From Chloroflexota bacterium (GTDB lineage Bacteria > Chloroflexota > Dehalococcoidia > Lucifugimonadales > Lucifugimonadaceae), in assembly GCA_009838175.1 (NCBI GenBank), contig VXSB01000028.1:37921-101920 (forward strand): DNA of 64,000 nt, read 5' to 3'. The notes below the pieces were generated by a model that was not told where the DNA came from, searched no databases, and saw only the letters and a list, made by a program, of their open reading frames with translations. Both the position numbers and the translations under genes were made by a program. The first letter of the stretch is position 1, and each line of letters starts with the position of its first letter. Of this stretch, positions 1-64,000 are shown in pieces.

Positions 1-186
1 ATTATCTTACTTTTTTCTTTTATTGTTTTTTCACAACACTTATGTTTTATTATTCATACCTTCCTCTATTTGTCGTGGGTTGTTCGGGTGGGGGCCCCCG
101 CCACTATCGCGTGAATACGTGAACATTCTCGATACCAAGGGACTTGAACGGCGTTCGCACGTCCTTTACGCTGAACCCGACTAATA
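1..186. other. AT-rich leader before permease operon
   Basis: No gene is seen here. The first 60 bases are strongly AT-rich with T runs, unlike the rest of the window, and probably hold the promoter region or the tail of an upstream gene outside the window. The first permease starts at 187 without a clear Shine-Dalgarno sequence. Confidence 0.4.
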
Positions 187-1140
187 ATGATTCGTTTTCT
201 CTTAAGACGCATCGGCACGATGGTGATTTCACTCATCGGCGCAACTATCGTCGTCTTCGGCTTGGCGCACGCCAAAGACGATCCGATCAACGTCTTCATC
301 CGCGCCGAAGGATACGCAATCGGCCCCGAGCAAATCGCCGCATTGCGCGCCAAATGGGGTCTCGACAGACCTATAGTTCTTCAATACTTGACTTGGCTCG
401 GCAATATCGCCCGAGCCGATCTCGGCCGGAGTGTCGGCAGCAACCGTAAAGTCACGGACATACTAAGGGAACGTTGGCCGGCAACCATGCAACTGGCGGT
501 CGGTGCGTGGATCGTCGGCACATTTGTCGGGATCCCTCTCGGGATTCTTTCGGCTATGCGTCGCGCTTCGATACTTGATTATTTCCTGCGAGCTTTTGCT
601 TTATCTGGGCAATCCGTACCTGCGTTCTGGGTCGGCATCGTTGGAATTTGGATATTCGCGGTCTATTTGGGATGGCTACCCGTGCCGACGTTCTATGGAA
701 GAACGGATGCAAGTTTCTTTGGCCAGTTCCAATACTTCGTGATGCCCGTCTTGGTTCTGTCGTGGGGCCCGATCGCGGGGTATCTGCGCATCACACGTTC
801 GGCGATGTTGGAAGTTTTGGATTCGGAGTACATCAAATTGGCCCGCGCCAAGGGTATGGGTTACCCTCGGGTAGTTGCTAAGCACGCCTTCCGCAACGCA
901 CTTATCCAGCCGCTCACTGTCTCCGCGCTGCTGCTGGCCGGCTTCATGGACGGTGCCGTGCTCGTGGAAAACGTCTTCGTCTGGCCCGGTGTCGGACAGA
1001 TAGCCGTCGCCGCCGTGAACGATAACGACTTCACGTTGTTAACTGGCATAGTGTTCCTCTTCACAATCCTCTATTTGGCGATGAGCTTCGTGGCCGACCT
1101 TCTATACGTCGTAATTGACCCCCGAATAAGGCTTGAATGA
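187..1140 (+). CDS. Peptide/nickel-type ABC transporter permease (DppB/OppB family)
   Basis: Inner-membrane permease of a peptide/opine/nickel-type ABC importer, 317 aa, the usual family length. The N-terminus resembles DppB (MIRFLLRRIG followed by a hydrophobic segment). The cytoplasmic EAA loop is visible near residues 218-245 (EYIKLARAKG...AFRNALI), and the C-terminus ends in the typical DPRIRLE. The stop overlaps the start of the next permease by 4 bases (ATGA), so the two are translationally coupled. The substrate-binding protein and ATPases are not in this window; they may lie to the left. The substrate cannot be read from the sequence. Confidence 0.93.
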   Translation: MIRFLLRRIGTMVISLIGATIVVFGLAHAKDDPINVFIRAEGYAIGPEQIAALRAKWGLDRPIVLQYLTWLGNIARADLGRSVGSNRKVTDILRERWPATMQLAVGAWIVGTFVGIPLGILSAMRRASILDYFLRAFALSGQSVPAFWVGIVGIWIFAVYLGWLPVPTFYGRTDASFFGQFQYFVMPVLVLSWGPIAGYLRITRSAMLEVLDSEYIKLARAKGMGYPRVVAKHAFRNALIQPLTVSALLLAGFMDGAVLVENVFVWPGVGQIAVAAVNDNDFTLLTGIVFLFTILYLAMSFVADLLYVVIDPRIRLE

Positions 1141-2072
1141 TGGCCACCGCCGAACAAGCTCAAGAAAAACCGGTGTCGATGGCGATCGTCGTTATCCGCT
1201 CTCCCTTGGTCGCATGGGAATTCATCAGGCGGTGGCCGGTCATTCCCGGCGCTGTGATCGTCCTTTTCGGCTTAGCTACGATATTTACGACGCAATTCGC
1301 CACCGACGATCCGAACGACCAGAACTTGCGCGCCAGTTTCGCCCCGCCGATGTGGAACGACGAATACTACGAGAACAACGATCGCATCGACAGGCGTTAC
1401 ATATTCGGCGCCGACCAGCACGGCCGCGATATCTATTCCCGTATGGTGCACGGCACGCGCGTCTCGATAACCGTCGCCGCCGCCGCCGCCGTGATCGGCA
1501 TGACGCTCGGTCTTTGGGCCGGGATCGCTTCAGGTTGGTTCGCTGGTTGGTTCGACGAGATCATGACGCGTTTCGTCGACGTTTGGAACGGATTGCCTTT
1601 CCTGCTGATCGCGCTAGTGGTATCGATAACAATCGGAACGGGTTTGATGGTTTTGATTGGTCTGTTGGTCATGGCAACGTGGGTCGGTTTGGTTAGGAAC
1701 ATCCGCGCCGAAGTTCTGTCTTTGAAGACCCGTGACTACGTCGCCTCGGCACGTGTTGCCGGTGGTAGCGATTTCAGAATCATGTATCGCCACATCTTGC
1801 CCGGCGTGATCAACCTTTTGATGGTCCTCGCCAGCCTCCGAATCGGTGGTCTTATTCTTGCCGAAGCATCGCTCAGCTATCTCGGCATCGGCGTACCTTC
1901 GCGATACCCGTCTTGGGGCAACATGATTAGCGATGGTCGGGAATTCCTCGACACTGCGTGGTGGGTATCGGTCGTACCGGGCTTCTGCATTTTCTTGGTC
2001 GTGATGTCATTCAATTTCATCGGCGACTGGGTGCGGGACCGGACCGATCCAAGATTGCGACAAATTAGGTAA
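1137..2072 (+). CDS. Peptide/nickel-type ABC transporter permease (DppC/OppC family)
   Basis: Second permease of the same importer, 311 aa. The DppC pattern is present: an N-terminal membrane segment, a periplasmic region containing the FGADQHGRDIYSR motif near residue 86, an EAA loop around residues 200-228 (DYVASARVAGGSD...HILPG), and a C-terminal GDWVRDRTDPRLRQ. It starts inside the stop codon of the DppB-like gene. An amidohydrolase and an aldo/keto reductase follow on the same strand with short gaps, so the transporter may import their substrate, but this is inference. Confidence 0.93.
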   Translation: MMATAEQAQEKPVSMAIVVIRSPLVAWEFIRRWPVIPGAVIVLFGLATIFTTQFATDDPNDQNLRASFAPPMWNDEYYENNDRIDRRYIFGADQHGRDIYSRMVHGTRVSITVAAAAAVIGMTLGLWAGIASGWFAGWFDEIMTRFVDVWNGLPFLLIALVVSITIGTGLMVLIGLLVMATWVGLVRNIRAEVLSLKTRDYVASARVAGGSDFRIMYRHILPGVINLLMVLASLRIGGLILAEASLSYLGIGVPSRYPSWGNMISDGREFLDTAWWVSVVPGFCIFLVVMSFNFIGDWVRDRTDPRLRQIR

Positions 2073-2120
2073 ATTAATCGGACGATCCTCGCGTACGAAA
2101 TCTCGCAAAGGCGGTCAAAC

Positions 2121-3290
2121 ATGTACGACACTCTCATCAAGGGCGGTCACGTCATCGACCCCAAGAACGGCATCGACGCGAAGATGGATGTCGGCATTTC
2201 TGGGTCATCAATCGCGGCTGTTAAGTCTGATATCCCGGAAACTGAAGGCCGCAAAGTTGTCGACGCTTCGGACTGCTACGTTACACCCGGTTTGATCGAC
2301 CTGCACGCCCATTGCTATCTCTATGGCGGCGCGATGTTTCCGGACGAGTTGTGCTTCCCTTACGGCGTAACCACGATGGTGGATTGCGGTGGATCGGGAT
2401 GGCGGACGTTCGATCATTTCAATGAGACGGTGATCAAGAAGGCGGGGCCGAGGGTTTTTGCGCTTTTAAACATCGTTGGTCACGGCATGTGTGGGGACGG
2501 CGAGCAGGATGTCGAGGACATGGATGTGGAGTTGACGGCGGCGAAGATCCGGCAACGATCCGACGTCATCGTGGGCGTCAAGGTCGCGCACTTCGGCGGA
2601 GTCGGCTGGGAATCGGTGGATCGTGGAGTCGCGGCGGCCGCGGAAGCCGGGGTGTTTTGCTTAGTCGACCAGAACGCACGCGCGTCCCGTCCTTTCGGCG
2701 AGATGATGCTTGATCATATGAACCCGGGTGACGGCGTCACGCACTGCTACGGCTACGGCAAGCCGATGATCGGCAACGATGGGAAGGTGAAGCCGCACTA
2801 CTGGGAGGCGCGAGACAAGGGCATCATCATGGATGTCGGGCATGGAAATAACAGCTTCTCGTTTTCGATGGCGGTACCTGCGATCGAGCAGGGCTTCCCG
2901 CCGGACACGATATCGACCGACTTGCATCGTATGAGCCTGCACACCTCGCGGGCTACGCAGACAGAAGTAATGAGCAAGTTCCTTGCTATCGGGATGTCGA
3001 TGTATGACGTAGTGGAAAAATCGACGTGGGCACCCGCGCAGCAGATCGGGCATCCGGAGCTTGGGACGCTGACGCCCGGAGCGACGGCTGATGTGACGGT
3101 GTTGGAGTATGTGGAGCGCCCTTGCGGGCTGAGCGACAGCGGGCCGACGGGCTACCGCATCATGCCAGCGCCAGGGCGGTTAATCAATCAGGTGACGATC
3201 AAGGGCGGTGCGATCAGGTTCGACTATGACGGGCGGTCGAAAGAGGACTGGACGGAGACGCCGCGGACGGATTTGAATTTGCCGGGTTGA
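2121..3290 (+). CDS. Amidohydrolase / deacetylase-family metallohydrolase
   Basis: Metal-dependent amidohydrolase, 389 aa. The fold signature is complete: an N-terminal beta segment with GGHVIDPKNG, then PGLIDLHAH (metal-binding HxH near residues 62-64), a lysine in VGVKVAHFG near residue 154 that could be the carboxylated bridging lysine, histidines in THCYGYG and DVGHGNN, and the STDLHR aspartate near residue 265. The C-terminus returns to the beta sandwich (GTLTPGATADVTVLE). It most resembles the amidohydrolase/deacetylase branch near dihydroorotase and N-acyl-amino-acid deacylases; the substrate is unknown. It begins 48 bases after the permease and is probably in the same transcript. Confidence 0.85.
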   Translation: MYDTLIKGGHVIDPKNGIDAKMDVGISGSSIAAVKSDIPETEGRKVVDASDCYVTPGLIDLHAHCYLYGGAMFPDELCFPYGVTTMVDCGGSGWRTFDHFNETVIKKAGPRVFALLNIVGHGMCGDGEQDVEDMDVELTAAKIRQRSDVIVGVKVAHFGGVGWESVDRGVAAAAEAGVFCLVDQNARASRPFGEMMLDHMNPGDGVTHCYGYGKPMIGNDGKVKPHYWEARDKGIIMDVGHGNNSFSFSMAVPAIEQGFPPDTISTDLHRMSLHTSRATQTEVMSKFLAIGMSMYDVVEKSTWAPAQQIGHPELGTLTPGATADVTVLEYVERPCGLSDSGPTGYRIMPAPGRLINQVTIKGGAIRFDYDGRSKEDWTETPRTDLNLPG

Positions 3291-3323
3291 TTTGGGACTG
3301 AAACGTAACGGATCGATTAGGGC

Positions 3324-4343
3324 ATGCGTTACCGTCACCTAGGAAATTCTGGTTTGGAGGTCTCGGAGACGGGGCTTGGGGCTAACAGCTTTGGGGAGCC
3401 GGGGCGTCGGGACTATGCGGAGTCGAAGTCGATAATCTACGCTGCTATTGACCATGGCATCAACTTTATCGATACGTCGAATGTGTATGCGCAGGGGGTG
3501 TCGGAGGAGTACATTGGGCGGGCGTTGGAGGGTCGGCGGTACGAGACTCTGATTGGGACGAAGTTCGGGTCTAAACGCGAGCATGGGCCGAACTTGTTCG
3601 GGGGTGGTCGGAAGTTCGTGATGGATGCTGTGGAGGATAGTCTGAGACGGTTGCGGACGGACTACATTGACCTGTACATGATCCATCGACCGGATACGCG
3701 GGTACCGCTGGAGGAAACTTTGCGGGCGATGGATGACATCGTGCGGCAGGGAAAGGCGCTCTACATAGGGGTCTGCAACTTTGAGGCATGGCGAATGGTC
3801 GATGCCGTCTGGACCAGTAAGCATGGTGGAACGAGTCCGATCATCTCATCGCAGTTCGAGTATTCGATGCTGCATCGTGGCAGCGAGGCAGAGATGTTGC
3901 CGGCCTGTCGGAAGCACGGAGTTGGGGTTATGCCCTATCTTCCGTTGGCGGCGGGTTTTTTGACGGGCAAGGTGGATGTGTCAGGTGTACCGCCGGAGGG
4001 TACGCGGTTGGCGCTCGATGCCAATCAATCGGGGCGATGGATCACGGAGAAGAATTTGCGGGCGATTGCGGCGTTGCAGAACTGGGCGTCCGAGCGTGGG
4101 AAGACGTTGTTGGAATTGGCGTTCGCGTGGTTGCTGGCGGATCCAATCGTCGGCACTGTGATCGCGGGGGCGAGTTCGCCAGAGCAGATTGCGCAGAATG
4201 CGGCGGCTTCGGGTTGGCAGCTAACGACTGAGGAGCGGGACGAGGTTACAGCGATCTTGGACGCGCATCCGATCGATGGCGCAAAGACCTACTACTCAGT
4301 TGCGGGGTACTTTGGCGAGCAGGTTGAGGTGATTAAGGGATGA
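3324..4343 (+). CDS. Aldo/keto reductase
   Basis: NAD(P)H-dependent aldo/keto reductase, 339 aa, a TIM-barrel enzyme of the YghZ/Kvbeta-like group. The catalytic tetrad is visible: Asp in FIDTSNVY, Tyr in SNVYAQG, Lys in IGTKFGS and His in YMIHRPD. The C-terminal cofactor loop (VGTVIAGASSPEQI) is intact. It lies 33 bases after the amidohydrolase on the same strand and converges on the PHP-domain gene with a 9-base gap. The physiological carbonyl substrate is not evident. Confidence 0.92.
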   Translation: MRYRHLGNSGLEVSETGLGANSFGEPGRRDYAESKSIIYAAIDHGINFIDTSNVYAQGVSEEYIGRALEGRRYETLIGTKFGSKREHGPNLFGGGRKFVMDAVEDSLRRLRTDYIDLYMIHRPDTRVPLEETLRAMDDIVRQGKALYIGVCNFEAWRMVDAVWTSKHGGTSPIISSQFEYSMLHRGSEAEMLPACRKHGVGVMPYLPLAAGFLTGKVDVSGVPPEGTRLALDANQSGRWITEKNLRAIAALQNWASERGKTLLELAFAWLLADPIVGTVIAGASSPEQIAQNAAASGWQLTTEERDEVTAILDAHPIDGAKTYYSVAGYFGEQVEVIKG

Positions 4344-4352
4344 TTTGGCGCG

Positions 4353-5261
4353 TTAGCTCTTAGTGAAGACCGGTTGGGTCCAGGCGCTGGTGCCGCCGGA
4401 AGAGCGGACAGTGGCGCGGATGTAGCCTTCGTTTCCTTTGATCTGGTAGCTGGCGGCATGGCCTTCGACTTCCGAGAGCGTCTCACCGTCGAGCCCTGAG
4501 AAGGTGGTGACGTAGATCATGGAGCGGTCGGGCTTGATTTCGAGTTCGATCGATTCTTGAGTGATTGTGAGGTGGGTTAGGGTGATGCCATTGGAGGAGT
4601 AGAAGTTGCCGGTGGCAAGACCATCGACTATTGCGTCGACGGTACGTTCGGGGGCGTTTACGACAACCCATCCCCTGCCCGGGTTGGAGGCGTCGGGGGT
4701 GTAGTCGTGGTAGTTGTGGGAGTCGTCAGTGGCGGTCCCGAAGATGACCGTTCCGGCGGATAGTACGAGGTCCCACATCTCTTCGACGCCGGGTTTGCCA
4801 GGTGCGCCGTAGCCGTTGACCGCGGGGTGGGCGTTGTGGATCTCCATAAGGCTCGCGCCTTCGACCTGTTGGATGTGCTCGTGGTTGAAGGCCCACTCGA
4901 AGTTGGGGTGGTTCAACTGCGCGATGCCCCCGGCGTTGATGATGGCGTTGACGTTGGCTTGTAGCGTCGCTACGATGTCGTCGAGGTCGGTTGGTTCGAC
5001 GACGTGCCGGATGCCGATGGCGTTGAGGTGGATGGGAATTGTGCCGCCGAAGATGCGGGATGATACCTCTTCGCCGGGGATCATCAGCGGGCCATCTTCG
5101 ATCTCGTGCTCTAGGATGGTGCGGTGGTTGTGGTCGCTGAGGACTAAGAAGTCGTAGCCATGGTCTCGATACCAGCGAGTGACGAAATCGGGATCAGCGT
5201 CGCCATCGGATTCGGTGGTGTGGGTGTGGATGTTGCCTTTGTACCAGTTGGATGCGGTCAT
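4353..5261 (-). CDS. PHP-domain metal-dependent hydrolase (CehA/McbA-like)
   Basis: Phosphoesterase/hydrolase of the PHP superfamily, 302 aa. The N-terminus begins directly with the first PHP motif (GNIHTHTTESDGD), followed by the second (FLVLSDHNH), EEVSSR, a Gln-Leu-Asn-His-Pro motif near residue 116 and a distal ATDDSHNY that supplies late metal ligands. The C-terminal part (from about residue 225) is beta-rich. No signal peptide. It is the last gene of the minus run that begins near 12.95 kb. A hairpin repeat lies just upstream of its start, and the G-rich end of that repeat may act as its ribosome binding site. Confidence 0.8.
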   Translation of the reverse strand: MTASNWYKGNIHTHTTESDGDADPDFVTRWYRDHGYDFLVLSDHNHRTILEHEIEDGPLMIPGEEVSSRIFGGTIPIHLNAIGIRHVVEPTDLDDIVATLQANVNAIINAGGIAQLNHPNFEWAFNHEHIQQVEGASLMEIHNAHPAVNGYGAPGKPGVEEMWDLVLSAGTVIFGTATDDSHNYHDYTPDASNPGRGWVVVNAPERTVDAIVDGLATGNFYSSNGITLTHLTITQESIELEIKPDRSMIYVTTFSGLDGETLSEVEGHAASYQIKGNEGYIRATVRSSGGTSAWTQPVFTKS

Positions 5262-5266
5262 TTTGT

Positions 5267-5307
5267 AAAACCCCCTTGCACTCCCCCTTGGACATCAAGG
5301 GGGAGAG
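5267..5307. repeat. C-rich hairpin repeat, copy 1
   Basis: This reads aaaaCCCCCTTG followed by CTCCCCCTTGgacatCAAGGGGGAG. The perfect stem CCCCCTTG/CAAGGGGG sits at 5283-5290 and 5296-5303. A near-identical element occurs at 59868-59906. Here it lies between two same-strand genes, so it could be a transcript-processing or attenuating hairpin, or a REP-like dispersed repeat. Confidence 0.75.
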
Positions 5308-5315
5308 AAGCCGCT

Positions 5316-6482
5316 TTAGTCGTAAACCGTCTTGCCGACGGTGTGTTTGTTGATGAAATCCCAGTCGTGGGTGACGCCCATACCGGGTAGGTCAGTAACG
5401 TGGATATGACCGTTTTCGTCGATGGCGTCAAGCATGTCACTGTAGCCGTCAAGGTAGACAGGCGGGTATGAGGGTTGGAGTTTGGGATGGACTAGGCCGA
5501 GTTCGTAGTAGTTGGAGTTGCGCATGGCGGCCATGGTCTGGCGGCGGCTGGGGCCGGGGCCGTGTGGCTCGACGTCGAGTCCGAAGCCTTCAGATGCATG
5601 GGCGATCTTCATTACGCCGGTGATGCCACCGTCGTAGTCGTGGTCGATGCGGACAAAGTCGGTGCCATCAGCCACTATGAAGTCGACGTGCTTTTCGAGG
5701 CCGCGAACGTGTTCGAGTTGGAGTAGCGGTACTCGGATGAGTTCGCGTAGCTTGCGATGGGCGAAGGCCGACTCACCGCCGTCTTTGAAGACGTCTTCCC
5801 ACCAGTAGTAGTTGTAGGCCTCGCAGGCGCGACCGATCTTGAGGGCGTCGCCAAATGTGAGGATGGCGCAGAATGGGTCGAGCATGAGATCCATCTTGTC
5901 GCCAACACGTTCGCCAACTACTTCTACGAGTCGGACGTGCTGCTCATTGGGTGCTTCCTGCCACGGGTGGATTTTGAAGGCCTTGTAGCCCATGTCGTAG
6001 CACTCTTCAGCAAAATCGGCGTATGCTTCAGGGCTGTTAAGACCGCCGGGGTAGTTGTCACCGATATATGTAGACGCGTACGCCGGGAATGACTTTCTCT
6101 GCTCGCCCAACAGTCTGTAGATCGGCTGGTCCAGCAACTTCCCTGCGAGATCCCATAGCGCCATATCGACTTGCGACATTCCCATACGCGCGTGCTGGCG
6201 CGTCGCCTGTTTCGCATCGTTGTAGATGCGCTCGCGGGCGAAGGCGCTCCTGCCGATGACGGCATTGGCGAAGAGGCCGATCGCGGAGTGTTCGGTGGCT
6301 GAACCACCGACGTATTCGCCGGTAACGCCAGCATCGGTGTGGATAACGACCATGCGGGCGGTGTTTCGGATTTTGGTGCCGGGGGCGTATCCGGGTAGCT
6401 GGATTCTGCCGGAGCCCTCCATGTTGTCGACGAAGTATTCGAACTCGATTACTTCCATCTTGGTGATTTTGGGATCTGCCAT
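5316..6482 (-). CDS. Enolase-superfamily protein (mandelate racemase/muconate lactonizing enzyme-like)
   Basis: Enolase-superfamily member, 388 aa, acting on an unknown carboxylate. Acid/base and metal residues can be followed in order: Lys in AFKIHPW, Asp in LMLDPF, Glu in WWEDVF, Glu in QLEHVRG, the RIDHDYDGG strand and His in VEPHGPG. The N-terminal capping domain (residues 1-130) is typical. The start is supported by a GGAG ribosome site upstream of ATG 6482. A second member of the superfamily lies at 11827-12951 in the same minus-strand run. Such proteins usually dehydrate or isomerise sugar acids, but the substrate cannot be assigned here. Confidence 0.88.
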   Translation of the reverse strand: MADPKITKMEVIEFEYFVDNMEGSGRIQLPGYAPGTKIRNTARMVVIHTDAGVTGEYVGGSATEHSAIGLFANAVIGRSAFARERIYNDAKQATRQHARMGMSQVDMALWDLAGKLLDQPIYRLLGEQRKSFPAYASTYIGDNYPGGLNSPEAYADFAEECYDMGYKAFKIHPWQEAPNEQHVRLVEVVGERVGDKMDLMLDPFCAILTFGDALKIGRACEAYNYYWWEDVFKDGGESAFAHRKLRELIRVPLLQLEHVRGLEKHVDFIVADGTDFVRIDHDYDGGITGVMKIAHASEGFGLDVEPHGPGPSRRQTMAAMRNSNYYELGLVHPKLQPSYPPVYLDGYSDMLDAIDENGHIHVTDLPGMGVTHDWDFINKHTVGKTVYD

Positions 6483-6512
6483 GGGGGAATTCGTTCTCCT
6501 GTGGGTTAGGGA

Positions 6513-8156
6513 CTAGGTACTGAGGATACCGGTGATTTCGCCGGTCTCATCGTTGAGATCGATGTCCCAGGCGTTTGGGGTTGATGGCAGACCGGGGAGC
6601 GTGATGATGTTCCCTGCCAATGTCACGATCTGCTTCGCGCCAGCGAGTACGCGCAGTTCCCTAATCGGAATCGTGTGGCCTCGCGGAACGTTTAACAGCC
6701 GCGGGTTGGCTGAGACCGAGAGGTGCGTCTTAGCCATGCAGATCGGAAAGTCCCAACCGTTCGACTCGAAGCGGCGCGCCGTGGTTTTGGTCAACGGCCC
6801 CCAATCCACGCTGTCGGCGTTGAATAGCTTTTCGGAGATACGCTCGACCTTATCGATGGTCGAAAGATCATCTTCGTAAAGCAGATTGACATCTGCAGTT
6901 CCAGAGTGGGCAGCATCCCAGACTGCCTCTGCGAGTTCTGTCATACCGGCACCGCCTTCGGCGAATCCACGCGCCTCGGCAACTCCGACGGCTCCAGCTT
7001 CGATCGCCGCGCTTTTCGCCGCGGCTATCTCTTCGGCGGTGTCGGACGGGAATTTGTTGATGGCGACGACGGGTGGGAGGCCGTACATCTTGACGATACG
7101 AATGGCGTTTGCGAGATTTTGGGCTCCGGTCTTTACGGCATCTACGTTTGAGGACTCGAGGTCGTCACGTTTGACGCCACTGTGCCATTTCAGACCACGG
7201 ATCGTTGCGACAACTACGGCCGCTGACGGTTCGGGGCCTCCTTGGCGTACCTTGATGTCCATGAATTTCTGGAACCCGAGATCGGCGCCGAAACCGGCTT
7301 CGGTCACAGTGATATCCGCTGTGTTGATAGCGAGGATGTCGGCGAGGATCGAGCTGCAACCGTGGGCGATGTTTCCGAACGGTCCCATGTGTACGATTGC
7401 GGGCTGCCCTTCCAGCGTCTGAGCGAGGTTCGGCTTTACGGCATCGCGGAGCAACGCCATCATCGAACCGATGCCTCCGATTTCGCGGGCTGTGACGGGC
7501 TTGCGATCTGTGGTCCAACCGACGACAATGTTGCCGATTCGTTCTCTCAGGTCGGAGTAGCCATTGGTGAGAGCCAGTATGGCCATGATTTCGGAAGCGG
7601 CGTTGATGTCGAAGCCTGCTTCGCGCATCGGGGCGTTCAGGCGTCCGCCGACACCGGTCACGACTTGACGTAGCGCGCGGTCTTCCGCGTCGGTGACTCG
7701 GCGCCAAGTTACACCGTCTGGCTGCAATCCGGGGATTGCGCCTCGGTATACGGCGTTGTCAGTCATGGCAGCCAGGAGGTTATGCGCTGACTCCATGGCG
7801 TGGAAGTCGCCAGTGAAGTGGAGGTTGATCTCGTTTGCCGGCTGGACGGTCGACATTCCGCCGCCAGTCCCCCCACCCTTGTGACCGAATACTGGGCCCA
7901 ACGAAGGTTGTCGTATCGTTAGAGCGACGTTTTTGCCGATCTTGGATAGCCCTTGCGTCAACCCAACTGCGGTTGTCGATTTGCCCTCACCGGCGGGTGT
8001 AGGTGTGATCGCGGTGACAACCACCAATTTGCCCGGTGTTTCGCGGGTTGGGAACGACTGAAGCGGGATTTTGGCTTTGTCGTTTCCGTAGGTTTCGATA
8101 TCTGCCGGAGAGAATCCGAGGTCTTGGGCGACATCGGAGATTGGGCGCAGGGGCAT
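6513..8156 (-). CDS. fhs: Formate--tetrahydrofolate ligase
   Basis: ATP-dependent ligation of formate to tetrahydrofolate, giving 10-formyl-THF for one-carbon metabolism in the cytoplasm. The 547-aa length is normal for the monofunctional bacterial enzyme. The P-loop TPTPAGEGKSTT lies near residues 51-62; the conserved FGHKGGGTGGG and the C-terminal GLPSTPNAWDIDLN are also present. It sits between the lipoprotein gene and an enolase-superfamily gene, all on the minus strand with short gaps. There is no folD next to it. Confidence 0.96.
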   Translation of the reverse strand: MPLRPISDVAQDLGFSPADIETYGNDKAKIPLQSFPTRETPGKLVVVTAITPTPAGEGKSTTAVGLTQGLSKIGKNVALTIRQPSLGPVFGHKGGGTGGGMSTVQPANEINLHFTGDFHAMESAHNLLAAMTDNAVYRGAIPGLQPDGVTWRRVTDAEDRALRQVVTGVGGRLNAPMREAGFDINAASEIMAILALTNGYSDLRERIGNIVVGWTTDRKPVTAREIGGIGSMMALLRDAVKPNLAQTLEGQPAIVHMGPFGNIAHGCSSILADILAINTADITVTEAGFGADLGFQKFMDIKVRQGGPEPSAAVVVATIRGLKWHSGVKRDDLESSNVDAVKTGAQNLANAIRIVKMYGLPPVVAINKFPSDTAEEIAAAKSAAIEAGAVGVAEARGFAEGGAGMTELAEAVWDAAHSGTADVNLLYEDDLSTIDKVERISEKLFNADSVDWGPLTKTTARRFESNGWDFPICMAKTHLSVSANPRLLNVPRGHTIPIRELRVLAGAKQIVTLAGNIITLPGLPSTPNAWDIDLNDETGEITGILST

Positions 8157-8254
8157 ATCGTGTTGGTCCTGTCTTACTAGCTTTCGTGACTCATCGATTC
8201 GTCACGTATCATGCTTGAATTCAACACCAGATAAGTTTAACGAAACAGTGTCCA

Positions 8255-8689
8255 CTACCACCGATCACAGCCCTCGGCGATGCCGCTCCTACCAGTCTCT
8301 GATACGTTATCGCCTTGCACGTGACCGGAATCTATATCGACGTAGAAAACCAGTTCATCTGGCCCCAATAGTCTGTCGGGTTGCCGCGCGTATGTAACCC
8401 TGATCCGCCCATCGTCGTACTGCTCGCTGCTCGACTTGTCCCACTCGTAGTCCATCTCGATCCACTTCTCGCACGTCGCGCCGAAGAAGCCCCACGTTTT
8501 GTCGGACATGTAGGCAAAGACTAGACGATGTGCGAGGACCGCTATTTCGGGGGAAACGTCGGTTTCCGTTAATGCGACCTCATCCGCGATTGTCGGGGTT
8601 GATTGAGACGTATCGTTGTTGCACGCGATCAGCGCGATCCCTATGAGGAGTGCGACCGATATCGCCAGCATTGATCTGAATCCGCGCAT
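8255..8689 (-). CDS. Small predicted lipoprotein of unknown function
   Basis: A 144-aa protein with a lipoprotein signal: a charged MRGFRS start, a hydrophobic stretch and a lipobox-like LIAC with Cys near residue 23. The mature part is acidic, contains two further cysteines (ATCEKW and EGCDRW) and has no recognised domain. It starts 12 bases after the di-heme cytochrome stop, so it is probably co-transcribed and may be a partner outside the membrane. Function not recognised. Confidence 0.6.
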   Translation of the reverse strand: MRGFRSMLAISVALLIGIALIACNNDTSQSTPTIADEVALTETDVSPEIAVLAHRLVFAYMSDKTWGFFGATCEKWIEMDYEWDKSSSEQYDDGRIRVTYARQPDRLLGPDELVFYVDIDSGHVQGDNVSETGRSGIAEGCDRW

Positions 8690-8701
8690 CGGCGACCACG
8701 T

Positions 8702-10558
8702 CTATTCGACCGGAATGGTTAGCGTTCTGAGGAAAGCTATTAAGGCATCTTGTTCGTCTTGCGACAAGCCTAGGAAACGATTCCGAGCACCATTGGCTGA
8801 TCCACCGTGTGCCTTGATTGCGTCTGAGATGAGCGTTGCGCGTCCGTGGTGCAGGAATGGCGGCTCCGAGGCGAATCCCCACAACCTTCGAGTCATCCAT
8901 TGTTCCGTGGGCACGCCCCCTTGGATAATCTCCTCGTTGTCGAGCGGGCCGTCTTCGCCCATGTCGTGGCGACGTAGATCGGAGAAAACGGGTATGAGGT
9001 AGTGGCCGTTCTCATCTTGTTTGAGTTCACTTGCGAACTGACTGAGGTTTATTTCTAAAACAGAATCTACGGCGTCTGGTCTCAAGTCCTTGCCAACGTT
9101 GAATTCGTTCGGCTCAGTGAAAACCAGCGATTCGAGTGGCAGTTCAGGAACGTGGCATAAGGCACAACCGATGGCCTCAAATTTCTGTTTGCCCATCTTG
9201 ACGATTTCTCGTTGATCTGGGTCTTCGGGCATTTGAGGTATCGGTGCCGGGAGGCTGACCAAGAACGCCACGAGCGCAGTGGCATCACCCGGTGTCATCT
9301 CGTTGACCACACCATCTCCGTCGCGGTCGATGAAAGAGCCCACGCGCTCGTAGTTCTCGATGCCGTGGTGGTGCAACATCGCATCGTTGTTGAATTCGCG
9401 CAGACTTCTGAACACACCCTTTTGGCTGAACGGTCTGACGATAAGGTCGCCGTCTACGCCTTCAACCTCGCTCGTGTATACAAAGCCGTTCGGGTGAGCG
9501 GTGATAGCGCCAAAGTCGATGCCTTTTGCGCTGATCTCCCGACGCACCGGCCAGCCCGACTTCTTAGCGTCGGCGATTGTCGCTTCTTCCTGAGCAAGTA
9601 GCTCGCGAGTCATCTCGCGCGCTAGAAGTTCGACGAAACCTGCGCCGAACATGCCGACGGTGTTACGTTCGTTGCCTACGTTCTGCAGGGTCAGGGAATC
9701 CTCATCCTCCTGCTCGTACTGCAATCGGTCTTCCAAATCGTTTCGGAAATCAAACTCCATCTGGTCTTCGAAATCGACGAATTCGAACCGCTGTCCAAGG
9801 ACGAACACGTTTGCTACGTTGTCACCGCCGCCGCCGGGTGCTGGGATGTTGTGGCATCCGCTGCAGGCGTTGGAATCGGGACCCGAAATGCGGTTGAAGC
9901 TCTCGAAACCTTCGCGCCGGTCCCGGAATCTGGCGTCGCCGGTTCGGGTGGGTCGTCCAGCACCATCTAGGGAATTGAAGGATGCGGTAAAGAGCTTCTC
10001 TCCGTGTTCGATCAACTCATCAAGGGTGTACTTGCCGGCTTCGATACTCGATTGACTGAAGTGAACTTCAATCGCGGGAGCGTCGCCGATCCACTCCTTA
10101 CCGACATAGTGGCACTCGGATCGGACATTTTCCAGTGCTTCGTATCCCTCGACGTGCTGGTCCATGTGCTCGTAGGTGTCGAGGTAGTTAAGCACTTGCA
10201 AGGTCGGATAGTCGTAGTAACCGCCCGCGAGGATGTCTTTGAGAGCCAAGATGAAGCGCTCTGTGGCATCCACTAACTCACCGCGCACCGAATCGAGTTC
10301 AGCTTCAAGCAGTTCGATCTGGGCTTCGATATCCTCGACCGAAAGTTGCTCGCGCAGCATCCCGTCGCTGATGTCGTCGACGCGATTGCAGACCTTTCCC
10401 TCGTAGTCGGTGTTGTCTTCCAACGCGTACGAAGCGCAAGCGACTCCCCACGTCAACGCAAAGACGATAAGGAATGCGACTGCGGTCTTTGCAAGTTGAC
10501 GGCGCGAGCTTGGTTCAGATTCCCGCTTCGCGGTCGATCTCGGATTGATATTCGGCAA
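8702..10558 (-). CDS. Di-heme cytochrome c-type oxidoreductase
   Basis: Secreted or membrane-anchored di-heme protein, 618 aa, related to the thiol-oxidoreductase/cytochrome-c-peroxidase group. An N-terminal signal or anchor lies at about residues 25-46. Two heme-binding CxxCH motifs are visible: CSGCH near 232 and CALCH near 465, with a helical region rich in Glu before the first heme (residues 60-150). The ATG at 10558 overlaps the end of the Gfo/Idh gene by 44 bases; no later start would keep the signal sequence. It may pass electrons from a periplasmic oxidation; the substrate is unknown. Confidence 0.85.
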   Translation of the reverse strand: MPNINPRSTAKRESEPSSRRQLAKTAVAFLIVFALTWGVACASYALEDNTDYEGKVCNRVDDISDGMLREQLSVEDIEAQIELLEAELDSVRGELVDATERFILALKDILAGGYYDYPTLQVLNYLDTYEHMDQHVEGYEALENVRSECHYVGKEWIGDAPAIEVHFSQSSIEAGKYTLDELIEHGEKLFTASFNSLDGAGRPTRTGDARFRDRREGFESFNRISGPDSNACSGCHNIPAPGGGGDNVANVFVLGQRFEFVDFEDQMEFDFRNDLEDRLQYEQEDEDSLTLQNVGNERNTVGMFGAGFVELLAREMTRELLAQEEATIADAKKSGWPVRREISAKGIDFGAITAHPNGFVYTSEVEGVDGDLIVRPFSQKGVFRSLREFNNDAMLHHHGIENYERVGSFIDRDGDGVVNEMTPGDATALVAFLVSLPAPIPQMPEDPDQREIVKMGKQKFEAIGCALCHVPELPLESLVFTEPNEFNVGKDLRPDAVDSVLEINLSQFASELKQDENGHYLIPVFSDLRRHDMGEDGPLDNEEIIQGGVPTEQWMTRRLWGFASEPPFLHHGRATLISDAIKAHGGSANGARNRFLGLSQDEQDALIAFLRTLTIPVE

Positions 10559-11780
10559 CGGAACCGTCCATGATGTCGGCGAGCGATACCGGCTGTCCGG
10601 AGTTGCCTGATTCTAGTATTCCGTAGGAAACCGCTAAGGCTTTCATCCCGACTTCGGCATCGACCTCGACATTTCTATCTCCTGATTCTATTGCCGATGC
10701 CAACTCCTGCATCTCGATGGCAACCAAGATGCGGTCTATCGCCTCAAATCCAACGTCGTACGAGCCCATTCTCGTCGCTCCGCCGAAGAATGTCGCAGTG
10801 GTTTCGTCGACTTCCCAGTCAGGAACTAAATCGAGCATCTCTTGTTCGCCAAGCGGTTCAGATTGCGATTCAAGATAGATGCTGGGAGGGATGCCGGTGC
10901 GGGTTGGTGGCATCTGCATGGTGCCGGCGCTGCCGTGGATCGTGTTGATGCCCGCGCTGTAGCCGATCGATGCGTTTGTGATGGTAAGTTGACCTATCGC
11001 GCCTGACGCGAACTTTAGCAATCCGATTGCGGTATCTTCTTGGTCGATTTCTACCGTCTCTTGGTTCGCGAATGCGTCCTCCACGCGGTGTGAATAGAAC
11101 TGAGCAATTTGGCCAGACATTCCTTCTCTTACCCGAGTTGGTGCGAATAACCCGGTGTGGGCCGACAAAGATTCAATGTCGCCCAAGAAGTAGATGAGCA
11201 AGTCGGCTTCGTGTACGCCCTGCTCGATGATGACACTGCCCGCACGCGACTTTAAAGCACGCCAACCGGTATCATGCATGAGCCCCGAACCGCCTCCGAG
11301 GGACACCTTCATCGCGAAGCCTAGCTCGCCGATCGCGCCTGCGTCCAGAAGTGCTTTGGCAAGACGATTCATCGGATCGCGGCGATACTGCTCACCTATG
11401 GACAGCACCAGGCCTTTCGCTTCTGCGGCATCCCGCATCAGGCGGCACGCCTTCATTGTGAGCGCCATCGGTTTTTCGGTCAGGATGTGAACACCGGCGT
11501 CGAATGCTTGCAACGCAAAGACGTGGTGCATCCGCGTGTCGGTGACGATATCTACGGCGTCTACACCGGACGCGAGCATGGCTTCGTAATCCGTGAATAC
11601 CTGCGGACGGTGACCGGTAGCATCCTCGACAGCGGAAGCGACACCGTTTGCTGCCTCCTTGTGGCGATCGCAGACGGCGGACAAGGTGAACGTATCGAAG
11701 TGTTTGCGCAGTTCGATGTATCCATGGGCATGGCGCATACCCATGCCGCCGCATCCGACCAATCCCAAGTTGAGACTCAA
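10515..11780 (-). CDS. Gfo/Idh/MocA-family oxidoreductase
   Basis: NAD(P)-dependent sugar or inositol dehydrogenase-like protein. The Rossmann motif LGLVGCGGMGMRHAHG lies directly at the N-terminus, and the EKPMALT motif carries the conserved catalytic-region lysine. The open frame extends upstream to 11855, but the TTG at 11780 is preceded by a good AAGGA site and puts the Rossmann strand at residue 4 as in the family, so a 421-aa product is preferred. It lies between the enolase-superfamily gene and the di-heme cytochrome on the same strand, consistent with sugar-acid or cyclitol oxidation; the exact substrate is unknown. Confidence 0.88.
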   Translation of the reverse strand: MSLNLGLVGCGGMGMRHAHGYIELRKHFDTFTLSAVCDRHKEAANGVASAVEDATGHRPQVFTDYEAMLASGVDAVDIVTDTRMHHVFALQAFDAGVHILTEKPMALTMKACRLMRDAAEAKGLVLSIGEQYRRDPMNRLAKALLDAGAIGELGFAMKVSLGGGSGLMHDTGWRALKSRAGSVIIEQGVHEADLLIYFLGDIESLSAHTGLFAPTRVREGMSGQIAQFYSHRVEDAFANQETVEIDQEDTAIGLLKFASGAIGQLTITNASIGYSAGINTIHGSAGTMQMPPTRTGIPPSIYLESQSEPLGEQEMLDLVPDWEVDETTATFFGGATRMGSYDVGFEAIDRILVAIEMQELASAIESGDRNVEVDAEVGMKALAVSYGILESGNSGQPVSLADIMDGSVAEYQSEIDREAGI

Positions 11781-11826
11781 CGTGTCATTCCTTTCAAGGT
11801 TGATAAAACCCTCGTACGTCGTCCGA

Positions 11827-12951
<1,125 letters not shown>

Positions 12952-13028
12952 GTTTTTGGCAGAACGTCCATTTCTGTGGGCTTCAGTTTCTGCGGCAATT
13001 ATATGAACCTGATGTACGCTAATCGGTT

Positions 13029-16000
13029 GTGAACGTTCAAGGTATTTCCGTTCGGAAGAGCCGCGGCGAATCGCTCTTCCTGATAATCGCTTCATTGAGC
13101 GCTTTGTTGTCTGTCACTGTCATCTCTGCCGCTCCGCTTTACTTCGATGCGATTGAACGCCTCGGATTGCGTCGCACACTCGAACGATTCGAGTTATCTC
13201 AGATGGGCGCGTGGTTGCACGTCGACGATATGACGTTCAACTCGGCGACGATCAAATCGACCGCTGATACCGCCGAACAAGCCGGTGAACATTTCGGCGA
13301 TGTGGTACGCGGAAGCACAACGTTCGTGCGGTCCGGAAGTTTGACTCTCAACCAAATAAACGATCGATTCGCGCCACCGGGATCGGTGCTCGTCTACCAG
13401 TCCGTGCAAGGAGAACCTGCACCGATCTCTCTAGTCGCTGGGAGATTTCCGTCTGAATCTGCTGCCGGCGGTGAAGTAGAAATCGCGATTCTCCAGAGTG
13501 TTGCAGCGGAATACCTCATCCAAGTTGGCGATACATTACGGCTCACGGTTCCGCCGACGAACATCGTGCACACCATGCCTCGGGTGACCGGCATCTTCAA
13601 CATCGATGATCCCAATCACGAGTCTTGGCAAGGACTATCTTCGACGCTCTTCGATCCGGAGCAAGGGCCTACCGGTGGGCGACCGGCGATCATCGCCTAC
13701 ACATCGAACGGCATGATGGATCGGGTTGCCAGTCGGGGCATCGCCGACATCGGTCAGCTGTGGATGATGTTCTATGTCGATTTGGAAGAACTGAATAGTG
13801 TCGGCGTGAGCGAATATCTCGAGGTCATTAGCCGCTTCCGCACCGATGCGGCGAAACTGTTGCCCTCGTCATCTTCGTTCTCCGGAGTCGAATCGGCGTT
13901 GCGGACCCTCCAACGGCAGTTGACCTTCACTAACACGACGACGATCATCAGCGGGGCATTGTTCGCCGCGTTCGCGGTGTTCGTGCTAGCGCTAAACGCA
14001 AGCGTCATCGCCAAACGATGGCTCGCGGAGGAGACGACGCTCAAGGTAAGGGGCGCCAACCGCAACCAACTCTCCACTGCGATAGCTTTCTATATGGCGA
14101 TCCTGTTCGTCATCCCTGCTGTCGTCGGGCCGCTCGTTGCGTCATTGATTGTGCCGTTGTTGGGATTCCTGGGTTCGTTCCAAGAGTTGACGGGTGGACA
14201 GTCATTCCCATATCGGATTCTCCCGGAGCAATTCATATGGTCAGGGGTACTCGCGTTGATACTGTTCGTGCTCTACACTGTGCCGATTGTTCTCGTCCGA
14301 CCTGGGCCGATCGTTGGACATCTGACGCGGATTCGGGACTCGCGGTCTCCTTGGTTTTGGCGCGCGAATCTAGACATTGGCATCGTGATCGCGGCTGCCG
14401 CGGTGATATTCGAATTGAATGGCCGCGGCTCTTTGTTTGTGGAGCGCGATGATGGTCTGTCTGATCTGAGCATGTTGGCGACATCATTGCCGATCATTGC
14501 GGCGGTGGCGGCTTCGCTGGTGGCTTTGCGCCTGTTCCGTTTCTCCGGCGTCGTATTAGAAAGGCTGGCGCGCATTAATGTCCATTCGATGTTTGCGCTC
14601 GCGTTGAAAGTCTTTGCGCGTTCGACGATGAGCCATGCGGTGTTGATGCTGCTGGCGGCGGGAACGATGATCGTTGTCATCAACGCAACTGGATTGTCCG
14701 CCACTTTGGAGAAAAATACGAACGACCGTATCGATTTCACAACAGCTTCAGACATGCGAATCTCGGGGATCGATGGGTTCAAGACATCAAACAATGAGAC
14801 TGTCAAATCGATCGTTGAACTGGACTGGGTGACCGACCACACTTGGGGTACCCGTGCCGAGGCTAGGACTGGCAGTTCGGAATCTGCGTCGTCGTTCACA
14901 ATGCTCGCCGTGCGGCCGCGAGAGTTCGTTGATGTGGCAACATTCCGGTCCGACTTCGCGGACGAAACGCTTTCAGTTTTGATGGGCAAGATAGCTGATT
15001 TTATCCCTACAGGGTCGCTTTTCTTGCCTGATGATGTCGTCGAACTCGAAGCGGTGGCGAAGTTGCAGCGAAGCGGCAAGGGTCGCATCGATGTTTGGTC
15101 GAGGTTGCTCGATGCTGGCGGTACTACCCACACAATTCGGATGACCGCTGCTGGATCTAATCAGCTTGGAGAAGATTGGCAACGGTTGTCAGGTACAGTC
15201 AAGCCCGAAATTCAACGTCCGGTAAGTTTTATGGCTTTGGAAGTCTATGAACCTCCGACTTCGCCGATCGGCAGCGCGGCGACACTTACGATCGACTCCT
15301 TGAGCGCGGTAGACGATTCTGGCGCATCGGTCGTGGTAACTGATTTTGCCGACATCGATGTATGGCACCCTATGGCGACCTCGATTGCCGATGATTCTCG
15401 TCTATCGATAACCAACGACGGCAGTGAAGATAGCGAAGACCGACGATCACTGGACTTCGCTATGGGTCGTGGCACTGACGACGGTGTCCGTGGCGTTTAC
15501 TACTCTGAGGACGGTCCGATATCCGTCCCTTTGCTGGTGAATTCTCAGTTCTTAGACAGTGCCGGGCTTGACGTTGGTGAGAGTCTCTCAGGGCATGCGT
15601 ACGGCCGCATCGTGCCGTTTGAAATCCGCGGCACATTCGACCTGTTCCCGACGATGATCGACGAAGGACAATCGTTCGCGGTTACCAACGCCGATGCTCT
15701 CCTCGCGTACTTGACACCGGTAAGCGAGCCGTTCCTCTCCGATTCGGCGGAGTTGTTCCTCGACGTGGACGAGACGTTCGTCTTCCAAGACCGTATTGCG
15801 ACGATAAAGCAGTTAGATCCGTCATTACGCGTCTCGGATGGCGAAGCGTTGAGCGCGACGTCCTCCGCGCGTTTAGGGAATGCGGCAGGCTGGCGGATCG
15901 TTGGATCGCTCATCGCCGTGTCGGTGGTCGTGATAACTGTGGTCACCGCTGCTGCGATAACTATTCACAATCAAGACCTGAACCGCCTCGACAGCGCCCT

Positions 16001-16313
16001 CGTCGAATCTATGGGTGGCAGCCGCATCGGTATTGTTCTGGAGGCATCTACCAGAACTCTGATGTCACTAGGTCTCGGGTTTGTGCTTGGGGCTGTCGGA
16101 GGAATGTACGGGGTTCGATTCATCGCCGACAGAATGACTCGCACAGCGACTGGAGAAGCAACCCTGCCGCCGATGCTGCTACAAGTTGACTGGCTACCGG
16201 TGGTTGGAGCCATGGTCCTGTTGGTTGGAGCGACGTTGATACCTGTGGCGTGGAACTTGATGCGGCCTAAGGATTCAGTCGCCGACAGGATCAGGACCTC
16301 TTCGTTGGCGTGA
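13029..16313 (+). CDS. Giant FtsX-like ABC transporter permease (1)
   Basis: Membrane protein of 1094 aa with FtsX/MacB-like permease architecture. There is a membrane segment near residues 15-39, a large extracytoplasmic region, a bundle of hydrophobic segments at about 305-530, a second long extracytoplasmic region (about 560-960) and a C-terminal set of three membrane segments (about 965-1080). The start is GTG at 13029, divergent from the enolase-superfamily gene. Its stop overlaps the GTG of the next gene by 4 bases. Such proteins need an ATPase partner; none is encoded in the window. Likely role is lipid, lipoprotein or peptide export or a mechanotransmission function; the substrate is unknown. 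Confidence 0.82.
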   Translation: MNVQGISVRKSRGESLFLIIASLSALLSVTVISAAPLYFDAIERLGLRRTLERFELSQMGAWLHVDDMTFNSATIKSTADTAEQAGEHFGDVVRGSTTFVRSGSLTLNQINDRFAPPGSVLVYQSVQGEPAPISLVAGRFPSESAAGGEVEIAILQSVAAEYLIQVGDTLRLTVPPTNIVHTMPRVTGIFNIDDPNHESWQGLSSTLFDPEQGPTGGRPAIIAYTSNGMMDRVASRGIADIGQLWMMFYVDLEELNSVGVSEYLEVISRFRTDAAKLLPSSSSFSGVESALRTLQRQLTFTNTTTIISGALFAAFAVFVLALNASVIAKRWLAEETTLKVRGANRNQLSTAIAFYMAILFVIPAVVGPLVASLIVPLLGFLGSFQELTGGQSFPYRILPEQFIWSGVLALILFVLYTVPIVLVRPGPIVGHLTRIRDSRSPWFWRANLDIGIVIAAAAVIFELNGRGSLFVERDDGLSDLSMLATSLPIIAAVAASLVALRLFRFSGVVLERLARINVHSMFALALKVFARSTMSHAVLMLLAAGTMIVVINATGLSATLEKNTNDRIDFTTASDMRISGIDGFKTSNNETVKSIVELDWVTDHTWGTRAEARTGSSESASSFTMLAVRPREFVDVATFRSDFADETLSVLMGKIADFIPTGSLFLPDDVVELEAVAKLQRSGKGRIDVWSRLLDAGGTTHTIRMTAAGSNQLGEDWQRLSGTVKPEIQRPVSFMALEVYEPPTSPIGSAATLTIDSLSAVDDSGASVVVTDFADIDVWHPMATSIADDSRLSITNDGSEDSEDRRSLDFAMGRGTDDGVRGVYYSEDGPISVPLLVNSQFLDSAGLDVGESLSGHAYGRIVPFEIRGTFDLFPTMIDEGQSFAVTNADALLAYLTPVSEPFLSDSAELFLDVDETFVFQDRIATIKQLDPSLRVSDGEALSATSSARLGNAAGWRIVGSLIAVSVVVITVVTAAAITIHNQDLNRLDSALVESMGGSRIGIVLEASTRTLMSLGLGFVLGAVGGMYGVRFIADRMTRTATGEATLPPMLLQVDWLPVVGAMVLLVGATLIPVAWNLMRPKDSVADRIRTSSLA

Positions 16314-19300
16314 AACACTCTCTAGGGTCATCACGACGCGCGGCAATTGCGGCTTTGCCCCGATTGGTGCTGAGACGTGCCTTTTCAGAGAAGACGTTCG
16401 TAGGCTTGCGCCTTATCGGATTGACGATCGCGGTGGCAGTTTCTGCCGGAGTGTTCATCTACCTTGACGCCCTCGGTCAATCGGCACTTTCACAGAGCTT
16501 AGAGGGGCATCTTCAACAAGACCTGAATGTCGCCGTCAGGGCTCGAAACGATTCAGTTACGCACGAAGCCCATCGGGCGCTGTTGACCACTGTGAACGAC
16601 ACGCGATCGAAGGAACTGACCAAAATGCTGGCGTCTCCGACCGTGGCGGCGAAGTCGGTGACGCTTGTGTTCGACCGCGATCTGGTCCCTTGGGAGACAA
16701 CGCGAAGCTTCTTGGCCCACGTCGATGGCATAGAGGACGAGGCCACCTTGCTCGAAGGCGCATGGCCTTCATCTGGCAACTCTACTCAAGCGGTTGAGGT
16801 CGCGATTTCGTCGGAAGACGCACAATACTTGGGTTTCGATGTCGGGCAAACCGCCCATCTGAGCTCTCCAACCTCCGAAGAAATCCAAGTCACTGTACGT
16901 GTCACCGGCATCTACTCGCGCGACGATCCAGGTGCACTTCAATGGGAAGCTTTGGACACTGGACTCGGTGCTAACAGCACATCGTTCCGGTTCGCACCTT
17001 TTATCGTCAGCGAATCTGTGCTGATCGATGCCGTAGCGAATCACATGCCAGATACGGAGGTTAGGTACTACTGGGTCTTCGAAACCAATGTGGACAGGAT
17101 TCATTCACGCGACGCCGAGAAGATCTTGGCCGACTTGGACTCCCAAGAGGCGATTCTCAAACAGGAACTTCAGGGATTTCAACGGATCAGTACGCTAGAC
17201 GATGCGTTGGCTGCGTTTCTGACAAGTTCAGAGATTTCACGCGGCTTAATGATGTCTGTTGGAGCAGTGATCGCGTTGGCATCGCTCGCGTTTTCCGCTT
17301 TGATTGCCAGCCAAGCCCGCGATATTCGATTCAGTGAGAGTGGGATGGTTCGAGCACGGGGCGCGACGGCTTCGCAAGAGATCGCTCTTATGACTGGCGA
17401 GACATTGCTGATCGCCGCGCTGTCTTTGGTTGCAGGCGTTGCAATCGCGCTTATCGGCGTGTCGTTGGCTGGAAGACTTCCGGTGTTGAGCGAACTGACT
17501 GGCGGAGAATTACTCCCCGCTAGTCTTTCGGTGCAGTCTGCTGTGGCGGCAGTCGTCGCTGCCCTTATCGGACTTGTCGCCCTGCTGATGCCATCCTTCA
17601 GACGAAACGCGTCGACAGTCGATGAACTCACTAGCCGATTGGCCCGCCCGCCGATTCGCAATGTGGCGCAACGCTACTATCTCGACGTCGTCCTGTTGTG
17701 CATCGGTGTCGCCGCACTCTGGCAACTGTCGCAAGAAGACCTCTACATCTCTAGCAGCGCACTGGGAGAAGGCTTCAGCAATCGGCTCGCCTTGGCGATG
17801 CCCGCGGCGACCGCGGCCGGGGGAGCGATAGTGTTGCTGCGTTTCCTGCCGTTCCTGCTTGGCGGGATCGCTGAAGTATTGGCACGCCTGCCCTCGATGT
17901 TCAGGCTTTCTCCGGCGATTCCATTGGCTCTTTGGTCTTTGGCCCGAAACCCGCGTTCCAGCATGGGGCTGATGCTGCTGATAATGCTTGCGGCGACAAT
18001 CGCCGTTTTGCTCTCGATCTTGTCCCCATCGATCGATCAATACGCCGAAGATGATGCGCGGTACCGTGTCGGTGCAGACATTCGGTTATCCGGAATGATC
18101 GTCCGTAATCGAAGCAATCTTCACCGCGTAGTTGATCACATGACGGCGGAATTCGGATACGACGCTATTTCGCCAGTCGCACGTGCGGCCGGAACCGTTT
18201 CCGCGCCTAGCGGGAATGAACCAGTGACCGCGGTGGGTGTTGATGCGGATCATTTCCCGGAGGCTGCGTGGTGGCGCTCGGATTTGGCGAGCGCATCACC
18301 CGAACATCTGACATCTATCGTCAAATCGCGCGATACGGATGGATATCCGATTCCGGCCGATGCCGAGTGGCTCACCGCGCTGATCAAACCAGACACTCAG
18401 CGAAATGACACGGGGCTGGTTGCACGCATCCGAGATGAATCGGGGCTCTATCACTCCGTGACAATCGGAAATCTAGAACCGCGATCCGTCACCGTAGGAA
18501 CCCCATACGGTTGCGAAAAACCCGTACCGCTCGAAGATGAGGAAGGCTTCGAACCTCCTGACTGGTGCAGAATCGGTATCCCATTATCTCCTCTCCGAAG
18601 AGACACGTCCGACACAGAACAACTCTGGTTGGAGTTCATTGGGATTTCAAGACGTCCAATCGAAAACGCGCCGCAACCGACGACTGGATCGGTGCGCATC
18701 AAAGACATCTCCACCGCAAACGCTGCTGGTGAACTTTCACTGTTGACCGACTTCGGCGACATCGTCAATCGACGGACCACGGCGGCTGGATTCGGCGATC
18801 TTGGCGCGCGCATCGATCCGTTCTCCGAGACGCCGAGTGATGGCGCGGTCTTAACTTGGTCTCAACCGCGGTATGGGCAACTCAAGGGTGTCCGAGTAGG
18901 CACCTCTGACGACGTGCTCCGGGTAATCGGCAGCAACTGGTTCAAGAAGGAGTTGGAGCTGGAAGTCGGCGACACTACGCGTCTGTTCCTGGGCAACCGC
19001 AGCACGACGGTTGAGTTCGTCGCGTTCGCAGATTTCTTCCCTACCTTCCCTTCGGCATCATCTCCTTATCTGGTAGCTGATCTGCGTGAGGTTCAACGGA
19101 TCATGTCGATCGATCAGACCCGAGGCGCCGATGCCACCAACGAACTCTGGATATCGGCACCTGAAGCAAAGATTGACGACCTCGCAAATATCGAAGACCT
19201 ATTCTCTTTCAACAATCTCTCGGCGCGCCTGATGCAACACGCCGGCTCTGAGATCATCCGATCGCGTAGCGATGCGCTCACCGCGGCGGGATGGAACGGC

Positions 19301-19717
19301 TATCTTGGCTTCGGTTTCGCGGCCGTCACCACGGTTTCGATCCTCGCATTTATCGTCACCGGTTGGACCACATATCGACTGCGCCGACTCGAGTTGGCGG
19401 TCCTGAAATCGATGGGTATGTCGATGCGTCAGATGCTGTTGATGATCGGTTTAGAACAGATCCTGATCGCATTGATATCCCTCGCCATCGGCGCCAGTAT
19501 CGGATTGATGCTCAGTGCGGTGCTACTGCCCTATCTCGCCGGAAAGGACGCCTCGACGCTTGCGCCGCCGATGGTCGCCGTTATAGGTACTCAGATGCTG
19601 GGGATTCTGTTGGGGATCGTCGCAACCGCTTTGATCGCGTCAGTCACTTGGATATTCTTCTGGGTTCGAAGTCAACACGCTACGACCGTGATACGGGCGG
19701 GACAGGCTGGGGTTTAG
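16310..19717 (+). CDS. Giant FtsX-like ABC transporter permease (2)
   Basis: A 1135-aa paralogue-like partner of the preceding gene with the same layout: an N-terminal membrane segment near residues 30-50, a long extracytoplasmic domain, a multi-pass block at about 315-560, a second external domain and three C-terminal membrane segments (about 1005-1125). The GTG start at 16310 lies within the preceding stop (GTGA), so the two are translated together and probably form a heterodimer. It converges on the methyltransferase gene with a 16-base gap. No ATP-binding subunit is adjacent. Confidence 0.82.
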   Translation: MKHSLGSSRRAAIAALPRLVLRRAFSEKTFVGLRLIGLTIAVAVSAGVFIYLDALGQSALSQSLEGHLQQDLNVAVRARNDSVTHEAHRALLTTVNDTRSKELTKMLASPTVAAKSVTLVFDRDLVPWETTRSFLAHVDGIEDEATLLEGAWPSSGNSTQAVEVAISSEDAQYLGFDVGQTAHLSSPTSEEIQVTVRVTGIYSRDDPGALQWEALDTGLGANSTSFRFAPFIVSESVLIDAVANHMPDTEVRYYWVFETNVDRIHSRDAEKILADLDSQEAILKQELQGFQRISTLDDALAAFLTSSEISRGLMMSVGAVIALASLAFSALIASQARDIRFSESGMVRARGATASQEIALMTGETLLIAALSLVAGVAIALIGVSLAGRLPVLSELTGGELLPASLSVQSAVAAVVAALIGLVALLMPSFRRNASTVDELTSRLARPPIRNVAQRYYLDVVLLCIGVAALWQLSQEDLYISSSALGEGFSNRLALAMPAATAAGGAIVLLRFLPFLLGGIAEVLARLPSMFRLSPAIPLALWSLARNPRSSMGLMLLIMLAATIAVLLSILSPSIDQYAEDDARYRVGADIRLSGMIVRNRSNLHRVVDHMTAEFGYDAISPVARAAGTVSAPSGNEPVTAVGVDADHFPEAAWWRSDLASASPEHLTSIVKSRDTDGYPIPADAEWLTALIKPDTQRNDTGLVARIRDESGLYHSVTIGNLEPRSVTVGTPYGCEKPVPLEDEEGFEPPDWCRIGIPLSPLRRDTSDTEQLWLEFIGISRRPIENAPQPTTGSVRIKDISTANAAGELSLLTDFGDIVNRRTTAAGFGDLGARIDPFSETPSDGAVLTWSQPRYGQLKGVRVGTSDDVLRVIGSNWFKKELELEVGDTTRLFLGNRSTTVEFVAFADFFPTFPSASSPYLVADLREVQRIMSIDQTRGADATNELWISAPEAKIDDLANIEDLFSFNNLSARLMQHAGSEIIRSRSDALTAAGWNGYLGFGFAAVTTVSILAFIVTGWTTYRLRRLELAVLKSMGMSMRQMLLMIGLEQILIALISLAIGASIGLMLSAVLLPYLAGKDASTLAPPMVAVIGTQMLGILLGIVATALIASVTWIFFWVRSQHATTVIRAGQAGV

Positions 19718-19733
19718 TGAAAGGCGATCCGCG

Positions 19734-20786
19734 CTATTTGGGTTTGCGGGCATGGATGAAATACATCGGTGTGAATATTCTGAGCCGGCCGGCTTCGATC
19801 ATGGCTTCACCGCAGAGGTCCAATGTCGCAGCTACGCGAGCCGATCCTTTCGGTGAAATGTGTAATGCCTCCGACACTTTCAGTAAGTTCTGGGTAATCC
19901 AGCGTCCGGGCCTTGACCGCCGAAATCCAGCCGGCGAAAAACCTGAACCAATCAAAGGTTGGTACCACGGTATGGACGGGCCGGTTTGAATAGCAAGATC
20001 TCGAGTTTCCAACACCTCGAACCCCACGGTTCTCAGTGCGTCATTAATTGTTTCTTCATCGTCGATGTCAAGCAGACCACCTCCAAGTTCTAAGTCGGCC
20101 TTTATCTGTAAGTGATGGGGGTCTGTGGCATTGAAGCGGTCAGTCAAGACGTATTCGTAAGCGCCGAAGCCCCCGCCCGGCTTGAGCAGACGAAACGCCT
20201 CACCATAAACGCTGACTTTGTCCGGCGCACAGCAGGTTGTTTCGATGCCGTAGACAGAGTCGAACGATTGGTCTGGAGCTTCAACATTGGTAAAATCGCA
20301 GTGCAGAAAGTCGACCATATCCGACATCCCCGCATTCTCCACTAGTCGCCGAGCGCGTTCTAGTTGATAGGCATTGATATTCACGCCTATGATCTTGGCC
20401 CCCGAAAATTGCGCAATCTCTAATAAAGGACCACCAATTCCGCAACCAAAATCGGCGACGACCATGCCTGGTTTCAACTCGAGTACTTCTGCTAGAAAGT
20501 GCTCGTGGCGGATAAGAGATTCCTTGAAACTTTCTCCTATAATCCTAGGGGCGAAGTGAAAAGACCTGCCCCAGCCGTACTCATAGAAATCCGTAACTAG
20601 GTCATAGTAGAGATCGGTGAACTCTTTCGACGCTCCAGCCTTACTCTCCATTCCTCCGCGCTGGGCCGTCCTGTAGCGATCCTCGTATTCGCGGAGGTCA
20701 GAACCGACATCTGAAGCGCTTGGATCGTCCTTCAGGATCTTTGAGAGCTTGAATGGCATGGAAGCATCTTGGCGAGTCTCATGCAA
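19734..20786 (-). CDS. Sterol C24-methyltransferase-like protein (Erg6/SMT family)
   Basis: SAM-dependent methyltransferase, 350 aa, with the full signature of sterol C24-methyltransferases and not only the generic class I fold. The SMT region YEYGWGRSFHF is at residues 68-78, the SAM motif ADFGCGIGGP at 111-120, and the third SMT region GIETTCCAPDK at 180-190 (Erg6 has IEATCHAP; here Cys replaces His). LKPGGGFGAYEYVLTDRF follows, then IPWYQPL and a C-terminal SMT domain ending FTPMYFIHARKPK, as in Erg6. Predicted to methylate a sterol or sterol-like side chain. No cyclase or squalene epoxidase gene is nearby. ATG 20759 is an alternative start. Convergent with the FtsX pair. Confidence 0.88.
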   Translation of the reverse strand: MHETRQDASMPFKLSKILKDDPSASDVGSDLREYEDRYRTAQRGGMESKAGASKEFTDLYYDLVTDFYEYGWGRSFHFAPRIIGESFKESLIRHEHFLAEVLELKPGMVVADFGCGIGGPLLEIAQFSGAKIIGVNINAYQLERARRLVENAGMSDMVDFLHCDFTNVEAPDQSFDSVYGIETTCCAPDKVSVYGEAFRLLKPGGGFGAYEYVLTDRFNATDPHHLQIKADLELGGGLLDIDDEETINDALRTVGFEVLETRDLAIQTGPSIPWYQPLIGSGFSPAGFRRSRPGRWITQNLLKVSEALHISPKGSARVAATLDLCGEAMIEAGRLRIFTPMYFIHARKPK

Positions 20787-21079
20787 GTATGGCCTTTGTC
20801 AGCCTAATAGAGGATAAAGCCCGGTGCCGAGGATGTCCTAGGAGTGCCGCGCGTCTTTAAGGGGGAATGCTTGATTTCGTCGGGATGATGAACCACGGTC
20901 GGCGCGCTTGGTCGGAGCTAGTCCGATTACCTGCTCGACACTTGATCGGATGCGAAATTCCCCGCGCACGTTCGGTCCGTCGGAGGTGTGGCCGGTCCGC
21001 GGGTTGAACCGAAGACAACACTCCATGCCGAAATGGCTCGCACTCGTGCTGTTGATCGCCGTAAAGTCCTAGGTGCTGT
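20787..21079. other. Intergenic region, no gene recognised
   Basis: About 290 bases between the methyltransferase start and the end of the next minus-strand gene. A short open frame (20838-21026, minus) has no recognisable content. It presumably holds the methyltransferase promoter. Confidence 0.4.
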
Positions 21080-21760
21080 CTATTGCCAAAGATCGGGATC
21101 GGGTCGCTTCATCAGTCCTACGCCCAGATATCCATACCAGATAACCAGCAGCACGTAGCAGCCCCGGGCCAGGCTGATAAAGGTGTCGCGGCCGCCGTTG
21201 TCGAGTACGGCCAGCATGAAGAAGACCATTACGGCCAGGCTGACAAGGGCAGCCAACAGAGAGACTATCCGGTTGAAGTCGTCTCTCGTGGAGAGGCCCA
21301 ACGCGAAGATGCAGCCGCCGAAACCGAGCGTGATTCCGCCGGCGTAGAAGAGAGCGGAGCCGGCGTAGTAGACGGGAACGCTTCCGCTGATCTGGTCGCT
21401 GGTCTGGGCATCGGCAAGAATGAAGTCCACGCCGCCGGCAAAAATCCAACCGGTCAGTCCGACGAAGACCATGAAGAAGCCCATCTGAACGAACGCCTTG
21501 CCATTGCCCTCCAAGGTCACGTTACGCATCAGCGCATAGAGGCCCGATAGGATCAGGGCTAGGCCGAGGATTATCGCAATGTTGGTCACATTGGTCAGCG
21601 CGGCGTTGCCACTTTTGGCGGATATGGTGCCGACTGCGTCTGACACTTTGGCGGTGTCTATCAGCAGTCCGCCCGGTTCTATGAGGAAGAAGACGAAGGC
21701 GATTATCGGGCCGAATATGAGGGACAGCCCCGCCAGCCGATTAACAGATATTGTGCCCAT
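21080..21760 (-). CDS. Multi-pass membrane protein of unknown function
   Basis: A 226-aa integral membrane protein with about six hydrophobic segments (roughly residues 8-28, 55-75, 88-110, 128-155, 163-183 and 195-215), and charged tails only at the loops and C-terminus. The start is firm: AAGGAGG lies 7 bases before ATG 21760. No catalytic motif is visible. The layout is like small DUF4386-type integral membrane proteins, but I cannot assign the family. Flanked by non-coding regions on both sides, so probably monocistronic. Confidence 0.65.
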   Translation of the reverse strand: MGTISVNRLAGLSLIFGPIIAFVFFLIEPGGLLIDTAKVSDAVGTISAKSGNAALTNVTNIAIILGLALILSGLYALMRNVTLEGNGKAFVQMGFFMVFVGLTGWIFAGGVDFILADAQTSDQISGSVPVYYAGSALFYAGGITLGFGGCIFALGLSTRDDFNRIVSLLAALVSLAVMVFFMLAVLDNGGRDTFISLARGCYVLLVIWYGYLGVGLMKRPDPDLWQ

Positions 21761-22371
21761 GTTTGAACCTCCTTGTGTGATGTCATGGGAAGGATCGATA
21801 CGGGTTCAACCCTTCCCAGCATACACCCTGACGCCAAAGTTGTGGCATTGCGATAGGAGAGTGACCTGTCCCAAAAAGTTGCACCACTCGCTATGTTGGT
21901 CTGTGGGGCGCTCGTGCCCACGAACGTGCCTATAACGCATCCTGACGGTCTAATAGAACATAGGGAGAGGCGCGAGATACCGTTTTACGCAAGTAGATGA
22001 ATTCGGTCTGGAACAGCCACCACCGCTTGCAGTAGATACCGCCATATTCGACCGGACTGGTGAACCTCGGTTTACTGTAGGCAGAACCGTGTTCGAATCG
22101 GTTTTCGAGCTTTGAGTAGCTGCGGAGTCACGTTGCCAAACGACCCTCGAGTGCCGGACAATAGGCATCCAATTTCGTGATGATGTGCACAATTTGAGAC
22201 GATTTGGCGCTGTTCCACGCGTCTGCGTTGCCTGTCGCACGCCGACGAGCGAAGCAAAACCTAGGTATCCGATTTGGGACGTCGACTCGCGCCACGGGTT
22301 TCTGTTGAATTTGCTATCCCCGAAAAGCCGAACCGCGAGCCGATGGCGTTCACGTCATGCTGTGACCGCAG
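21761..22371. other. Non-coding stretch with a dispersed repeat copy
   Basis: 611 bases without a convincing gene. It contains the first copy of the 60-bp repeat (22057-22116). Near 21863-21880 the string GACCTGTCCCAAAAAGT resembles ends of some insertion sequences, but no transposase or second end is found. Confidence 0.5.
22057..22116 (+). repeat. 60-bp dispersed repeat, copy 1
   Basis: Starts CTGGTGAACC and ends GAGCTTTGAG. It differs from copy 3 (38317) at about 6 of 60 positions without gaps. All three copies are on the same strand. The centre has an imperfect palindrome around TTCGAA and a potential stem CGGTT/AACCG. A weaker shared tail GAGNARCYGYSGRGT extends about 15 bases further. 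Confidence 0.8.
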
Positions 22372-23484
22372 TTAGTTCAAGCCGGGATCAACGTGAAGGG
22401 CGGCATCTTCGACCTCGTGCGGTTGGAGCACTCGACACAGCTTTTCGTAGATCTGAACCCGATATCGCCCGGTGTCGGTGATAAACAGACGACCTTCGTT
22501 GTCGACTCTTACCGAGGTCGGGTATTTCAGCCTTTTTTCGCGGTCGAGATTGATGATGTTGTCCCTCTGGCGGAGGATATCCGGGTTCCCCATCAATCTG
22601 CTTATGCCACGGGGGTTAATGGTCGCGTCTCCCCTGAATGATTCGATGAAGTTGCCTCGCCAGTTGAACATGAGAACGCGATGGTTGTTGCGGTCGGCGA
22701 CGTAGATGTCTCCGTACCTGTCCACCACAACACCGCTAGGATGGTCCAATTCGCCGACTCCAGTACCCGGGCTGCCAATGATCTGCATCGCCGTACCGTC
22801 GGTCGAGAACCTTTGGACACGGCTGTTGTGCCAATCGGCGACTACCAAAGTGCCGTCAACTGGGTCGACTGAAATGCCCCAGGGATGATTCAGTTGTCCC
22901 GGTTGGTTTCCAAGCTCGCCGAAGCCACCCAGGTACTTCCCGTCGCGGGTGAAGTGTTGGACGCGGTGATCGCGAGAATTGACGACCCACAGGTTTTCGT
23001 CCGCATCCAATGCGATGCCGGAGGGACCGTTCAAATGACCGGGTCCGTCACCGGACTCTCCCCACACTCCGATAGTTTCGCCGGAAGTATTGATTGCCAC
23101 CACCGCATTTGCGCGCTCGTCGGTGTTGAACAACGTGGCCGCACAGTCCAAGACGCACATCACGGGTGAAGGTAGACGGTCGTCACCTTCAGAGAGAACC
23201 AAGCCGTCAATTTCCGGCACGATGTCGTTCTCGTATCCTTCGTCCTCGATGTTCACGCGCACGTACCGAGTGCGTGGCACTTGCTGAAGGTTGGCACTCC
23301 CGCGGTTGAGCACGTAGTAGGAGCCGTCAGGACTGACAGCGATGTCCTGCGGTCCCCTGAACCCGCCCACGGCCAACCGCTGGCCCAGAGTCGTAACGTA
23401 CTTGTGCCCGATCCGCAGTAGCGTTGGGTAGTTATGCTCCTCGCTAGCGGAGCGGTTAGTCAACGGTTCTTGTGTCGTCGTCAT
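22372..23484 (-). CDS. NHL-repeat beta-propeller protein
   Basis: A 370-aa protein made of NHL repeats forming a beta-propeller. Repeats with the pattern GP(Q/S)GIA...G.(L/I)(Y/W)V.(N/D)...HRVQ.F occur at roughly residues 40-60, 150-190, 195-240, 245-285 and 315-350. There is no signal peptide, so it is either cytosolic or exported without a classical signal. It is the last gene of the minus run starting with the substrate-binding lipoprotein (30179). NHL proteins are usually protein- or ligand-binding scaffolds; the role here is unknown. Confidence 0.8.
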   Translation of the reverse strand: MTTTQEPLTNRSASEEHNYPTLLRIGHKYVTTLGQRLAVGGFRGPQDIAVSPDGSYYVLNRGSANLQQVPRTRYVRVNIEDEGYENDIVPEIDGLVLSEGDDRLPSPVMCVLDCAATLFNTDERANAVVAINTSGETIGVWGESGDGPGHLNGPSGIALDADENLWVVNSRDHRVQHFTRDGKYLGGFGELGNQPGQLNHPWGISVDPVDGTLVVADWHNSRVQRFSTDGTAMQIIGSPGTGVGELDHPSGVVVDRYGDIYVADRNNHRVLMFNWRGNFIESFRGDATINPRGISRLMGNPDILRQRDNIINLDREKRLKYPTSVRVDNEGRLFITDTGRYRVQIYEKLCRVLQPHEVEDAALHVDPGLN

Positions 23485-23497
23485 GTCTTGGGTGTAA

Positions 23498-24673
23498 CTA
23501 CGAAGCCAACGGACTCACGATGTGCTCGAACTGGTCGAACGTGCCGTTAACGATCGGACTTGGATTGAGTTGCAACCATTGGTCGAGCACCGAAGAATAG
23601 AGCGATCTGAAATCGTTGTTGAAATGCAGGTCTCCGTTCAATTGGTGACTCGGATCCAACGACGGATAATCGGAATAAAAACCTCCGTTGACATTGGAGC
23701 CGATCAAGAAGGCTCCGCCACCCGATCCGTGGTCGGTGCCGTTTCCGTTGTCCCGCACCCTGCGACCAAACTCGGAAAACACGAGCATGACCACTTCTTC
23801 GTCGGCACCATGTTCGCGCAAGTCGGCAAAGAAGTCACTGACCGAGCGAGATACGTTGGCCCATAGCTCCGTTTGCATGTTTACTTCATTGCCGTGGACG
23901 TCAAAGCCGCCTATTTGGGCGTAGAAAACGCGCGTTCCGATGCCCGATAAGTGCACTTGCGCTATACCTCGGAGACTCTGCGACAGCGGGTCCGAAGCGT
24001 ATTCAACCGTAGATGTGTAGTGGTCAGGAGCGGCGCGCAGCATATCGGCCCCAGCCATCGCGTCTAGACCGGTCTGACCGATGTGATCCATCAGCGTGCT
24101 TTGCTCGTCGATTTCTTCCGGTGTGTACATCCGAGTGAAAGCGTTTAGCGCTCGCCTCTGTTTCTCCCCGGCCATCGAGGTCAGGAGGCCATATCCTTCG
24201 AGCTGCGCCACCGACATAGCGGGTGTTCCCGAAAGGTACATCGCCCTCGGCAACCCGGTTCCGAAACTCACGCCTGTGCATACATTGTGTTTGTCCGGAT
24301 CGAGATCTCTGATTACCTTGCCTAGCCAACCATCCGAGATGATCTTCTCGGGTTCAGCCGTGTGCCAGATATCCATTGATCGGAAGTGGGATCTGTCCGG
24401 TTCGGGATATCCGATACCGTTTAAGATCGCGACGTCTCCGCGGTCCCACAGGTCTTTTATCGGACCCATTTCGGGGTGAAGTCCAAAGTGATCGTCAAGG
24501 TGGATCACCTGATCCTCGGCGATTCCGGTGGTTGATCTGAAGTCGTAGTAGAGGCCGTCACCGTATGGCACCACGGTGTTCAAGACGTCATTGCCGCCGG
24601 AAAGTTGCAGCACCACCAACACTGGATCTGCCCGGTTATTGCCTCCGTTGACTATCGAGTTAGTACTCGTCAT
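23498..24673 (-). CDS. DUF1501 protein
   Basis: A 391-aa alkaline-phosphatase-superfamily-like DUF1501 protein. Typical motifs are present: VVLQLSGGNDVLNTVVPY at the N-terminus, RSHFRSMDIWHTA, a FYAQIGGFDVHGNE segment and FSEFGRRVRDNGNGTDHGSGGG with histidines and aspartates in metal-ligand positions. Unlike many family members it has no twin-arginine or Sec signal at the N-terminus. It lies directly downstream of the DUF1800 gene, the common genomic pairing for these families. The molecular function is not established. Confidence 0.9.
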   Translation of the reverse strand: MTSTNSIVNGGNNRADPVLVVLQLSGGNDVLNTVVPYGDGLYYDFRSTTGIAEDQVIHLDDHFGLHPEMGPIKDLWDRGDVAILNGIGYPEPDRSHFRSMDIWHTAEPEKIISDGWLGKVIRDLDPDKHNVCTGVSFGTGLPRAMYLSGTPAMSVAQLEGYGLLTSMAGEKQRRALNAFTRMYTPEEIDEQSTLMDHIGQTGLDAMAGADMLRAAPDHYTSTVEYASDPLSQSLRGIAQVHLSGIGTRVFYAQIGGFDVHGNEVNMQTELWANVSRSVSDFFADLREHGADEEVVMLVFSEFGRRVRDNGNGTDHGSGGGAFLIGSNVNGGFYSDYPSLDPSHQLNGDLHFNNDFRSLYSSVLDQWLQLNPSPIVNGTFDQFEHIVSPLAS

Positions 24674-24745
24674 GTTTCGTGTCCCTTATTGGTTAATGTA
24701 TCCGTCGGTTGCGTGGCTAATTGGAGGAGCTCAAAAGTTGAAGCG

Positions 24746-26119
24746 CTATCCCAACTGATACTCCCGCGATGCGGTGATCAATTGGAATGTTTCTAGGATT
24801 GCCGCTTCATACTGTTTTCTATTTGCACCATCGCATCGGAGCGGATTGTTTGTGCCCACTTCATCGAGCAAGGCCGTTCGGCTCTTTGATCCCAGCTCCA
24901 GCGCACCCAATTCGTAAAGCGCAGCGTCCAGAATCTCTGCCGGCTCGATCCATTCGCGTCCAGATGCCACTCGATCTACCATCTTTTCGACGCCCGGGGC
25001 ATCTTGGTTGCCGATGCGCTCGACGGCAAAGTTCACCCTTTCCATCAGAAGCGCCGAATCTATCCACTCTTTGCCAGTGTGCCATCCCTCGACCGTAGGG
25101 GGATTCAAGAGCTGTTGCCCCATGAGCGTCGACTTCTGTGGCAGTTCGTGAAGTCCATACTCGTACGGATCACGGAGTTCGTCCGTCAGATGAACCGTGC
25201 CGACGATGAACTCGACTGGGTTACGTACCCGCGTAAATTTGGCTTCCTTGAAGAAATCGGAGTTGAACAGCGTTCGCATAACCTCGCGGATGTCACCGCC
25301 GTTCGCCGTGAAGGCCCCAGCGATCGCGTCGATTTCGCTCTGTACCGGCTGATCTGAGACGAAGAAATTGTGGATCTCCCTGCCGACGAACTGAGCGGTG
25401 GCGGGATGATCGACGATGATGTCCACAATATCGTCGCCATTGAAATCTCCGTTGTGTCCAAGGAAAGATTTCTCACCGTCATCGTGGTCGTCGTTTCGAT
25501 AGACAAAGGAACCGCCCTGCTGGCCAAACGGGTACCTAGGGATCACCTGGTCGATGGTCCAACCGGTATACGCCCGGGCGCAATCTCTGACGTCCTCTTC
25601 GGTGTAGTTGCCCACGCCCATCGAAAACAATTCCAGCAGTTCCCTGCCCCAGTTTTCGTTGACTGCGGTCGCATGATTCGTCTGCTGATCGAGCCAAAAG
25701 AGCATGGCCGGGTCTCGCGAGAGCCGTTTCAGAATCTCGGCAAAGTTGTCCACGGCGAACTCTCGCAACATCTCGTAGTGTTGCGACATCATCGGGCCGT
25801 TGGTCACCTTTGCGCTTCCTGTGGCGAAGACGCCATGCCACATGAGCGCCATTTTCTCCTGCAACGGCCGCTTGGAGTTGATCATGCGATACATGATCCG
25901 GAGTGGCGTCCATCCTTCGCCGTCGGCAAACTCAGAGTGATACCGCTCCAAGAAATGCATTTCGACCGGGTCGAATTTTTCGAAATCGACCAGATCATCT
26001 ACCAGCCCTTCGTAACTCTTTTCGGCAAGTCGCTCCAACTCGTGAGCTGGCAGAGCGAATCCTGCCCTGCGCATCAGATGGCCCACGAGCGCGACGTCTG
26101 TTGATGTGTCCGTCGTCAT
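24746..26119 (-). CDS. DUF1800 protein
   Basis: A 457-aa DUF1800 protein. Family hallmarks: HLMRRAGFALPAHELERL at the N-terminus, QEKMALMWHGVFATG, MLREFAVDNFAEIL, NENWGRELLELFSMGVGNYTEEDV and the ARAYTGW motif, then the C-terminal NPVEFIVGT and GWHTGKEW. No signal peptide is visible. It is next to DUF1501 as usual, and 58 bases after the DppC-like permease on the same strand, so it is likely co-transcribed with the transporter. Function not established. Confidence 0.9.
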   Translation of the reverse strand: MTTDTSTDVALVGHLMRRAGFALPAHELERLAEKSYEGLVDDLVDFEKFDPVEMHFLERYHSEFADGEGWTPLRIMYRMINSKRPLQEKMALMWHGVFATGSAKVTNGPMMSQHYEMLREFAVDNFAEILKRLSRDPAMLFWLDQQTNHATAVNENWGRELLELFSMGVGNYTEEDVRDCARAYTGWTIDQVIPRYPFGQQGGSFVYRNDDHDDGEKSFLGHNGDFNGDDIVDIIVDHPATAQFVGREIHNFFVSDQPVQSEIDAIAGAFTANGGDIREVMRTLFNSDFFKEAKFTRVRNPVEFIVGTVHLTDELRDPYEYGLHELPQKSTLMGQQLLNPPTVEGWHTGKEWIDSALLMERVNFAVERIGNQDAPGVEKMVDRVASGREWIEPAEILDAALYELGALELGSKSRTALLDEVGTNNPLRCDGANRKQYEAAILETFQLITASREYQLG

Positions 26120-26177
26120 ATACCCGTATCAGTCCTCAGTTCATTGCTATCTTCGTTGGGTTGCAAAGCATCCGTTA

Positions 26178-27083
26178 CTAGATCTGTCTCAAGCGCGGGT
26201 CCAGACGATCCCGCGTCCAGTCCCCGATGAAATTCAGCGCATATGACAGCAAGAATATGGCAAGGCCGGGGAACAGCGCGATCCAGTAAGCGATGCTGAC
26301 GAAATTTCGACCGTCCGCCACCATGACACCCCATGCCGGTCTAGGAGCGGGGATTCCTACTCCCAAGAAACTAAGCGAGGACTCCGCGATTATCAGGCTC
26401 CCGACCTGCAACGTTGCGATCACCAATACGGTGTTGAACACACCCGGCAGAATATGCCGCCCGAAAATCCTGATCGTTGACGCGCCAGACAGGATCGCAT
26501 AGGCGATGTAGTCCATCTCCTTCAACCGTATCGTCTCGGCTCTCACCTGACGGGCAAAACCACTCCAGCTGAATATCACCAGCAGGATGATGATCAATTC
26601 CAAACTGGCACCAAACACGATCACCGCCACGAGCGCCACGAGAATAAACGGGACTCCCAACGTTAGATCCACAAATCGCATGATCGCTTCATCGATCCAT
26701 CCGGAAAAGTATCCAGCGATCATCCCTAACAATGTGCCGGTAGCACCACCCGTGACTAGAACAATGCCGGCTATCGTAAGGGAGAGGCGAGCCCCGTAAA
26801 GCAGCCGCGCCACTATGTCCCGTCCTAACGCATCCGTGCCCAGCAGGTGCGCCGTCGAACCGCCTTCGTTCCAGAATGGTGGTGTCACCTGGGCGGACAA
26901 GTCCCCAAACTGGGGATCATACGTGGTTAGTAAGGGACCGAATACAGCGGCGAATGCTACCGCAACCAAGACTACGGCCGGCAGCACTGGATATCGGCGG
27001 ATTACGTACCACACTTGACTGGGCACGCTTCGGCCGTTTCCGTTCAGCCGGGGAAGTTCAACTTCAATTGGGGCAGTAGTCAT
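26178..27083 (-). CDS. Peptide/nickel-type ABC transporter permease (DppC/OppC family)
   Basis: A 301-aa inner-membrane permease. It shows HLLGTDALGRDIVARLLYG near residue 80, an EAA loop around 190-215 (DYIAYAILSGASTIRIFGRHILPG) and the C-terminal GDWTRDRLDPRLRQI. It begins 9 bases after the DppB-like gene and is followed closely by the DUF1800 gene. It forms the importer with the DppB-like permease and the lipoprotein at 28116-30179; ATPase genes are not present here and may be shared with another system. Confidence 0.93.
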   Translation of the reverse strand: MTTAPIEVELPRLNGNGRSVPSQVWYVIRRYPVLPAVVLVAVAFAAVFGPLLTTYDPQFGDLSAQVTPPFWNEGGSTAHLLGTDALGRDIVARLLYGARLSLTIAGIVLVTGGATGTLLGMIAGYFSGWIDEAIMRFVDLTLGVPFILVALVAVIVFGASLELIIILLVIFSWSGFARQVRAETIRLKEMDYIAYAILSGASTIRIFGRHILPGVFNTVLVIATLQVGSLIIAESSLSFLGVGIPAPRPAWGVMVADGRNFVSIAYWIALFPGLAIFLLSYALNFIGDWTRDRLDPRLRQI

Positions 27084-27092
27084 CTTCGCTTC

Positions 27093-28010
27093 TTACGCTC
27101 GCCTGATCCGTGGATCGATGATCGCGTACGACACGTCCACTACAAAGTTGACGATGATGTACATCAGCGTGAACAGCAAAACCGTGGCGCTCATGACCGG
27201 AAAGTCGTTGTCGTTGGTGGCTGTAACGGCAAGACGGCCCAATCCGGGCCAACCGAACACCGTTTCTACGACCACGGTCCCGGTCGTAAACCCGGCGAGG
27301 ATCAGACCGGCATAGGTAATCGGCACGATCAATGAATTTCGGAACGCGTGCTTCCATACGACTGTCTCACCGGAAACCCCTTTTGCTCGGGCGAATTTCA
27401 CGAACTCCGAATCGAGCATTTCCAGCATCGCAGAGCGTGTCAATCTGACCAGCCCGGCAGCGGATCCGGAACCAAGGGTAATGGCTGGCAGCACGTAGTG
27501 ATCTACCCCCCCGCGACCTGATGTGGGCAACAGCTCGAATTGAACTGAGAAGAGCAATACGAGCATTATCCCCATCCAAAAGTTCGGAGTCGCCTGACCG
27601 ATCAAAGCGATGACCCTCCCAATAAGGTCCCACCATGATCCCCTGCGCACAGCCGAAAGAGCGCCGATTGGGATACCCACGGCGATTGCGAAGGCAAAAG
27701 AAACGGCCGCCAATTGTAGCGTCGCCGGGACCTTCTGTATGACTACGTCGAAAGCGGGACGCGCTTCGTTCAGAGAGGCGCCGAAGTCGCCTCGGATGGC
27801 CGGCCATAACCACGTTATGTACTGGATCGGGTACGGACGGTCGAGGCCGAATTCCTTTCGCCATTCGGCGATCACCTCGTCGGTCGTGTACTCACTGATA
27901 AAGAGGTAAGTCGGATCCCCGGCGGCTCGGGACAGGCTGAACACGAGCACCGTGGCGAACCACATGATGACGGTCGACGCGATCAGCCGTTTTGCGAGGA
28001 ACCGCTTCAA
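27093..28010 (-). CDS. Peptide/nickel-type ABC transporter permease (DppB/OppB family)
   Basis: A 305-aa permease of the same importer: an N-terminal membrane segment, FGASLNEARP region, EAA loop EFVKFARAKGVSGETVVWKHAFRN near residue 205 and the C-terminal DPRIRRA. It lies 105 bases after the substrate-binding protein and 9 bases before the DppC-like gene. Similar in length and layout to the DppB-like protein at 187-1140, but part of a separate cluster. Confidence 0.93.
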   Translation of the reverse strand: MKRFLAKRLIASTVIMWFATVLVFSLSRAAGDPTYLFISEYTTDEVIAEWRKEFGLDRPYPIQYITWLWPAIRGDFGASLNEARPAFDVVIQKVPATLQLAAVSFAFAIAVGIPIGALSAVRRGSWWDLIGRVIALIGQATPNFWMGIMLVLLFSVQFELLPTSGRGGVDHYVLPAITLGSGSAAGLVRLTRSAMLEMLDSEFVKFARAKGVSGETVVWKHAFRNSLIVPITYAGLILAGFTTGTVVVETVFGWPGLGRLAVTATNDNDFPVMSATVLLFTLMYIIVNFVVDVSYAIIDPRIRRA

Positions 28011-28115
28011 CTATGTTCTCCGTCCTCCAACGCCGTCGCGCGGAGTGACCAAGCCACCCCGGGTATCAGGGAGACTTGGTCGCTCGCGGTATGAAACGGG
28101 CGTGTTTGCCTGCAT

Positions 28116-30179
28116 CTACCGCATGATTACGCTGGCTAGGTTATTGACCAATGGACCGGACGTGCCGTATGGAGTCCAATCCGCAACTTCAGGCCTAATG
28201 ACCACAATGGTCGGGAGCACCGTGTACGGCGACACCAACATCCAGTGGGTAAACCAGTCCTGGATTTCGATATTGGTCTGGACACGTTGCTCGTACGTGG
28301 TGCCTTCAATGTCGAGGTTTTCAAGTGCCTTCTTGTAGATCTCGTCGGGCCACTCCAAGCCTTCGTTGTAACCCGCGGACGGCCATCCACAACATATCCT
28401 GGCGTCGGGCAAGAACCCACGGCCAATCGTCTGCATCCAAGGGATCTGTTTCTGACGGTTCACGAGTCTCGGACGCGCGGTCCGGTAACCGGTCTGATCG
28501 AACTCGACCTCGCAACCAAGGGCGCGCCAGAACTGACCAATCGCCTGGCCAACGTCGAAGTTCATCGCACGATCATTTGCGATGTGCATCGTGAAGTTTC
28601 CGCATTCTCCAGTCCTCGACTCGGCAATGTACTGCTTAGCGAGTTCCAGGTCGTAAGGAATAAACCAGTCGTCCTTCCACAGCGGGTTCCCAGGGTGAAC
28701 GTCGATGCGGGTATAAGCTGCCCATCCAAATCCGCCCTGCGCATCCCGCAAGAGTTGTTCGCGATCTACTGCCATCGCCAGTGCCCAGCGATACTTTCTT
28801 GCTTCCTCCATTGAGGCTTCGTCGCTCGGGTCGCCGATCCAGGGATGATCGTCGTCCGGCAGGAATCCTTCTCGTTGGTTGATCGCACCGTGAGTGTCCT
28901 CGGTCTCTCCGGTTGCCGGGTGCGTAGTCGCCCAGAAGTTGCCCGCAAACAACACCGTTTGCGGGTTTCCTGCCCCGACCTCTCTGGCCCACGAGTTGTC
29001 CACAGCCTCCAGCGCCGGTACCGCGAATCTTGGTGCCATTGGAGCCATGTGGATCTCGCCTACTCTGAACGCAGCGATCTGCGTCGCCGGTTCAGGCATG
29101 AGCACCCAACGCACCGAACTGACTTTCGGAACAATGCGATAGTGCTCTTCGAAGGGCTCGGCGAGTATGTGATCGTCTGACACCCACTCCACCGCATTCA
29201 ACGGGCCGGTACCGACCGACGTGGTAAGTGCGGAGTTCTCGCCTCGTTCATCATAAAGCCTCTTCGACACAATCACGGGTGTGCCGCCGCCCACGTTGCT
29301 GAACGCGGAGGCCCATGTCGGCAGGAGATCCTGCAAGTCGAGGCGAACAGTCTCGTCATCAATCACGTTCCATCCGGAATCTTCCGTCGAATTCCAGGCC
29401 ACCCATTCTCGAATCTGTGGGCCGCGGGTTGAGCGGGTTCCTTCGCTCATCACGCTTTCGAAGCTCCAAACGACATCTTCGGCGGTTACTCGTCCCCAAC
29501 CCTTATGGAACATCACATCGTCGCGCAGGTGGAACGTCAGCGAACTCAGATCCTCTGCCAGATCCCAAGACTCTGCAATCCCCTCGTTGTACAGGCTGTA
29601 GTCACGGTTGACCAAAGGTGGATCCACGTGTGACGCGTGAAGTAATCCTTCAAACATGCCCATGGCTTGGAACGTCTCGACCTGGAAGTTCATGAACGAA
29701 GGCACGAATATCGGCGGCGGTATCAGGTTCACCCCGAGGACAAGGTCTTTGTTCTCGGCGGGCACTATCTCCTGGCCGGCGGGGCGCGGCGTCGCGGTGG
29801 CAATGACCTGCCTCTCGACCACCACAGTCGCAACGACTTGCTTCTCGACCTCTACGACCTTTTCGACCTCGACTTCAACCGTCTCGACGACCTTTTCGAC
29901 GCGGGTCACCTCTTTCTCAACCACAACGGTCTCTACGACCTTCACAGTCTCACCGGCGACCTGTTTTTCGACGACGACAGTCTCTACAACCCGCTCGATT
30001 TGGGTGACCGGTTTCTCGACGACAACGGTCTCGACGACCTTCTCTACCCGGGTCACCTCTTTCTCTATCACAACGGTCTGCACCACGGTCTCGCCGCCGC
30101 AAGCGACGGCGGCAGCAAAGGCAGCGACAAGAACGATTGCCAATGGAGTGACCTTGCCTATTCGTAATACGTTAATCAT
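28116..30179 (-). CDS. ABC transporter substrate-binding lipoprotein (family 5) with long V/E/K stalk
   Basis: Extracytoplasmic solute-binding protein of the peptide/nickel family. The open frame begins at 30266, but ATG 30179 places the signal MINVLRIGKV...AAVAC at the N-terminus with the lipobox Cys at residue 27, giving 687 aa. Residues about 30-128 are a low-complexity stalk repeating units of the form VEKxVTxVEKVVETVVVEKxV, ending in ATPRPAG. The SBP_bac_5 domain follows (LTFHLRDDVMFHKGWGRVTAEDVVWSFESV near the start of the domain). The stalk type is characteristic of Chloroflexota lipoproteins and probably holds the binding domain away from the membrane. First gene of the run to 22372. 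Confidence 0.9.
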   Translation of the reverse strand: MINVLRIGKVTPLAIVLVAAFAAAVACGGETVVQTVVIEKEVTRVEKVVETVVVEKPVTQIERVVETVVVEKQVAGETVKVVETVVVEKEVTRVEKVVETVEVEVEKVVEVEKQVVATVVVERQVIATATPRPAGQEIVPAENKDLVLGVNLIPPPIFVPSFMNFQVETFQAMGMFEGLLHASHVDPPLVNRDYSLYNEGIAESWDLAEDLSSLTFHLRDDVMFHKGWGRVTAEDVVWSFESVMSEGTRSTRGPQIREWVAWNSTEDSGWNVIDDETVRLDLQDLLPTWASAFSNVGGGTPVIVSKRLYDERGENSALTTSVGTGPLNAVEWVSDDHILAEPFEEHYRIVPKVSSVRWVLMPEPATQIAAFRVGEIHMAPMAPRFAVPALEAVDNSWAREVGAGNPQTVLFAGNFWATTHPATGETEDTHGAINQREGFLPDDDHPWIGDPSDEASMEEARKYRWALAMAVDREQLLRDAQGGFGWAAYTRIDVHPGNPLWKDDWFIPYDLELAKQYIAESRTGECGNFTMHIANDRAMNFDVGQAIGQFWRALGCEVEFDQTGYRTARPRLVNRQKQIPWMQTIGRGFLPDARICCGWPSAGYNEGLEWPDEIYKKALENLDIEGTTYEQRVQTNIEIQDWFTHWMLVSPYTVLPTIVVIRPEVADWTPYGTSGPLVNNLASVIMR

Positions 30180-30721
30180 GACTGTGCCCTGCTTTCTTCG
30201 CGCAACATCGAACGGAATCAACCACTGCATGCGATCCAAGATATGGATTCCAGCCACATGATACACCGTAACGACGAAACTCGCCTATCTGTGTCGGGAC
30301 ATTGACATGTCGCTCGAGACTCGTTTCACCACGCTTATTGCGAACTTACATTGGAGAATCTCTCCTCGGACTCTAAGGTGCCAAGGGTGGTTTCAAATCG
30401 GAAATACCCGACGAGCACCATCGCATTGATCTGTGAAGGGCTTTACGAACGGTGTCGAGGCGAACAAGCGATTAGATCCAGAACGGCCGAAAGTCGCGGA
30501 ATCCTGGCGTCGCCCCTTGGAAACCGGCGCTGGTGAACCACAGTTCACTATAGACAGAACCGTTTTCGAAACGATCATCGAGCTTTGAGGAGCCGTCGGG
30601 TATAGTTGCATTTGATCCGCCAAGGTCGCATTTTGGAAACATTGAATTGCACTGGTGACCTGATTTCAGGGTTGTGGTGGATTCCATTGAATTTTGGTTG
30701 TTGTCGGGTCTAATTGGTGGC
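30180..30721. other. Intergenic region between transporter operon and defence cassette
   Basis: About 540 bases with no credible gene. It contains the 60-bp repeat copy 2 (30530-30589) and presumably the promoter of the substrate-binding protein operon (minus) near 30190-30300. It marks the left edge of the first defence cassette. Confidence 0.5.
30530..30589 (+). repeat. 60-bp dispersed repeat, copy 2
   Basis: Same start (CTGGTGAACC) and end (GAGCTTTGAG) as the other copies, ungapped, about 7 of 60 differences from copy 3. In this copy the inner palindrome is stronger (CGTTT/AAACG around TCG). It lies 133 bases beyond the 3' end of the DUF3883 gene, so copies 2 and 3 bracket the defence cassette as direct repeats 7.8 kb apart. 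Confidence 0.8.
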
Positions 30722-31666
30722 TTAGTTCCTGGCGATTCGCCACTGCACGGGAGTGGCATCCCACTCACCTGTCGTAATTTTGGCTCGTATGTCAGAAATT
30801 ACGATTGGGAAACCGGCCGCTCGGAGCGAAGCGTATTCGTTCGCTTGTTCCCTTTGAAGATCGATACTGCCCCAAAATTGCACCTCGTAGTTCGATCCAT
30901 ATCGTGCGGCTTGATTCCATTCATTCTGAGAAAGGAAGAACGCCGGGCATGCTGCGCCGCTTCCCTTCACTTCAATCCGACGGTATGGCGCAGTGGTTCG
31001 ATCTTCGATATCCCAGCCGAAACTGTCGGAGTCTTGGGAAACCCAGGCGATTGACGAAGGATTCTGAGTTATGCTTCGTTCACGCTGGAACGAATAGAGC
31101 TCGGCCCGTTGACCGATACGACGTCTATTGCTGATCCATGAGGGTTCGCTCGCTTCGACCATGCGAAGCGCCCAAACAGTTTCGAGTTCGCCAACTACAT
31201 TCGATGGGACGCAAACCAACGGCCTTGACTGGAATTCGGGCCAACGAGACAGGAGCCCAACAAGTTGTGGCGCGACGGATTGCGCTATTCGAGGTAAGCA
31301 GATAAGATCCCCTTCTGCATCCATGTTGCCAATCTCAAGCAACGCGCGAGCTTGATCCGAGAACAATCCGGCTCGAATAATCGTCAAGCCAAGAGGTCGA
31401 TAGTCACCTGACCGGAGGCCACGTACAACTGGATTGCCCGAATTAGCGCGCCTCACTGAGTCCTCGTCGACGTGGAACAGGTTCAGCGATGCGAGTAAAT
31501 TCAACAGTTGCTCTGATTCTTCGTGGCTCCCCCCGCATTTTCTCCAAATCCGCCTGACCGCGGTCTCCCTAGGTACACCGGGTACGTTCGCACCGATTGT
31601 CTGCAACGCAGTTGCAAGCCGGTCCAACCGAGGGCCAGTGAGCCAAGTGCCCGCTGGAAGCGTCAT
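30722..31666 (-). CDS. DUF3883 nuclease-like protein of a defence operon
   Basis: A 314-aa protein. The N-terminal 180 residues have no recognised domain. The C-terminal part (about 180-290) matches DUF3883: Glu189 in GQRAELYS, Asp219 in GWDIED, Glu232-Val-Lys234 in RRIEVKG, then FFLSQNEWNQA and YEVQFWG, a PD-(D/E)xK nuclease arrangement. The ATG overlaps the helicase stop by 4 bases (ATGA). Last gene of the methylase-ParB-SNF2-DUF3883 operon; by position and motif it is the likely DNA-cutting subunit, which is inference. Confidence 0.75.
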   Translation of the reverse strand: MTLPAGTWLTGPRLDRLATALQTIGANVPGVPRETAVRRIWRKCGGSHEESEQLLNLLASLNLFHVDEDSVRRANSGNPVVRGLRSGDYRPLGLTIIRAGLFSDQARALLEIGNMDAEGDLICLPRIAQSVAPQLVGLLSRWPEFQSRPLVCVPSNVVGELETVWALRMVEASEPSWISNRRRIGQRAELYSFQRERSITQNPSSIAWVSQDSDSFGWDIEDRTTAPYRRIEVKGSGAACPAFFLSQNEWNQAARYGSNYEVQFWGSIDLQREQANEYASLRAAGFPIVISDIRAKITTGEWDATPVQWRIARN

Positions 31667-33666
31667 TCTAAAGGTGCCTCTTCCCCTAACAGATAACGCA
31701 TCAATGCTTCGAGATCATGGTCATCGCCGTCAGCCTCGGTCAATGGATCGGCGTCTTGGCCTATCGGTGCGAGTTCAGCGCCTTCCAAGAGACGCCGCAT
31801 TCTTTCTTCTTTTCGTAGCAAACTGGCTTCAACGAGGTGGTCAATGGTCGGCAGACCATCTATCGTCGACCTAATGATGTGGATCGAAACGTTTGCGTCC
31901 GACGAAAGTCCGAGGCGATGGATCCGGTCGATAGATTGCAAGAACAATGCACAATCGTAGGTCCGGTCCAGGTAAATAGCATCGTGGCAACCATGGTGGA
32001 GCGAGATTGACTCAGAACAGGACGCTGGATTCGTTACAAGTACTGCAGCACCTTTCACGCGCAGAAATCGCGCGATGACCCTTTCTCGTGTTTCGCTTTC
32101 TTGAGGGCGCTGGCCGCCAGGGCCCGGGCTATCGTATTCGGCCTCGTCGCCAACTGGTAATCTCCCATCGACTTGAAAGACCGGGACGGAAATCCGCTTC
32201 CGAACGTACACGGTGAACTGGTCGAGATTCGATATGAAATTGCTCCAACACACCACTTTTCCGCCACCCTCAATTATCGGACCCATAATTTTTAGAGCGA
32301 CTTGAAATTTGGCCGGAGTTTCCCGCTCCTCATACGTAGCCAAACGTTCCATCAATGTCGGGTTGGGGTTCTCCAATTTCGGCAAACGATACTGACGGTC
32401 CGAGCCATTGAGGGTGTTCGGGTTCGTGGCCGCTTGCAAAAGACGGATTGGTCGCCCACGCTTCAGAGCGTCGATCTTGTCCGTCCAATCGTCCGCTTGT
32501 TCGATCCGACGTCTAAACCCGCTCGCGATCAAATCGTAAATGTCTTTTTGTGTGTCTTGTAGATCGGCATCGTGCCACATTACCTCGTACGGTCGCAACC
32601 CGAGCGCCTCTTTCGGAGTTCTCAACATGAAGGGTTGAATGCGCAGCAGCACTTGCCCGAAGTCACGTTCGACGTCGGCTGCGAATTTATCTCGTGGTCC
32701 AGTTAACTCGGCGGCGGGCCAAAGAACATTGAGCTGGCTGTATAAGTCGCGCCCACTGTGCGGCATCGGAGTTCCTGAAAGGATTATCCGCACTCTTGCG
32801 TGTCTTGCGATTTCTTGTAGAGCCGGCGCCCACACGCCGCCGTTGAAACGCTTGATGCGGTGCGACTCATCCACGACCAACATCGTTTTGAATGAATCGC
32901 AAAGTTCAGTTAACCGCAAACGATCTGAGGCTGATGTGGCATAGCTAAGAAGCAATATTTGGCGCGGCTGCACGGATTGGTAGATTTCGTGGCGCATCCT
33001 GCGGCTGCCTCGTACTCTGCGGGTGTCAACTATCCCATCGAGCGCGGCTGCAGCCTCAGCTTCCCACGGTTGGAAACACGCTAAGGGGCCGACGACGACG
33101 AGTAGATCGACCGTGTTTGCTTGGAAATGCGCTGCCGCAATGGCGAGCGTTGTGGCTGTTTTCCCAGAACCCGGTACGGAAAAATTGGCCGCGTTAACGG
33201 CCGTCAACCCGTGTAACACCCCGCGTTCTTGGTGATCGAGGAGTCGACGCCGGGTTCCGTCCCAACCAAATTCCGCTAGCCTTTCAAGCACCTGGGCGCC
33301 CCGTAACGGGGAGTGCCCAGAGCGAAGTTCTTCGGCAGCTTGGTGGGTTCGTTGGAAACTACGCTTACGTTCCAACGAGCGTTCCACGGCTACGCGGACG
33401 GATCCGGTCAGGATCACTGACCAACCTTCCCTTTGTAGAAACGTGTGGACCCTGACTGCAAGGTCATCCATCGTGCCTTGACGTGGAAAACAGCGCCAAC
33501 CGTCGGTTATCGGCCTCGAACCGAGCATCGAGCCAAACATCATGCGGGCTCTGCGGTTGGTTGTGAGATTCGGTTGAATGACGACTAATTCGTCACCATC
33601 TACCTCGATTTTGACGTGGCGGGAGTCCACAATCCTCAATACATTCCCTTCGTGCCGTCCGCCCAA
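31663..33666 (-). CDS. SNF2-family helicase/translocase of a defence operon
   Basis: SF2 SNF2-like ATPase, up to 667 aa. The N-terminal domain (1-140) is unassigned. Walker A VPGSGKT lies at 164-170, DESH at 265-268, LSGTPMPHSGRDLYSQLNVLWP near 300, and C-terminal helicase motifs KVVCWSNFISN, VTNPASCSESI and QSIDRIHRLG near 490-590. ATG 33666 overlaps the ParB-like gene; a TTG at 33639 lying inside the ParB-like stop (TTGA), preceded by GAAGGGAA, is an equally good start and would give 658 aa. Probably a DNA translocase that couples recognition to the nuclease. Confidence 0.88.
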   Translation of the reverse strand: MGGRHEGNVLRIVDSRHVKIEVDGDELVVIQPNLTTNRRARMMFGSMLGSRPITDGWRCFPRQGTMDDLAVRVHTFLQREGWSVILTGSVRVAVERSLERKRSFQRTHQAAEELRSGHSPLRGAQVLERLAEFGWDGTRRRLLDHQERGVLHGLTAVNAANFSVPGSGKTATTLAIAAAHFQANTVDLLVVVGPLACFQPWEAEAAAALDGIVDTRRVRGSRRMRHEIYQSVQPRQILLLSYATSASDRLRLTELCDSFKTMLVVDESHRIKRFNGGVWAPALQEIARHARVRIILSGTPMPHSGRDLYSQLNVLWPAAELTGPRDKFAADVERDFGQVLLRIQPFMLRTPKEALGLRPYEVMWHDADLQDTQKDIYDLIASGFRRRIEQADDWTDKIDALKRGRPIRLLQAATNPNTLNGSDRQYRLPKLENPNPTLMERLATYEERETPAKFQVALKIMGPIIEGGGKVVCWSNFISNLDQFTVYVRKRISVPVFQVDGRLPVGDEAEYDSPGPGGQRPQESETRERVIARFLRVKGAAVLVTNPASCSESISLHHGCHDAIYLDRTYDCALFLQSIDRIHRLGLSSDANVSIHIIRSTIDGLPTIDHLVEASLLRKEERMRRLLEGAELAPIGQDADPLTEADGDDHDLEALMRYLLGEEAPLE

Positions 33667-34955
33667 TCAATGATCTCCGAGAGCATGCTTTTCGCTTCAT
33701 TTCCCCGTGGTCCACGCAACGTTTCCGATAGGCGTTCCGATGCGCTATCTAGGATGCGGACCCGGCTGATTATCTGCTCAAGGGTGTCGACGACTTCGAG
33801 TTGGCTAGCCTCGTAGCCATCGATTGCGTTTTTGATTCGCCTTTTGACCTGTTCCTGCGGATAACCGGGAGTCTGGATAGGCGTTGCTTGTTCGCTCTCA
33901 TCTTCGTATTCTTCTTCGTCCAAATCAGAAGAAAGGTCAGGATCGCTTATTCCGCGTGCCCCAGACTGCTCCCATTCCTGTTCATCTTGCGCCACTTGAA
34001 TCACGAGACGTTCGTAACGGTCGCGTTCTTCGAGGAACATCTTCCTGATAACGCGGATATCTCCGTGAGGATTGCCTGCTCGGACTGCGGCAAACATCAA
34101 CTGCAGCATGTCTGTCAAATCGTCTGGGTAGTCCTCCTCGACCCAAGACATAATCTTTCCAATGTCACGGAACCGCTCGACCTGCCTAAGCAGTTTGTGG
34201 TACTGTCCCGTCGCATCCGCGTCCGCAAGGTACGCATCCATGTATTTGATAGCACGCAATTGAATTGTTGCGTAGGATTGGCTACCTCCCGCAACTTCTT
34301 GCAGCTCTCCTGCAACTCTGACAATTGATTCGGGATCGAACCAGTCGATGCTTGAATCGATTGCCGCCTGACGAAGCGTCAGGAGCAGATTCATGTCCGT
34401 GTAGCGGACCTTGAAATCTTCAGTCAGTTGCTCCCGTTGTTCCATTTCGAACACGTCGTGCTCATCAATGTTGTCGGGGCGGTTGGGATTGAGAACAACG
34501 GCTTCAACCCACTCAGTCCCAGTAATGCCGTCAAGCCTTAACCGCTTGAGCATTGCGAGACGCCTATTGCCATTGCGCACTGTCCCGTCTGGTCTGATCC
34601 AAAACGGTGTAGCCTGTTTACGGCGCATCCAATCAGATTTCAGCAGCTCGTAGTCTCTAGACGGCACTCCTTTAACAAGGTTGCCGTCGACATCGCACCC
34701 AGCGTCCAGCAGGATTGAAATCACGGAGATCTCGTCGTCTTCGGAGTTCTCCGGATCGAGAGTGTGACCGAGTTTCGATTCCATCAACGTCCGTTCAGCG
34801 GCGAATCGACGATTGTCAGCGTTTAAGAGCAAAGCGTCGACGGGGACCCGCTCGACGTTAAAGTCACGCCATTGGTCCTTGCACCATAATCGTACCGTCC
34901 GGTCCGTCGGTTCGCTTCGAGTTTCGATGATTTGCTGTCGCTGGGTAGCGTTCAT
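33636..34955 (-). CDS. ParB/sulfiredoxin-fold DNA-binding protein of a defence operon
   Basis: A 439-aa protein from ATG 34955, which overlaps the methylase stop by 4 bases and has GGAGAAG just upstream; the longer frame to 35069 is unlikely. The N-terminal ParB/Srx-like core has VERVPVDALLLNADNRR near 35-50 and VRNGNRRLAMLKRL at 126-139, the box that binds nucleotide in ParB-like proteins. A helical middle is followed by a very acidic stretch near 340-360 (DLDEEEYEDESE) and a helical C-terminus. Likely specificity, loading or scaffold component; the activity is not known. Confidence 0.75.
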   Translation of the reverse strand: MNATQRQQIIETRSEPTDRTVRLWCKDQWRDFNVERVPVDALLLNADNRRFAAERTLMESKLGHTLDPENSEDDEISVISILLDAGCDVDGNLVKGVPSRDYELLKSDWMRRKQATPFWIRPDGTVRNGNRRLAMLKRLRLDGITGTEWVEAVVLNPNRPDNIDEHDVFEMEQREQLTEDFKVRYTDMNLLLTLRQAAIDSSIDWFDPESIVRVAGELQEVAGGSQSYATIQLRAIKYMDAYLADADATGQYHKLLRQVERFRDIGKIMSWVEEDYPDDLTDMLQLMFAAVRAGNPHGDIRVIRKMFLEERDRYERLVIQVAQDEQEWEQSGARGISDPDLSSDLDEEEYEDESEQATPIQTPGYPQEQVKRRIKNAIDGYEASQLEVVDTLEQIISRVRILDSASERLSETLRGPRGNEAKSMLSEIIDWADGTKGMY

Positions 34956-37012
34956 ATCTTCTCCAAGGTATTTGGCACGCCGAAACGCTCCGACGCCATA
35001 CGGATGGCTAAATTCATGCTGGTACGATCCGAACCTCGCACGAAAAGGGGGTGTAATCGTTCGATCCACTCGTCCGCGGACGCGATGGTTAATTCGGTGT
35101 TCTCACATACCGAACGTTTTCGACAAACGACGATTATGTCCCATTCGCAGTTGCCGTCGGCGGCGTGTAGCCCCATATGCGAGTCAGTCTTCACTGGCCA
35201 CAACGCTGTGACCAGCAATTGGAGATCATCTAGTGCAACGCCGATCGCTTCCCAAGCGTCTCGAGTCGCGGAGTGATAGCTAAATGCGAGCGGACAATCT
35301 GGATTTAGCGCCTCTACCATCGGTTTGACCTCCTTGGCCAAAGCGTGGCCGAAAGATCCGATCGGATCGTGTCCATTTGGTGCCAAAGGGGTTCCGCCAA
35401 GTTCGTTATTGGTCCACCAACCGCGATAAAACTCCGACAGCTCGCTGTACGCAATGTTGTCGAAGTAAGGCGGATCGAATATGCAGATATCTTGAGGCCG
35501 CGGAAGTGTTCGATCGATCGCATGTGCTGGTGCGCACAAGACATCGACTTCTTGAACACCGGTACTATAATCGGCAACGAAGCTTCGGACTTCACCTGAA
35601 GTTGTATCCCAACAGTGTCGCTGTATAACCTTGGTCGAGGATCGTTGCACGCGATCGAAATTCCGTTTCAAAGTTCCCCGCCCGGCAGAAACGTGAAACG
35701 GGTTCAGTTCGACCGGCATCGCAGGTAGCGCGTAACCCCTGAGGCTGAACAACGGGGCTAGGCGACCGTAGTCGCGAGCGTAGCTGCAAAGACGGTTGTT
35801 CGTGGCTAGTGCGTTGGACAACGCCAGCCGGAGTGCTTGATTTACGCGAATGTCTGCATCCAGATTTTCTTCGAGCCATCTGAAAGCGTGGCCAAACAAA
35901 GCGATCTGTCGGTCCGTGAACAGTTCACGGAGATGTTGTACCCCGTAACTTACGGGTCTGGCGTCCACGCGGTCCCGTTCAAACTCATATTTGGGGATGT
36001 CGATCTCGTGTTTGTGCTTGATGAGGTACCGTCTGGCATCGTCGAGAAGCTCAACATCAATTGGATCGGGCTGTCTGATCCTCCGCGGCGATCCATCGCG
36101 GGTTTCTTCAATCGCAAGGAGGCGACGAGGAGCATTTCCTGATTGGAGTTCGGCGTGGTTAGATCTATGTCCGCAGTGCGGGCAACTGTATCCTTTTCGC
36201 GTGTAGGTTCCGCTATAAAGCGGATACCGCTTCCCGCAACAATGGAGCTGGCTCCGGTCACTCTGTTCGAGACCATGAATTCCAAAACAATTGGGGCAGA
36301 ACGCTGTTATTGCCCATTTCCGAACTACCGAACCGCCTTTGCTGGAACGGCGCGCTAAAACGAGATCCTTATAAAGGGTGCCCCCCTGCCCGCAACCAGG
36401 ACAAATGACTTCGTGAAGGTAGAAATAGTGGACAGGGGTCCATTCCGCATCGGGATCGAAGAAAAGATGGCCGAGTTTTCGTCGTAGGAATTGGAGCAGC
36501 AGGTTCGCGGCCCGACTAAACGCGTGTTGATCGACTGGTTCAATCTCATGTTTGATTATCTCGACGGCCAACGGATCTACATCAGTGCCGGAAACGCTGG
36601 CTCCTAGCCTCGCCGCTTCGACCAAAGTGGAACCGCCGCCTGCGAAGGGATCGTGCACGTGAAGCCCGTTCAATGCCGGCTGTGAACTCTCGAACAGACG
36701 CCAATATGTCTCCGCGTCAACGTCACCTGGGAGCGAAGCTGCCAGCAACAGCCCTCGCATGACTAACGGCGGACGGCGCGCCCACCAACGATGAACCGAG
36801 TACGCCGGGTCCCTTGATCGTCTGCTGGCTTCGGCGACTAAAGACAGTTCTCTGAATGGCAACGCCTGTTCAAGCAGTGTTCCTTTGCGCAAAATCCCTT
36901 CATTGAAGAAACGCTCGCAGTCTTCCGTTCGGCGACCATTTAGGTGTTCCGTAGGAAACACTGCGTTGGAAGTGTCAGACGACCCTGAGGTTTGTGGCAG
37001 GTAATGATCCAA
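34952..37012 (-). CDS. DUF1156-like adenine-specific DNA methylase with zinc-ribbon cysteines
   Basis: DNA methyltransferase, up to 686 aa. The N-terminal DUF1156-like box SVHRWWARRPP is near 72-82, the SAM motif DPFAGGGSTLVEAA at 121-134, and the catalytic DPPYFDNI at 513-520. The large insert between them holds cysteine pairs at 204/207, 239/242, 258/259 and 277/280, typical of zinc ribbons that read or hold DNA. The upstream start is TTG 37012; a shorter start near residue 45 is possible because family members begin just before the RWWARRP region. Probably marks host DNA (N6-adenine or N4-cytosine) so the downstream nuclease spares it. Confidence 0.82.
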   Translation of the reverse strand: MDHYLPQTSGSSDTSNAVFPTEHLNGRRTEDCERFFNEGILRKGTLLEQALPFRELSLVAEASRRSRDPAYSVHRWWARRPPLVMRGLLLAASLPGDVDAETYWRLFESSQPALNGLHVHDPFAGGGSTLVEAARLGASVSGTDVDPLAVEIIKHEIEPVDQHAFSRAANLLLQFLRRKLGHLFFDPDAEWTPVHYFYLHEVICPGCGQGGTLYKDLVLARRSSKGGSVVRKWAITAFCPNCFGIHGLEQSDRSQLHCCGKRYPLYSGTYTRKGYSCPHCGHRSNHAELQSGNAPRRLLAIEETRDGSPRRIRQPDPIDVELLDDARRYLIKHKHEIDIPKYEFERDRVDARPVSYGVQHLRELFTDRQIALFGHAFRWLEENLDADIRVNQALRLALSNALATNNRLCSYARDYGRLAPLFSLRGYALPAMPVELNPFHVSAGRGTLKRNFDRVQRSSTKVIQRHCWDTTSGEVRSFVADYSTGVQEVDVLCAPAHAIDRTLPRPQDICIFDPPYFDNIAYSELSEFYRGWWTNNELGGTPLAPNGHDPIGSFGHALAKEVKPMVEALNPDCPLAFSYHSATRDAWEAIGVALDDLQLLVTALWPVKTDSHMGLHAADGNCEWDIIVVCRKRSVCENTELTIASADEWIERLHPLFVRGSDRTSMNLAIRMASERFGVPNTLEKI

Positions 37013-37494
37013 TGTTCGTGAATGACCCGGCTTTTCTAACCAAATTCAGATTGATGTCGCAAAGATTAACTTAACAATCGTCTACATCAAAGGTGATGAT
37101 CGGATCTTTTGCTTAGGTTAGTTTTTGGGCATGTGAAAACGAACATATCAAAAAAATTTCAGTTTGCATAGCCCGTTTTTCAGCGTTAGCTCTCGCCGAC
37201 TGGGATTCCAACATGAACCACCGCAACTCAAAATCATGCTGGATAGGTGCGTCCGACATATTTGGTCGAAGCCAGCCAATCAACCGTTCGTTGCCGCGTC
37301 GAGCGCGCTTTGGTCAAATCGGAGTGACGAGAGATCCCCTCACTGCCCCTCTGCTATACGAAATTCTGCCCGTCGGTGCGAAAACTGTTGAACCGTCGCG
37401 TTCAAGAACTGCTGCGCACCGCGATCAGCATTCGGACGATCAACGTCGACTGTCCGGTTTCATTTAATGGCAGCTCCCAACCGATCGCATCCGG
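37013..37494. other. AT-rich intergenic region upstream of defence operon
   Basis: 482 bases. The part at 37030-37160 is AT-rich and likely holds the methylase operon promoter on the minus strand. The rest (37164-37494) has only short frames without recognisable content. Confidence 0.45.
37063..37090 (-). promoter_or_regulatory. Candidate promoter of methylase operon
   Basis: Read on the minus strand, TTGATG at 37085-37090 is followed after 16 bases by TAATCT at 37063-37068, about 50 bases upstream of TTG 37012. Both boxes are imperfect, so this is only a pattern match in an AT-rich region. Confidence 0.25.
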
Positions 37495-37986
37495 TCAAAG
37501 GTTCGGAAGGGAATCGTCGGAAAGCGCTCTTCGAGATCGGAGCATTTGGGCGTTCCGTCGCGACGCCCGTTGTTCCTTTTCATCCAATTTGCGATGCATT
37601 CTGGTGCTCCACCAGATCAAAAACAATCCGATGGGGATGGTGAATATCGCCTGAACAAACACCATGCCGCGACCCATCTCTTTGTATCCGTAATCATCGG
37701 CGGTTTCGTTCTGATAGGCCAACCCCACCGTAAATCCCAAGACGGACAGCCCCAGAAACGGAAGTGTTCTGGCGACGGCTCTGGCACCGTCCTTCGCAGT
37801 CCCGACGAATGCGGTCACGGGAATCCACACGACGATGAAGGTAAGCCAGAAGAACAAGTCCCACAAGCGTGGCTCGTAGTTCTTATGAATCGCCATCACC
37901 ACCTCCCCCGCCATTATCAAAGCCGGTATCGCGGCCAGAAACGCTCCCACCATCAACACCCACGCTCTGTCGATAAATCTAGACAT
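37495..37986 (-). CDS. Small membrane protein next to defence operon
   Basis: A 163-aa protein (from ATG 37986; GTG 37992 is an alternative) with four hydrophobic segments near residues 8-28, 42-62, 72-92 and 105-128, followed by a basic C-terminus (about 130-163). No motif is recognised. It lies upstream of the methylase operon on the same strand, separated by about 480 bases with its own AT-rich spacer, so it is not clearly part of the operon. Within the pair of 60-bp repeats. Confidence 0.55.
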   Translation of the reverse strand: MSRFIDRAWVLMVGAFLAAIPALIMAGEVVMAIHKNYEPRLWDLFFWLTFIVVWIPVTAFVGTAKDGARAVARTLPFLGLSVLGFTVGLAYQNETADDYGYKEMGRGMVFVQAIFTIPIGLFLIWWSTRMHRKLDEKEQRASRRNAQMLRSRRALSDDSLPNL

Positions 37987-38267
37987 CAGCACGCTCGTTC
38001 TCGTCTCGGTTTAACACACTAGCACTGCCTGAAGTTTGAACCAAACTTGGGAAGGCAAAAACTATCTGAAACAGAAGAGGCGAGACCGATAAAGGATCGT
38101 GCCGACGATTGCCGCCACTTGCGCGCCCGATTTGGACCTAGGCCGCCCCATCGCCTAGAGCGCGAGTGCGTGTCCGTTTCTCGCCGGACGTACAGTCAGT
38201 CATATCGTAGCGGAGCTACTGCGCACGAGCAAACACTTGGGTTGTCAAGTTATCACGATAAGTATGT

Positions 38268-38323
38268 TTGCTAATTGCTCGCGCTTACATATCAATTTTA
38301 TCGCGCATATGTAGCACTGGTGA
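38268..38323 (+). repeat. att-like direct repeat, left copy
   Basis: 56 bases that match 58698-58753 without gaps at 48 positions (about 86%). The shared core includes TGCTCGCGCTT and TTTATCGCGCA, and ends in TGGTGA. The right copy abuts the 3' end of tRNA-Lys, so the pair brackets the 20.4-kb second defence island. Confidence 0.65.
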
Positions 38324-38376
38324 ACCACGGTTTACTATAGGCAGAACCGTTTTCGAATCGGTGATCAAGCTTTGAG
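38317..38376 (+). repeat. 60-bp dispersed repeat, copy 3
   Basis: Starts CTGGTGAACC and ends AAGCTTTGAG; the best consensus match of the three copies. It lies immediately after the att-like repeat and about 330 bases beyond the small membrane protein gene, forming the right-hand direct repeat around the methylase-nuclease cassette. Confidence 0.8.
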
Positions 38377-39358
38377 CAACCGCCGAGTTCGTTCCTCGTC
38401 CCGCCCGGTTTCTCTGTAAGACTTCGGACACCTTCTCCTAGTAACACGAGACAGAGTCGAACATAGGCGCACTCGACCGGTTCGACGCGACCAAATCCCG
38501 ATAGAATTTGGCTTCGAGCCGATCCCACGCCATCGGACACGAGACCAGACATGGAGCAGCTTCCCGACGAATGTGAGTGACGTCGAAATCCTTGTTCCCC
38601 GTTCGGCTAACGCATCGTGAACGTTAGGTGAACGGGTCACGGTGCACTCAAGTTGCTCCAGGTCGGGAATGCCGGAACAGCAATCCCGGTGGTCCGCTAC
38701 GTCGGCGTTTTCGGAATGGTTGTACAGGCAGAACAGGGTGCGGCGGATACCGCCACTCCGTATACGACCAAGATTCTTCACGTTCCCCACATCCTAGGCT
38801 AATTCCAAACGGTTTAGGACGCTCGCAACGAATAGCCCCCTCACTGTCCGGCTCAATCTGTTAGTCCGTGGACCTCCGCCATGTCTGTCGAGAAAACTGA
38901 CGCTTGACGGCGCCGCTGCCCAACATTCGCAGTTCTTAAAATGCACGAACCTCTCAGGTACTTGTGGGCTTTGGGCTTGAAGCCGGTACGCAGTCGGATA
39001 ACACCGCTTCTGCGGGTAGTCGTCCTCCTTGATGAAGATCTGTCGTCGATCCCATAGACATCACTGCGCCAATTCGCGTATGAATTCGCGTGGAGTGACG
39101 GCTGCGCTGAAGTAAGTTGGCACCGTCTCCTAGGTGCGGCTTTGGCAGCCGATAAGACTGCGTAAACTCGTAGTCGGTGGATCATGGGCATCAATTTAGC
39201 CAGGCGAACCCATCCGCACGGCGTGTTATTCTCCTAAAGGAGGTCCACCATCTGCGCCCCGGACATCGATCCTCAATGGGCGGCAATCGCATTGAGCTGG
39301 GTTGTGACGTAGAAAGTCGGGTCATTAACAATAGAGTGACTAGCTATGAGGGTTGTGT

Positions 39359-39658
39359 ATGGACAGGATGTTTACTTGGAGAGGCAAGAGTTTCGGCTAC
39401 AAGGATGGCGAAAACCTTTGGACCTATAAGGGAAAACATGTTGGCAAGTTCCATGGCGATGAAGTCTACGGACCTGATGGTAGCTACTTAGGCGAACTTA
39501 GGAATGGCAAGCTATTAGCGAAGACAAGCAGGAAGTCCCGCCGCAAGAGGCGCTTCAAGCCTCGCATGAACCGAATGAGGCGGGTGAAACCAGTCGACCG
39601 CGTGGGCAGAGTGATGCTTGTAGGGTATGAGGACTTCCCTGTGATTGACGTCTGTTGA
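39359..39658 (+). CDS. Small basic beta-repeat protein (4-fold beta-flower-like)
   Basis: A 99-aa protein. ATG 39359 has GAGGG 8 bases upstream. Residues 1-50 show short repeated beta units of the form (W/T)x(R/Y)xGKxxGxxxGDxVYGPDGSYLGE, as in bacterial 4-fold beta-flower domains; the C-terminal half is very basic (KSRRKRRFKPR). The only plus-strand gene in the left part of the island, alone between non-coding DNA and minus-strand genes. Function unknown; family assignment is tentative. Confidence 0.5.
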   Translation: MDRMFTWRGKSFGYKDGENLWTYKGKHVGKFHGDEVYGPDGSYLGELRNGKLLAKTSRKSRRKRRFKPRMNRMRRVKPVDRVGRVMLVGYEDFPVIDVC

Positions 39659-39744
39659 TGTTACCGACCAATAGAGGTAGTCAGGAGCCTAACAATCCCA
39701 GATGAGAAAAGGGGCTTCCGAATAGCCAAGTAACGGCAAGTCAG

Positions 39745-40236
39745 CTAACGGGCCCGTGACAGAAACCTCATGTCCCTTAGTTGCCACAGCTTTTCGTAAA
39801 CTTTGTACGAGACTTCAACTTCCCTCAACTGCTGTACACGTTTAGATGGCGGTGTGACATCTAAACCGAAAGATTGTTGTCCGCTAATGGGTGAGGCGAC
39901 AAACACGGTTTCCTCTTGACCCGGTGCTAGGACTACGCGCTTGTTCTCGCTCCTGCGATCAACGCCGTTGTCGAAGGAGACACTCACGAGAAACTGTCCT
40001 CCGATGGAGTCGACGTTCTTGAGCCCGTACTGGACTTGTGGGACCGTTACACGCGGTGGCCACCCCCACTGCCACTTCGTCGTCGTTCCCTCCCTCACAA
40101 ATGTCTCCTCCCACCTAAGGGGTTCGTACGTATAGTAGGGCTGGACTACAGTCTCGGTACCCACTTCTAGGTTGAGGACCACAACTGCTACAACAAGGAC
40201 GAATAGCGCCCCTATTCCGTTTCGTATGTAATCCAT
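39745..40236 (-). CDS. Membrane-anchored protein of unknown function
   Basis: 163 aa from ATG 40236 (MDYIRNGIGALFV); the frame extends to 40281. One N-terminal membrane segment at about residues 8-25 and an outer domain of beta-rich character (VQYGLKNVDSIGGQFLVSVSF), with no known motif. It lies 70 bases after the E1-like gene on the same strand, so it could be the last gene of the ubiquitin-like operon or an independent passenger. Not recognised. Confidence 0.5.
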   Translation of the reverse strand: MDYIRNGIGALFVLVVAVVVLNLEVGTETVVQPYYTYEPLRWEETFVREGTTTKWQWGWPPRVTVPQVQYGLKNVDSIGGQFLVSVSFDNGVDRRSENKRVVLAPGQEETVFVASPISGQQSFGLDVTPPSKRVQQLREVEVSYKVYEKLWQLRDMRFLSRAR

Positions 40237-40305
40237 CAATTCTGGCCCTCCGTCGTCCCCGGGTCCTACCGAATGACGCAAGCTCTGTGTGCGACGCTCT
40301 GATGA

Positions 40306-41697
40306 TCAGACAGTCTCCAACCTCGCAGCAGTTGTACCCGGGTTGAATGGCGCTACATCGCTATACTCCACGGCCTGGCGCAGCTCCAGCGAGCGCAGGC
40401 TGCCATCGATTACTTCGTATCGGTGTCCGCCCAATCCCATCCTAAGAAGTTCGGCGAGGACAACAGTCGCGGTCACGGCACCGACGAATGACGCCCCAAC
40501 AGTCCGCCCGGCCAATGTAGTGACCCCACAGTCGTCGAGCCCTTGCTCGGCTAGCGCGCGGTACGCCGGATTGTTAGCCACTGTGTGCCCATCGGGTTGG
40601 TGTCCCTGCGCCGCCCAGCGAGTCCTTGCGGACCGCCGCGCTGGAAAGGTATGGGTTTGAAATGCAAGGTATTCCTGGGTGCCGGCACCGAGACCAGCTT
40701 CAATGACTCGGTCAAAGCCAACATCTTCAACGTATGCTCGGGCAAGAGCATTGTCAACGCCACACAGGGCAACACGTGGCTCGTCTCCTGCAACCTTAAA
40801 GTCGTCCGCGAACCGACGCTCCACTATCGACGTGCTGAATCCACGAGATTCACACCAGAGAGCCATAGATCGCGTCTTCTTCTGCCCGAGCATTGCGCGA
40901 GTTGTAAGCAGTGATGTACTCTCGTTGGCTTCGACCAGCTCATCGAAGTCCTGCAGTACGAGATGGACGTCCTTAGGAGAATGGTATGGGAGTAGACCGA
41001 GCGTCCAAAGGAACGCCTGACCCAAGTGGCCGAGCCCGATCAACCAGACACTTGCCGGCAGTCTCTCTATCTCCGGTCCTTCGCCACTATCTTTGAGCCA
41101 ACTCACGTCCCTGTCCGGTTGCCACAGTGACAGTCCTATGTCTCGGCGTCCCGCCAAGGCGTTATCACGACGCAAAAACTGAAACGCCTCGGAAACCCCA
41201 AGTGCCCCTGCGAGGACGCCCGCGGGGACGCACTCCCTCCGCTCGGGTAGGCGAAGGTCTTGGTATAGCGGCGCAACGCCGCCACGCCAGCCATCGAACG
41301 TTGCCCTCACAGCAAACTCCGAATCGGTATTCGGCGCTGAATCCCCCCCAATCACGAGGCGCGGAACTTCAGGAGAGCAGTCCGCGATCACCCCCTTCAG
41401 GTCCACAACGGCATCTTCTAAGGTACGGCAACGGCCCCAAGGCACCAGCAGAGGCACATCGAGAGTGCCCTCGACAAACACTCCTCCCAGAAAGCTGCGA
41501 CGGCCCGTGTTTACCGCCGTCAGCACGGCCGCCTGCATCGTTGCGGAATGAGCGATACCACTCCCCACCACGATGCCGAGGCGATAACTGTCAAAGAGGA
41601 TTCTTGCCTCTTCGAGGTTTGCCACCTCTCCCGTATCGAGGGCCAGCTTGAGGTGTCTGTGTAACTGATCCGGTTCAACTACGGCGTTCTTTTTCAT
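40306..41697 (-). CDS. E1-like (ThiF-fold) activating enzyme of ubiquitin-like operon
   Basis: Predicted to adenylate the Ubl C-terminal glycine and form a thioester. ATG 41697 overlaps the JAMM gene stop by 4 bases and has AGGAG 8 bases upstream, giving 463 aa; the longer frame to 41754 is less likely. The N-terminal 205 residues are a family-specific domain. The ThiF domain has GLGHLG at about 221-226, a nucleotide-ribose motif DFDELVEANEST, and near the end DDCGVTTLAGRT...FVGA, whose Cys (about 390) is the best candidate for the catalytic cysteine. Cytoplasmic; acts with the E2-like and Ubl proteins upstream. Confidence 0.85.
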   Translation of the reverse strand: MKKNAVVEPDQLHRHLKLALDTGEVANLEEARILFDSYRLGIVVGSGIAHSATMQAAVLTAVNTGRRSFLGGVFVEGTLDVPLLVPWGRCRTLEDAVVDLKGVIADCSPEVPRLVIGGDSAPNTDSEFAVRATFDGWRGGVAPLYQDLRLPERRECVPAGVLAGALGVSEAFQFLRRDNALAGRRDIGLSLWQPDRDVSWLKDSGEGPEIERLPASVWLIGLGHLGQAFLWTLGLLPYHSPKDVHLVLQDFDELVEANESTSLLTTRAMLGQKKTRSMALWCESRGFSTSIVERRFADDFKVAGDEPRVALCGVDNALARAYVEDVGFDRVIEAGLGAGTQEYLAFQTHTFPARRSARTRWAAQGHQPDGHTVANNPAYRALAEQGLDDCGVTTLAGRTVGASFVGAVTATVVLAELLRMGLGGHRYEVIDGSLRSLELRQAVEYSDVAPFNPGTTAARLETV

Positions 41698-42218
41698 GCC
41701 CATACTCCTGTATAGAAGAAGCGTCCCAAGCCGACTGCGCTGTGACTGCGCCACTTATGACTTCCTAGATATTCGTAGACACCCATGTCGCGGATCCTGA
41801 AGTCAATTGCGAAGTTCGGTACGATCAGCGCCACGTGGCCAGGTTGTGCGATCATCGGATTGTCCCGGTCAAGCGAGCTCTGCCGCGCTGGCCCTAGGCC
41901 ACCGTGCGTATGCAAGTCACCGACGACATTCAGTCCGGCCTCCCGACAGACCTGCCACAGTGGTCCGAATCCTGCACCGTCGAAGACCACGATGCCCGAA
42001 TCAAGGCAGGTTGGGTCGAAATCGTCGTAGTAGGCGAATTTCAGCACGCGGCCACGTAGGCCATCTCGGTAGCCGAGCAGAAACGCCCCGCTCTCGTGGT
42101 GTCCCTCTCCGCGGCTTGCAATCTCAGCGAGACCTTGCTGCCAAACTTTCCTGGGACAGCTCAGGCGGTGCTTAGGCGCCGCGAGGGCCCGAATAGTCGC
42201 TCGAATTGAGAAGGTCAT
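41694..42218 (-). CDS. JAMM-family metallopeptidase (deubiquitinase-like)
   Basis: Zinc isopeptidase of the JAB1/MPN+ fold, 174 aa. The JAMM set is complete: Glu42 (HHESGAFLLG), His103 and His105 (GDLHTHGG) and Ser114-x-x-Asp117 (QSSLD). In bacterial Ubl operons such enzymes process the Ubl precursor or remove it from targets. The start at ATG 42218 has GAGGAT just upstream and overlaps the E2-like gene by 47 bases. The stop overlaps the E1 start. Confidence 0.87.
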   Translation of the reverse strand: MTFSIRATIRALAAPKHRLSCPRKVWQQGLAEIASRGEGHHESGAFLLGYRDGLRGRVLKFAYYDDFDPTCLDSGIVVFDGAGFGPLWQVCREAGLNVVGDLHTHGGLGPARQSSLDRDNPMIAQPGHVALIVPNFAIDFRIRDMGVYEYLGSHKWRSHSAVGLGRFFYTGVWA

Positions 42219-42660
42219 GGACGATCCTCAGGTAATGTGTAATGTCACTTTCAGGTGACCAGATCATCGAGGGGTGCTGTGTCCGCCAAGCGTCGTGTCC
42301 CTCGATGGAAAGGCGATCACAAGGCAAATAAAGGCACTGACCGTCTTTCCATCCGGGATTAAAGACAAGGGGCACGCGTCTCGTTCCACTCGGCCAGTGT
42401 TCTGGCGGAAGTGGGATATCCCGGTCAGCATCCCATGGTTGCGCTGTCGGAGGCGACTGCGGGTAGTTTGTGCACTCGAAGCGCAACGCGTATTCGGATG
42501 GGGCACTCACCCGGTCGGCCGCCCGAATGGCCATTAAGGCGTAGGACCACTCTATGGACAGCAGGCGCCATCGCCCGCGGTCCAACCCGCTTTGGAACGG
42601 GCCAGCTGCGAGGTGGGACCGGAACACCCGCTCGTCGACTCGTATTGGCTGCGTGGACAA
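42172..42660 (-). CDS. E2-like ubiquitin-conjugating-fold protein
   Basis: A 162-aa protein with the UBC-fold pattern. A central YALRFECTNYPQSPP is the beta-strand and YPxxPP turn of E2 enzymes; QCLYLPCDRLS follows with a cysteine (about 118) in the catalytic position, and a C-terminal IWSPESDITHYLRIVHDLL matches the E2 helix after the active site. The start is TTG 42660 with GAGGGA upstream, 3 bases after the Ubl stop. Inferred to receive the Ubl from the E1 and conjugate it to targets. The motif match is clear but distant from eukaryotic E2s. Confidence 0.75.
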   Translation of the reverse strand: MSTQPIRVDERVFRSHLAAGPFQSGLDRGRWRLLSIEWSYALMAIRAADRVSAPSEYALRFECTNYPQSPPTAQPWDADRDIPLPPEHWPSGTRRVPLVFNPGWKDGQCLYLPCDRLSIEGHDAWRTQHPSMIWSPESDITHYLRIVHDLLNSSDYSGPRGA

Positions 42661-42663
42661 GGC

Positions 42664-43185
42664 CTATCCCTCAACCCGCTGATTGGGCGCCAGATCAAAG
42701 CAGAGCGTCCCATCCGGGATCTTCACGAGGGAGCCGATGTGAACCTCCCCATCGGGCTGGTCTCCCGAATCGCACAGCTTGAGCACGTGCTCTGCTGCAT
42801 CAACTGGCGACATGTCGTACTGGTCCTTCGCGACTGCCCACTCCTGCACCCACTCGACTGTCGCCGACGGCGGAAAGAAGCCCTTCTTCTGGTCTTGGTT
42901 GAAGTTGACCGTTACTTCCACTACCTTGCAGCGATGGATGTGCAGACGGCTGCGGGAATCCAGGCCGACTTCGTCGACCTTGACGTCCAGTTCCAAGGTA
43001 ACGTCGGTGTTCTCGACGAAGACGTACACCTCTGATTCTTCGGGCGAGCTCAAGCCGCAATCGCGGGCAAGTTTGACGATGTCCGCGATCGTGTCCTTGG
43101 GATGCGCCTTCAGAAGTGTGATCTTGGGGATACCCTCCCCCTGGATGAAGAGTTCCATCTGGTCCGGCGCACTAAGCTGAGTCAT
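42664..43185 (-). CDS. Tandem ubiquitin-like protein
   Basis: 173 aa from ATG 43185 (AGAGAGG upstream); the frame runs back to 43245. Two beta-grasp-like halves: residues about 10-85 (VYVFVENTDVTLELDV, then LDSRSRLHIHRC) and 88-170 (VVEVTVNFNQDQKKGFFPP, a strand-turn-helix, then LVKIPDGTLCFDLAPN). The protein ends in VEG with a C-terminal glycine, as needed for E1 activation. First gene of the Ubl-E2-JAMM-E1 operon. Domain assignment is by pattern; the fold would need structural prediction. Confidence 0.72.
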   Translation of the reverse strand: MTQLSAPDQMELFIQGEGIPKITLLKAHPKDTIADIVKLARDCGLSSPEESEVYVFVENTDVTLELDVKVDEVGLDSRSRLHIHRCKVVEVTVNFNQDQKKGFFPPSATVEWVQEWAVAKDQYDMSPVDAAEHVLKLCDSGDQPDGEVHIGSLVKIPDGTLCFDLAPNQRVEG

Positions 43186-43328
43186 TCGATTATCCTCTCT
43201 CCCACAGCGGTGGGACTTTCTAAAGTGGGCGACACCCCCAGACAAAATGGGCGTCTTTTTATGCCTCTACCAAGACAATCGCAGAAAAGGCGGCCGACCG
43301 GAAATGGACGCGCCGGCAGCAATGGCGT

Positions 43329-46300
43329 CTACGTGTCCTCACCCACCGAGCAGATAAAGTAGTGAGGACAACGGGGACAGATGCGATCACTAGGCCGGGG
43401 CAAGAAATCCTGATTTAGGATGCCTCTGATCGCTTCGTTGTAGTGGTTCAGGCGAGTGTTGATGGGTCCAGGTTTCAGATCGATCGGGTCTACTTGATCG
43501 GCCGACAGATAACGTACCTGTATACTCCGCTGAACACGTGGCTCGGCAGCCTCGGCAGCCGCTACATACAGTGCATAAATGTCCTTGCCCGCTTCGCTCT
43601 TCGTTGGTCGACCAGTGCGGAGACGTTCAACGATCTCGGATCCATCACTGCGAACCTCGACGTGGTCGGGGGTGAAACGAATGCGACCGAGCGGCACTGA
43701 CACCTCCCACGTTGGCCTTGTCGCGGAACCTTGGGACGCTAATGGCTGTCTTGCAGCCCGTTCCACCAAGGTTACGGCCGAGGTGCGATACAACTCCCGA
43801 TACGGATGCTCACCCGGCCCTTGCTCCTCCCAGACTTTTCCCAGATAAGCGACTGCGTCCGCTTCATCTGCAGGATTTCCTGAGGCGCGTTCCTCCGCCA
43901 TCCACCGCAACACACGATAGACACAGCGGTGAAACGCTACGTACCCGGAATCCTCGCGCCTCCGACTCAGCCCAAGGACACTCTCGTAGAAGTACTGACG
44001 TGGGCAACGAAGGTAGATTTCCAGATCTTCAACGGCGAAGGGCTCGTTCGCTGGCGCGGGATCAGCTGCGACGACCGAGGCGGGTGTCATGGATGGCCAA
44101 GTGACAGGGCCAGAGGGAGCGCCAGGCAACAGACCTCCGATCGTGTTGAGCAGATCTGACGCGTTGCTGTTCTGGGTACCGTACCTGACAGCACGAGAAA
44201 GGCAGAGGACGTCTTTCGCTCGGGACAATCCGACGAAGAAAAGGCACTCCTCCTCTTCTTCGTGGTCGTCATAGTTGGGCACGATCATTCCTTCCGGAGG
44301 CGGGCACGGCCGTGGCTGACGCCGGACTGGGAAGATTCCACGGCCCAGCATGGGCAGATATATCGCTTGAAACTCAAGACCTTTACTCGCATGCACGGTA
44401 AGCAGCCGTACCGCGTCAATCCCCTCCGCCCACGTCGGAAGCTGCCGCAGCTGCTTTTCGTCGCCGTAAATCTCAAGTCGACGGATGGTTCGAAGCAGGC
44501 GGAGCTTGGAATCAATCGACTCACTAGGAACTCCTGCCTTCTGTTCATGGGCGAACTGGAGGATCTGATATAGCGCCAGCAAGCGCTGCCTGCCTGCCAC
44601 TGATTGGTTGCTCAGGTAGGCATCGAGATAGCGGCTTCGTTGGAACAAATAACCTGTGAGCAACGTCCACGGTTTGACATGCCTCATGCCACTCAGATGA
44701 CGTGACAGAAGAGCAATGCCCTTTTTTCCTCTTGCCGAGATAGATGCTGCCGGAGCGGCCAGGTCCAAGGCAGCAGGGAATGCGACATTTCGATCGCGCG
44801 CCAATTTGAACAATTCGAGCACGTCCTGCAGCGGGATCTTGTACTCGGGAAAGCGAGCCACGCGCACCAAACCCCGGCCGTCAGGTTCGCATGCGAGAGA
44901 CAAGAGCGACAGCATGTCGCGCACTTCCGGACGCTCAAACAGGTTGCCTAAGTAGAGAATTGGCACTCCCAAGTCCTGCAACGCGGCCCCGATTCTTCCA
45001 AGCCGAGTGTGTGAGCGACATAAAACCGCCTGCTGGCTGTATGGGATTCCAGAGTTCCGTTGTCGCTCAATCTCCCGCGCCATCCCGTCTGCCTCGGCTG
45101 CAAGGTCGGCTGCAACCTCCATCAAGACCCGCCCTCCGGTATCCGAACGCTTCGGCTCCCAACGGATGAAACTCGATCCCAGTCGACTCGCTCGCATGTC
45201 AGGTGCCAACCCCGCGAAGACATCCAAGATTGCTGGTTGGGACCTGTAGTTGTAATTGAGCGACATCAACTTGGCACCGGGAAAGTCATGCTCGAATCGC
45301 CGCATGTTTGAAGGGGCGGCGCCGCGGAACCGATAGATCGCTTGGCGAGTGTCGCCAACCACCCACAGACCTGCCCCTGCCCCAGCCAGTTCCTTAAGCA
45401 GGAATCCACTTGCGTAGTTCACATCTTGGTATTCATCGACCAGGACGTGCGGATAGGCGCGCCGCAGCGTGTTTCGCACATCGGTGTGGGTCCCGAGCAG
45501 AGCGACGGCTTTGTAGATGAGGTCACCGAAATCGAGCAGATGATCTCGTTCAAGAGCTTCCTGGTACAACCGGTAAACCCGCGCGACTTCTAGGACTCTC
45601 TCAGCCGCCTCCTTTTCCTCTGAAGAGGACGCTAGTTGAAGCATGCGATCACCGAATGCTGCATACTCTCCTGGACTCACCAATTCGTCCTTCGCCCTTG
45701 AGATCGCACTCATAATGTCACGGAGGTAACGCGCCGGGTCGTGCAAGTCCTGATAGTGATCCAACTCCAGTTCGGGGAGCATGCTCTCCAAGAGGGCAAT
45801 CGAGTCAGAGGGATCCAATACGCTGAGACGAGGCGGGAGCCCTAGATGATTGCCGAATTTCCGCAATAGCTCCAGGCCAAAGGCATGAAAGGTTCCCATC
45901 CAGATACGGGATGCATCTTCCGGTCGAGCCTTCGCCACACGGGAACGCATCTCCTCGGCCGCACGGTTCGAGAACGTCAGCGCGAGGATCGTTGTTGGCG
46001 AAACATCGCGTTCAAGGAGAAACATGATCCGACTCACCAAGGTGTGGGTTTTGCCTGTTCCTGGTCCTGCCTCAAGGAGTAACGGTCCCCTTGGGGAGTG
46101 AACAGCTTCTTTCTGACTGGGGTCCAGTTGGTGGACGTTCTGTTCGCCGAGCGATGTGTCGGCGGCAGGGACGTCCGGCGTGAGCAGCGCCCGCGCCATC
46201 TGCTGCAAAACCATTGTTTTGGGAAGTCCCAGCTTCTCCGCAATGTCAATCGGGCTGACTCTGTCTGCCTCGTACCATTCCCGCAAGAAATCGGTGGGCA

Positions 46301-46721
46301 GCAAGAACTCCCGTGCAAAAACGTTTGCTTCACGCTCTCTAAGCTCTTCGGGCCCATATCCCTCTACTCGACTTACGCCGAATGGCAAGGGTTCCTCAAT
46401 GGCCTCCGGATCCAGGTTGAATTCAGGCGGATTCCGGAGTTCGGGATGCAACCAAAGATGAGCATACTCGTGAGTTTGATAGAAGCGAGCCAGTTCAGGT
46501 TCGACGTCGCGGTTGAACCAGACTCTTTCCATCTCGTGGTCGAGAGTTGCCTCTGCGCCGTCCAGCAACGGGTCGCCTGCGGGAAGGCCGATTCGTTCGT
46601 AACTTGTCAGCTGGTCAGCCGCGGCGAGCAATGATTCGGATGATGGGTCTCCGCCGGCCTCTCGCAGCACTGTGGTGCGCCATCTCCGCGCCTGCCTTCT
46701 GATATCGTCCCAGTGGCTCAC
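43329..46721 (-). CDS. ImmA/IrrE metallopeptidase fused to UvrD-type helicase and RecB-like nuclease domain
   Basis: An 1130-aa three-part protein. The N-terminal ImmA/IrrE domain has the zinc motif HEYAH at 84-88 and EREANVFAREFLLP near 129-142. The SF1A helicase has Walker A AGPGTGKT at 218-225, VLVDEYQDVNY, VGDTRQAIYRFRG, TVHASKGLEFQAI and FFVGLSRAKD. The C-terminal domain has one cysteine in LRCPRQYF and three in CPRCPHYFIC, as in iron-sulfur RecB-family nucleases, but the usual DyKTG is VERLRTG (Lys replaced by Arg), so cutting activity is doubtful. GTG 46721 lies in the preceding stop (GTGA). Confidence 0.88.
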   Translation of the reverse strand: MSHWDDIRRQARRWRTTVLREAGGDPSSESLLAAADQLTSYERIGLPAGDPLLDGAEATLDHEMERVWFNRDVEPELARFYQTHEYAHLWLHPELRNPPEFNLDPEAIEEPLPFGVSRVEGYGPEELREREANVFAREFLLPTDFLREWYEADRVSPIDIAEKLGLPKTMVLQQMARALLTPDVPAADTSLGEQNVHQLDPSQKEAVHSPRGPLLLEAGPGTGKTHTLVSRIMFLLERDVSPTTILALTFSNRAAEEMRSRVAKARPEDASRIWMGTFHAFGLELLRKFGNHLGLPPRLSVLDPSDSIALLESMLPELELDHYQDLHDPARYLRDIMSAISRAKDELVSPGEYAAFGDRMLQLASSSEEKEAAERVLEVARVYRLYQEALERDHLLDFGDLIYKAVALLGTHTDVRNTLRRAYPHVLVDEYQDVNYASGFLLKELAGAGAGLWVVGDTRQAIYRFRGAAPSNMRRFEHDFPGAKLMSLNYNYRSQPAILDVFAGLAPDMRASRLGSSFIRWEPKRSDTGGRVLMEVAADLAAEADGMAREIERQRNSGIPYSQQAVLCRSHTRLGRIGAALQDLGVPILYLGNLFERPEVRDMLSLLSLACEPDGRGLVRVARFPEYKIPLQDVLELFKLARDRNVAFPAALDLAAPAASISARGKKGIALLSRHLSGMRHVKPWTLLTGYLFQRSRYLDAYLSNQSVAGRQRLLALYQILQFAHEQKAGVPSESIDSKLRLLRTIRRLEIYGDEKQLRQLPTWAEGIDAVRLLTVHASKGLEFQAIYLPMLGRGIFPVRRQPRPCPPPEGMIVPNYDDHEEEEECLFFVGLSRAKDVLCLSRAVRYGTQNSNASDLLNTIGGLLPGAPSGPVTWPSMTPASVVAADPAPANEPFAVEDLEIYLRCPRQYFYESVLGLSRRREDSGYVAFHRCVYRVLRWMAEERASGNPADEADAVAYLGKVWEEQGPGEHPYRELYRTSAVTLVERAARQPLASQGSATRPTWEVSVPLGRIRFTPDHVEVRSDGSEIVERLRTGRPTKSEAGKDIYALYVAAAEAAEPRVQRSIQVRYLSADQVDPIDLKPGPINTRLNHYNEAIRGILNQDFLPRPSDRICPRCPHYFICSVGEDT

Positions 46722-47362
46722 GTTTCTCGCTTGGACTCCTTGAGCGCGAACCAGCGTTCGACGTCTTGACGGCTGATCGTTGGATCGGCCCTTAGAGCAT
46801 CGAAGAAGTCCTCGGGTTCGGCAAGCCTCGGTGCCTGTTCGGAACGATATGCGTTGCCGGTGGCCATCATGGGTTCCTGCTGCAGGTAAGAGGCGACATG
46901 GCTTTCGTCAACCTGCATCGATTCTGCCAAGTCCTTGATCAATTCCCTTGGGATCGAACTGAAACCAATTAAGCGACGGTCCAGCTTTCTGAGCAAACCG
47001 TCGCCCAGTCCTAAAGCTTGAGCCCACGGGCGCGGTTCCAGACCTCTGGTCTTACCCTTCACGATCAAGCTCTCAAACAATGCGTCGCGGTCAAGTACAG
47101 TTTGTGATGATTGGTTGTGCAAGAGGTTCTGCACGACGCTCATCCCCCGAAGCACCAGTCTCGCTTCATCGAATTCAGCGGAAGGCTTCGACCATTGCAT
47201 CGACTCCATCAAGTTCCAACTGGCCGCGAATTCGATAATCTCTTGCTCAAAGTCGGGATACCTTCGTATCCATTCCTCGATAGGAGCGCTGTGTCCCGCA
47301 GCAGAAGCTACGTAGGCGTCAAGAACGTCCGTCAACTGCTCTTGTCTCATTGAATCGTTCAT
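46718..47362 (-). CDS. XRE-like regulatory protein
   Basis: 214 aa from ATG 47362, with GAGGAG upstream; the longer frame to 47380 would overlap the sigma-like gene. The N-terminal part (about 5-50) resembles helical regions seen before planctomycete-type kinases or sigma partners. The middle (about 105-165) has PWAQALGLGDGLLRKLDRR, then IPRELIKDLAESMQV and HVASYLQ, matching an XRE-type helix-turn-helix with its IPxxLI capping. It lies between a sigma-like gene and an ImmA-containing gene, and ImmA enzymes usually cleave a neighbouring XRE repressor, so this is its likely substrate. Confidence 0.6.
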   Translation of the reverse strand: MNDSMRQEQLTDVLDAYVASAAGHSAPIEEWIRRYPDFEQEIIEFAASWNLMESMQWSKPSAEFDEARLVLRGMSVVQNLLHNQSSQTVLDRDALFESLIVKGKTRGLEPRPWAQALGLGDGLLRKLDRRLIGFSSIPRELIKDLAESMQVDESHVASYLQQEPMMATGNAYRSEQAPRLAEPEDFFDALRADPTISRQDVERWFALKESKRET

Positions 47363-47364
47363 CT

Positions 47365-48165
47365 TTATTCTCCTCGCCACTCTTCCAGAATCTCCTCAGC
47401 GGTGGCCAGCCAGTTCCTGATCGTTCGGGGTGTCTTGGCGAAGTGCCGACTGATCGTTGGTACATCTTCGTCCCTATGTTCTATCGGCCAACCTGCGTAA
47501 TGACGGAGTAGGAAGGCGGTTTTAATTGGCTCCTTCAACTGACCGAGGGCTTCCCGAATCAACGTTCTGTTGACCGCATAAGATTCGGGGGATGGATACG
47601 GTGAAGCGCCCGTTGCGACTGTGCTGCGAGCCAACGCCGTTTCGCCAACCTCCTCGAAGGCAAGAACGGAAGGCGATTCATACGAGATTCGCTTCACCAA
47701 CTTTCGAAAGACCTGCACCGACAGCCTTTTCAAGACAACCCAGAATCGGACTTGGAGGAAGTCGCCGACATCGCTATTCAAGTCCAAGATCTTGGAGAAA
47801 AGCTCGCTGATGACATCCAAATGGCCTTCATCGGCCAACACCTTGCCCAAGGCACCCAATGTGCTGTACACCACGGCAACGCAACGCGACAGCAGGCACT
47901 CAGAGAGATCGCTTACCGTCCGCCTATCCCCAGCTTTATGGAAGTGCCGAATCAGATAGACGAGGGTTTCTTCTTTGACGAATTTCGACGAAGCCTCGTC
48001 CCGGATTCTTGAACGTTCGATGATGCCTTCGGCGTCAAGCCTGAGAATCTCGCGAATCTGCTTGTCTACGGCCGGATTGCGCCGATACACCTCTCCATCC
48101 CGGTTGCAACGCGTCAACGGCTCCGGCTGGCAGTACACGTCCCACTCTATCTGTTGCTGCTCCAT
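47365..48165 (-). CDS. Sigma-70-family-like RNA polymerase sigma factor
   Basis: A 266-aa protein. The region at about 195-262 (IREALGQLKEPIKTAFLLRHYAGW, then TISRHFAKTPRTIRNWLATAEEIL) reads as sigma region 4 with a helix-turn-helix; residues about 85-150 could be region 2. There is an N-terminal extension of about 70 residues. Its stop precedes the XRE-like start by 2 bases. It may direct transcription of the downstream defence genes, which would make the block self-controlled; this is inference. Divergent from classic ECF factors, so moderate confidence. Confidence 0.6.
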   Translation of the reverse strand: MEQQQIEWDVYCQPEPLTRCNRDGEVYRRNPAVDKQIREILRLDAEGIIERSRIRDEASSKFVKEETLVYLIRHFHKAGDRRTVSDLSECLLSRCVAVVYSTLGALGKVLADEGHLDVISELFSKILDLNSDVGDFLQVRFWVVLKRLSVQVFRKLVKRISYESPSVLAFEEVGETALARSTVATGASPYPSPESYAVNRTLIREALGQLKEPIKTAFLLRHYAGWPIEHRDEDVPTISRHFAKTPRTIRNWLATAEEILEEWRGE

Positions 48166-48219
48166 CTACGGCCCTCCTGTAGCAGTGATTTGGTCCTTAG
48201 TTCGCGCTCGCTTTGTCGC

Positions 48220-48636
48220 TTAAACAATCGTGAGCGGACGAAAAACCGGAAATTTCGATTTTCCCGCATCGCTTGACAGGCGCCGCATCTTTCCTACTGT
48301 CTCTCCTTCGGCACCCAACGGCCGACGAGAACTCCGGGTAAGCTCGGCCGTCAGCGCATGAAGCGGTTTGTTGGTGAAATCGGCCTCCCACGCGTTGAGT
48401 TGAATCACGTGGAATCCCGCGTTTTGCAAATGTTGGCTCCACATCCTCAGGAACAACGTCCTGCCTGCTCCATATTCCGCGTCGACGGAGATGACGCAGG
48501 GACCGGTTAACGAAGCGAGGATCGGAGTCGAGCTCTCGACGGCCGGTCTTCGTTCGAGAAGATCGTTTTCGAACGGATCGTCAGACGACGCGACGATATC
48601 CGACGGCCTGATTCGTGGATGCTGCTCCTGTGCCAT
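48220..48636 (-). pseudogene. Truncated KAP-family P-loop NTPase
   Basis: 138 aa covering only the N-terminus of a KAP NTPase (usually several hundred residues): DPFENDLLER, then VISVDAEYGAGRTLFLRMW with the Walker A lysine replaced by Arg (GAGRT) and VIQLNAWEADF. The stop is followed at once by the sigma-like gene, so no C-terminal half remains. It sits 24 bases after the Cap15-like stop. Either a remnant of a third CBASS-linked gene or a small inactive derivative; loss of function is the simplest reading. Confidence 0.65.
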
Positions 48637-48660
48637 AACTCCTCGTCAAGCTCCCGCGAT

Positions 48661-49245
48661 CTACTCGTAGCACCTGCTTAAGGTGATAGTCCCGATCTCA
48701 CCTCTTCCTCTGCCCGTGTAGTAGTCGCCCTCTAGACGGGAGCCGTCCAGTTCCAAGGTGGCGGTGCCCCGGTGCATCGCCATCGTACCCGGCGCGTCGG
48801 ACCTGGGCTCATTTACGTACTGGTAGGACAATTCAGGCTTGGTCAGATCGGTCGTTCTCAGGGAGGCCACGATGCTGCTAGACCGGGATTGTTCAGTTTC
48901 TAGTCTGATGACCATCTTCGACCATCGTTGCAGTACGACGGCTGAAACCTTATGGCCGCTGCCATCGCTGTTGCAAGAAGATTTGACTTCACCGATCCAC
49001 CTTCCATTGAGGTCAGGCAGGGAAACGAGCTTGAGATTCCTGAGTAACCCGAATTTCCACTGGTAGCGGTCGAACAACCAAAGAAAGCCCGAATAGCAAC
49101 CCGCGAACGACGGCACACTCAACCACCACTGAGGATTGAAATCCACGGCGCCCAGACCTATGTGAAGTAGCCACACCAGCAGGACGCTGACGCCAACGGC
49201 GACGACGAACACCTTTTCCCTTCCTTCCAACTCATACGTGTGCAT
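48661..49245 (-). CDS. Cap15-type CBASS effector (S-2TM-beta)
   Basis: A 194-aa membrane effector. Two membrane segments at about residues 11-31 and 41-60 are followed by a beta-barrel-type domain beginning PDLNGRWIGEVKSS and ending with GEIGTITLSRC, matching the SMODS-associated two-TM beta-strand effector. In known CBASS systems this domain binds a cyclic nucleotide and the membrane part then disrupts the inner membrane. It lies 9 bases after the CD-NTase stop, the standard operon partner arrangement. Confidence 0.85.
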   Translation of the reverse strand: MHTYELEGREKVFVVAVGVSVLLVWLLHIGLGAVDFNPQWWLSVPSFAGCYSGFLWLFDRYQWKFGLLRNLKLVSLPDLNGRWIGEVKSSCNSDGSGHKVSAVVLQRWSKMVIRLETEQSRSSSIVASLRTTDLTKPELSYQYVNEPRSDAPGTMAMHRGTATLELDGSRLEGDYYTGRGRGEIGTITLSRCYE

Positions 49246-49254
49246 CTGGTTCGA

Positions 49255-50133
49255 TCACTCCCAGTCGTTCCACAGACGAGCAAGTTGGTCGGCTAAGGCT
49301 TTCGCATCCCTGATCGACCACTGGTCAGATGAAGGACCGAAAAGCCGTTGCTGGCCGTTTTGACAAACGAGTTCGTCGAACCTGCTCTGAGCCATCCAGT
49401 TGACGATCGAGCGGTACGTCTCTTGGTAGCTGGTTTGATACGCCCAGTCAGGCGCGTTGAAAAGTAGACACTCGACAAAGTAGGACGGAGCGAGGTCCGA
49501 CCTGATCCTGCCGGCGGACTGCAAGCGGTTTCTAGCGTTCTTGAACATCCTCACGATCCGTTTGTAGCGGTCCCACGTGCGCGCGCTCTTGCCGGCGCCG
49601 TTCGTGTAGTGCTCTTTCGGATAGTTCACAATCCAGTCCTTGTCGCTCAACGCCCAGAAGGTGATGCCTTCTACATATAACTGGTAACCGCTGTACCGCC
49701 GGTACGTCATGCCCACAACGACATCAGCCGCGAGCCTAGGAGGGTCAGCCTTCAACTTGATCGATTTGTTGCCCTGCCCCACCTTCTTATCACCGAAACC
49801 TGCTTGCAGCGCCTTCAGCGTCTCGCGGCGGAAGTCGTCCCAGCCGTATGTGGCTGGTCGAAAGGTCGATTCGAGCATCCGTTGCTCGTATTCTGCGAGG
49901 GCGCTCACGTCATGGTCGAACGACGAGGTCATCTCCAATACGACGTCCACGTCGCTATCGCCTCGGATGTTGGTGGCGTTTCGGTATGATCCCTGCAAGT
50001 AGAATTCGCGGGTCATGCCTTCGGGCCATTGATAGGCATCCAACACTTGTCGAATAGCCTCATGCGTGCGCTTGGATGAATCCTGAGCGCCGTGGTGTGA
50101 CCATGTGCTTAGCTGAGACTCTGGAATTGCCAT
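49255..50133 (-). CDS. CD-NTase (CBASS cyclic nucleotide synthase)
   Basis: A 292-aa nucleotidyltransferase: Gly48-Ser49 in LQGSYRNAT, Asp61 and Asp63 in RGDSDVDVVLEM, and the third catalytic Asp137 in LAADVVVGM. The C-terminal helical half (about 180-290) is typical for SMODS nucleotidyltransferases. It senses phage infection and makes a cyclic oligonucleotide that activates the downstream Cap15-like protein. The clade cannot be set by eye. No Cap2/Cap3 follows, so this is a short, type I-like CBASS. Divergent from the DUF6088 gene. Confidence 0.88.
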   Translation of the reverse strand: MAIPESQLSTWSHHGAQDSSKRTHEAIRQVLDAYQWPEGMTREFYLQGSYRNATNIRGDSDVDVVLEMTSSFDHDVSALAEYEQRMLESTFRPATYGWDDFRRETLKALQAGFGDKKVGQGNKSIKLKADPPRLAADVVVGMTYRRYSGYQLYVEGITFWALSDKDWIVNYPKEHYTNGAGKSARTWDRYKRIVRMFKNARNRLQSAGRIRSDLAPSYFVECLLFNAPDWAYQTSYQETYRSIVNWMAQSRFDELVCQNGQQRLFGPSSDQWSIRDAKALADQLARLWNDWE

Positions 50134-50244
50134 GTTTTCTCGGCACCATCCCCGGTCGCATCACCTACGTAGAGGTACGCGAACGCGTGATAATGAGTGT
50201 TAGTGTCAATGCTAAAATTCTGACATCAATGGAGAAAAGTACTG

Positions 50245-50877
50245 ATGCCGAGTGCGACGGAACAGATCATGGCCTACGCCGCTGCTTTGCCTGAAGGCTC
50301 GTTGCTTCATCCGAAGGCGCTGCTGCATATGGGTACCAGAGCAGCCATCGATCAAGCGTTGTCCCGTCTCGCCAAGAATGGAAGGCTCTTGCGAGTCTGC
50401 CACGGGATTTACGTTTGTCCCGTGGAAACCAAATTCGGCCGTCGGTCACCTGCAGTCGAGAAGGTGGTTGCATCGCTGTCGGCGCTGTGGGGTGAGACGA
50501 TAGTGCCTAGTGGCGGGGTTGCGGCGAACGCCCTTGGCCTCACCACTCAGGTGCCTGTGCGGTCGATTTACCTGACCTCCGGACCCAGCCGCAACCTGAC
50601 CCTGGGCGGGTTGAACATCGAACTGCGTCACGCTCCTCGTTGGCAACTGGCTGCGCCGCATCGACCTGCAGGGCAAGCGGTTCGTGCGCTGTCCTGGTTG
50701 GGGCCGGCAAATGTTGAAGAAGGTCTGAACTTAATCGGGCGCAGACTCTCATCGGAGGACCTTCAGGAGTTGGCGGATCTGCGGGCGATCATGCCGAATT
50801 GGATAGCCGAACCTGCGAGCGCGTTGATCGCCGATGATTTCTTCGCATTTTCGATGAGCGATGACAGGAGGGCCTAG
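50245..50877 (+). CDS. DUF6088 / AbiEi-like antitoxin protein
   Basis: A 210-aa protein with the type IV antitoxin pattern. The winged-helix N-terminus is ALLHMGTRAAIDQALSRLAKNGRLLRVCHGIYV (residues about 26-58), then a DUF6088-like body with GGVAANALGLTTQVP and YLTSGPSRNL. The start at ATG 50245 is preceded by GGAGAAAAG. The usual AbiEii nucleotidyltransferase partner is not next to it; the following gene is a decayed SNF2 helicase. Divergent from the CD-NTase gene with a 111-base spacer. Confidence 0.75.
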   Translation: MPSATEQIMAYAAALPEGSLLHPKALLHMGTRAAIDQALSRLAKNGRLLRVCHGIYVCPVETKFGRRSPAVEKVVASLSALWGETIVPSGGVAANALGLTTQVPVRSIYLTSGPSRNLTLGGLNIELRHAPRWQLAAPHRPAGQAVRALSWLGPANVEEGLNLIGRRLSSEDLQELADLRAIMPNWIAEPASALIADDFFAFSMSDDRRA

Positions 50878-50880
50878 CGG

Positions 50881-51398
50881 TTGACTATCGACCCCGCCAT
50901 TAGCGAAGGACAGGTCCTCACTGGTCCTTTGTTCAGCGAGCAGATGCGAGCGGAGACCGTTCGATCGAACGGCCTCGGTTCCGTGGAGGCCGGACTCGTC
51001 GGAAAGCGGACAGAGAGGTTCCGTCGGGTCACGCTGACCCCGAACGACATCGCGGCTTTGACCGTAGCTGACTCAGCTTTGTCGTTCAAAGGAGACGGGC
51101 ACCTGCTCCGCCTCGGCCTTCAAGCCTACTCCCTCGGCTGGCATACGAGTTCGACCCCTACTTCGGACTTTCGATCTCACGAGTCGACCCGCTGCCCCAT
51201 CAGCTCGAGGCGGTCTACGAGTATCTCTTGAAACTCCCCAGCGTGCGGTTTCTGTTGGCCGACAACGCCGGGGCCGGAAAGACCATCATGGCGGGCTTGC
51301 TCATCAGGGAGTTGAAGCTGCGAGGGTTGGCGGAACGGGTGCTCGTCGTTTGTCCAGCGAACCTGTCCTTCCAGTGGCAGAGAGAACTCAATTCCTGA
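50881..51398 (+). pseudogene. Frameshifted, truncated SNF2/DrmD-like helicase
   Basis: Begins with TTG 50881 and encodes about 85 residues of a helicase N-terminus (GQVLTGPLFSEQMRAETV...), then shifts frame near 51137. The second frame reads LAYEFDPYFGLSISRVDPLPHQLEAVYEYLL, Walker A ADNAGAGKTIMAGLL and VVCPANLSFQWQREL, and stops at 51396-51398. The remaining helicase motifs are missing. Homologues are full-length DrmD-like SNF2 helicases of defence systems, so this is a relic of another system once present here. Confidence 0.8.
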
Positions 51399-51936
51399 CC
51401 CTGGTACCAAACCCGATATCGCCAGTACCTCGGACAACCGTGTGCTGCGCTACGACCCGGCCTTTTCCGCCGTCTTCTCGGCGACACAGCATCGTCAAGA
51501 CCATCAGTGAATCGTTTTGGTTTGAACGCCAGAGTTTGGCGAGCGGTCTGAGAACCATCGGACCGGTGACGCCGCGACCACAACTGTGAGCCCGATATGC
51601 AGGTCAGCGACAGCATCCGCGTGATGCTAGCTGGAAGAAGGCTCTGCAACGCACGAAGACTGCCTTCTGATATCGGCGGCCTGCGCTTCGGCAGGGTGTG
51701 AGCAAATAAAATGGACTCGCAGACCTTGAGATGATGGTGCTCCCACTCTTACTTGCTGGCGTAAGGGTTTCCGCTTTCGAGCGCGGGTTAACCATCTGGT
51801 TGCCACAGCAATGCGCGTCGCCACCTAGGCTTGTTCAAAGAACGTATTGCTATAGCTCGGTTCGGAGCGCGCATCAATGGCATTTACGAAGTCCGGGTCT
51901 GAATCTCCCATCCGACCCAATTCCTAGAGGCGAGGC
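51399..51936. other. Degraded region after the helicase relic
   Basis: 538 bases with no gene I can support. It is probably the residue of the deleted helicase and its operon, but no further motif of that family could be recognised. Confidence 0.4.
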
Positions 51937-51942
51937 TTGAAA

Positions 51943-52668
51943 ATGCTAAAACTGGACACCGTTGTGGACAATCAAGATTGCGACTTACGAATCTACGAGA
52001 ATCTGCCCTTGCCGATGGTCGTGCTTCAAGGTTGGTTCAACGACCAGCACAAGTGCTTCGAGCTGTTTATTAACGCCCTAACACGCCAAGAGCGACTAAA
52101 TCTTTTCTCGAAGATTAGCAGCTTAGCAACCGCGAAGGCAAAATACAAGAACCTTTGGGACGCTGATGAATTCAATAAGTTGGCAGCTCGGACACGCGGC
52201 GTTCACAAACTTCCGGGCCAGCTCGCATATAGGTGGTTCTCGTTGTGGGCGGATGGTGTCTCAGACGCTGTTGTCGATGCAGATGGCCTGAAAGGTCTAT
52301 TGGCAGGCCTGGGCACCGTAGAGGCAGCACACCACATTTTCAAACCTTGGTTCTACGGAACGAAGAAGGTTCGGAATCTCAACGCTGCCGACGCTGCCAG
52401 AGTTCTCGCCAGACACGGATACCTTGATCCCGAATCAAGACCTCTGCTTGCGAGAGGAGCTCTCAGAGGTGCGGCGATCTTGCTTGATGGCCAACCCCCT
52501 TCGAAAAGCATAGGTCGACTGGAAATTGAATATCGTGAAGAAACCACGCGTGTTGCCCTAGAGGAGAGGGCTGCTGAATACATCGCCGGCTCCGATAAAT
52601 TCTCCGGCAGATTCCAGATGGAAGAGGGCGAGAATTGGTTCTGCGAGGTTGTTCACAAAACGCATTAA
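51943..52668 (+). CDS. Hypothetical protein in defence island
   Basis: 241 aa from ATG 51943 (GAGG 7 bases upstream; the frame extends to TTG 51937). Predicted alpha/beta soluble protein without signal or membrane segments. No motif recognised. Notable stretches are HIFKPWFYGTKKVRNL near 125 and an acidic C-terminus (EEGENWF). Isolated on the plus strand between the helicase relic and the minus-strand AbiE-like pair. Its codon use looks similar to its neighbours. Confidence 0.55.
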   Translation: MLKLDTVVDNQDCDLRIYENLPLPMVVLQGWFNDQHKCFELFINALTRQERLNLFSKISSLATAKAKYKNLWDADEFNKLAARTRGVHKLPGQLAYRWFSLWADGVSDAVVDADGLKGLLAGLGTVEAAHHIFKPWFYGTKKVRNLNAADAARVLARHGYLDPESRPLLARGALRGAAILLDGQPPSKSIGRLEIEYREETTRVALEERAAEYIAGSDKFSGRFQMEEGENWFCEVVHKTH

Positions 52669-52825
52669 CCTCAGATTCAGAGAGAATCGCTCGTCGCTGT
52701 GCCGCCGGCTATTCCATCGCCACCTGCTTGGCTCTTTCACAACTCAAGCGTCCCGGCCCGTCTTTCCGATCCACGGCTGTCACGCGGAGCGGAACGCAAG
52801 GCGCGGCCGGATGCTGACTTGCGCG

Positions 52826-53656
52826 TTAAGACTCTGCAACCGCTGAGATCAGATCTTGGCCGAGGGCGACGCTTGACGCGGCGATGAAATCATCATTCTG
52901 AGGATTCGCCACGTGTCGAACCACGAGCTGAGTGCCCGCGTCGGTAGGGTCGCAGAACAGCTTTTGAAACATCGACAACGCGTCGGATGTCACCTGGCGA
53001 GAAACTTCGTGCGACTTGAGAAGTCTCAGTTCCGAAACCATGTCGGCTGTGTCGATCGCTCGCAGCAGCCGATAGATGTCGAAAGCGTCTTTGTCGAGCT
53101 GGCGGTTGCGAGGGCTCTCATGTTCGCCGACGCGTTCACCCACTTTGTGAACCTTCGCCACCAGGAGCGCTGCCGGTCCAGCCACTTTGAGGTTGCACGA
53201 GCGACCTGCGCCTGGGGCCAATGAGCTGATCGTCTTACGCTCATGGCTGACAAGCGCGCCCTCGAGCCCGCGAACCTTCATAGCCGCCCTCGTGCCGTGG
53301 GCTCCAAGCCTGGCTCCTCTGCGACCCGGTCCGCCGACGGCTTCGGGCACGAGCAGGTCCACCCGATATGGGCCGCCCTTGCTGTAGAGCCCAGGCTGAT
53401 CGCCCAGTCTAAAGCCGGCGCATTCCATGACGTCGACGATCGGTGGGGTGTCTCGTAGGAGCTCCGGGTCGAGAACTATGTCTGCGTCGTAAGTGAACGG
53501 GGAAACCGAGAAACTGGCGTCCTCGCTCTCCGAGTGGGCGTACACCGCTTGGGCGCCCACGAGCACGCCAGCGTCGCTGTGGCTGCCCAGCGCATCGACA
53601 GCATCTAACAGCGCCTCGCGGGCGTCTATGCGCGCTTGGTTAATTCCAGCTTCCAT
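52826..53656 (-). CDS. Nucleotidyltransferase-like toxin (AbiEii-like)
   Basis: 276 aa from ATG 53656 (GAGGAT just upstream; the frame extends to 53680). It begins with a helix, then GVLVGAQAVYAHSE and YDADIVLDPELL, the pattern of a minimal nucleotidyltransferase with DxD-like acidic residues, followed by a helical region with KDAFDIYRLLRAID. Its start overlaps the upstream HTH gene by 31 bases. The pair looks like a type IV-style toxin-antitoxin module, in which such enzymes transfer nucleotides and block growth; the target is unknown. Confidence 0.65.
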   Translation of the reverse strand: MEAGINQARIDAREALLDAVDALGSHSDAGVLVGAQAVYAHSESEDASFSVSPFTYDADIVLDPELLRDTPPIVDVMECAGFRLGDQPGLYSKGGPYRVDLLVPEAVGGPGRRGARLGAHGTRAAMKVRGLEGALVSHERKTISSLAPGAGRSCNLKVAGPAALLVAKVHKVGERVGEHESPRNRQLDKDAFDIYRLLRAIDTADMVSELRLLKSHEVSRQVTSDALSMFQKLFCDPTDAGTQLVVRHVANPQNDDFIAASSVALGQDLISAVAES

Positions 53657-54774
53657 CGATCCTCGTTGTTCTTCATCCATTCCAGCAACGCTTCCGCCTC
53701 GGCGGGCCCGCGCCCTGGTCCCTTCATTAGATCCAGAAGGACCTGTGTAACGCGTGCGTACGCCACACCGTCGGCGCGTTCGACGGACTCGACCGCCACC
53801 GCGTCGAATGGGTGCACGATCGAGACGTTCGCCCCGGTCTCGGCAGGACGCAGGTCGAGCGATCTCCCAGCTGCCAAGGGATCGTCTGCGTATATGGAGA
53901 CTAGGCGGGGCTCTGCGAATGGTGCTAGGCGATTCGCAGCTAACGAACCGGTGATTGCGTAACGGAATTCCGCCCTTCGGAGCCGCGTGAGCAACGGCGC
54001 GGTTCCCCTGGGTTCAAGCCAGGTCGTCGACACGTTTGAGGTGCTGAATTCGTAGTCCTCGGCCCATCTGTTGGCAAGCATCTGCCAGTCTACCGAGACG
54101 ATCCGGCCCCGGCGACCTTGCTTGCCCACGATGTCATCGGATTCCAGCAAGTTGACAACCCGCGAAACCATGGCTGGCGAACACCCCGTCTCGGCCGCGA
54201 GTTCCCGAGTCCCGAACGGAGTACGGTAGTCCATCAGAGCCCTCACCACTCGGGCGGTGCGTCCTCCTTTCAGAGAACGCAGCGGCCGCTTCTCTCGGAT
54301 CGGGTTCTTGTCGGCGCCTTGGTTATGGACGAAAACGGCTGGTCGCTCGACAGAGAGCCTGATGTTTCCGGTCGAATCGGCGTAGCTGATCCCGGCTTCT
54401 GTGAGACGTTTCCTCGTCAAGGGGCTGAGGTATGGTGAGATCAGCATTGAGACGGGCTCGGGGCCGGTCGTTCCGTTCTGCTCGCGCCGGGCGCGTGCTG
54501 AAGCCTCCAGATGTGACTCCACGCTTGACAAGACGTTGGGCTGGACAGGCTTCAGCTTCGTCTCCACCATGATCTCGGACGAAATTCCGTCAGGCGCCCG
54601 GATCTCCAGAATCGCGTCGACCTGAAGCTTGAAACCCTGTGAAGACGGAACAGCCGCGCCGCGCTCGCTGCTGCGCAGATTCCACCCTGGCGGCAGACGC
54701 TCGCCAATATCCTTCACGGTATCGTCTACCAATTTGGTTTCATAAATGACGCTGTTTCGCATCATGTGCAACAT
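53626..54774 (-). CDS. Winged-helix antitoxin-like regulator (AbiEi-like)
   Basis: A 382-aa protein. N-terminal beta region with EIRAPDGISSEIMVETKLKP (about 60-80, nuclease-fold-like), a winged helix near 175-225 (GTRELAAETGCSPAMVSRVVNLLESDDIV) and a C-terminal domain with RRAEFRYAITGSLAANRLAP and VSIYADDP, similar to AbiEi-like antitoxins. Starts at ATG 54774, 54765 or 54762 are all possible. Two TGCAACA direct repeats with a 17-base period occur at its start (54767-54790), possibly an autoregulatory site. Encoded just upstream of, and overlapping, the nucleotidyltransferase. Confidence 0.65.
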   Translation of the reverse strand: MLHMMRNSVIYETKLVDDTVKDIGERLPPGWNLRSSERGAAVPSSQGFKLQVDAILEIRAPDGISSEIMVETKLKPVQPNVLSSVESHLEASARARREQNGTTGPEPVSMLISPYLSPLTRKRLTEAGISYADSTGNIRLSVERPAVFVHNQGADKNPIREKRPLRSLKGGRTARVVRALMDYRTPFGTRELAAETGCSPAMVSRVVNLLESDDIVGKQGRRGRIVSVDWQMLANRWAEDYEFSTSNVSTTWLEPRGTAPLLTRLRRAEFRYAITGSLAANRLAPFAEPRLVSIYADDPLAAGRSLDLRPAETGANVSIVHPFDAVAVESVERADGVAYARVTQVLLDLMKGPGRGPAEAEALLEWMKNNEDRWKLELTKRA

Positions 54775-54790
54775 GATAATTCATGCAACA
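54767..54790. promoter_or_regulatory. Candidate operator of AbiE-like pair
   Basis: The sequence TGCAACATGATAATTCATGC continues into a second AACA; the repeated TGCAACA units have a 17-base period and surround an AT-rich centre at the start of the winged-helix gene. Antitoxins of this type often repress their own promoter. Pattern only. Confidence 0.3.
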
Positions 54791-55065
54791 CAAACCCGTC
54801 AAGCGAAACCGCAAAACGGGAACGCCGAATCTGACGTGAGCCCGTACGCACGAAGGTACCGCACCTGAAAAGATCACGGTCGTTCACGCTGCAGTTGAGG
54901 TCGGTGATGTAGCCTGAGAATCTTGGGCTGGTCTAGGATCAGCGGCAGAGTGTCATACACGTTCGGGGCGTCGTAACCAAGGCGCACCGGCGGTTTTGCA
55001 CAACACCATCGATCCTCGGACGGTCTCACGTCGACGAATCGAACCTGCGAAGGAGCGCGCGTCTG
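54775..55065. other. Intergenic region between AbiE-like pair and nuclease-helicase
   Basis: About 290 bases between divergent genes. It holds the start region of the AbiE-like pair and the leader of the TM0106-like gene, with no further gene recognised. Confidence 0.4.
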
Positions 55066-58000
55066 ATGGAGTACATCGATGGCAACGTCCGGTTCAGTGC
55101 CGGGGATCTTGTGAACCATTTGGCCTGCCGACATCTCACTGTGCTGAACGGCGAGGTCGCAGCGGGTGTCTTAGCGGCGCCCACGGATTGGGATCCGACC
55201 GTCGCGTGGATGCATGAGAGGGGGATGGCCCACGAGAGAAACTACCTGCAGCACCTGGAGGACATCGGTCGACGCCTGACCCGGATCGAGGGAGTCGGGG
55301 TCGACGCCGCGGCCGTGTCCGCTACCGTGGGAGCGATGAGCGACGGTGCCGACGTCATCGTTCAGGCCGCGCTCGCCGACGATCAATGGGCCGGACGCAT
55401 CGATGCGCTTCTCCGCGTGCAGAAACCAAGCAGCCTCGGCGACTGGTCTTACGAGGCCGTAGACGCCAAACTGTCAAGGGAAACCAGGAGCGGCACCATA
55501 CTCCAGCTGTCGCTGTACTCGGAGCTGGTTTCAGGAGTTCAAGGCGTGCTGCCGGAGCGCATGTGCGCCGTGACTCCGTGGACCGAGTTCGAACCGCAGG
55601 TGTACCGGACGACCGACTACGCGGCGTATTACCGGCTGGCGAAGGCGCGGCTGGAGTCGGCAGTGACATCTGGCGAGGAAGTCCAGACTTATCCCGACCC
55701 GAGGGTGCATTGCGACATCTGCCGGTGGAGCCGACAATGCGACGCGCGCCGGCGTTCAGACGACCACCTGTCGCTCGTGGCGGGCATTTCCAACCTCCAC
55801 GCGGCCGAACTCAAGGCCAAGGAAGTCGACACCGTTGCGAGGCTCGCTGGCGTTGCACTCCCCTGGCCGTGGGAGCCTGACCGTGGCGCGGTCGCCACCT
55901 ACGAGAAGATACGCGAGCAGGCACGAGTGCAGATGGAGGGCCGTACTGCTGATGTGCCGATTTACGAGACCCTTGACCAACAGCCCGGCGTGGGCTTGGC
56001 CAAACTGCCGGAACCGTCGCCGGGCGATGTGTTCTTCGACATCGAAGGCGACCCTTTCGTCGGTCCGGGCGGTTTGGAATTTCTTTTCGGCTACGTCACC
56101 GTCGACGAGTCGGGCGACCTGCCTCACACCGGCTTCTGGGCGTTGGACTACGAGGAGGAGAAGCGCTGCTTCGAGCGGTTCGTCGACTGGCTTGTCGAGA
56201 GGTGGGCGAGGCACGAAGACATGCACGTCTATCACTACGCCCCGTACGAGCCTAGCGCGATGAAGCGACTGATGAGCCGGCACGCCACACGCGAGGCCGA
56301 GGTCGACCGAATGCTGCGCGCCGGTCTTTTCGTCGACCTGTACCGGGTGACGCGGGAGAGCGTGCGCGCCAGCGTGGAGAGCTACTCCATCAAAAATTTG
56401 GAACCATTCTTCGACTTCAGACGCGAAGTGTTCCTCGGCGATGCGAACCGGGCCCTCTATGCTGTCTCGGCCGCCTTGGAATCGGGCGGCACCAAGGAGA
56501 TTGAGAACAGCGCCTTGGCAACTGTGGAGGAATACAACCGCGACGATTGCGCTTCCACCTTCCACCTTCGCGGCTGGTTGGAAGGGATCCGCCTGAACTT
56601 GATGGCGCAAGGCTTATCCATCGAGCGACCACAAATCGGCCACGGCGAGGCATCGGAGCGTCTCACGGATTGGGAGCAGGCCATCAGGGAGCTTGCCGAT
56701 CGCATCGCCCACGGCGTCCCGGCGGCGCCCGACGAGCGCAGCGAGGAGCAACAAGCGCGATGGGTGCTGGCCAACATCCTTGAGTGGCACCGCCGCGAAG
56801 ACAAGGCAGCGTGGTGGGAGTATTTCCGCCTGAGGGACACCGCAGTTGAAGACTTGCTGGACGATCGGGCGGCGTTGGCGCGTTTAGAGATGGTGGAGAC
56901 GGTGGGAGGCACGGCGAAGGCGCCAGTGCACCGCTACCGTTTCCCGGCACAGGAGACGTCTCTCCGGGGTGGTGAGACGCTGCATGTCCCGGGGGAACAG
57001 TCGCCTCTGGGCAGTCTCGTCGCTTTGGACACCCTCGGGTGCACCATCGACGTCAAGAAGCGGGGCGCATCTGCCAACAACCACCCGGAGGCAGTTTTCG
57101 CACATGACATCGTGCCATCCCAAGAGCTGAAGAATGCTCTGGTGAGGGTCGGCGAGCACGTTGCGGCTCACGGCATGGCTGACGACGGGAAGTACAGAGC
57201 AGCTCGGGATTTGCTACTCCGCCGACCGCCGCGCTTGAACGGAGCGCCCGTGCAACGGCAAAGCGAGTCGGCGCTGGATGCCGCGCTGCGCATCGCTTCG
57301 GACGCCGACTTCAGCGTGCTGCCTGTGCAAGGCCCCCCCGGCGCCGGAAAGACTTACACCGGCGCAAGGATGATATGCGAATTCGTGAGCAATGGCGCTC
57401 GGGTGGGGATCACCGCCAACAGCCACAAGGTGATCGTCAACCTGCTGCAGGAGGTGCTTTCCGCCGCCGATCAGCGAGACATCACTGTCAAAGCCGTGCG
57501 GAAGATCTCCCGCAATTCGGACGCCGAACTACTCGACCCGCGTGTCGCCCAGACGACCGACAACTCGGCCGTTTTCGCGGCATTGGGAGAGGGCTGCCAA
57601 GTCGCAGCCGGCACCGCTTGGCTATGGGCCCGGGAAGAGGCGCTGGACAGCGTAGACGTGTTGTTCGTCGACGAGGCCGCTCAGATGTCGCTGGCGAACG
57701 TGCTGGCAATATCCCACGCGGCGCCCAACCTGGTGCTTCTGGGCGACCCGCAGCAGTTGGACCAACCCGCTCAGGGCACGCACCCTGACGGCACTGGCGT
57801 GTCCGCTCTGGCCCACCTTCTCGGCGAGCGGCAGACCATTGAAGCGGAACAGGGACTGTTCCTAGAGGAGACATGGCGGCTGCATCCCGATATTTGCAAG
57901 TTCACGTCGGAGGCGTTCTACGAGGATCGGCTGGCGTCCCGCTCCGATCTAGAGCGGCAGCGTGTGATTGCGCCCGGGCCGCTGTCAGGTACGGGGCTGC

Positions 58001-58482
58001 GCCTGGCGCCAATCTCGCACCGCGGCAACCAGAGTTCCTCGGAGGAGGAGGCCGACGCCGTGGCATCCCTGGTCTTGGACCTCGTCGACAACCAGGCTAG
58101 CTGGGTCGACGCGGATGGCCTCGAGAGACCGATCACGTTGGAGGACGTCCTCATCATCGCCCCTTATAACGCTCAAGTGTTTACGGTCCAGGAACGATTG
58201 CCCGATGGTGCGCGGGTAGGCACGGTGGACAAGTTCCAAGGTCAAGAAGCGCCAATCGTGATTTACACCATGGCGACCTCCACCCCGGAAGACGCGCCGC
58301 ACGGTATGGAATTCCTTTACAGCCTGAACCGGTTGAACGTGGCGACGTCAAGGGCGCGGTGCGTATGCGTTCTGGTGGCATCTCTGGAGCTCTTCGGACC
58401 GGAGTGCCGGACGCCCCGGGAGATGCGGCTGGCCAATGCCTTCTGCCGTTATCGAGAACTGGCTTCGGAGGTCGTTCTTTAG
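55066..58482 (+). CDS. TM0106-type RecB-like nuclease fused to SF1 helicase
   Basis: An 1138-aa protein. The N-terminal RecB-like domain has GRIDALLRV, the YEAVDAKLSR active-site strand (Asp-x-Lys), LQLSLYSELV and a cysteine cluster CDICRWSRQC near 226-235. The middle YprB-type RNase H-like domain has FFDIEGDPF near 325, HVYHYAPYEP and YNRDDC. The C-terminal SF1 helicase (UPF1-like, about 730-1130) has Walker A VQGPPGAGKTYTGA, VLFVDEAAQMSL, GDPQQLDQPAQG, GTVDKFQGQEAPIV and NVATSRARCV. Combined nuclease-helicase proteins of this type occur in defence islands and repair; its role here is inferred from location. Confidence 0.87.
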   Translation: MEYIDGNVRFSAGDLVNHLACRHLTVLNGEVAAGVLAAPTDWDPTVAWMHERGMAHERNYLQHLEDIGRRLTRIEGVGVDAAAVSATVGAMSDGADVIVQAALADDQWAGRIDALLRVQKPSSLGDWSYEAVDAKLSRETRSGTILQLSLYSELVSGVQGVLPERMCAVTPWTEFEPQVYRTTDYAAYYRLAKARLESAVTSGEEVQTYPDPRVHCDICRWSRQCDARRRSDDHLSLVAGISNLHAAELKAKEVDTVARLAGVALPWPWEPDRGAVATYEKIREQARVQMEGRTADVPIYETLDQQPGVGLAKLPEPSPGDVFFDIEGDPFVGPGGLEFLFGYVTVDESGDLPHTGFWALDYEEEKRCFERFVDWLVERWARHEDMHVYHYAPYEPSAMKRLMSRHATREAEVDRMLRAGLFVDLYRVTRESVRASVESYSIKNLEPFFDFRREVFLGDANRALYAVSAALESGGTKEIENSALATVEEYNRDDCASTFHLRGWLEGIRLNLMAQGLSIERPQIGHGEASERLTDWEQAIRELADRIAHGVPAAPDERSEEQQARWVLANILEWHRREDKAAWWEYFRLRDTAVEDLLDDRAALARLEMVETVGGTAKAPVHRYRFPAQETSLRGGETLHVPGEQSPLGSLVALDTLGCTIDVKKRGASANNHPEAVFAHDIVPSQELKNALVRVGEHVAAHGMADDGKYRAARDLLLRRPPRLNGAPVQRQSESALDAALRIASDADFSVLPVQGPPGAGKTYTGARMICEFVSNGARVGITANSHKVIVNLLQEVLSAADQRDITVKAVRKISRNSDAELLDPRVAQTTDNSAVFAALGEGCQVAAGTAWLWAREEALDSVDVLFVDEAAQMSLANVLAISHAAPNLVLLGDPQQLDQPAQGTHPDGTGVSALAHLLGERQTIEAEQGLFLEETWRLHPDICKFTSEAFYEDRLASRSDLERQRVIAPGPLSGTGLRLAPISHRGNQSSSEEEADAVASLVLDLVDNQASWVDADGLERPITLEDVLIIAPYNAQVFTVQERLPDGARVGTVDKFQGQEAPIVIYTMATSTPEDAPHGMEFLYSLNRLNVATSRARCVCVLVASLELFGPECRTPREMRLANAFCRYRELASEVVL

Positions 58483-58697
58483 CTCGATGCAACGGCTGAT
58501 GCGAGACTTGGTTTGATCGTGTCCTGCGCCGTCGAGTTTGCAAAACCCGATAGTCGGGTACTTTACGCTTGAGCGTCAGCGTACGTGAACGGGCAACCAA
58601 ACTAGGGCGCGGGAACTGGCGGTACAGCTATCAGGTAAGTCGACGACGCCACATAGTCCGTCAAGGAAAGCCGTCCCTAGCATTCCGGTTTATCGGC

Positions 58698-58753
58698 TTG
58701 CCAACTGCTCGCGCTTGAATATCAAGTTTATCGCGCAAATGTAGCATTGGTGA
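58698..58753 (+). repeat. att-like direct repeat, right copy
   Basis: Matches 38268-38323 at 48 of 56 positions. It ends TGGTGA, the reverse complement of the last bases of the tRNA-Lys (TCACCA), so it overlaps the tRNA 3' end by six bases, where tRNA-targeting elements integrate. An internal palindrome TTGAATATCAA is present. Confidence 0.65.
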
Positions 58754-58823
58754 CGCGCCGGGGACTCGAACCCCGAACCTAGTGATTAAGAGTCACTTGC
58801 TCTGCCAATTGAGCTAGCGCGCC
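58748..58823 (-). tRNA. tRNA-Lys (CUU)
   Basis: 76 bases including an encoded CCA end. Acceptor GGCGCGC pairs with GCGCGTC (one G-U), a D stem begins with GCTC, the anticodon stem AGTGA/TCACT encloses the loop CTCTTAA (anticodon CTT), and the T arm has GGGGTTCGAGTCCCC. It lies at the right edge of the second defence island. Confidence 0.95.
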
Positions 58824-58889
58824 ACTTGCGATTCTAACTTGAGTGCAACCGACGACCGGGGTGTTGATTCGCTACGGCTATAATCGGCG

Positions 58890-59861
58890 ATGAATTGCAG
58901 CGATTGGAACCAAAACATGTCCTCAACACGACCCTCCCAAGACGATCTCCTACGATGGCTCCACGACGACCTCAATAATTGGGGTCGATGGGGAGAAGAT
59001 GACGAGCGCGGCACACTGAACCACCTCAGCAACCAGACGACGTTGGACGCTCTATCGTTAGTCCAAGAAGGTGCGACTGTATCGTGTGCGAGAGCGGTGG
59101 GATTCGAGGCTGCGGTTGATGTGCCGCGTCCGCCACAGCACTACATGATCGGGTCTGGAGACGTTTATCGAACCGGAGAGGGTCCGGATCGTCAAGTCGC
59201 CATTGACTACTTCGGATTAGTTTTCCACGGGCACACGGTTACCCATATCGACTCTCTCGCCCACTTCTTCTGGGATGGGAAGGCTTACAATGGACGGCCC
59301 GCTTCTGTCGTGACGGTGGCCGATGGTGCGACCGAACTTGACATAACTGCGGCGGTTGGCGGCATCGTTACGCGCGGCGTTCTAGTGGACGCTCCGATGC
59401 TCCGCGGGGTTCGCTACATCGAACGCGGGGATGGTGTCGGAATGGACGACATCAACGCCGCTGAGGAACAGTGCGGTTTCAAGGTACGTGAGGGTGATGT
59501 ACTGCTCCTACGAACTGGACAGCTCGGCATGCGTGAGGAACTCGGGCCCGTCGATGCATACGTCGCTGGGTCATCTGGACCGTTGCCTGAGATTCTGCCG
59601 TTCATGCACGAACGCGGCGTAGCTGTGATGGGTTCGGACACTGGCAACGATGTCCAACCAACGGGCTATGACCGTTTCAGCAACCCCGTCCATCAAGTCG
59701 GGATCGTCGGTATGGGATTGTGGATTTTAGACAATGCCTGGCTTGACGACATCGCTGCGGCTTGTTCCGAACGCGGAAGATGGGAATTCCTCATCAACAT
59801 CCTGCCGCTCAGGTTGCCTACGGTTACCGGATCGCCTGTCAATCCGATCGCGGTTTTCTGA
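58890..59861 (+). CDS. Cyclase-family metal-dependent hydrolase
   Basis: A 323-aa protein of the cyclase/kynurenine-formamidase family. The metal motif appears as FHGHTVTHIDSLAHFFW (HxxTHxDxxxH type, near residue 110), followed by VLVDAPM, GDVLLLRTGQL and the late VMGSDTGNDVQPTGYDRF. Fold and ligands are intact. Substrates of this family range from N-formylkynurenine to cyclic amides; not assignable here. The first gene after tRNA-Lys, convergent with the RNase HII gene across a double hairpin. Confidence 0.82.
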   Translation: MNCSDWNQNMSSTRPSQDDLLRWLHDDLNNWGRWGEDDERGTLNHLSNQTTLDALSLVQEGATVSCARAVGFEAAVDVPRPPQHYMIGSGDVYRTGEGPDRQVAIDYFGLVFHGHTVTHIDSLAHFFWDGKAYNGRPASVVTVADGATELDITAAVGGIVTRGVLVDAPMLRGVRYIERGDGVGMDDINAAEEQCGFKVREGDVLLLRTGQLGMREELGPVDAYVAGSSGPLPEILPFMHERGVAVMGSDTGNDVQPTGYDRFSNPVHQVGIVGMGLWILDNAWLDDIAAACSERGRWEFLINILPLRLPTVTGSPVNPIAVF

Positions 59862-59867
59862 GGCATT

Positions 59868-59933
59868 AAACCCCCTTCAATTCCCCCTTGGCATCAAGGG
59901 GGAGGGATATGGATCCCCTTGAGCATCAAGGGA
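59868..59933. terminator. Double hairpin between convergent genes (C-rich repeat copy 2)
   Basis: Copy 2 of the hairpin element at 59868-59906 (CCCCCTTGgcatCAAGGGGG) is followed by a second, shorter one at 59914-59933 (CCCCTTGagcatCAAGGG). Located between the stops of two convergent genes, so a bidirectional terminator role is likely. The same element at 5267-5307 lies between same-strand genes. Confidence 0.6.
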
Positions 59934-59962
59934 GAGGAATATGGGAGCGTCCGATCTGTTGA

Positions 59963-61030
59963 TCAGTAGTGGGCGTTGCGGACGATTTCGAAGTCTAGGG
60001 ATCGGCCATCGGGCGATCTTGTTACGCCCACGAAATCGATGCGCCAATCTACGACTTTGGAACCAACTTCGGCCGCGAGGTAGCCTAGGGCGACGTTCTC
60101 TATGCGGTTGAGTTTCTCGGGTGTTAGGGCTTCAACGGGTCGTCCGAATTTTGTCGAGTTCCGTCCCTTGACCTCGACGAACACCCACTCCGGTCCTACC
60201 TTGGCGATGATGTCGACTTCGCCGTGTCGGGTTTTGTAGTTGCGGTCGATAATTCGGTATCCGAGTTGCCGGAGGTGATTAGCCGCCGCGTCTTCGACAC
60301 TCAAACCTAGTCCGTCGGGAAGACTCATTTCGCTGCGACTGGCAATGTTTGAAGCGGATGTGGCGGATAAAACTGCCCATGATTTATCGGCGATGAGTTG
60401 TGCGACCGGTTTGAATGAGCGACGATGGGCCGGGGTAGGGCCTAGGCTTTCGAGCATGTCCATGTGGGCGGCAGTGCCGTAGCCCTTGTGTTGTGTGAAT
60501 CCGTAGCCCGGGTATTGTGCTTCCAGATCGTCTGACATGATGCGGTCGCGCGTCACTTTGGCGATGATTGATGCTGCCGCGATTGAGAGGGATTTCGAAT
60601 CGCCGCGTATTATCGATTTGGATGGCGTGGCGATGCCGATGTTTGTGACGGCGTCGATTAAAAGGAAGTCGATCCGCCACCTGATCGCGCGGATCGCATC
60701 GCGCATCGCGAGTTTAGTGGCAGGAACGATGCCAAGTTCGTCGATCTGGTCGGCAGGCACGATGCCTACCCCGTGCGTACTCCCGTAGGTGCGGATCATA
60801 TCGAACGCGTACTCGCGCTGGTTGATGGTCAGCTTCTTCGAGTCATCGATGAGCCCGATGTGTTCTTCCGACATTTCGGCGGGAAGCACCACGGCGGCAG
60901 CAACGACAGGTCCTGCAAGTGCGCCGCGGCCAGCTTCGTCGATTCCGGCGATCACACGATAACCGGATTGGCGGCATTCGGTCTCGAACGCGAAAGTCGG
61001 GCCTGTTTCCCTTTTTTGCGCCGTTTGCAT
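59963..61030 (-). CDS. rnhB: RNase HII fused to YraN (UPF0102) domain
   Basis: 355 aa from ATG 61030 (TTG 61051 possible). The N-terminal 210 residues are RNase HII with AGIDEAGRGALAGPVVAA, DDSKKL, DAV at the centre and the GDSKSLSIAAASIIAKVTRD segment. From about residue 240 comes a YraN-type nuclease-fold domain: AANHLRQLGYRIIDRNYKTRHGEVDIIAK, then WVFVEVKGRNSTKFG. RNase HII removes RNA from DNA-RNA hybrids; YraN is uncharacterised. In most genomes they are separate neighbours (rnhB-yraN), so this is a fusion. Confidence 0.9.
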   Translation of the reverse strand: MQTAQKRETGPTFAFETECRQSGYRVIAGIDEAGRGALAGPVVAAAVVLPAEMSEEHIGLIDDSKKLTINQREYAFDMIRTYGSTHGVGIVPADQIDELGIVPATKLAMRDAIRAIRWRIDFLLIDAVTNIGIATPSKSIIRGDSKSLSIAAASIIAKVTRDRIMSDDLEAQYPGYGFTQHKGYGTAAHMDMLESLGPTPAHRRSFKPVAQLIADKSWAVLSATSASNIASRSEMSLPDGLGLSVEDAAANHLRQLGYRIIDRNYKTRHGEVDIIAKVGPEWVFVEVKGRNSTKFGRPVEALTPEKLNRIENVALGYLAAEVGSKVVDWRIDFVGVTRSPDGRSLDFEIVRNAHY

Positions 61031-61085
61031 GACGCGTTCAGGATACGCCAATCGCGCCGTTGACTCGACTTGAGATGGCGAAGGG

Positions 61086-62222
61086 TTACGCCGCGACGGC
61101 TAGATCAGTCGCGGTCGAGACGTCCGAAATGGGAGATTCAAGTTCAATGAAGCCTCCGCCGAGGACTCGATCGCCGTCGTAGAAGACGATAGCCTGACCA
61201 GGGGTGCAAGCTCGCATTGGCTTTGAGAACCTGATTTTCCCAACTTCTGCGCCTAACATCTCAATCGATGCTGGCTCTTCCGGACTGCTGTATCGGATCT
61301 TCGCAGTTATCTCAGCATTCGCTGGCGGGGCCTCGTCGATCCAGTTGACTGCCGACGCGTATACCTCGTCACGCAAGAGTTCTTGCACCGATCCCACGGT
61401 CACCCTGCCCGACTTAGAGTTGATCGAGGTCACGTAGATCGGTCCCTTCGTGCCACCCATCATCGGTAGCCCCTTACGCTGACCGATGGTGAAATTGTGA
61501 ATTCCGTCATGCTCGGCTAACACGTTGCCCTCAACGTCGACAACCACACCCGATTTCGGTTCATCAAGCCGTTCCTCGACGAACTCGCGATATGTACCAG
61601 TTGGGATGAAGCAAATGTCCTGCGAATCAGGCTTGTCGGCTACTGGCAGTCCTTCGTTTCGAGCAATCTCGCGGATCTCATCCTTGGTGTACCCGCCTAC
61701 AGGAAACGCCAAGCGCTTCAACTGATCCTGCTGCAGGTTGTAAAGCACATACGACTGGTCCTTCATGATATCCGCGCCGCGCCGCAGCGACCTGCGACCG
61801 TCTTCTTCCGTGGCGATCTGAGCGTAGTGACCCGTCGCAACGATCTCCGCGTCCATCAGTTCCGCTCTATCCATTAGGAAACTGAACTTCAGCCGGTCGT
61901 TGCATGCTAAGCAGGGATGGGGCGTCCTCCCCTGTCGGTACTCGCCGACGAAGTAGTCGATAACGTGCTGCTGGAACTCCTTCTCGAAGTTCATGTAGTA
62001 GTGCTTCGCACCAATGATGCGGCACGTCGCCCGCGCATCCTCAACATCTTCGAGCGAACAGCAGGACTTTGAGAGTTTCCCGGCCCCTTCAAAAGGCGCG
62101 TTGAACAGCCGCATCGTTACACCGATGACGTCGTAGCCCTCTCGAGCCAACATAGCCGCAGCGACAGAGGAGTCGACACCCCCACTCATCGCTACTAGCG
62201 CGCGCTTTTTCGAATTCAGCAT
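61086..62222 (-). CDS. mnmA: tRNA 2-thiouridine(34) synthase
   Basis: A 378-aa thiolation enzyme for U34 of tRNA Lys/Glu/Gln. The PP-loop AMSGGVDSSVAAAML is at residues 12-26, the catalytic cysteines are in HPCLACND (about 103) and SQDICFIPTG (about 205), and the beta-barrel C-terminal domain has GRVTVG and the late PGQAIVFYDGD. Cytoplasmic. Read convergent to the fusion gene's upstream neighbours with short gaps; divergent from rsfS. Confidence 0.95.
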   Translation of the reverse strand: MLNSKKRALVAMSGGVDSSVAAAMLAREGYDVIGVTMRLFNAPFEGAGKLSKSCCSLEDVEDARATCRIIGAKHYYMNFEKEFQQHVIDYFVGEYRQGRTPHPCLACNDRLKFSFLMDRAELMDAEIVATGHYAQIATEEDGRRSLRRGADIMKDQSYVLYNLQQDQLKRLAFPVGGYTKDEIREIARNEGLPVADKPDSQDICFIPTGTYREFVEERLDEPKSGVVVDVEGNVLAEHDGIHNFTIGQRKGLPMMGGTKGPIYVTSINSKSGRVTVGSVQELLRDEVYASAVNWIDEAPPANAEITAKIRYSSPEEPASIEMLGAEVGKIRFSKPMRACTPGQAIVFYDGDRVLGGGFIELESPISDVSTATDLAVAA

Positions 62223-62385
62223 GAGGATTGATGAGTTTGCGTCGATTCGGACACTATTACTTGGACTGTTCCCTGTGCCATCGACGAAGTCCTTCTTTTC
62301 AGAATAAAATCGCTAGTTTCAAGAATGCGACTGAACCACACGACGATTCATAGTCGTATCTTGTACCGATATAATCCGAGAACAC

Positions 62386-62763
62386 ATGACAACATCCACA
62401 CCTGAAACTACGGTCAAACTTTCGATTGAGGAGCTAGCGCGGGCGGCACTCGAAGAAGCCTCATCCAACCTAGGGTCCGATGTCGTTCTACTCGACACCC
62501 GGAACGTCAGCGATTTCACCGACTTCTTCGTGATCGCAAGCGGCGAGACTGAGCGTCACTTAGAGATGATGGCTGACCGCATCGAGCGGAAGATTCGAGA
62601 TTTGGGAATGCGGCGGAACAATCGCGAAGGTTCCGGTTCCGGCGGATGGCTGCTCATCGACTTCCCCGGTTTCATAGTCCACCTCTTCAACCGTGAAACC
62701 AGAGCGTACTACGATCTTGAAGGGCTCTGGTCCCAAGCCAACGAAGTCGTCCGATTGCAATAA
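62386..62763 (+). CDS. rsfS: Ribosomal silencing factor RsfS
   Basis: A 125-aa protein, typical length. The family core is intact: VVLLDTRNVSDFTDFFVIASGETERHLEMMADRIE, then the GWLLIDFPGFIVHLFNRETRAYYDLEGLW strand set. It binds ribosomal protein uL14 and blocks subunit joining in slow growth. Divergent from mnmA and convergent with ndk (gap of 9 bases). Confidence 0.95.
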   Translation: MTTSTPETTVKLSIEELARAALEEASSNLGSDVVLLDTRNVSDFTDFFVIASGETERHLEMMADRIERKIRDLGMRRNNREGSGSGGWLLIDFPGFIVHLFNRETRAYYDLEGLWSQANEVVRLQ

Positions 62764-62772
62764 CCGGGGCGG

Positions 62773-63237
62773 CTATCCATCATCCGATGCAATCCATATG
62801 TCGCTCGAACGCGCGTAATCGATCAACTCTGCGTCGCTGAAGAACAGACCAACTTCACGCTCGGCATCGTCTGAATTCGCCGAACCGTGCACCAGGTTGC
62901 GGCTGATTTCAACGCCAAAATCTCCCCGAATCGTACCTGGCGGCGCGTCACTCGGGTTCGTCGCGCCCATCAGCTTACGAGTGATCGCGATAGCATCTGG
63001 GCCTTCTAAACAGAGCGCTACCACCGGTGCGGCGGTGATGTAGTTGACCAGACCTTCGTAGAACGGTTTGCCCTCGTGTTCGGCGTAGTGACGTTGCGCC
63101 AAGTTTTGGCTGACCTGCATCAGCTTCAAGCCCACGATCTTCATACCTGTCGCTTCAAACCGACCGATGATCGTCCCAACCAATCCGCGCTGCACTCCGT
63201 CGGGCTTCACCAAGACCAATGTTCGCTCTAGTTCCAT
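62773..63237 (-). CDS. ndk: Nucleoside diphosphate kinase
   Basis: 154 aa from ATG 63237 (MELERTLVLVKPDGVQRG); the longer frame to 63414 overlaps tsaB and is rejected. The phosphate-carrying histidine is in NLVHGSANSDDAE, and the RGDFGVEISRN motif precedes it. Transfers phosphate between nucleoside di- and triphosphates. The lack of a clear ribosome site is notable but the start fits the family. Confidence 0.93.
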   Translation of the reverse strand: MELERTLVLVKPDGVQRGLVGTIIGRFEATGMKIVGLKLMQVSQNLAQRHYAEHEGKPFYEGLVNYITAAPVVALCLEGPDAIAITRKLMGATNPSDAPPGTIRGDFGVEISRNLVHGSANSDDAEREVGLFFSDAELIDYARSSDIWIASDDG

Positions 63238-63322
63238 CTGTTCGCGTCCCCAATGAGATTCAATTCGGCGAGCAAAACGACCGCCAAACAACAATTGTGC
63301 ACAACGCCCTTCGCGCGCCGGT

Positions 63323-63967
63323 TTACGTTGCTCGCGGAGCCGTAATCGTTGGTGGACGGGAGTAGATCGGTTCCAAAAAGCTGTCCGATATCTCACCCCG
63401 TTCGAGACGTTCAAGCGCTATGTCGAGCAAGTGTTCGGGCGGCCGCACGACACCATTGCCGGAGCCGGTATGCCTTTCGGTTCCTTCTCCGCACAGCACA
63501 TGATCATTATCGTCAAATCGCGAAGCGACTTCACCCTCTTCGCATATCCCGAATTCGACAGCTTCTGATGAAGCTGAGATCGGATGAGCAAACACGCTGA
63601 ATGAAAGCTGATTCCTCCCCACCGGGATCAAGGACACCACATGTTTAGTGGTCACGGTCCGGTGTCTGTACGCCTGCAAGAGATGCGTCGGTACGCCGAT
63701 CAATCTCGCCTCCGTCGGTGCGACGAGTCCATGGGCTGTCGCAATACCAACCCTGACCGCGCTGAATCCTCCGGGACCGAGGGCTGCTGCTACCGCGTCG
63801 AGATCACTCGCTTTCAACCCCGCGGCATTAACCAACTCCATCACTGCTGGCATGACCTCTCTTCCATGGTTGTGCCGCGACTGCCACGAACGCGTCGAGA
63901 CGTCGCCATCGACGTAGAGACCTACCCCGGCGAAAGCGGTCGACGTGTCGATCCCTAGAATTTTCAT
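63323..63967 (-). CDS. tsaB: tRNA threonylcarbamoyladenosine biosynthesis protein TsaB
   Basis: A 214-aa ASKHA-fold protein of the t6A pathway, partner of TsaD. N-terminal MKILGIDTSTAFAGVGLY, then RHNHGREVMPAVMELV (family RHS-like motif) and GPGGFSAVRVGIATAHGL are visible. The C-terminal half is variable as usual. The gene is complete inside the window; its upstream neighbours are beyond the edge. Confidence 0.92.
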   Translation of the reverse strand: MKILGIDTSTAFAGVGLYVDGDVSTRSWQSRHNHGREVMPAVMELVNAAGLKASDLDAVAAALGPGGFSAVRVGIATAHGLVAPTEARLIGVPTHLLQAYRHRTVTTKHVVSLIPVGRNQLSFSVFAHPISASSEAVEFGICEEGEVASRFDDNDHVLCGEGTERHTGSGNGVVRPPEHLLDIALERLERGEISDSFLEPIYSRPPTITAPRAT

Positions 63968-64000
63968 GTTTTCATCCCCACTTGCAACCTCTGCGCAACC

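Follow-up and report, generated by a model that had tools for sequence, protein, structure and literature searches.

A conserved ParB-SNF2 gene pair with exchangeable methylases and nucleases: a candidate restriction-type defence cassette in a Chloroflexota bacterium

Four successive minus-strand genes, for a DUF1156-like methylase, a ParB-fold protein, an SNF2-family ATPase and a DUF3883-type nuclease, occupy positions 30722-37012 of the window, by which we mean the whole 64,000-nucleotide stretch analysed here. A preliminary description regarded them as a coupled unit centred on the methylase, one that resembles DISARM and DUF1156-based modification systems but was not recognised as a named system. 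The locus raises the question of which of its parts are constant, whether the set is indeed unnamed, and what it may do in the cell.

Gene layout and junctions

Direct reading of the open reading frames agreed with the preliminary description on the position and strand of all four genes, which are transcribed in the order methylase, ParB, SNF2, nuclease. The first gene (34952..37012, minus strand) encodes a DUF1156-like N6-adenine (DPPY) DNA methyltransferase of at most 686 aa; its start at TTG 37012 is uncertain, since none of the candidate starts has a convincing ribosome site. It is followed by the genes for the ParB-fold protein (33636..34955, minus strand; 439 aa), the SNF2-family ATPase (31663..33630, minus strand; the frame can be extended to TTG 33666) and the NOV_C/DUF3883 nuclease (30722..31666, minus strand). 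As had been described, the methylase/ParB and SNF2/nuclease junctions are 4-base overlaps, both of which read ATGA (34952-34955 and 31663-31666). Two of the three junctions are coupled in this way, and the ParB/SNF2 junction differs. Here the ParB gene terminates in TATTGA, and SNF2 has three candidate starts: TTG 33666, giving a 31-base overlap with ParB, TTG 33639, giving a TTGA overlap, and GTG 33630, right after the ParB stop. The two starts implied by the preliminary description, with the TTGA or the 31-base overlap, do exist, but the SNF2 protein of a close relative (L007, see below) begins at the residue corresponding to GTG 33630 and aligns best with it. GTG 33630 is thus the most likely start, and the 31-base overlap probably does not mark the true one. 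Promoter and terminator scans gave counts no different from shuffled expectation.

Identity of the four proteins

The window methylase is matched weakly by Pfam DUF1156 (19.4 bits, below the cut-off of 24) and partially by PADLOC HmaB (1.2e-19) and NCBIfam DUF1156_antiphage (NF042963; 6.4e-20, far below the 1000-bit cut-off). WWARR, the SAM-site residues D121/F123/G125-G127, DPP (513-515) and two CxxC pairs are invariant in 13 relatives, and the SAM-site and catalytic motifs expected of a restriction-modification methylase are intact.

No model in Pfam, NCBIfam or PADLOC matched the window ParB protein, and its link to ParB by sequence is weak: Pfam ddrB-ParB (PF18763) matches 11 of 60 relatives, weakly, and a sequence profile searched against the PDB found only Noc, at E=0.013. 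PADLOC and NCBIfam scans of the same 60 relatives revealed no dedicated ParB model; PADLOC HNH effector models matched three members (up to 1e-20) because these carry an additional HNH-type domain. The AlphaFold2 model, built with 70 relatives (pLDDT 91.9, pTM 0.84), is more telling. Its closest PDB structures are ParB, KorB, Noc and PadC (Z about 9, residues 29-316); all of the top 14 matches belong to these four proteins (Z 7.3-9.2), and some of the alignments span about 200 residues, taking in both the N-domain and the HTH-like middle domain. The predicted structure thus has the fold of the ParB N-domain joined to an HTH domain, followed by a long helical C-terminus. R50, Q114, G124, N130, R132, E172, Y185 and R301 are invariant among 70 sequences, and R132 lies in a GNRR box, which we take to resemble the GERR box of ParB. 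A plasmid search seeded with the window ParB returned no matches. According to a 2025 survey (PMC12704722), the ParB fold is widespread beyond segregation, also as orphan homologs of unknown role, and binds ATP, CTP or GTP, the choice of nucleotide being unpredictable from sequence; the terms SNF2 and DUF3883 are absent from its text.

For the third protein, Pfam SNF2-rel_dom (PF00176) gave a match of 1.1e-13. The Walker A GxGKT, DE-H, SGTP and QSxDRIHR motifs are kept in 93-100% of 85 relatives, and GxGKT, D266/E267/H269, R581 and R584 in 99-100%, so that the protein has the Walker A, DExH-type box and arginine-finger motifs predicted for an SNF2 ATPase. Its similarity to the DrmD, DpdE and ZorD models of PADLOC and NCBIfam is weak. 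SNF2 relatives are present on 73 plasmid records and also on viral contigs.

The fourth protein consists of a winged helix (residues ~10-87) and a PD-(D/E)XK domain (~173-305). It is matched by Pfam NOV_C (PF13020, E=3.7e-10); since PF13020 also detects a plasmid homologue annotated as DUF3883, NOV_C and DUF3883 are the same domain. E189, D219, E232 and K234 are invariant across 50 sequences and form the E...D...ExK pattern of PD-(D/E)XK enzymes. With these residues in a gene of the same operon, a putative endonuclease is linked to the methylase, as in restriction-modification systems. In archaea, DUF3883 has been counted among the groups of presumed type II REases (PMC10609329), and it was described in 2013 as a novel REase domain that also occurs in fusion with SNF2, beside DUF499 (PMC3710099). 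In the AlphaFold2 model (pLDDT 90), the PD-(D/E)XK part was aligned by VIA-align with the SPARDA nuclease 9qcc (Z 8.7, 109 residues); this match is suggestive of a likeness, being a single row in a comparison dominated by winged-helix proteins, and the other rows mostly covered the winged helix alone. Foldseek with the same model gave no significant match, and a sequence profile of the nuclease gave no useful match in the PDB. Collectively, profiles, structure model and conserved residues bear out the identities given to the four genes in the preliminary description.

The ParB-SNF2 pair in other genomes

When 393 genomes of the class were searched, the close relative L007 emerged, whose ParB is 56% identical to that of the window and which has the same ParB-SNF2-nuclease order. 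The SNF2 alignment was then scanned against one genome per species, giving at least 267 relatives. The best 80 of these, together with the window and the loci L007, L008, L009 and L039, make up a set of 85 loci that was selected by SNF2 alone and is skewed to Streptomyces. Among the hosts are Actinomycetota, Bacteroidota, Pseudomonadota, Chloroflexota, Patescibacteria-type lineages, Methanosarcina, Thermoplasmata and ammonia-oxidising archaea.

ParB was found at 83 of the 85 loci and the nuclease at 56. Both always share the strand of SNF2, with ParB upstream of it (median gap -4 nt) and the nuclease downstream (56/56; median gap -17 nt); these gap lengths are approximate because the open reading frames were called mechanically. 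ParB was missing at L047, which is truncated by a contig end, and at L114. A search seeded with ParB instead of SNF2 gave three strong matches outside the window genome (L137, L138 and L039), each with SNF2 and nuclease adjoining. When viral contigs were scanned, ParB accompanied all 12 of the closest SNF2 relatives and the nuclease 9 of them, whereas among 68 more distant SNF2 loci of the same scan ParB was present at two and the nuclease at none. The association of ParB with SNF2 is therefore far beyond chance. The pairwise distances of the core proteins correlate with r 0.84-0.90 (0.90 for nuclease and SNF2), as against at most 0.12 in shuffles, co-inheritance and shared phylogeny not being separated by this measure.

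Exchange of methylases and nucleases

The methylases of these loci vary. That of L007 is of the N4/N6 type and divergently transcribed; among relatives in the phylum, L008 has a D12 methylase, L009 an N6 methylase of an Eco57I-like family, and L039 a DUF1156-like methylase located downstream. At 77 of the 85 loci, a methylase belonging to one of five families is encoded within 6.5 kb of SNF2: C5 at 44, DUF1156-like at 12, both of these at one further locus (which brings the DUF1156-like count to 13), D12 at 9, N4/N6 at 6 and Eco57I-like at 5. The remaining eight, some of them on short contigs, have no methylase nearby. Mapped on the SNF2 tree, the methylase classes require at least 11 changes, where four would suffice if each class had arisen once. 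The clade of the window SNF2 itself (five members, 100% support) contains three DUF1156-like loci and one N4/N6 locus; the core thus switches methylase chemistry. Comparison of the window with L007, L041 and L042 revealed no core region that changes with the methylase; despite their different methylases, the window and L007 show no specially divergent stretch in the core proteins. Proximity of a methylase does not prove that it is a partner, least of all at loci with C5 and Vsr.

The nuclease, too, is exchanged, NOV_C not being found at 29 of the 85 loci. In three of these (L051, L080 and L095) the ParB protein has an N-terminal HNH-type domain (Pfam HNH_2, E 0.005-0.01), and L061 has a MutH-like protein (5e-24) together with a C5 methylase. 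Of the 30 loci counted as lacking the nuclease, a set that includes L039, which does have the nuclease, and L062, which is cut by a contig end, 21 have Vsr nearby, versus 11 of 55 loci with nuclease. At many Streptomyces loci Vsr is the only nuclease nearby, and there it may serve mismatch repair. At L071 and L075, both without NOV_C, a nucleoside-phosphorylase-like (PNP_UDP_1) protein is encoded directly upstream of ParB, which suggests that the damage done by some members may fall on the cell and not on the invader. In the Lactobacillales loci L124, L151 and L153, on plasmid and viral contigs, type III Mod and Res genes are followed by ParB-SNF2, with no NOV_C, which suggests that the pair can also serve as an add-on.

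What sequence, gene order or predicted structure show are the four protein families, their invariant active sites, the near-obligate linkage of ParB to SNF2 and the exchange of methylase and nuclease. ParB-SNF2, with or without NOV_C, is the fixed unit, and the methylase is an exchangeable part; the window's four-gene set is accordingly one form within a much larger family. The set and its coupling are real, as first described, and the same gene order does recur in other genomes for ParB-SNF2 and, less widely, for the nuclease; the class of methylase varies, and it is the ParB-SNF2 pair rather than the methylase that forms the constant part.

Comparison with named systems

PADLOC 2023, NCBIfam 2026 and the open-access papers searched contained no named system with such a gene order, in keeping with the preliminary description, which recognised none, and the literature searched, mainly open-access, yielded no description of the ParB-SNF2 pair. 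The absence of DUF499 and DrmB-type proteins, first noted for the cassette, extends to the whole genome, a 2.6 Mb draft of 66 contigs that is 91% complete. A search of this draft for the DUF499 ATPase (PF04465) gave no match, while the control was positive in Thermotoga maritima, and a search for the DrmB-type MZB domain (DUF1998, PF09369) was likewise negative, with a positive control in 8 of 14 genomes.

Hma/BREX-related systems comprise a DUF1156 methylase, an SNF2 helicase that is often fused to an REase, and a DUF499 ATPase (PMC12839542). The cassette resembles them in an N6-methylase that appears DUF1156-like, in its SNF2 ATPase and DUF3883-type nuclease chemistry and in the restriction-modification-like logic proposed, but its nuclease is a separate gene, its SNF2 protein is shorter and unrecognised by Hma/BREX helicase models, and in its family the ParB subunit is constant and the methylase exchangeable among five families. 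Given that DUF499 is absent from the draft genome, membership was rejected. BREX was rejected as well: PglZ and BrxC had no match among the cassette proteins, whose best matches to BREX models are to generic helicases or methylases. With DISARM, which can use adenine or cytosine methylases, the cassette shares a methylase and an SNF2 helicase. It differs in that the window genome has no MZB protein, the cassette has no phospholipase D nuclease, and nothing in DISARM corresponds to its ParB and NOV_C proteins. The DrmD helicase model (NF038317) gave the window SNF2 18.3 bits against a cut-off of 610, and membership of DISARM was rejected on this score and the missing MZB protein.

Type I and type III restriction enzymes likewise have a methylase, an ATP-driven motor and a PD-(D/E)XK nuclease as separable functions. 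The cassette motor, however, is an SNF2 protein instead of a type I/III helicase, a ParB-fold subunit is present and no S subunit was seen; in the Lactobacillales, moreover, ParB-SNF2 comes as an addition to a complete type III Mod-Res. Such Mod-Res already has an ATPase and a nuclease of its own, an observation that speaks against a simple role of the pair as motor for a nuclease. ParB/Srx conflict proteins (GmrSD, DndB, Osa, ParB-methylases; PMC5512222, PMC12704722) share the ParB fold, an invariant arginine in a GxRR box and presumed nucleotide binding, whereas the cassette ParB has an HTH-like middle domain and an SNF2 partner, a pairing that the passages found in those two papers do not mention. 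The DREN nuclease of SPARDA has the PD-(D/E)XK domain that aligned with ours, but the cassette nuclease comes without Argonaute or APAZ and is fused to a winged helix.

Proposed function and alternatives

The motifs on which SNF2 depends for ATP hydrolysis, the nuclease for cleavage and the methylase for methyl transfer are all intact, and restriction-modification logic fits the cassette best. The preliminary scheme, in which the methylase protects self DNA, ParB and SNF2 recognise foreign DNA and the nuclease cuts, would agree with these data. On balance we favour a defence of the restriction-modification type built on ParB-SNF2, predicted to be NTP-driven, in which the pair would inspect DNA and license the nuclease. 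The methylase would mark host DNA at a specific sequence. ParB could act as a nucleotide-switched clamp that loads on DNA, its HTH-like domain perhaps giving a sequence preference of its own, and SNF2 would spend ATP to travel along the duplex or to remodel DNA-bound material. Jointly they might recognise sites that lack the modification and bring in or switch on the NOV_C PD-(D/E)XK nuclease, which would cut invader DNA unless the cognate methylation is present. In this scheme we infer that the proteins form a complex, that ParB uses NTP, that methylation is sensed, and that the cassette translocates on DNA, cuts it and protects from phage. The near-constant ParB-SNF2 linkage, the methylases nearby, the alternative nucleases, the invariant active sites and the neighbouring Bil defence operon speak for the scheme; the eight loci with no methylase nearby, the 29 lacking NOV_C, the type III Mod-Res loci and the finding of no core region specially divergent between the window and L007 speak against it. 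A bolder version, in which ParB-SNF2 is a general, as yet undescribed DNA-surveillance engine that can be plugged into almost any methylase (five families) or nuclease (NOV_C, HNH, MutH-like, Vsr, type III Res), making a new class of restriction system across bacteria and archaea, is possible, though we would not quite put it at even chances.

The pair might instead be an accessory of ordinary restriction-modification, stripping or repositioning bound proteins or limiting self-cutting, with methylase and nuclease as the system proper. Its addition to complete systems (type III Mod-Res in Lactobacillales, MutH-like protein plus C5 in L061, C5 plus Vsr in actinobacteria) fits this role. An accessory would, however, be expected to part from the nuclease more freely, whereas NOV_C directly follows SNF2 at most loci and is co-inherited with it, the methylase being the loose part, and we regard an accessory role as unlikely. 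Somewhat less likely still is an abortive, second-line module in which ParB-SNF2 senses an overcome methylase or restriction-modification system, or damaged modified DNA, and a non-specific effector (NOV_C nuclease, HNH or nucleoside phosphorylase) kills or stalls the cell. The phosphorylase genes upstream of ParB and the structural proximity of the nuclease domain to the SPARDA effector nuclease point that way, but such phosphorylase loci number only two, the SPARDA Z score is middling and stands in one row among many winged-helix matches, and the partners are mostly DNA nucleases typical of restriction.

Maintenance or competition of mobile elements, with ParB in partition or plasmid exclusion and methylase and nuclease as a selfish addiction pair, would account for the plasmid and viral copies of the SNF2 relatives, the ParB fold with its HTH-like domain, and the repeats that flank the cassette. 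It strikes us as improbable: the cassette comes without a coupled ParA gene, many of the loci sampled are on long chromosomal contigs, and no partition role is known for SNF2 or the nuclease. To the idea that the cassette is a decayed or variant form of some named system, whether Hma/BREX-related or DISARM, we attach hardly any weight. The methylase does resemble HmaB/DUF1156 antiphage methylases, and the weak SNF2 similarities include DrmD, DpdE and ZorD, but the draft genome has neither a DUF499 nor an MZB protein, the ParB subunit has no counterpart in the Hma or DISARM models, and elsewhere the same core is accompanied by methylases of four further families.

If the restriction-modification reading built on ParB-SNF2 is true, a whole class of restriction systems has so far gone unnamed because its constant subunits are annotated generically or not at all and its variable parts, methylase and nuclease, are classed with other systems. 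The orphan ParB-fold homologs of PMC12704722 would gain a concrete partner and an assay, and it would become a testable question how one sensor-motor core can work with methylases that differ in the base (adenine or cytosine) and the position they mark.

Genomic context

The cassette lies between two copies of a 75-nt direct repeat of putative role (30527..30601 and, on the opposite flank, 38314..38388, both plus strand) that are 84% identical. Further, degenerate copies are found on the same contig near window position 22057, where the copy is partial, and on a second contig (C2). Synteny with the nearest genome ends at 30166, although the contig of that genome itself ends about 500 bp past the break, and the other flank of the cassette was not found in the relatives. 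Together, the flanking repeat and the synteny break suggest an island, with the repeat as a possible boundary. A BilABCD defence operon with a UvrD-type helicase-nuclease is located about 3 kb from the cassette.

Genes adjoining the ParB-SNF2 pair in relatives

In three loci on Lactobacillales plasmid and viral contigs (L124, L151 and L153), a type III Mod-Res pair was followed directly by ParB-SNF2, and the NOV_C nuclease was not found at these loci. A PNP_UDP_1 (nucleoside phosphorylase-like) gene occupied the position directly upstream of ParB in two further loci (L071:6478-7251 and L075:6524-7297), both of which were likewise without the NOV_C nuclease. Three unnamed protein families recurred directly upstream of ParB, mostly in actinobacterial loci: one of ~242 aa (18 loci; e.g., L105:6504-7214), one of ~282 aa (5 loci; e.g., L109:6714-7562) and one of ~409 aa (4 loci; e.g., L056:6065-7294). 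Representatives of all three had no match in Pfam.

Bil operon and other genes of the window

Tandem BilD, BilC, BilB and BilA homologues, assigned by PADLOC with E values of 5.5e-172 to 2.8e-46, lie at 40306-46721 (minus strand) together with the gene for an 1130-aa protein that precedes them and combines an IrrE-like peptidase domain with UvrD helicase and PDDEXK_1 domains. The Bil genes are an ISG15-like defence operon, and the helicase-nuclease neighbour is unusual. Upstream, two ORFs of 220 and 266 aa (46718-48165, minus strand), neither with a Pfam match, overlap head-to-tail with the UvrD-nuclease gene.

At 13029-19717 (plus strand) lie two large ORFs that share a 4-base overlap. One encodes 1094 aa and lacks any match in Pfam; the other, of 1135 aa, carries an FtsX domain at its C-terminus. 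An ABC-type substrate-binding protein (28116-30266, minus strand), whose N-terminus is repetitive and of the VVEKEV type, had 27 matches within its own draft genome. The 1138-aa protein at 55066-58482 (plus strand) carries an RNase_H_2 domain alongside those of a superfamily 1 helicase (AAA_11/AAA_12).

A degenerate 75-nt direct repeat

Three copies of a degenerate 75-nt direct repeat (~22057-22120, 30527-30601 and 38314-38388) are spaced ~8 kb apart on the window's contig. One further copy was found on another contig of the same draft genome (C2), and similar pieces occur in other genomes of the genus.
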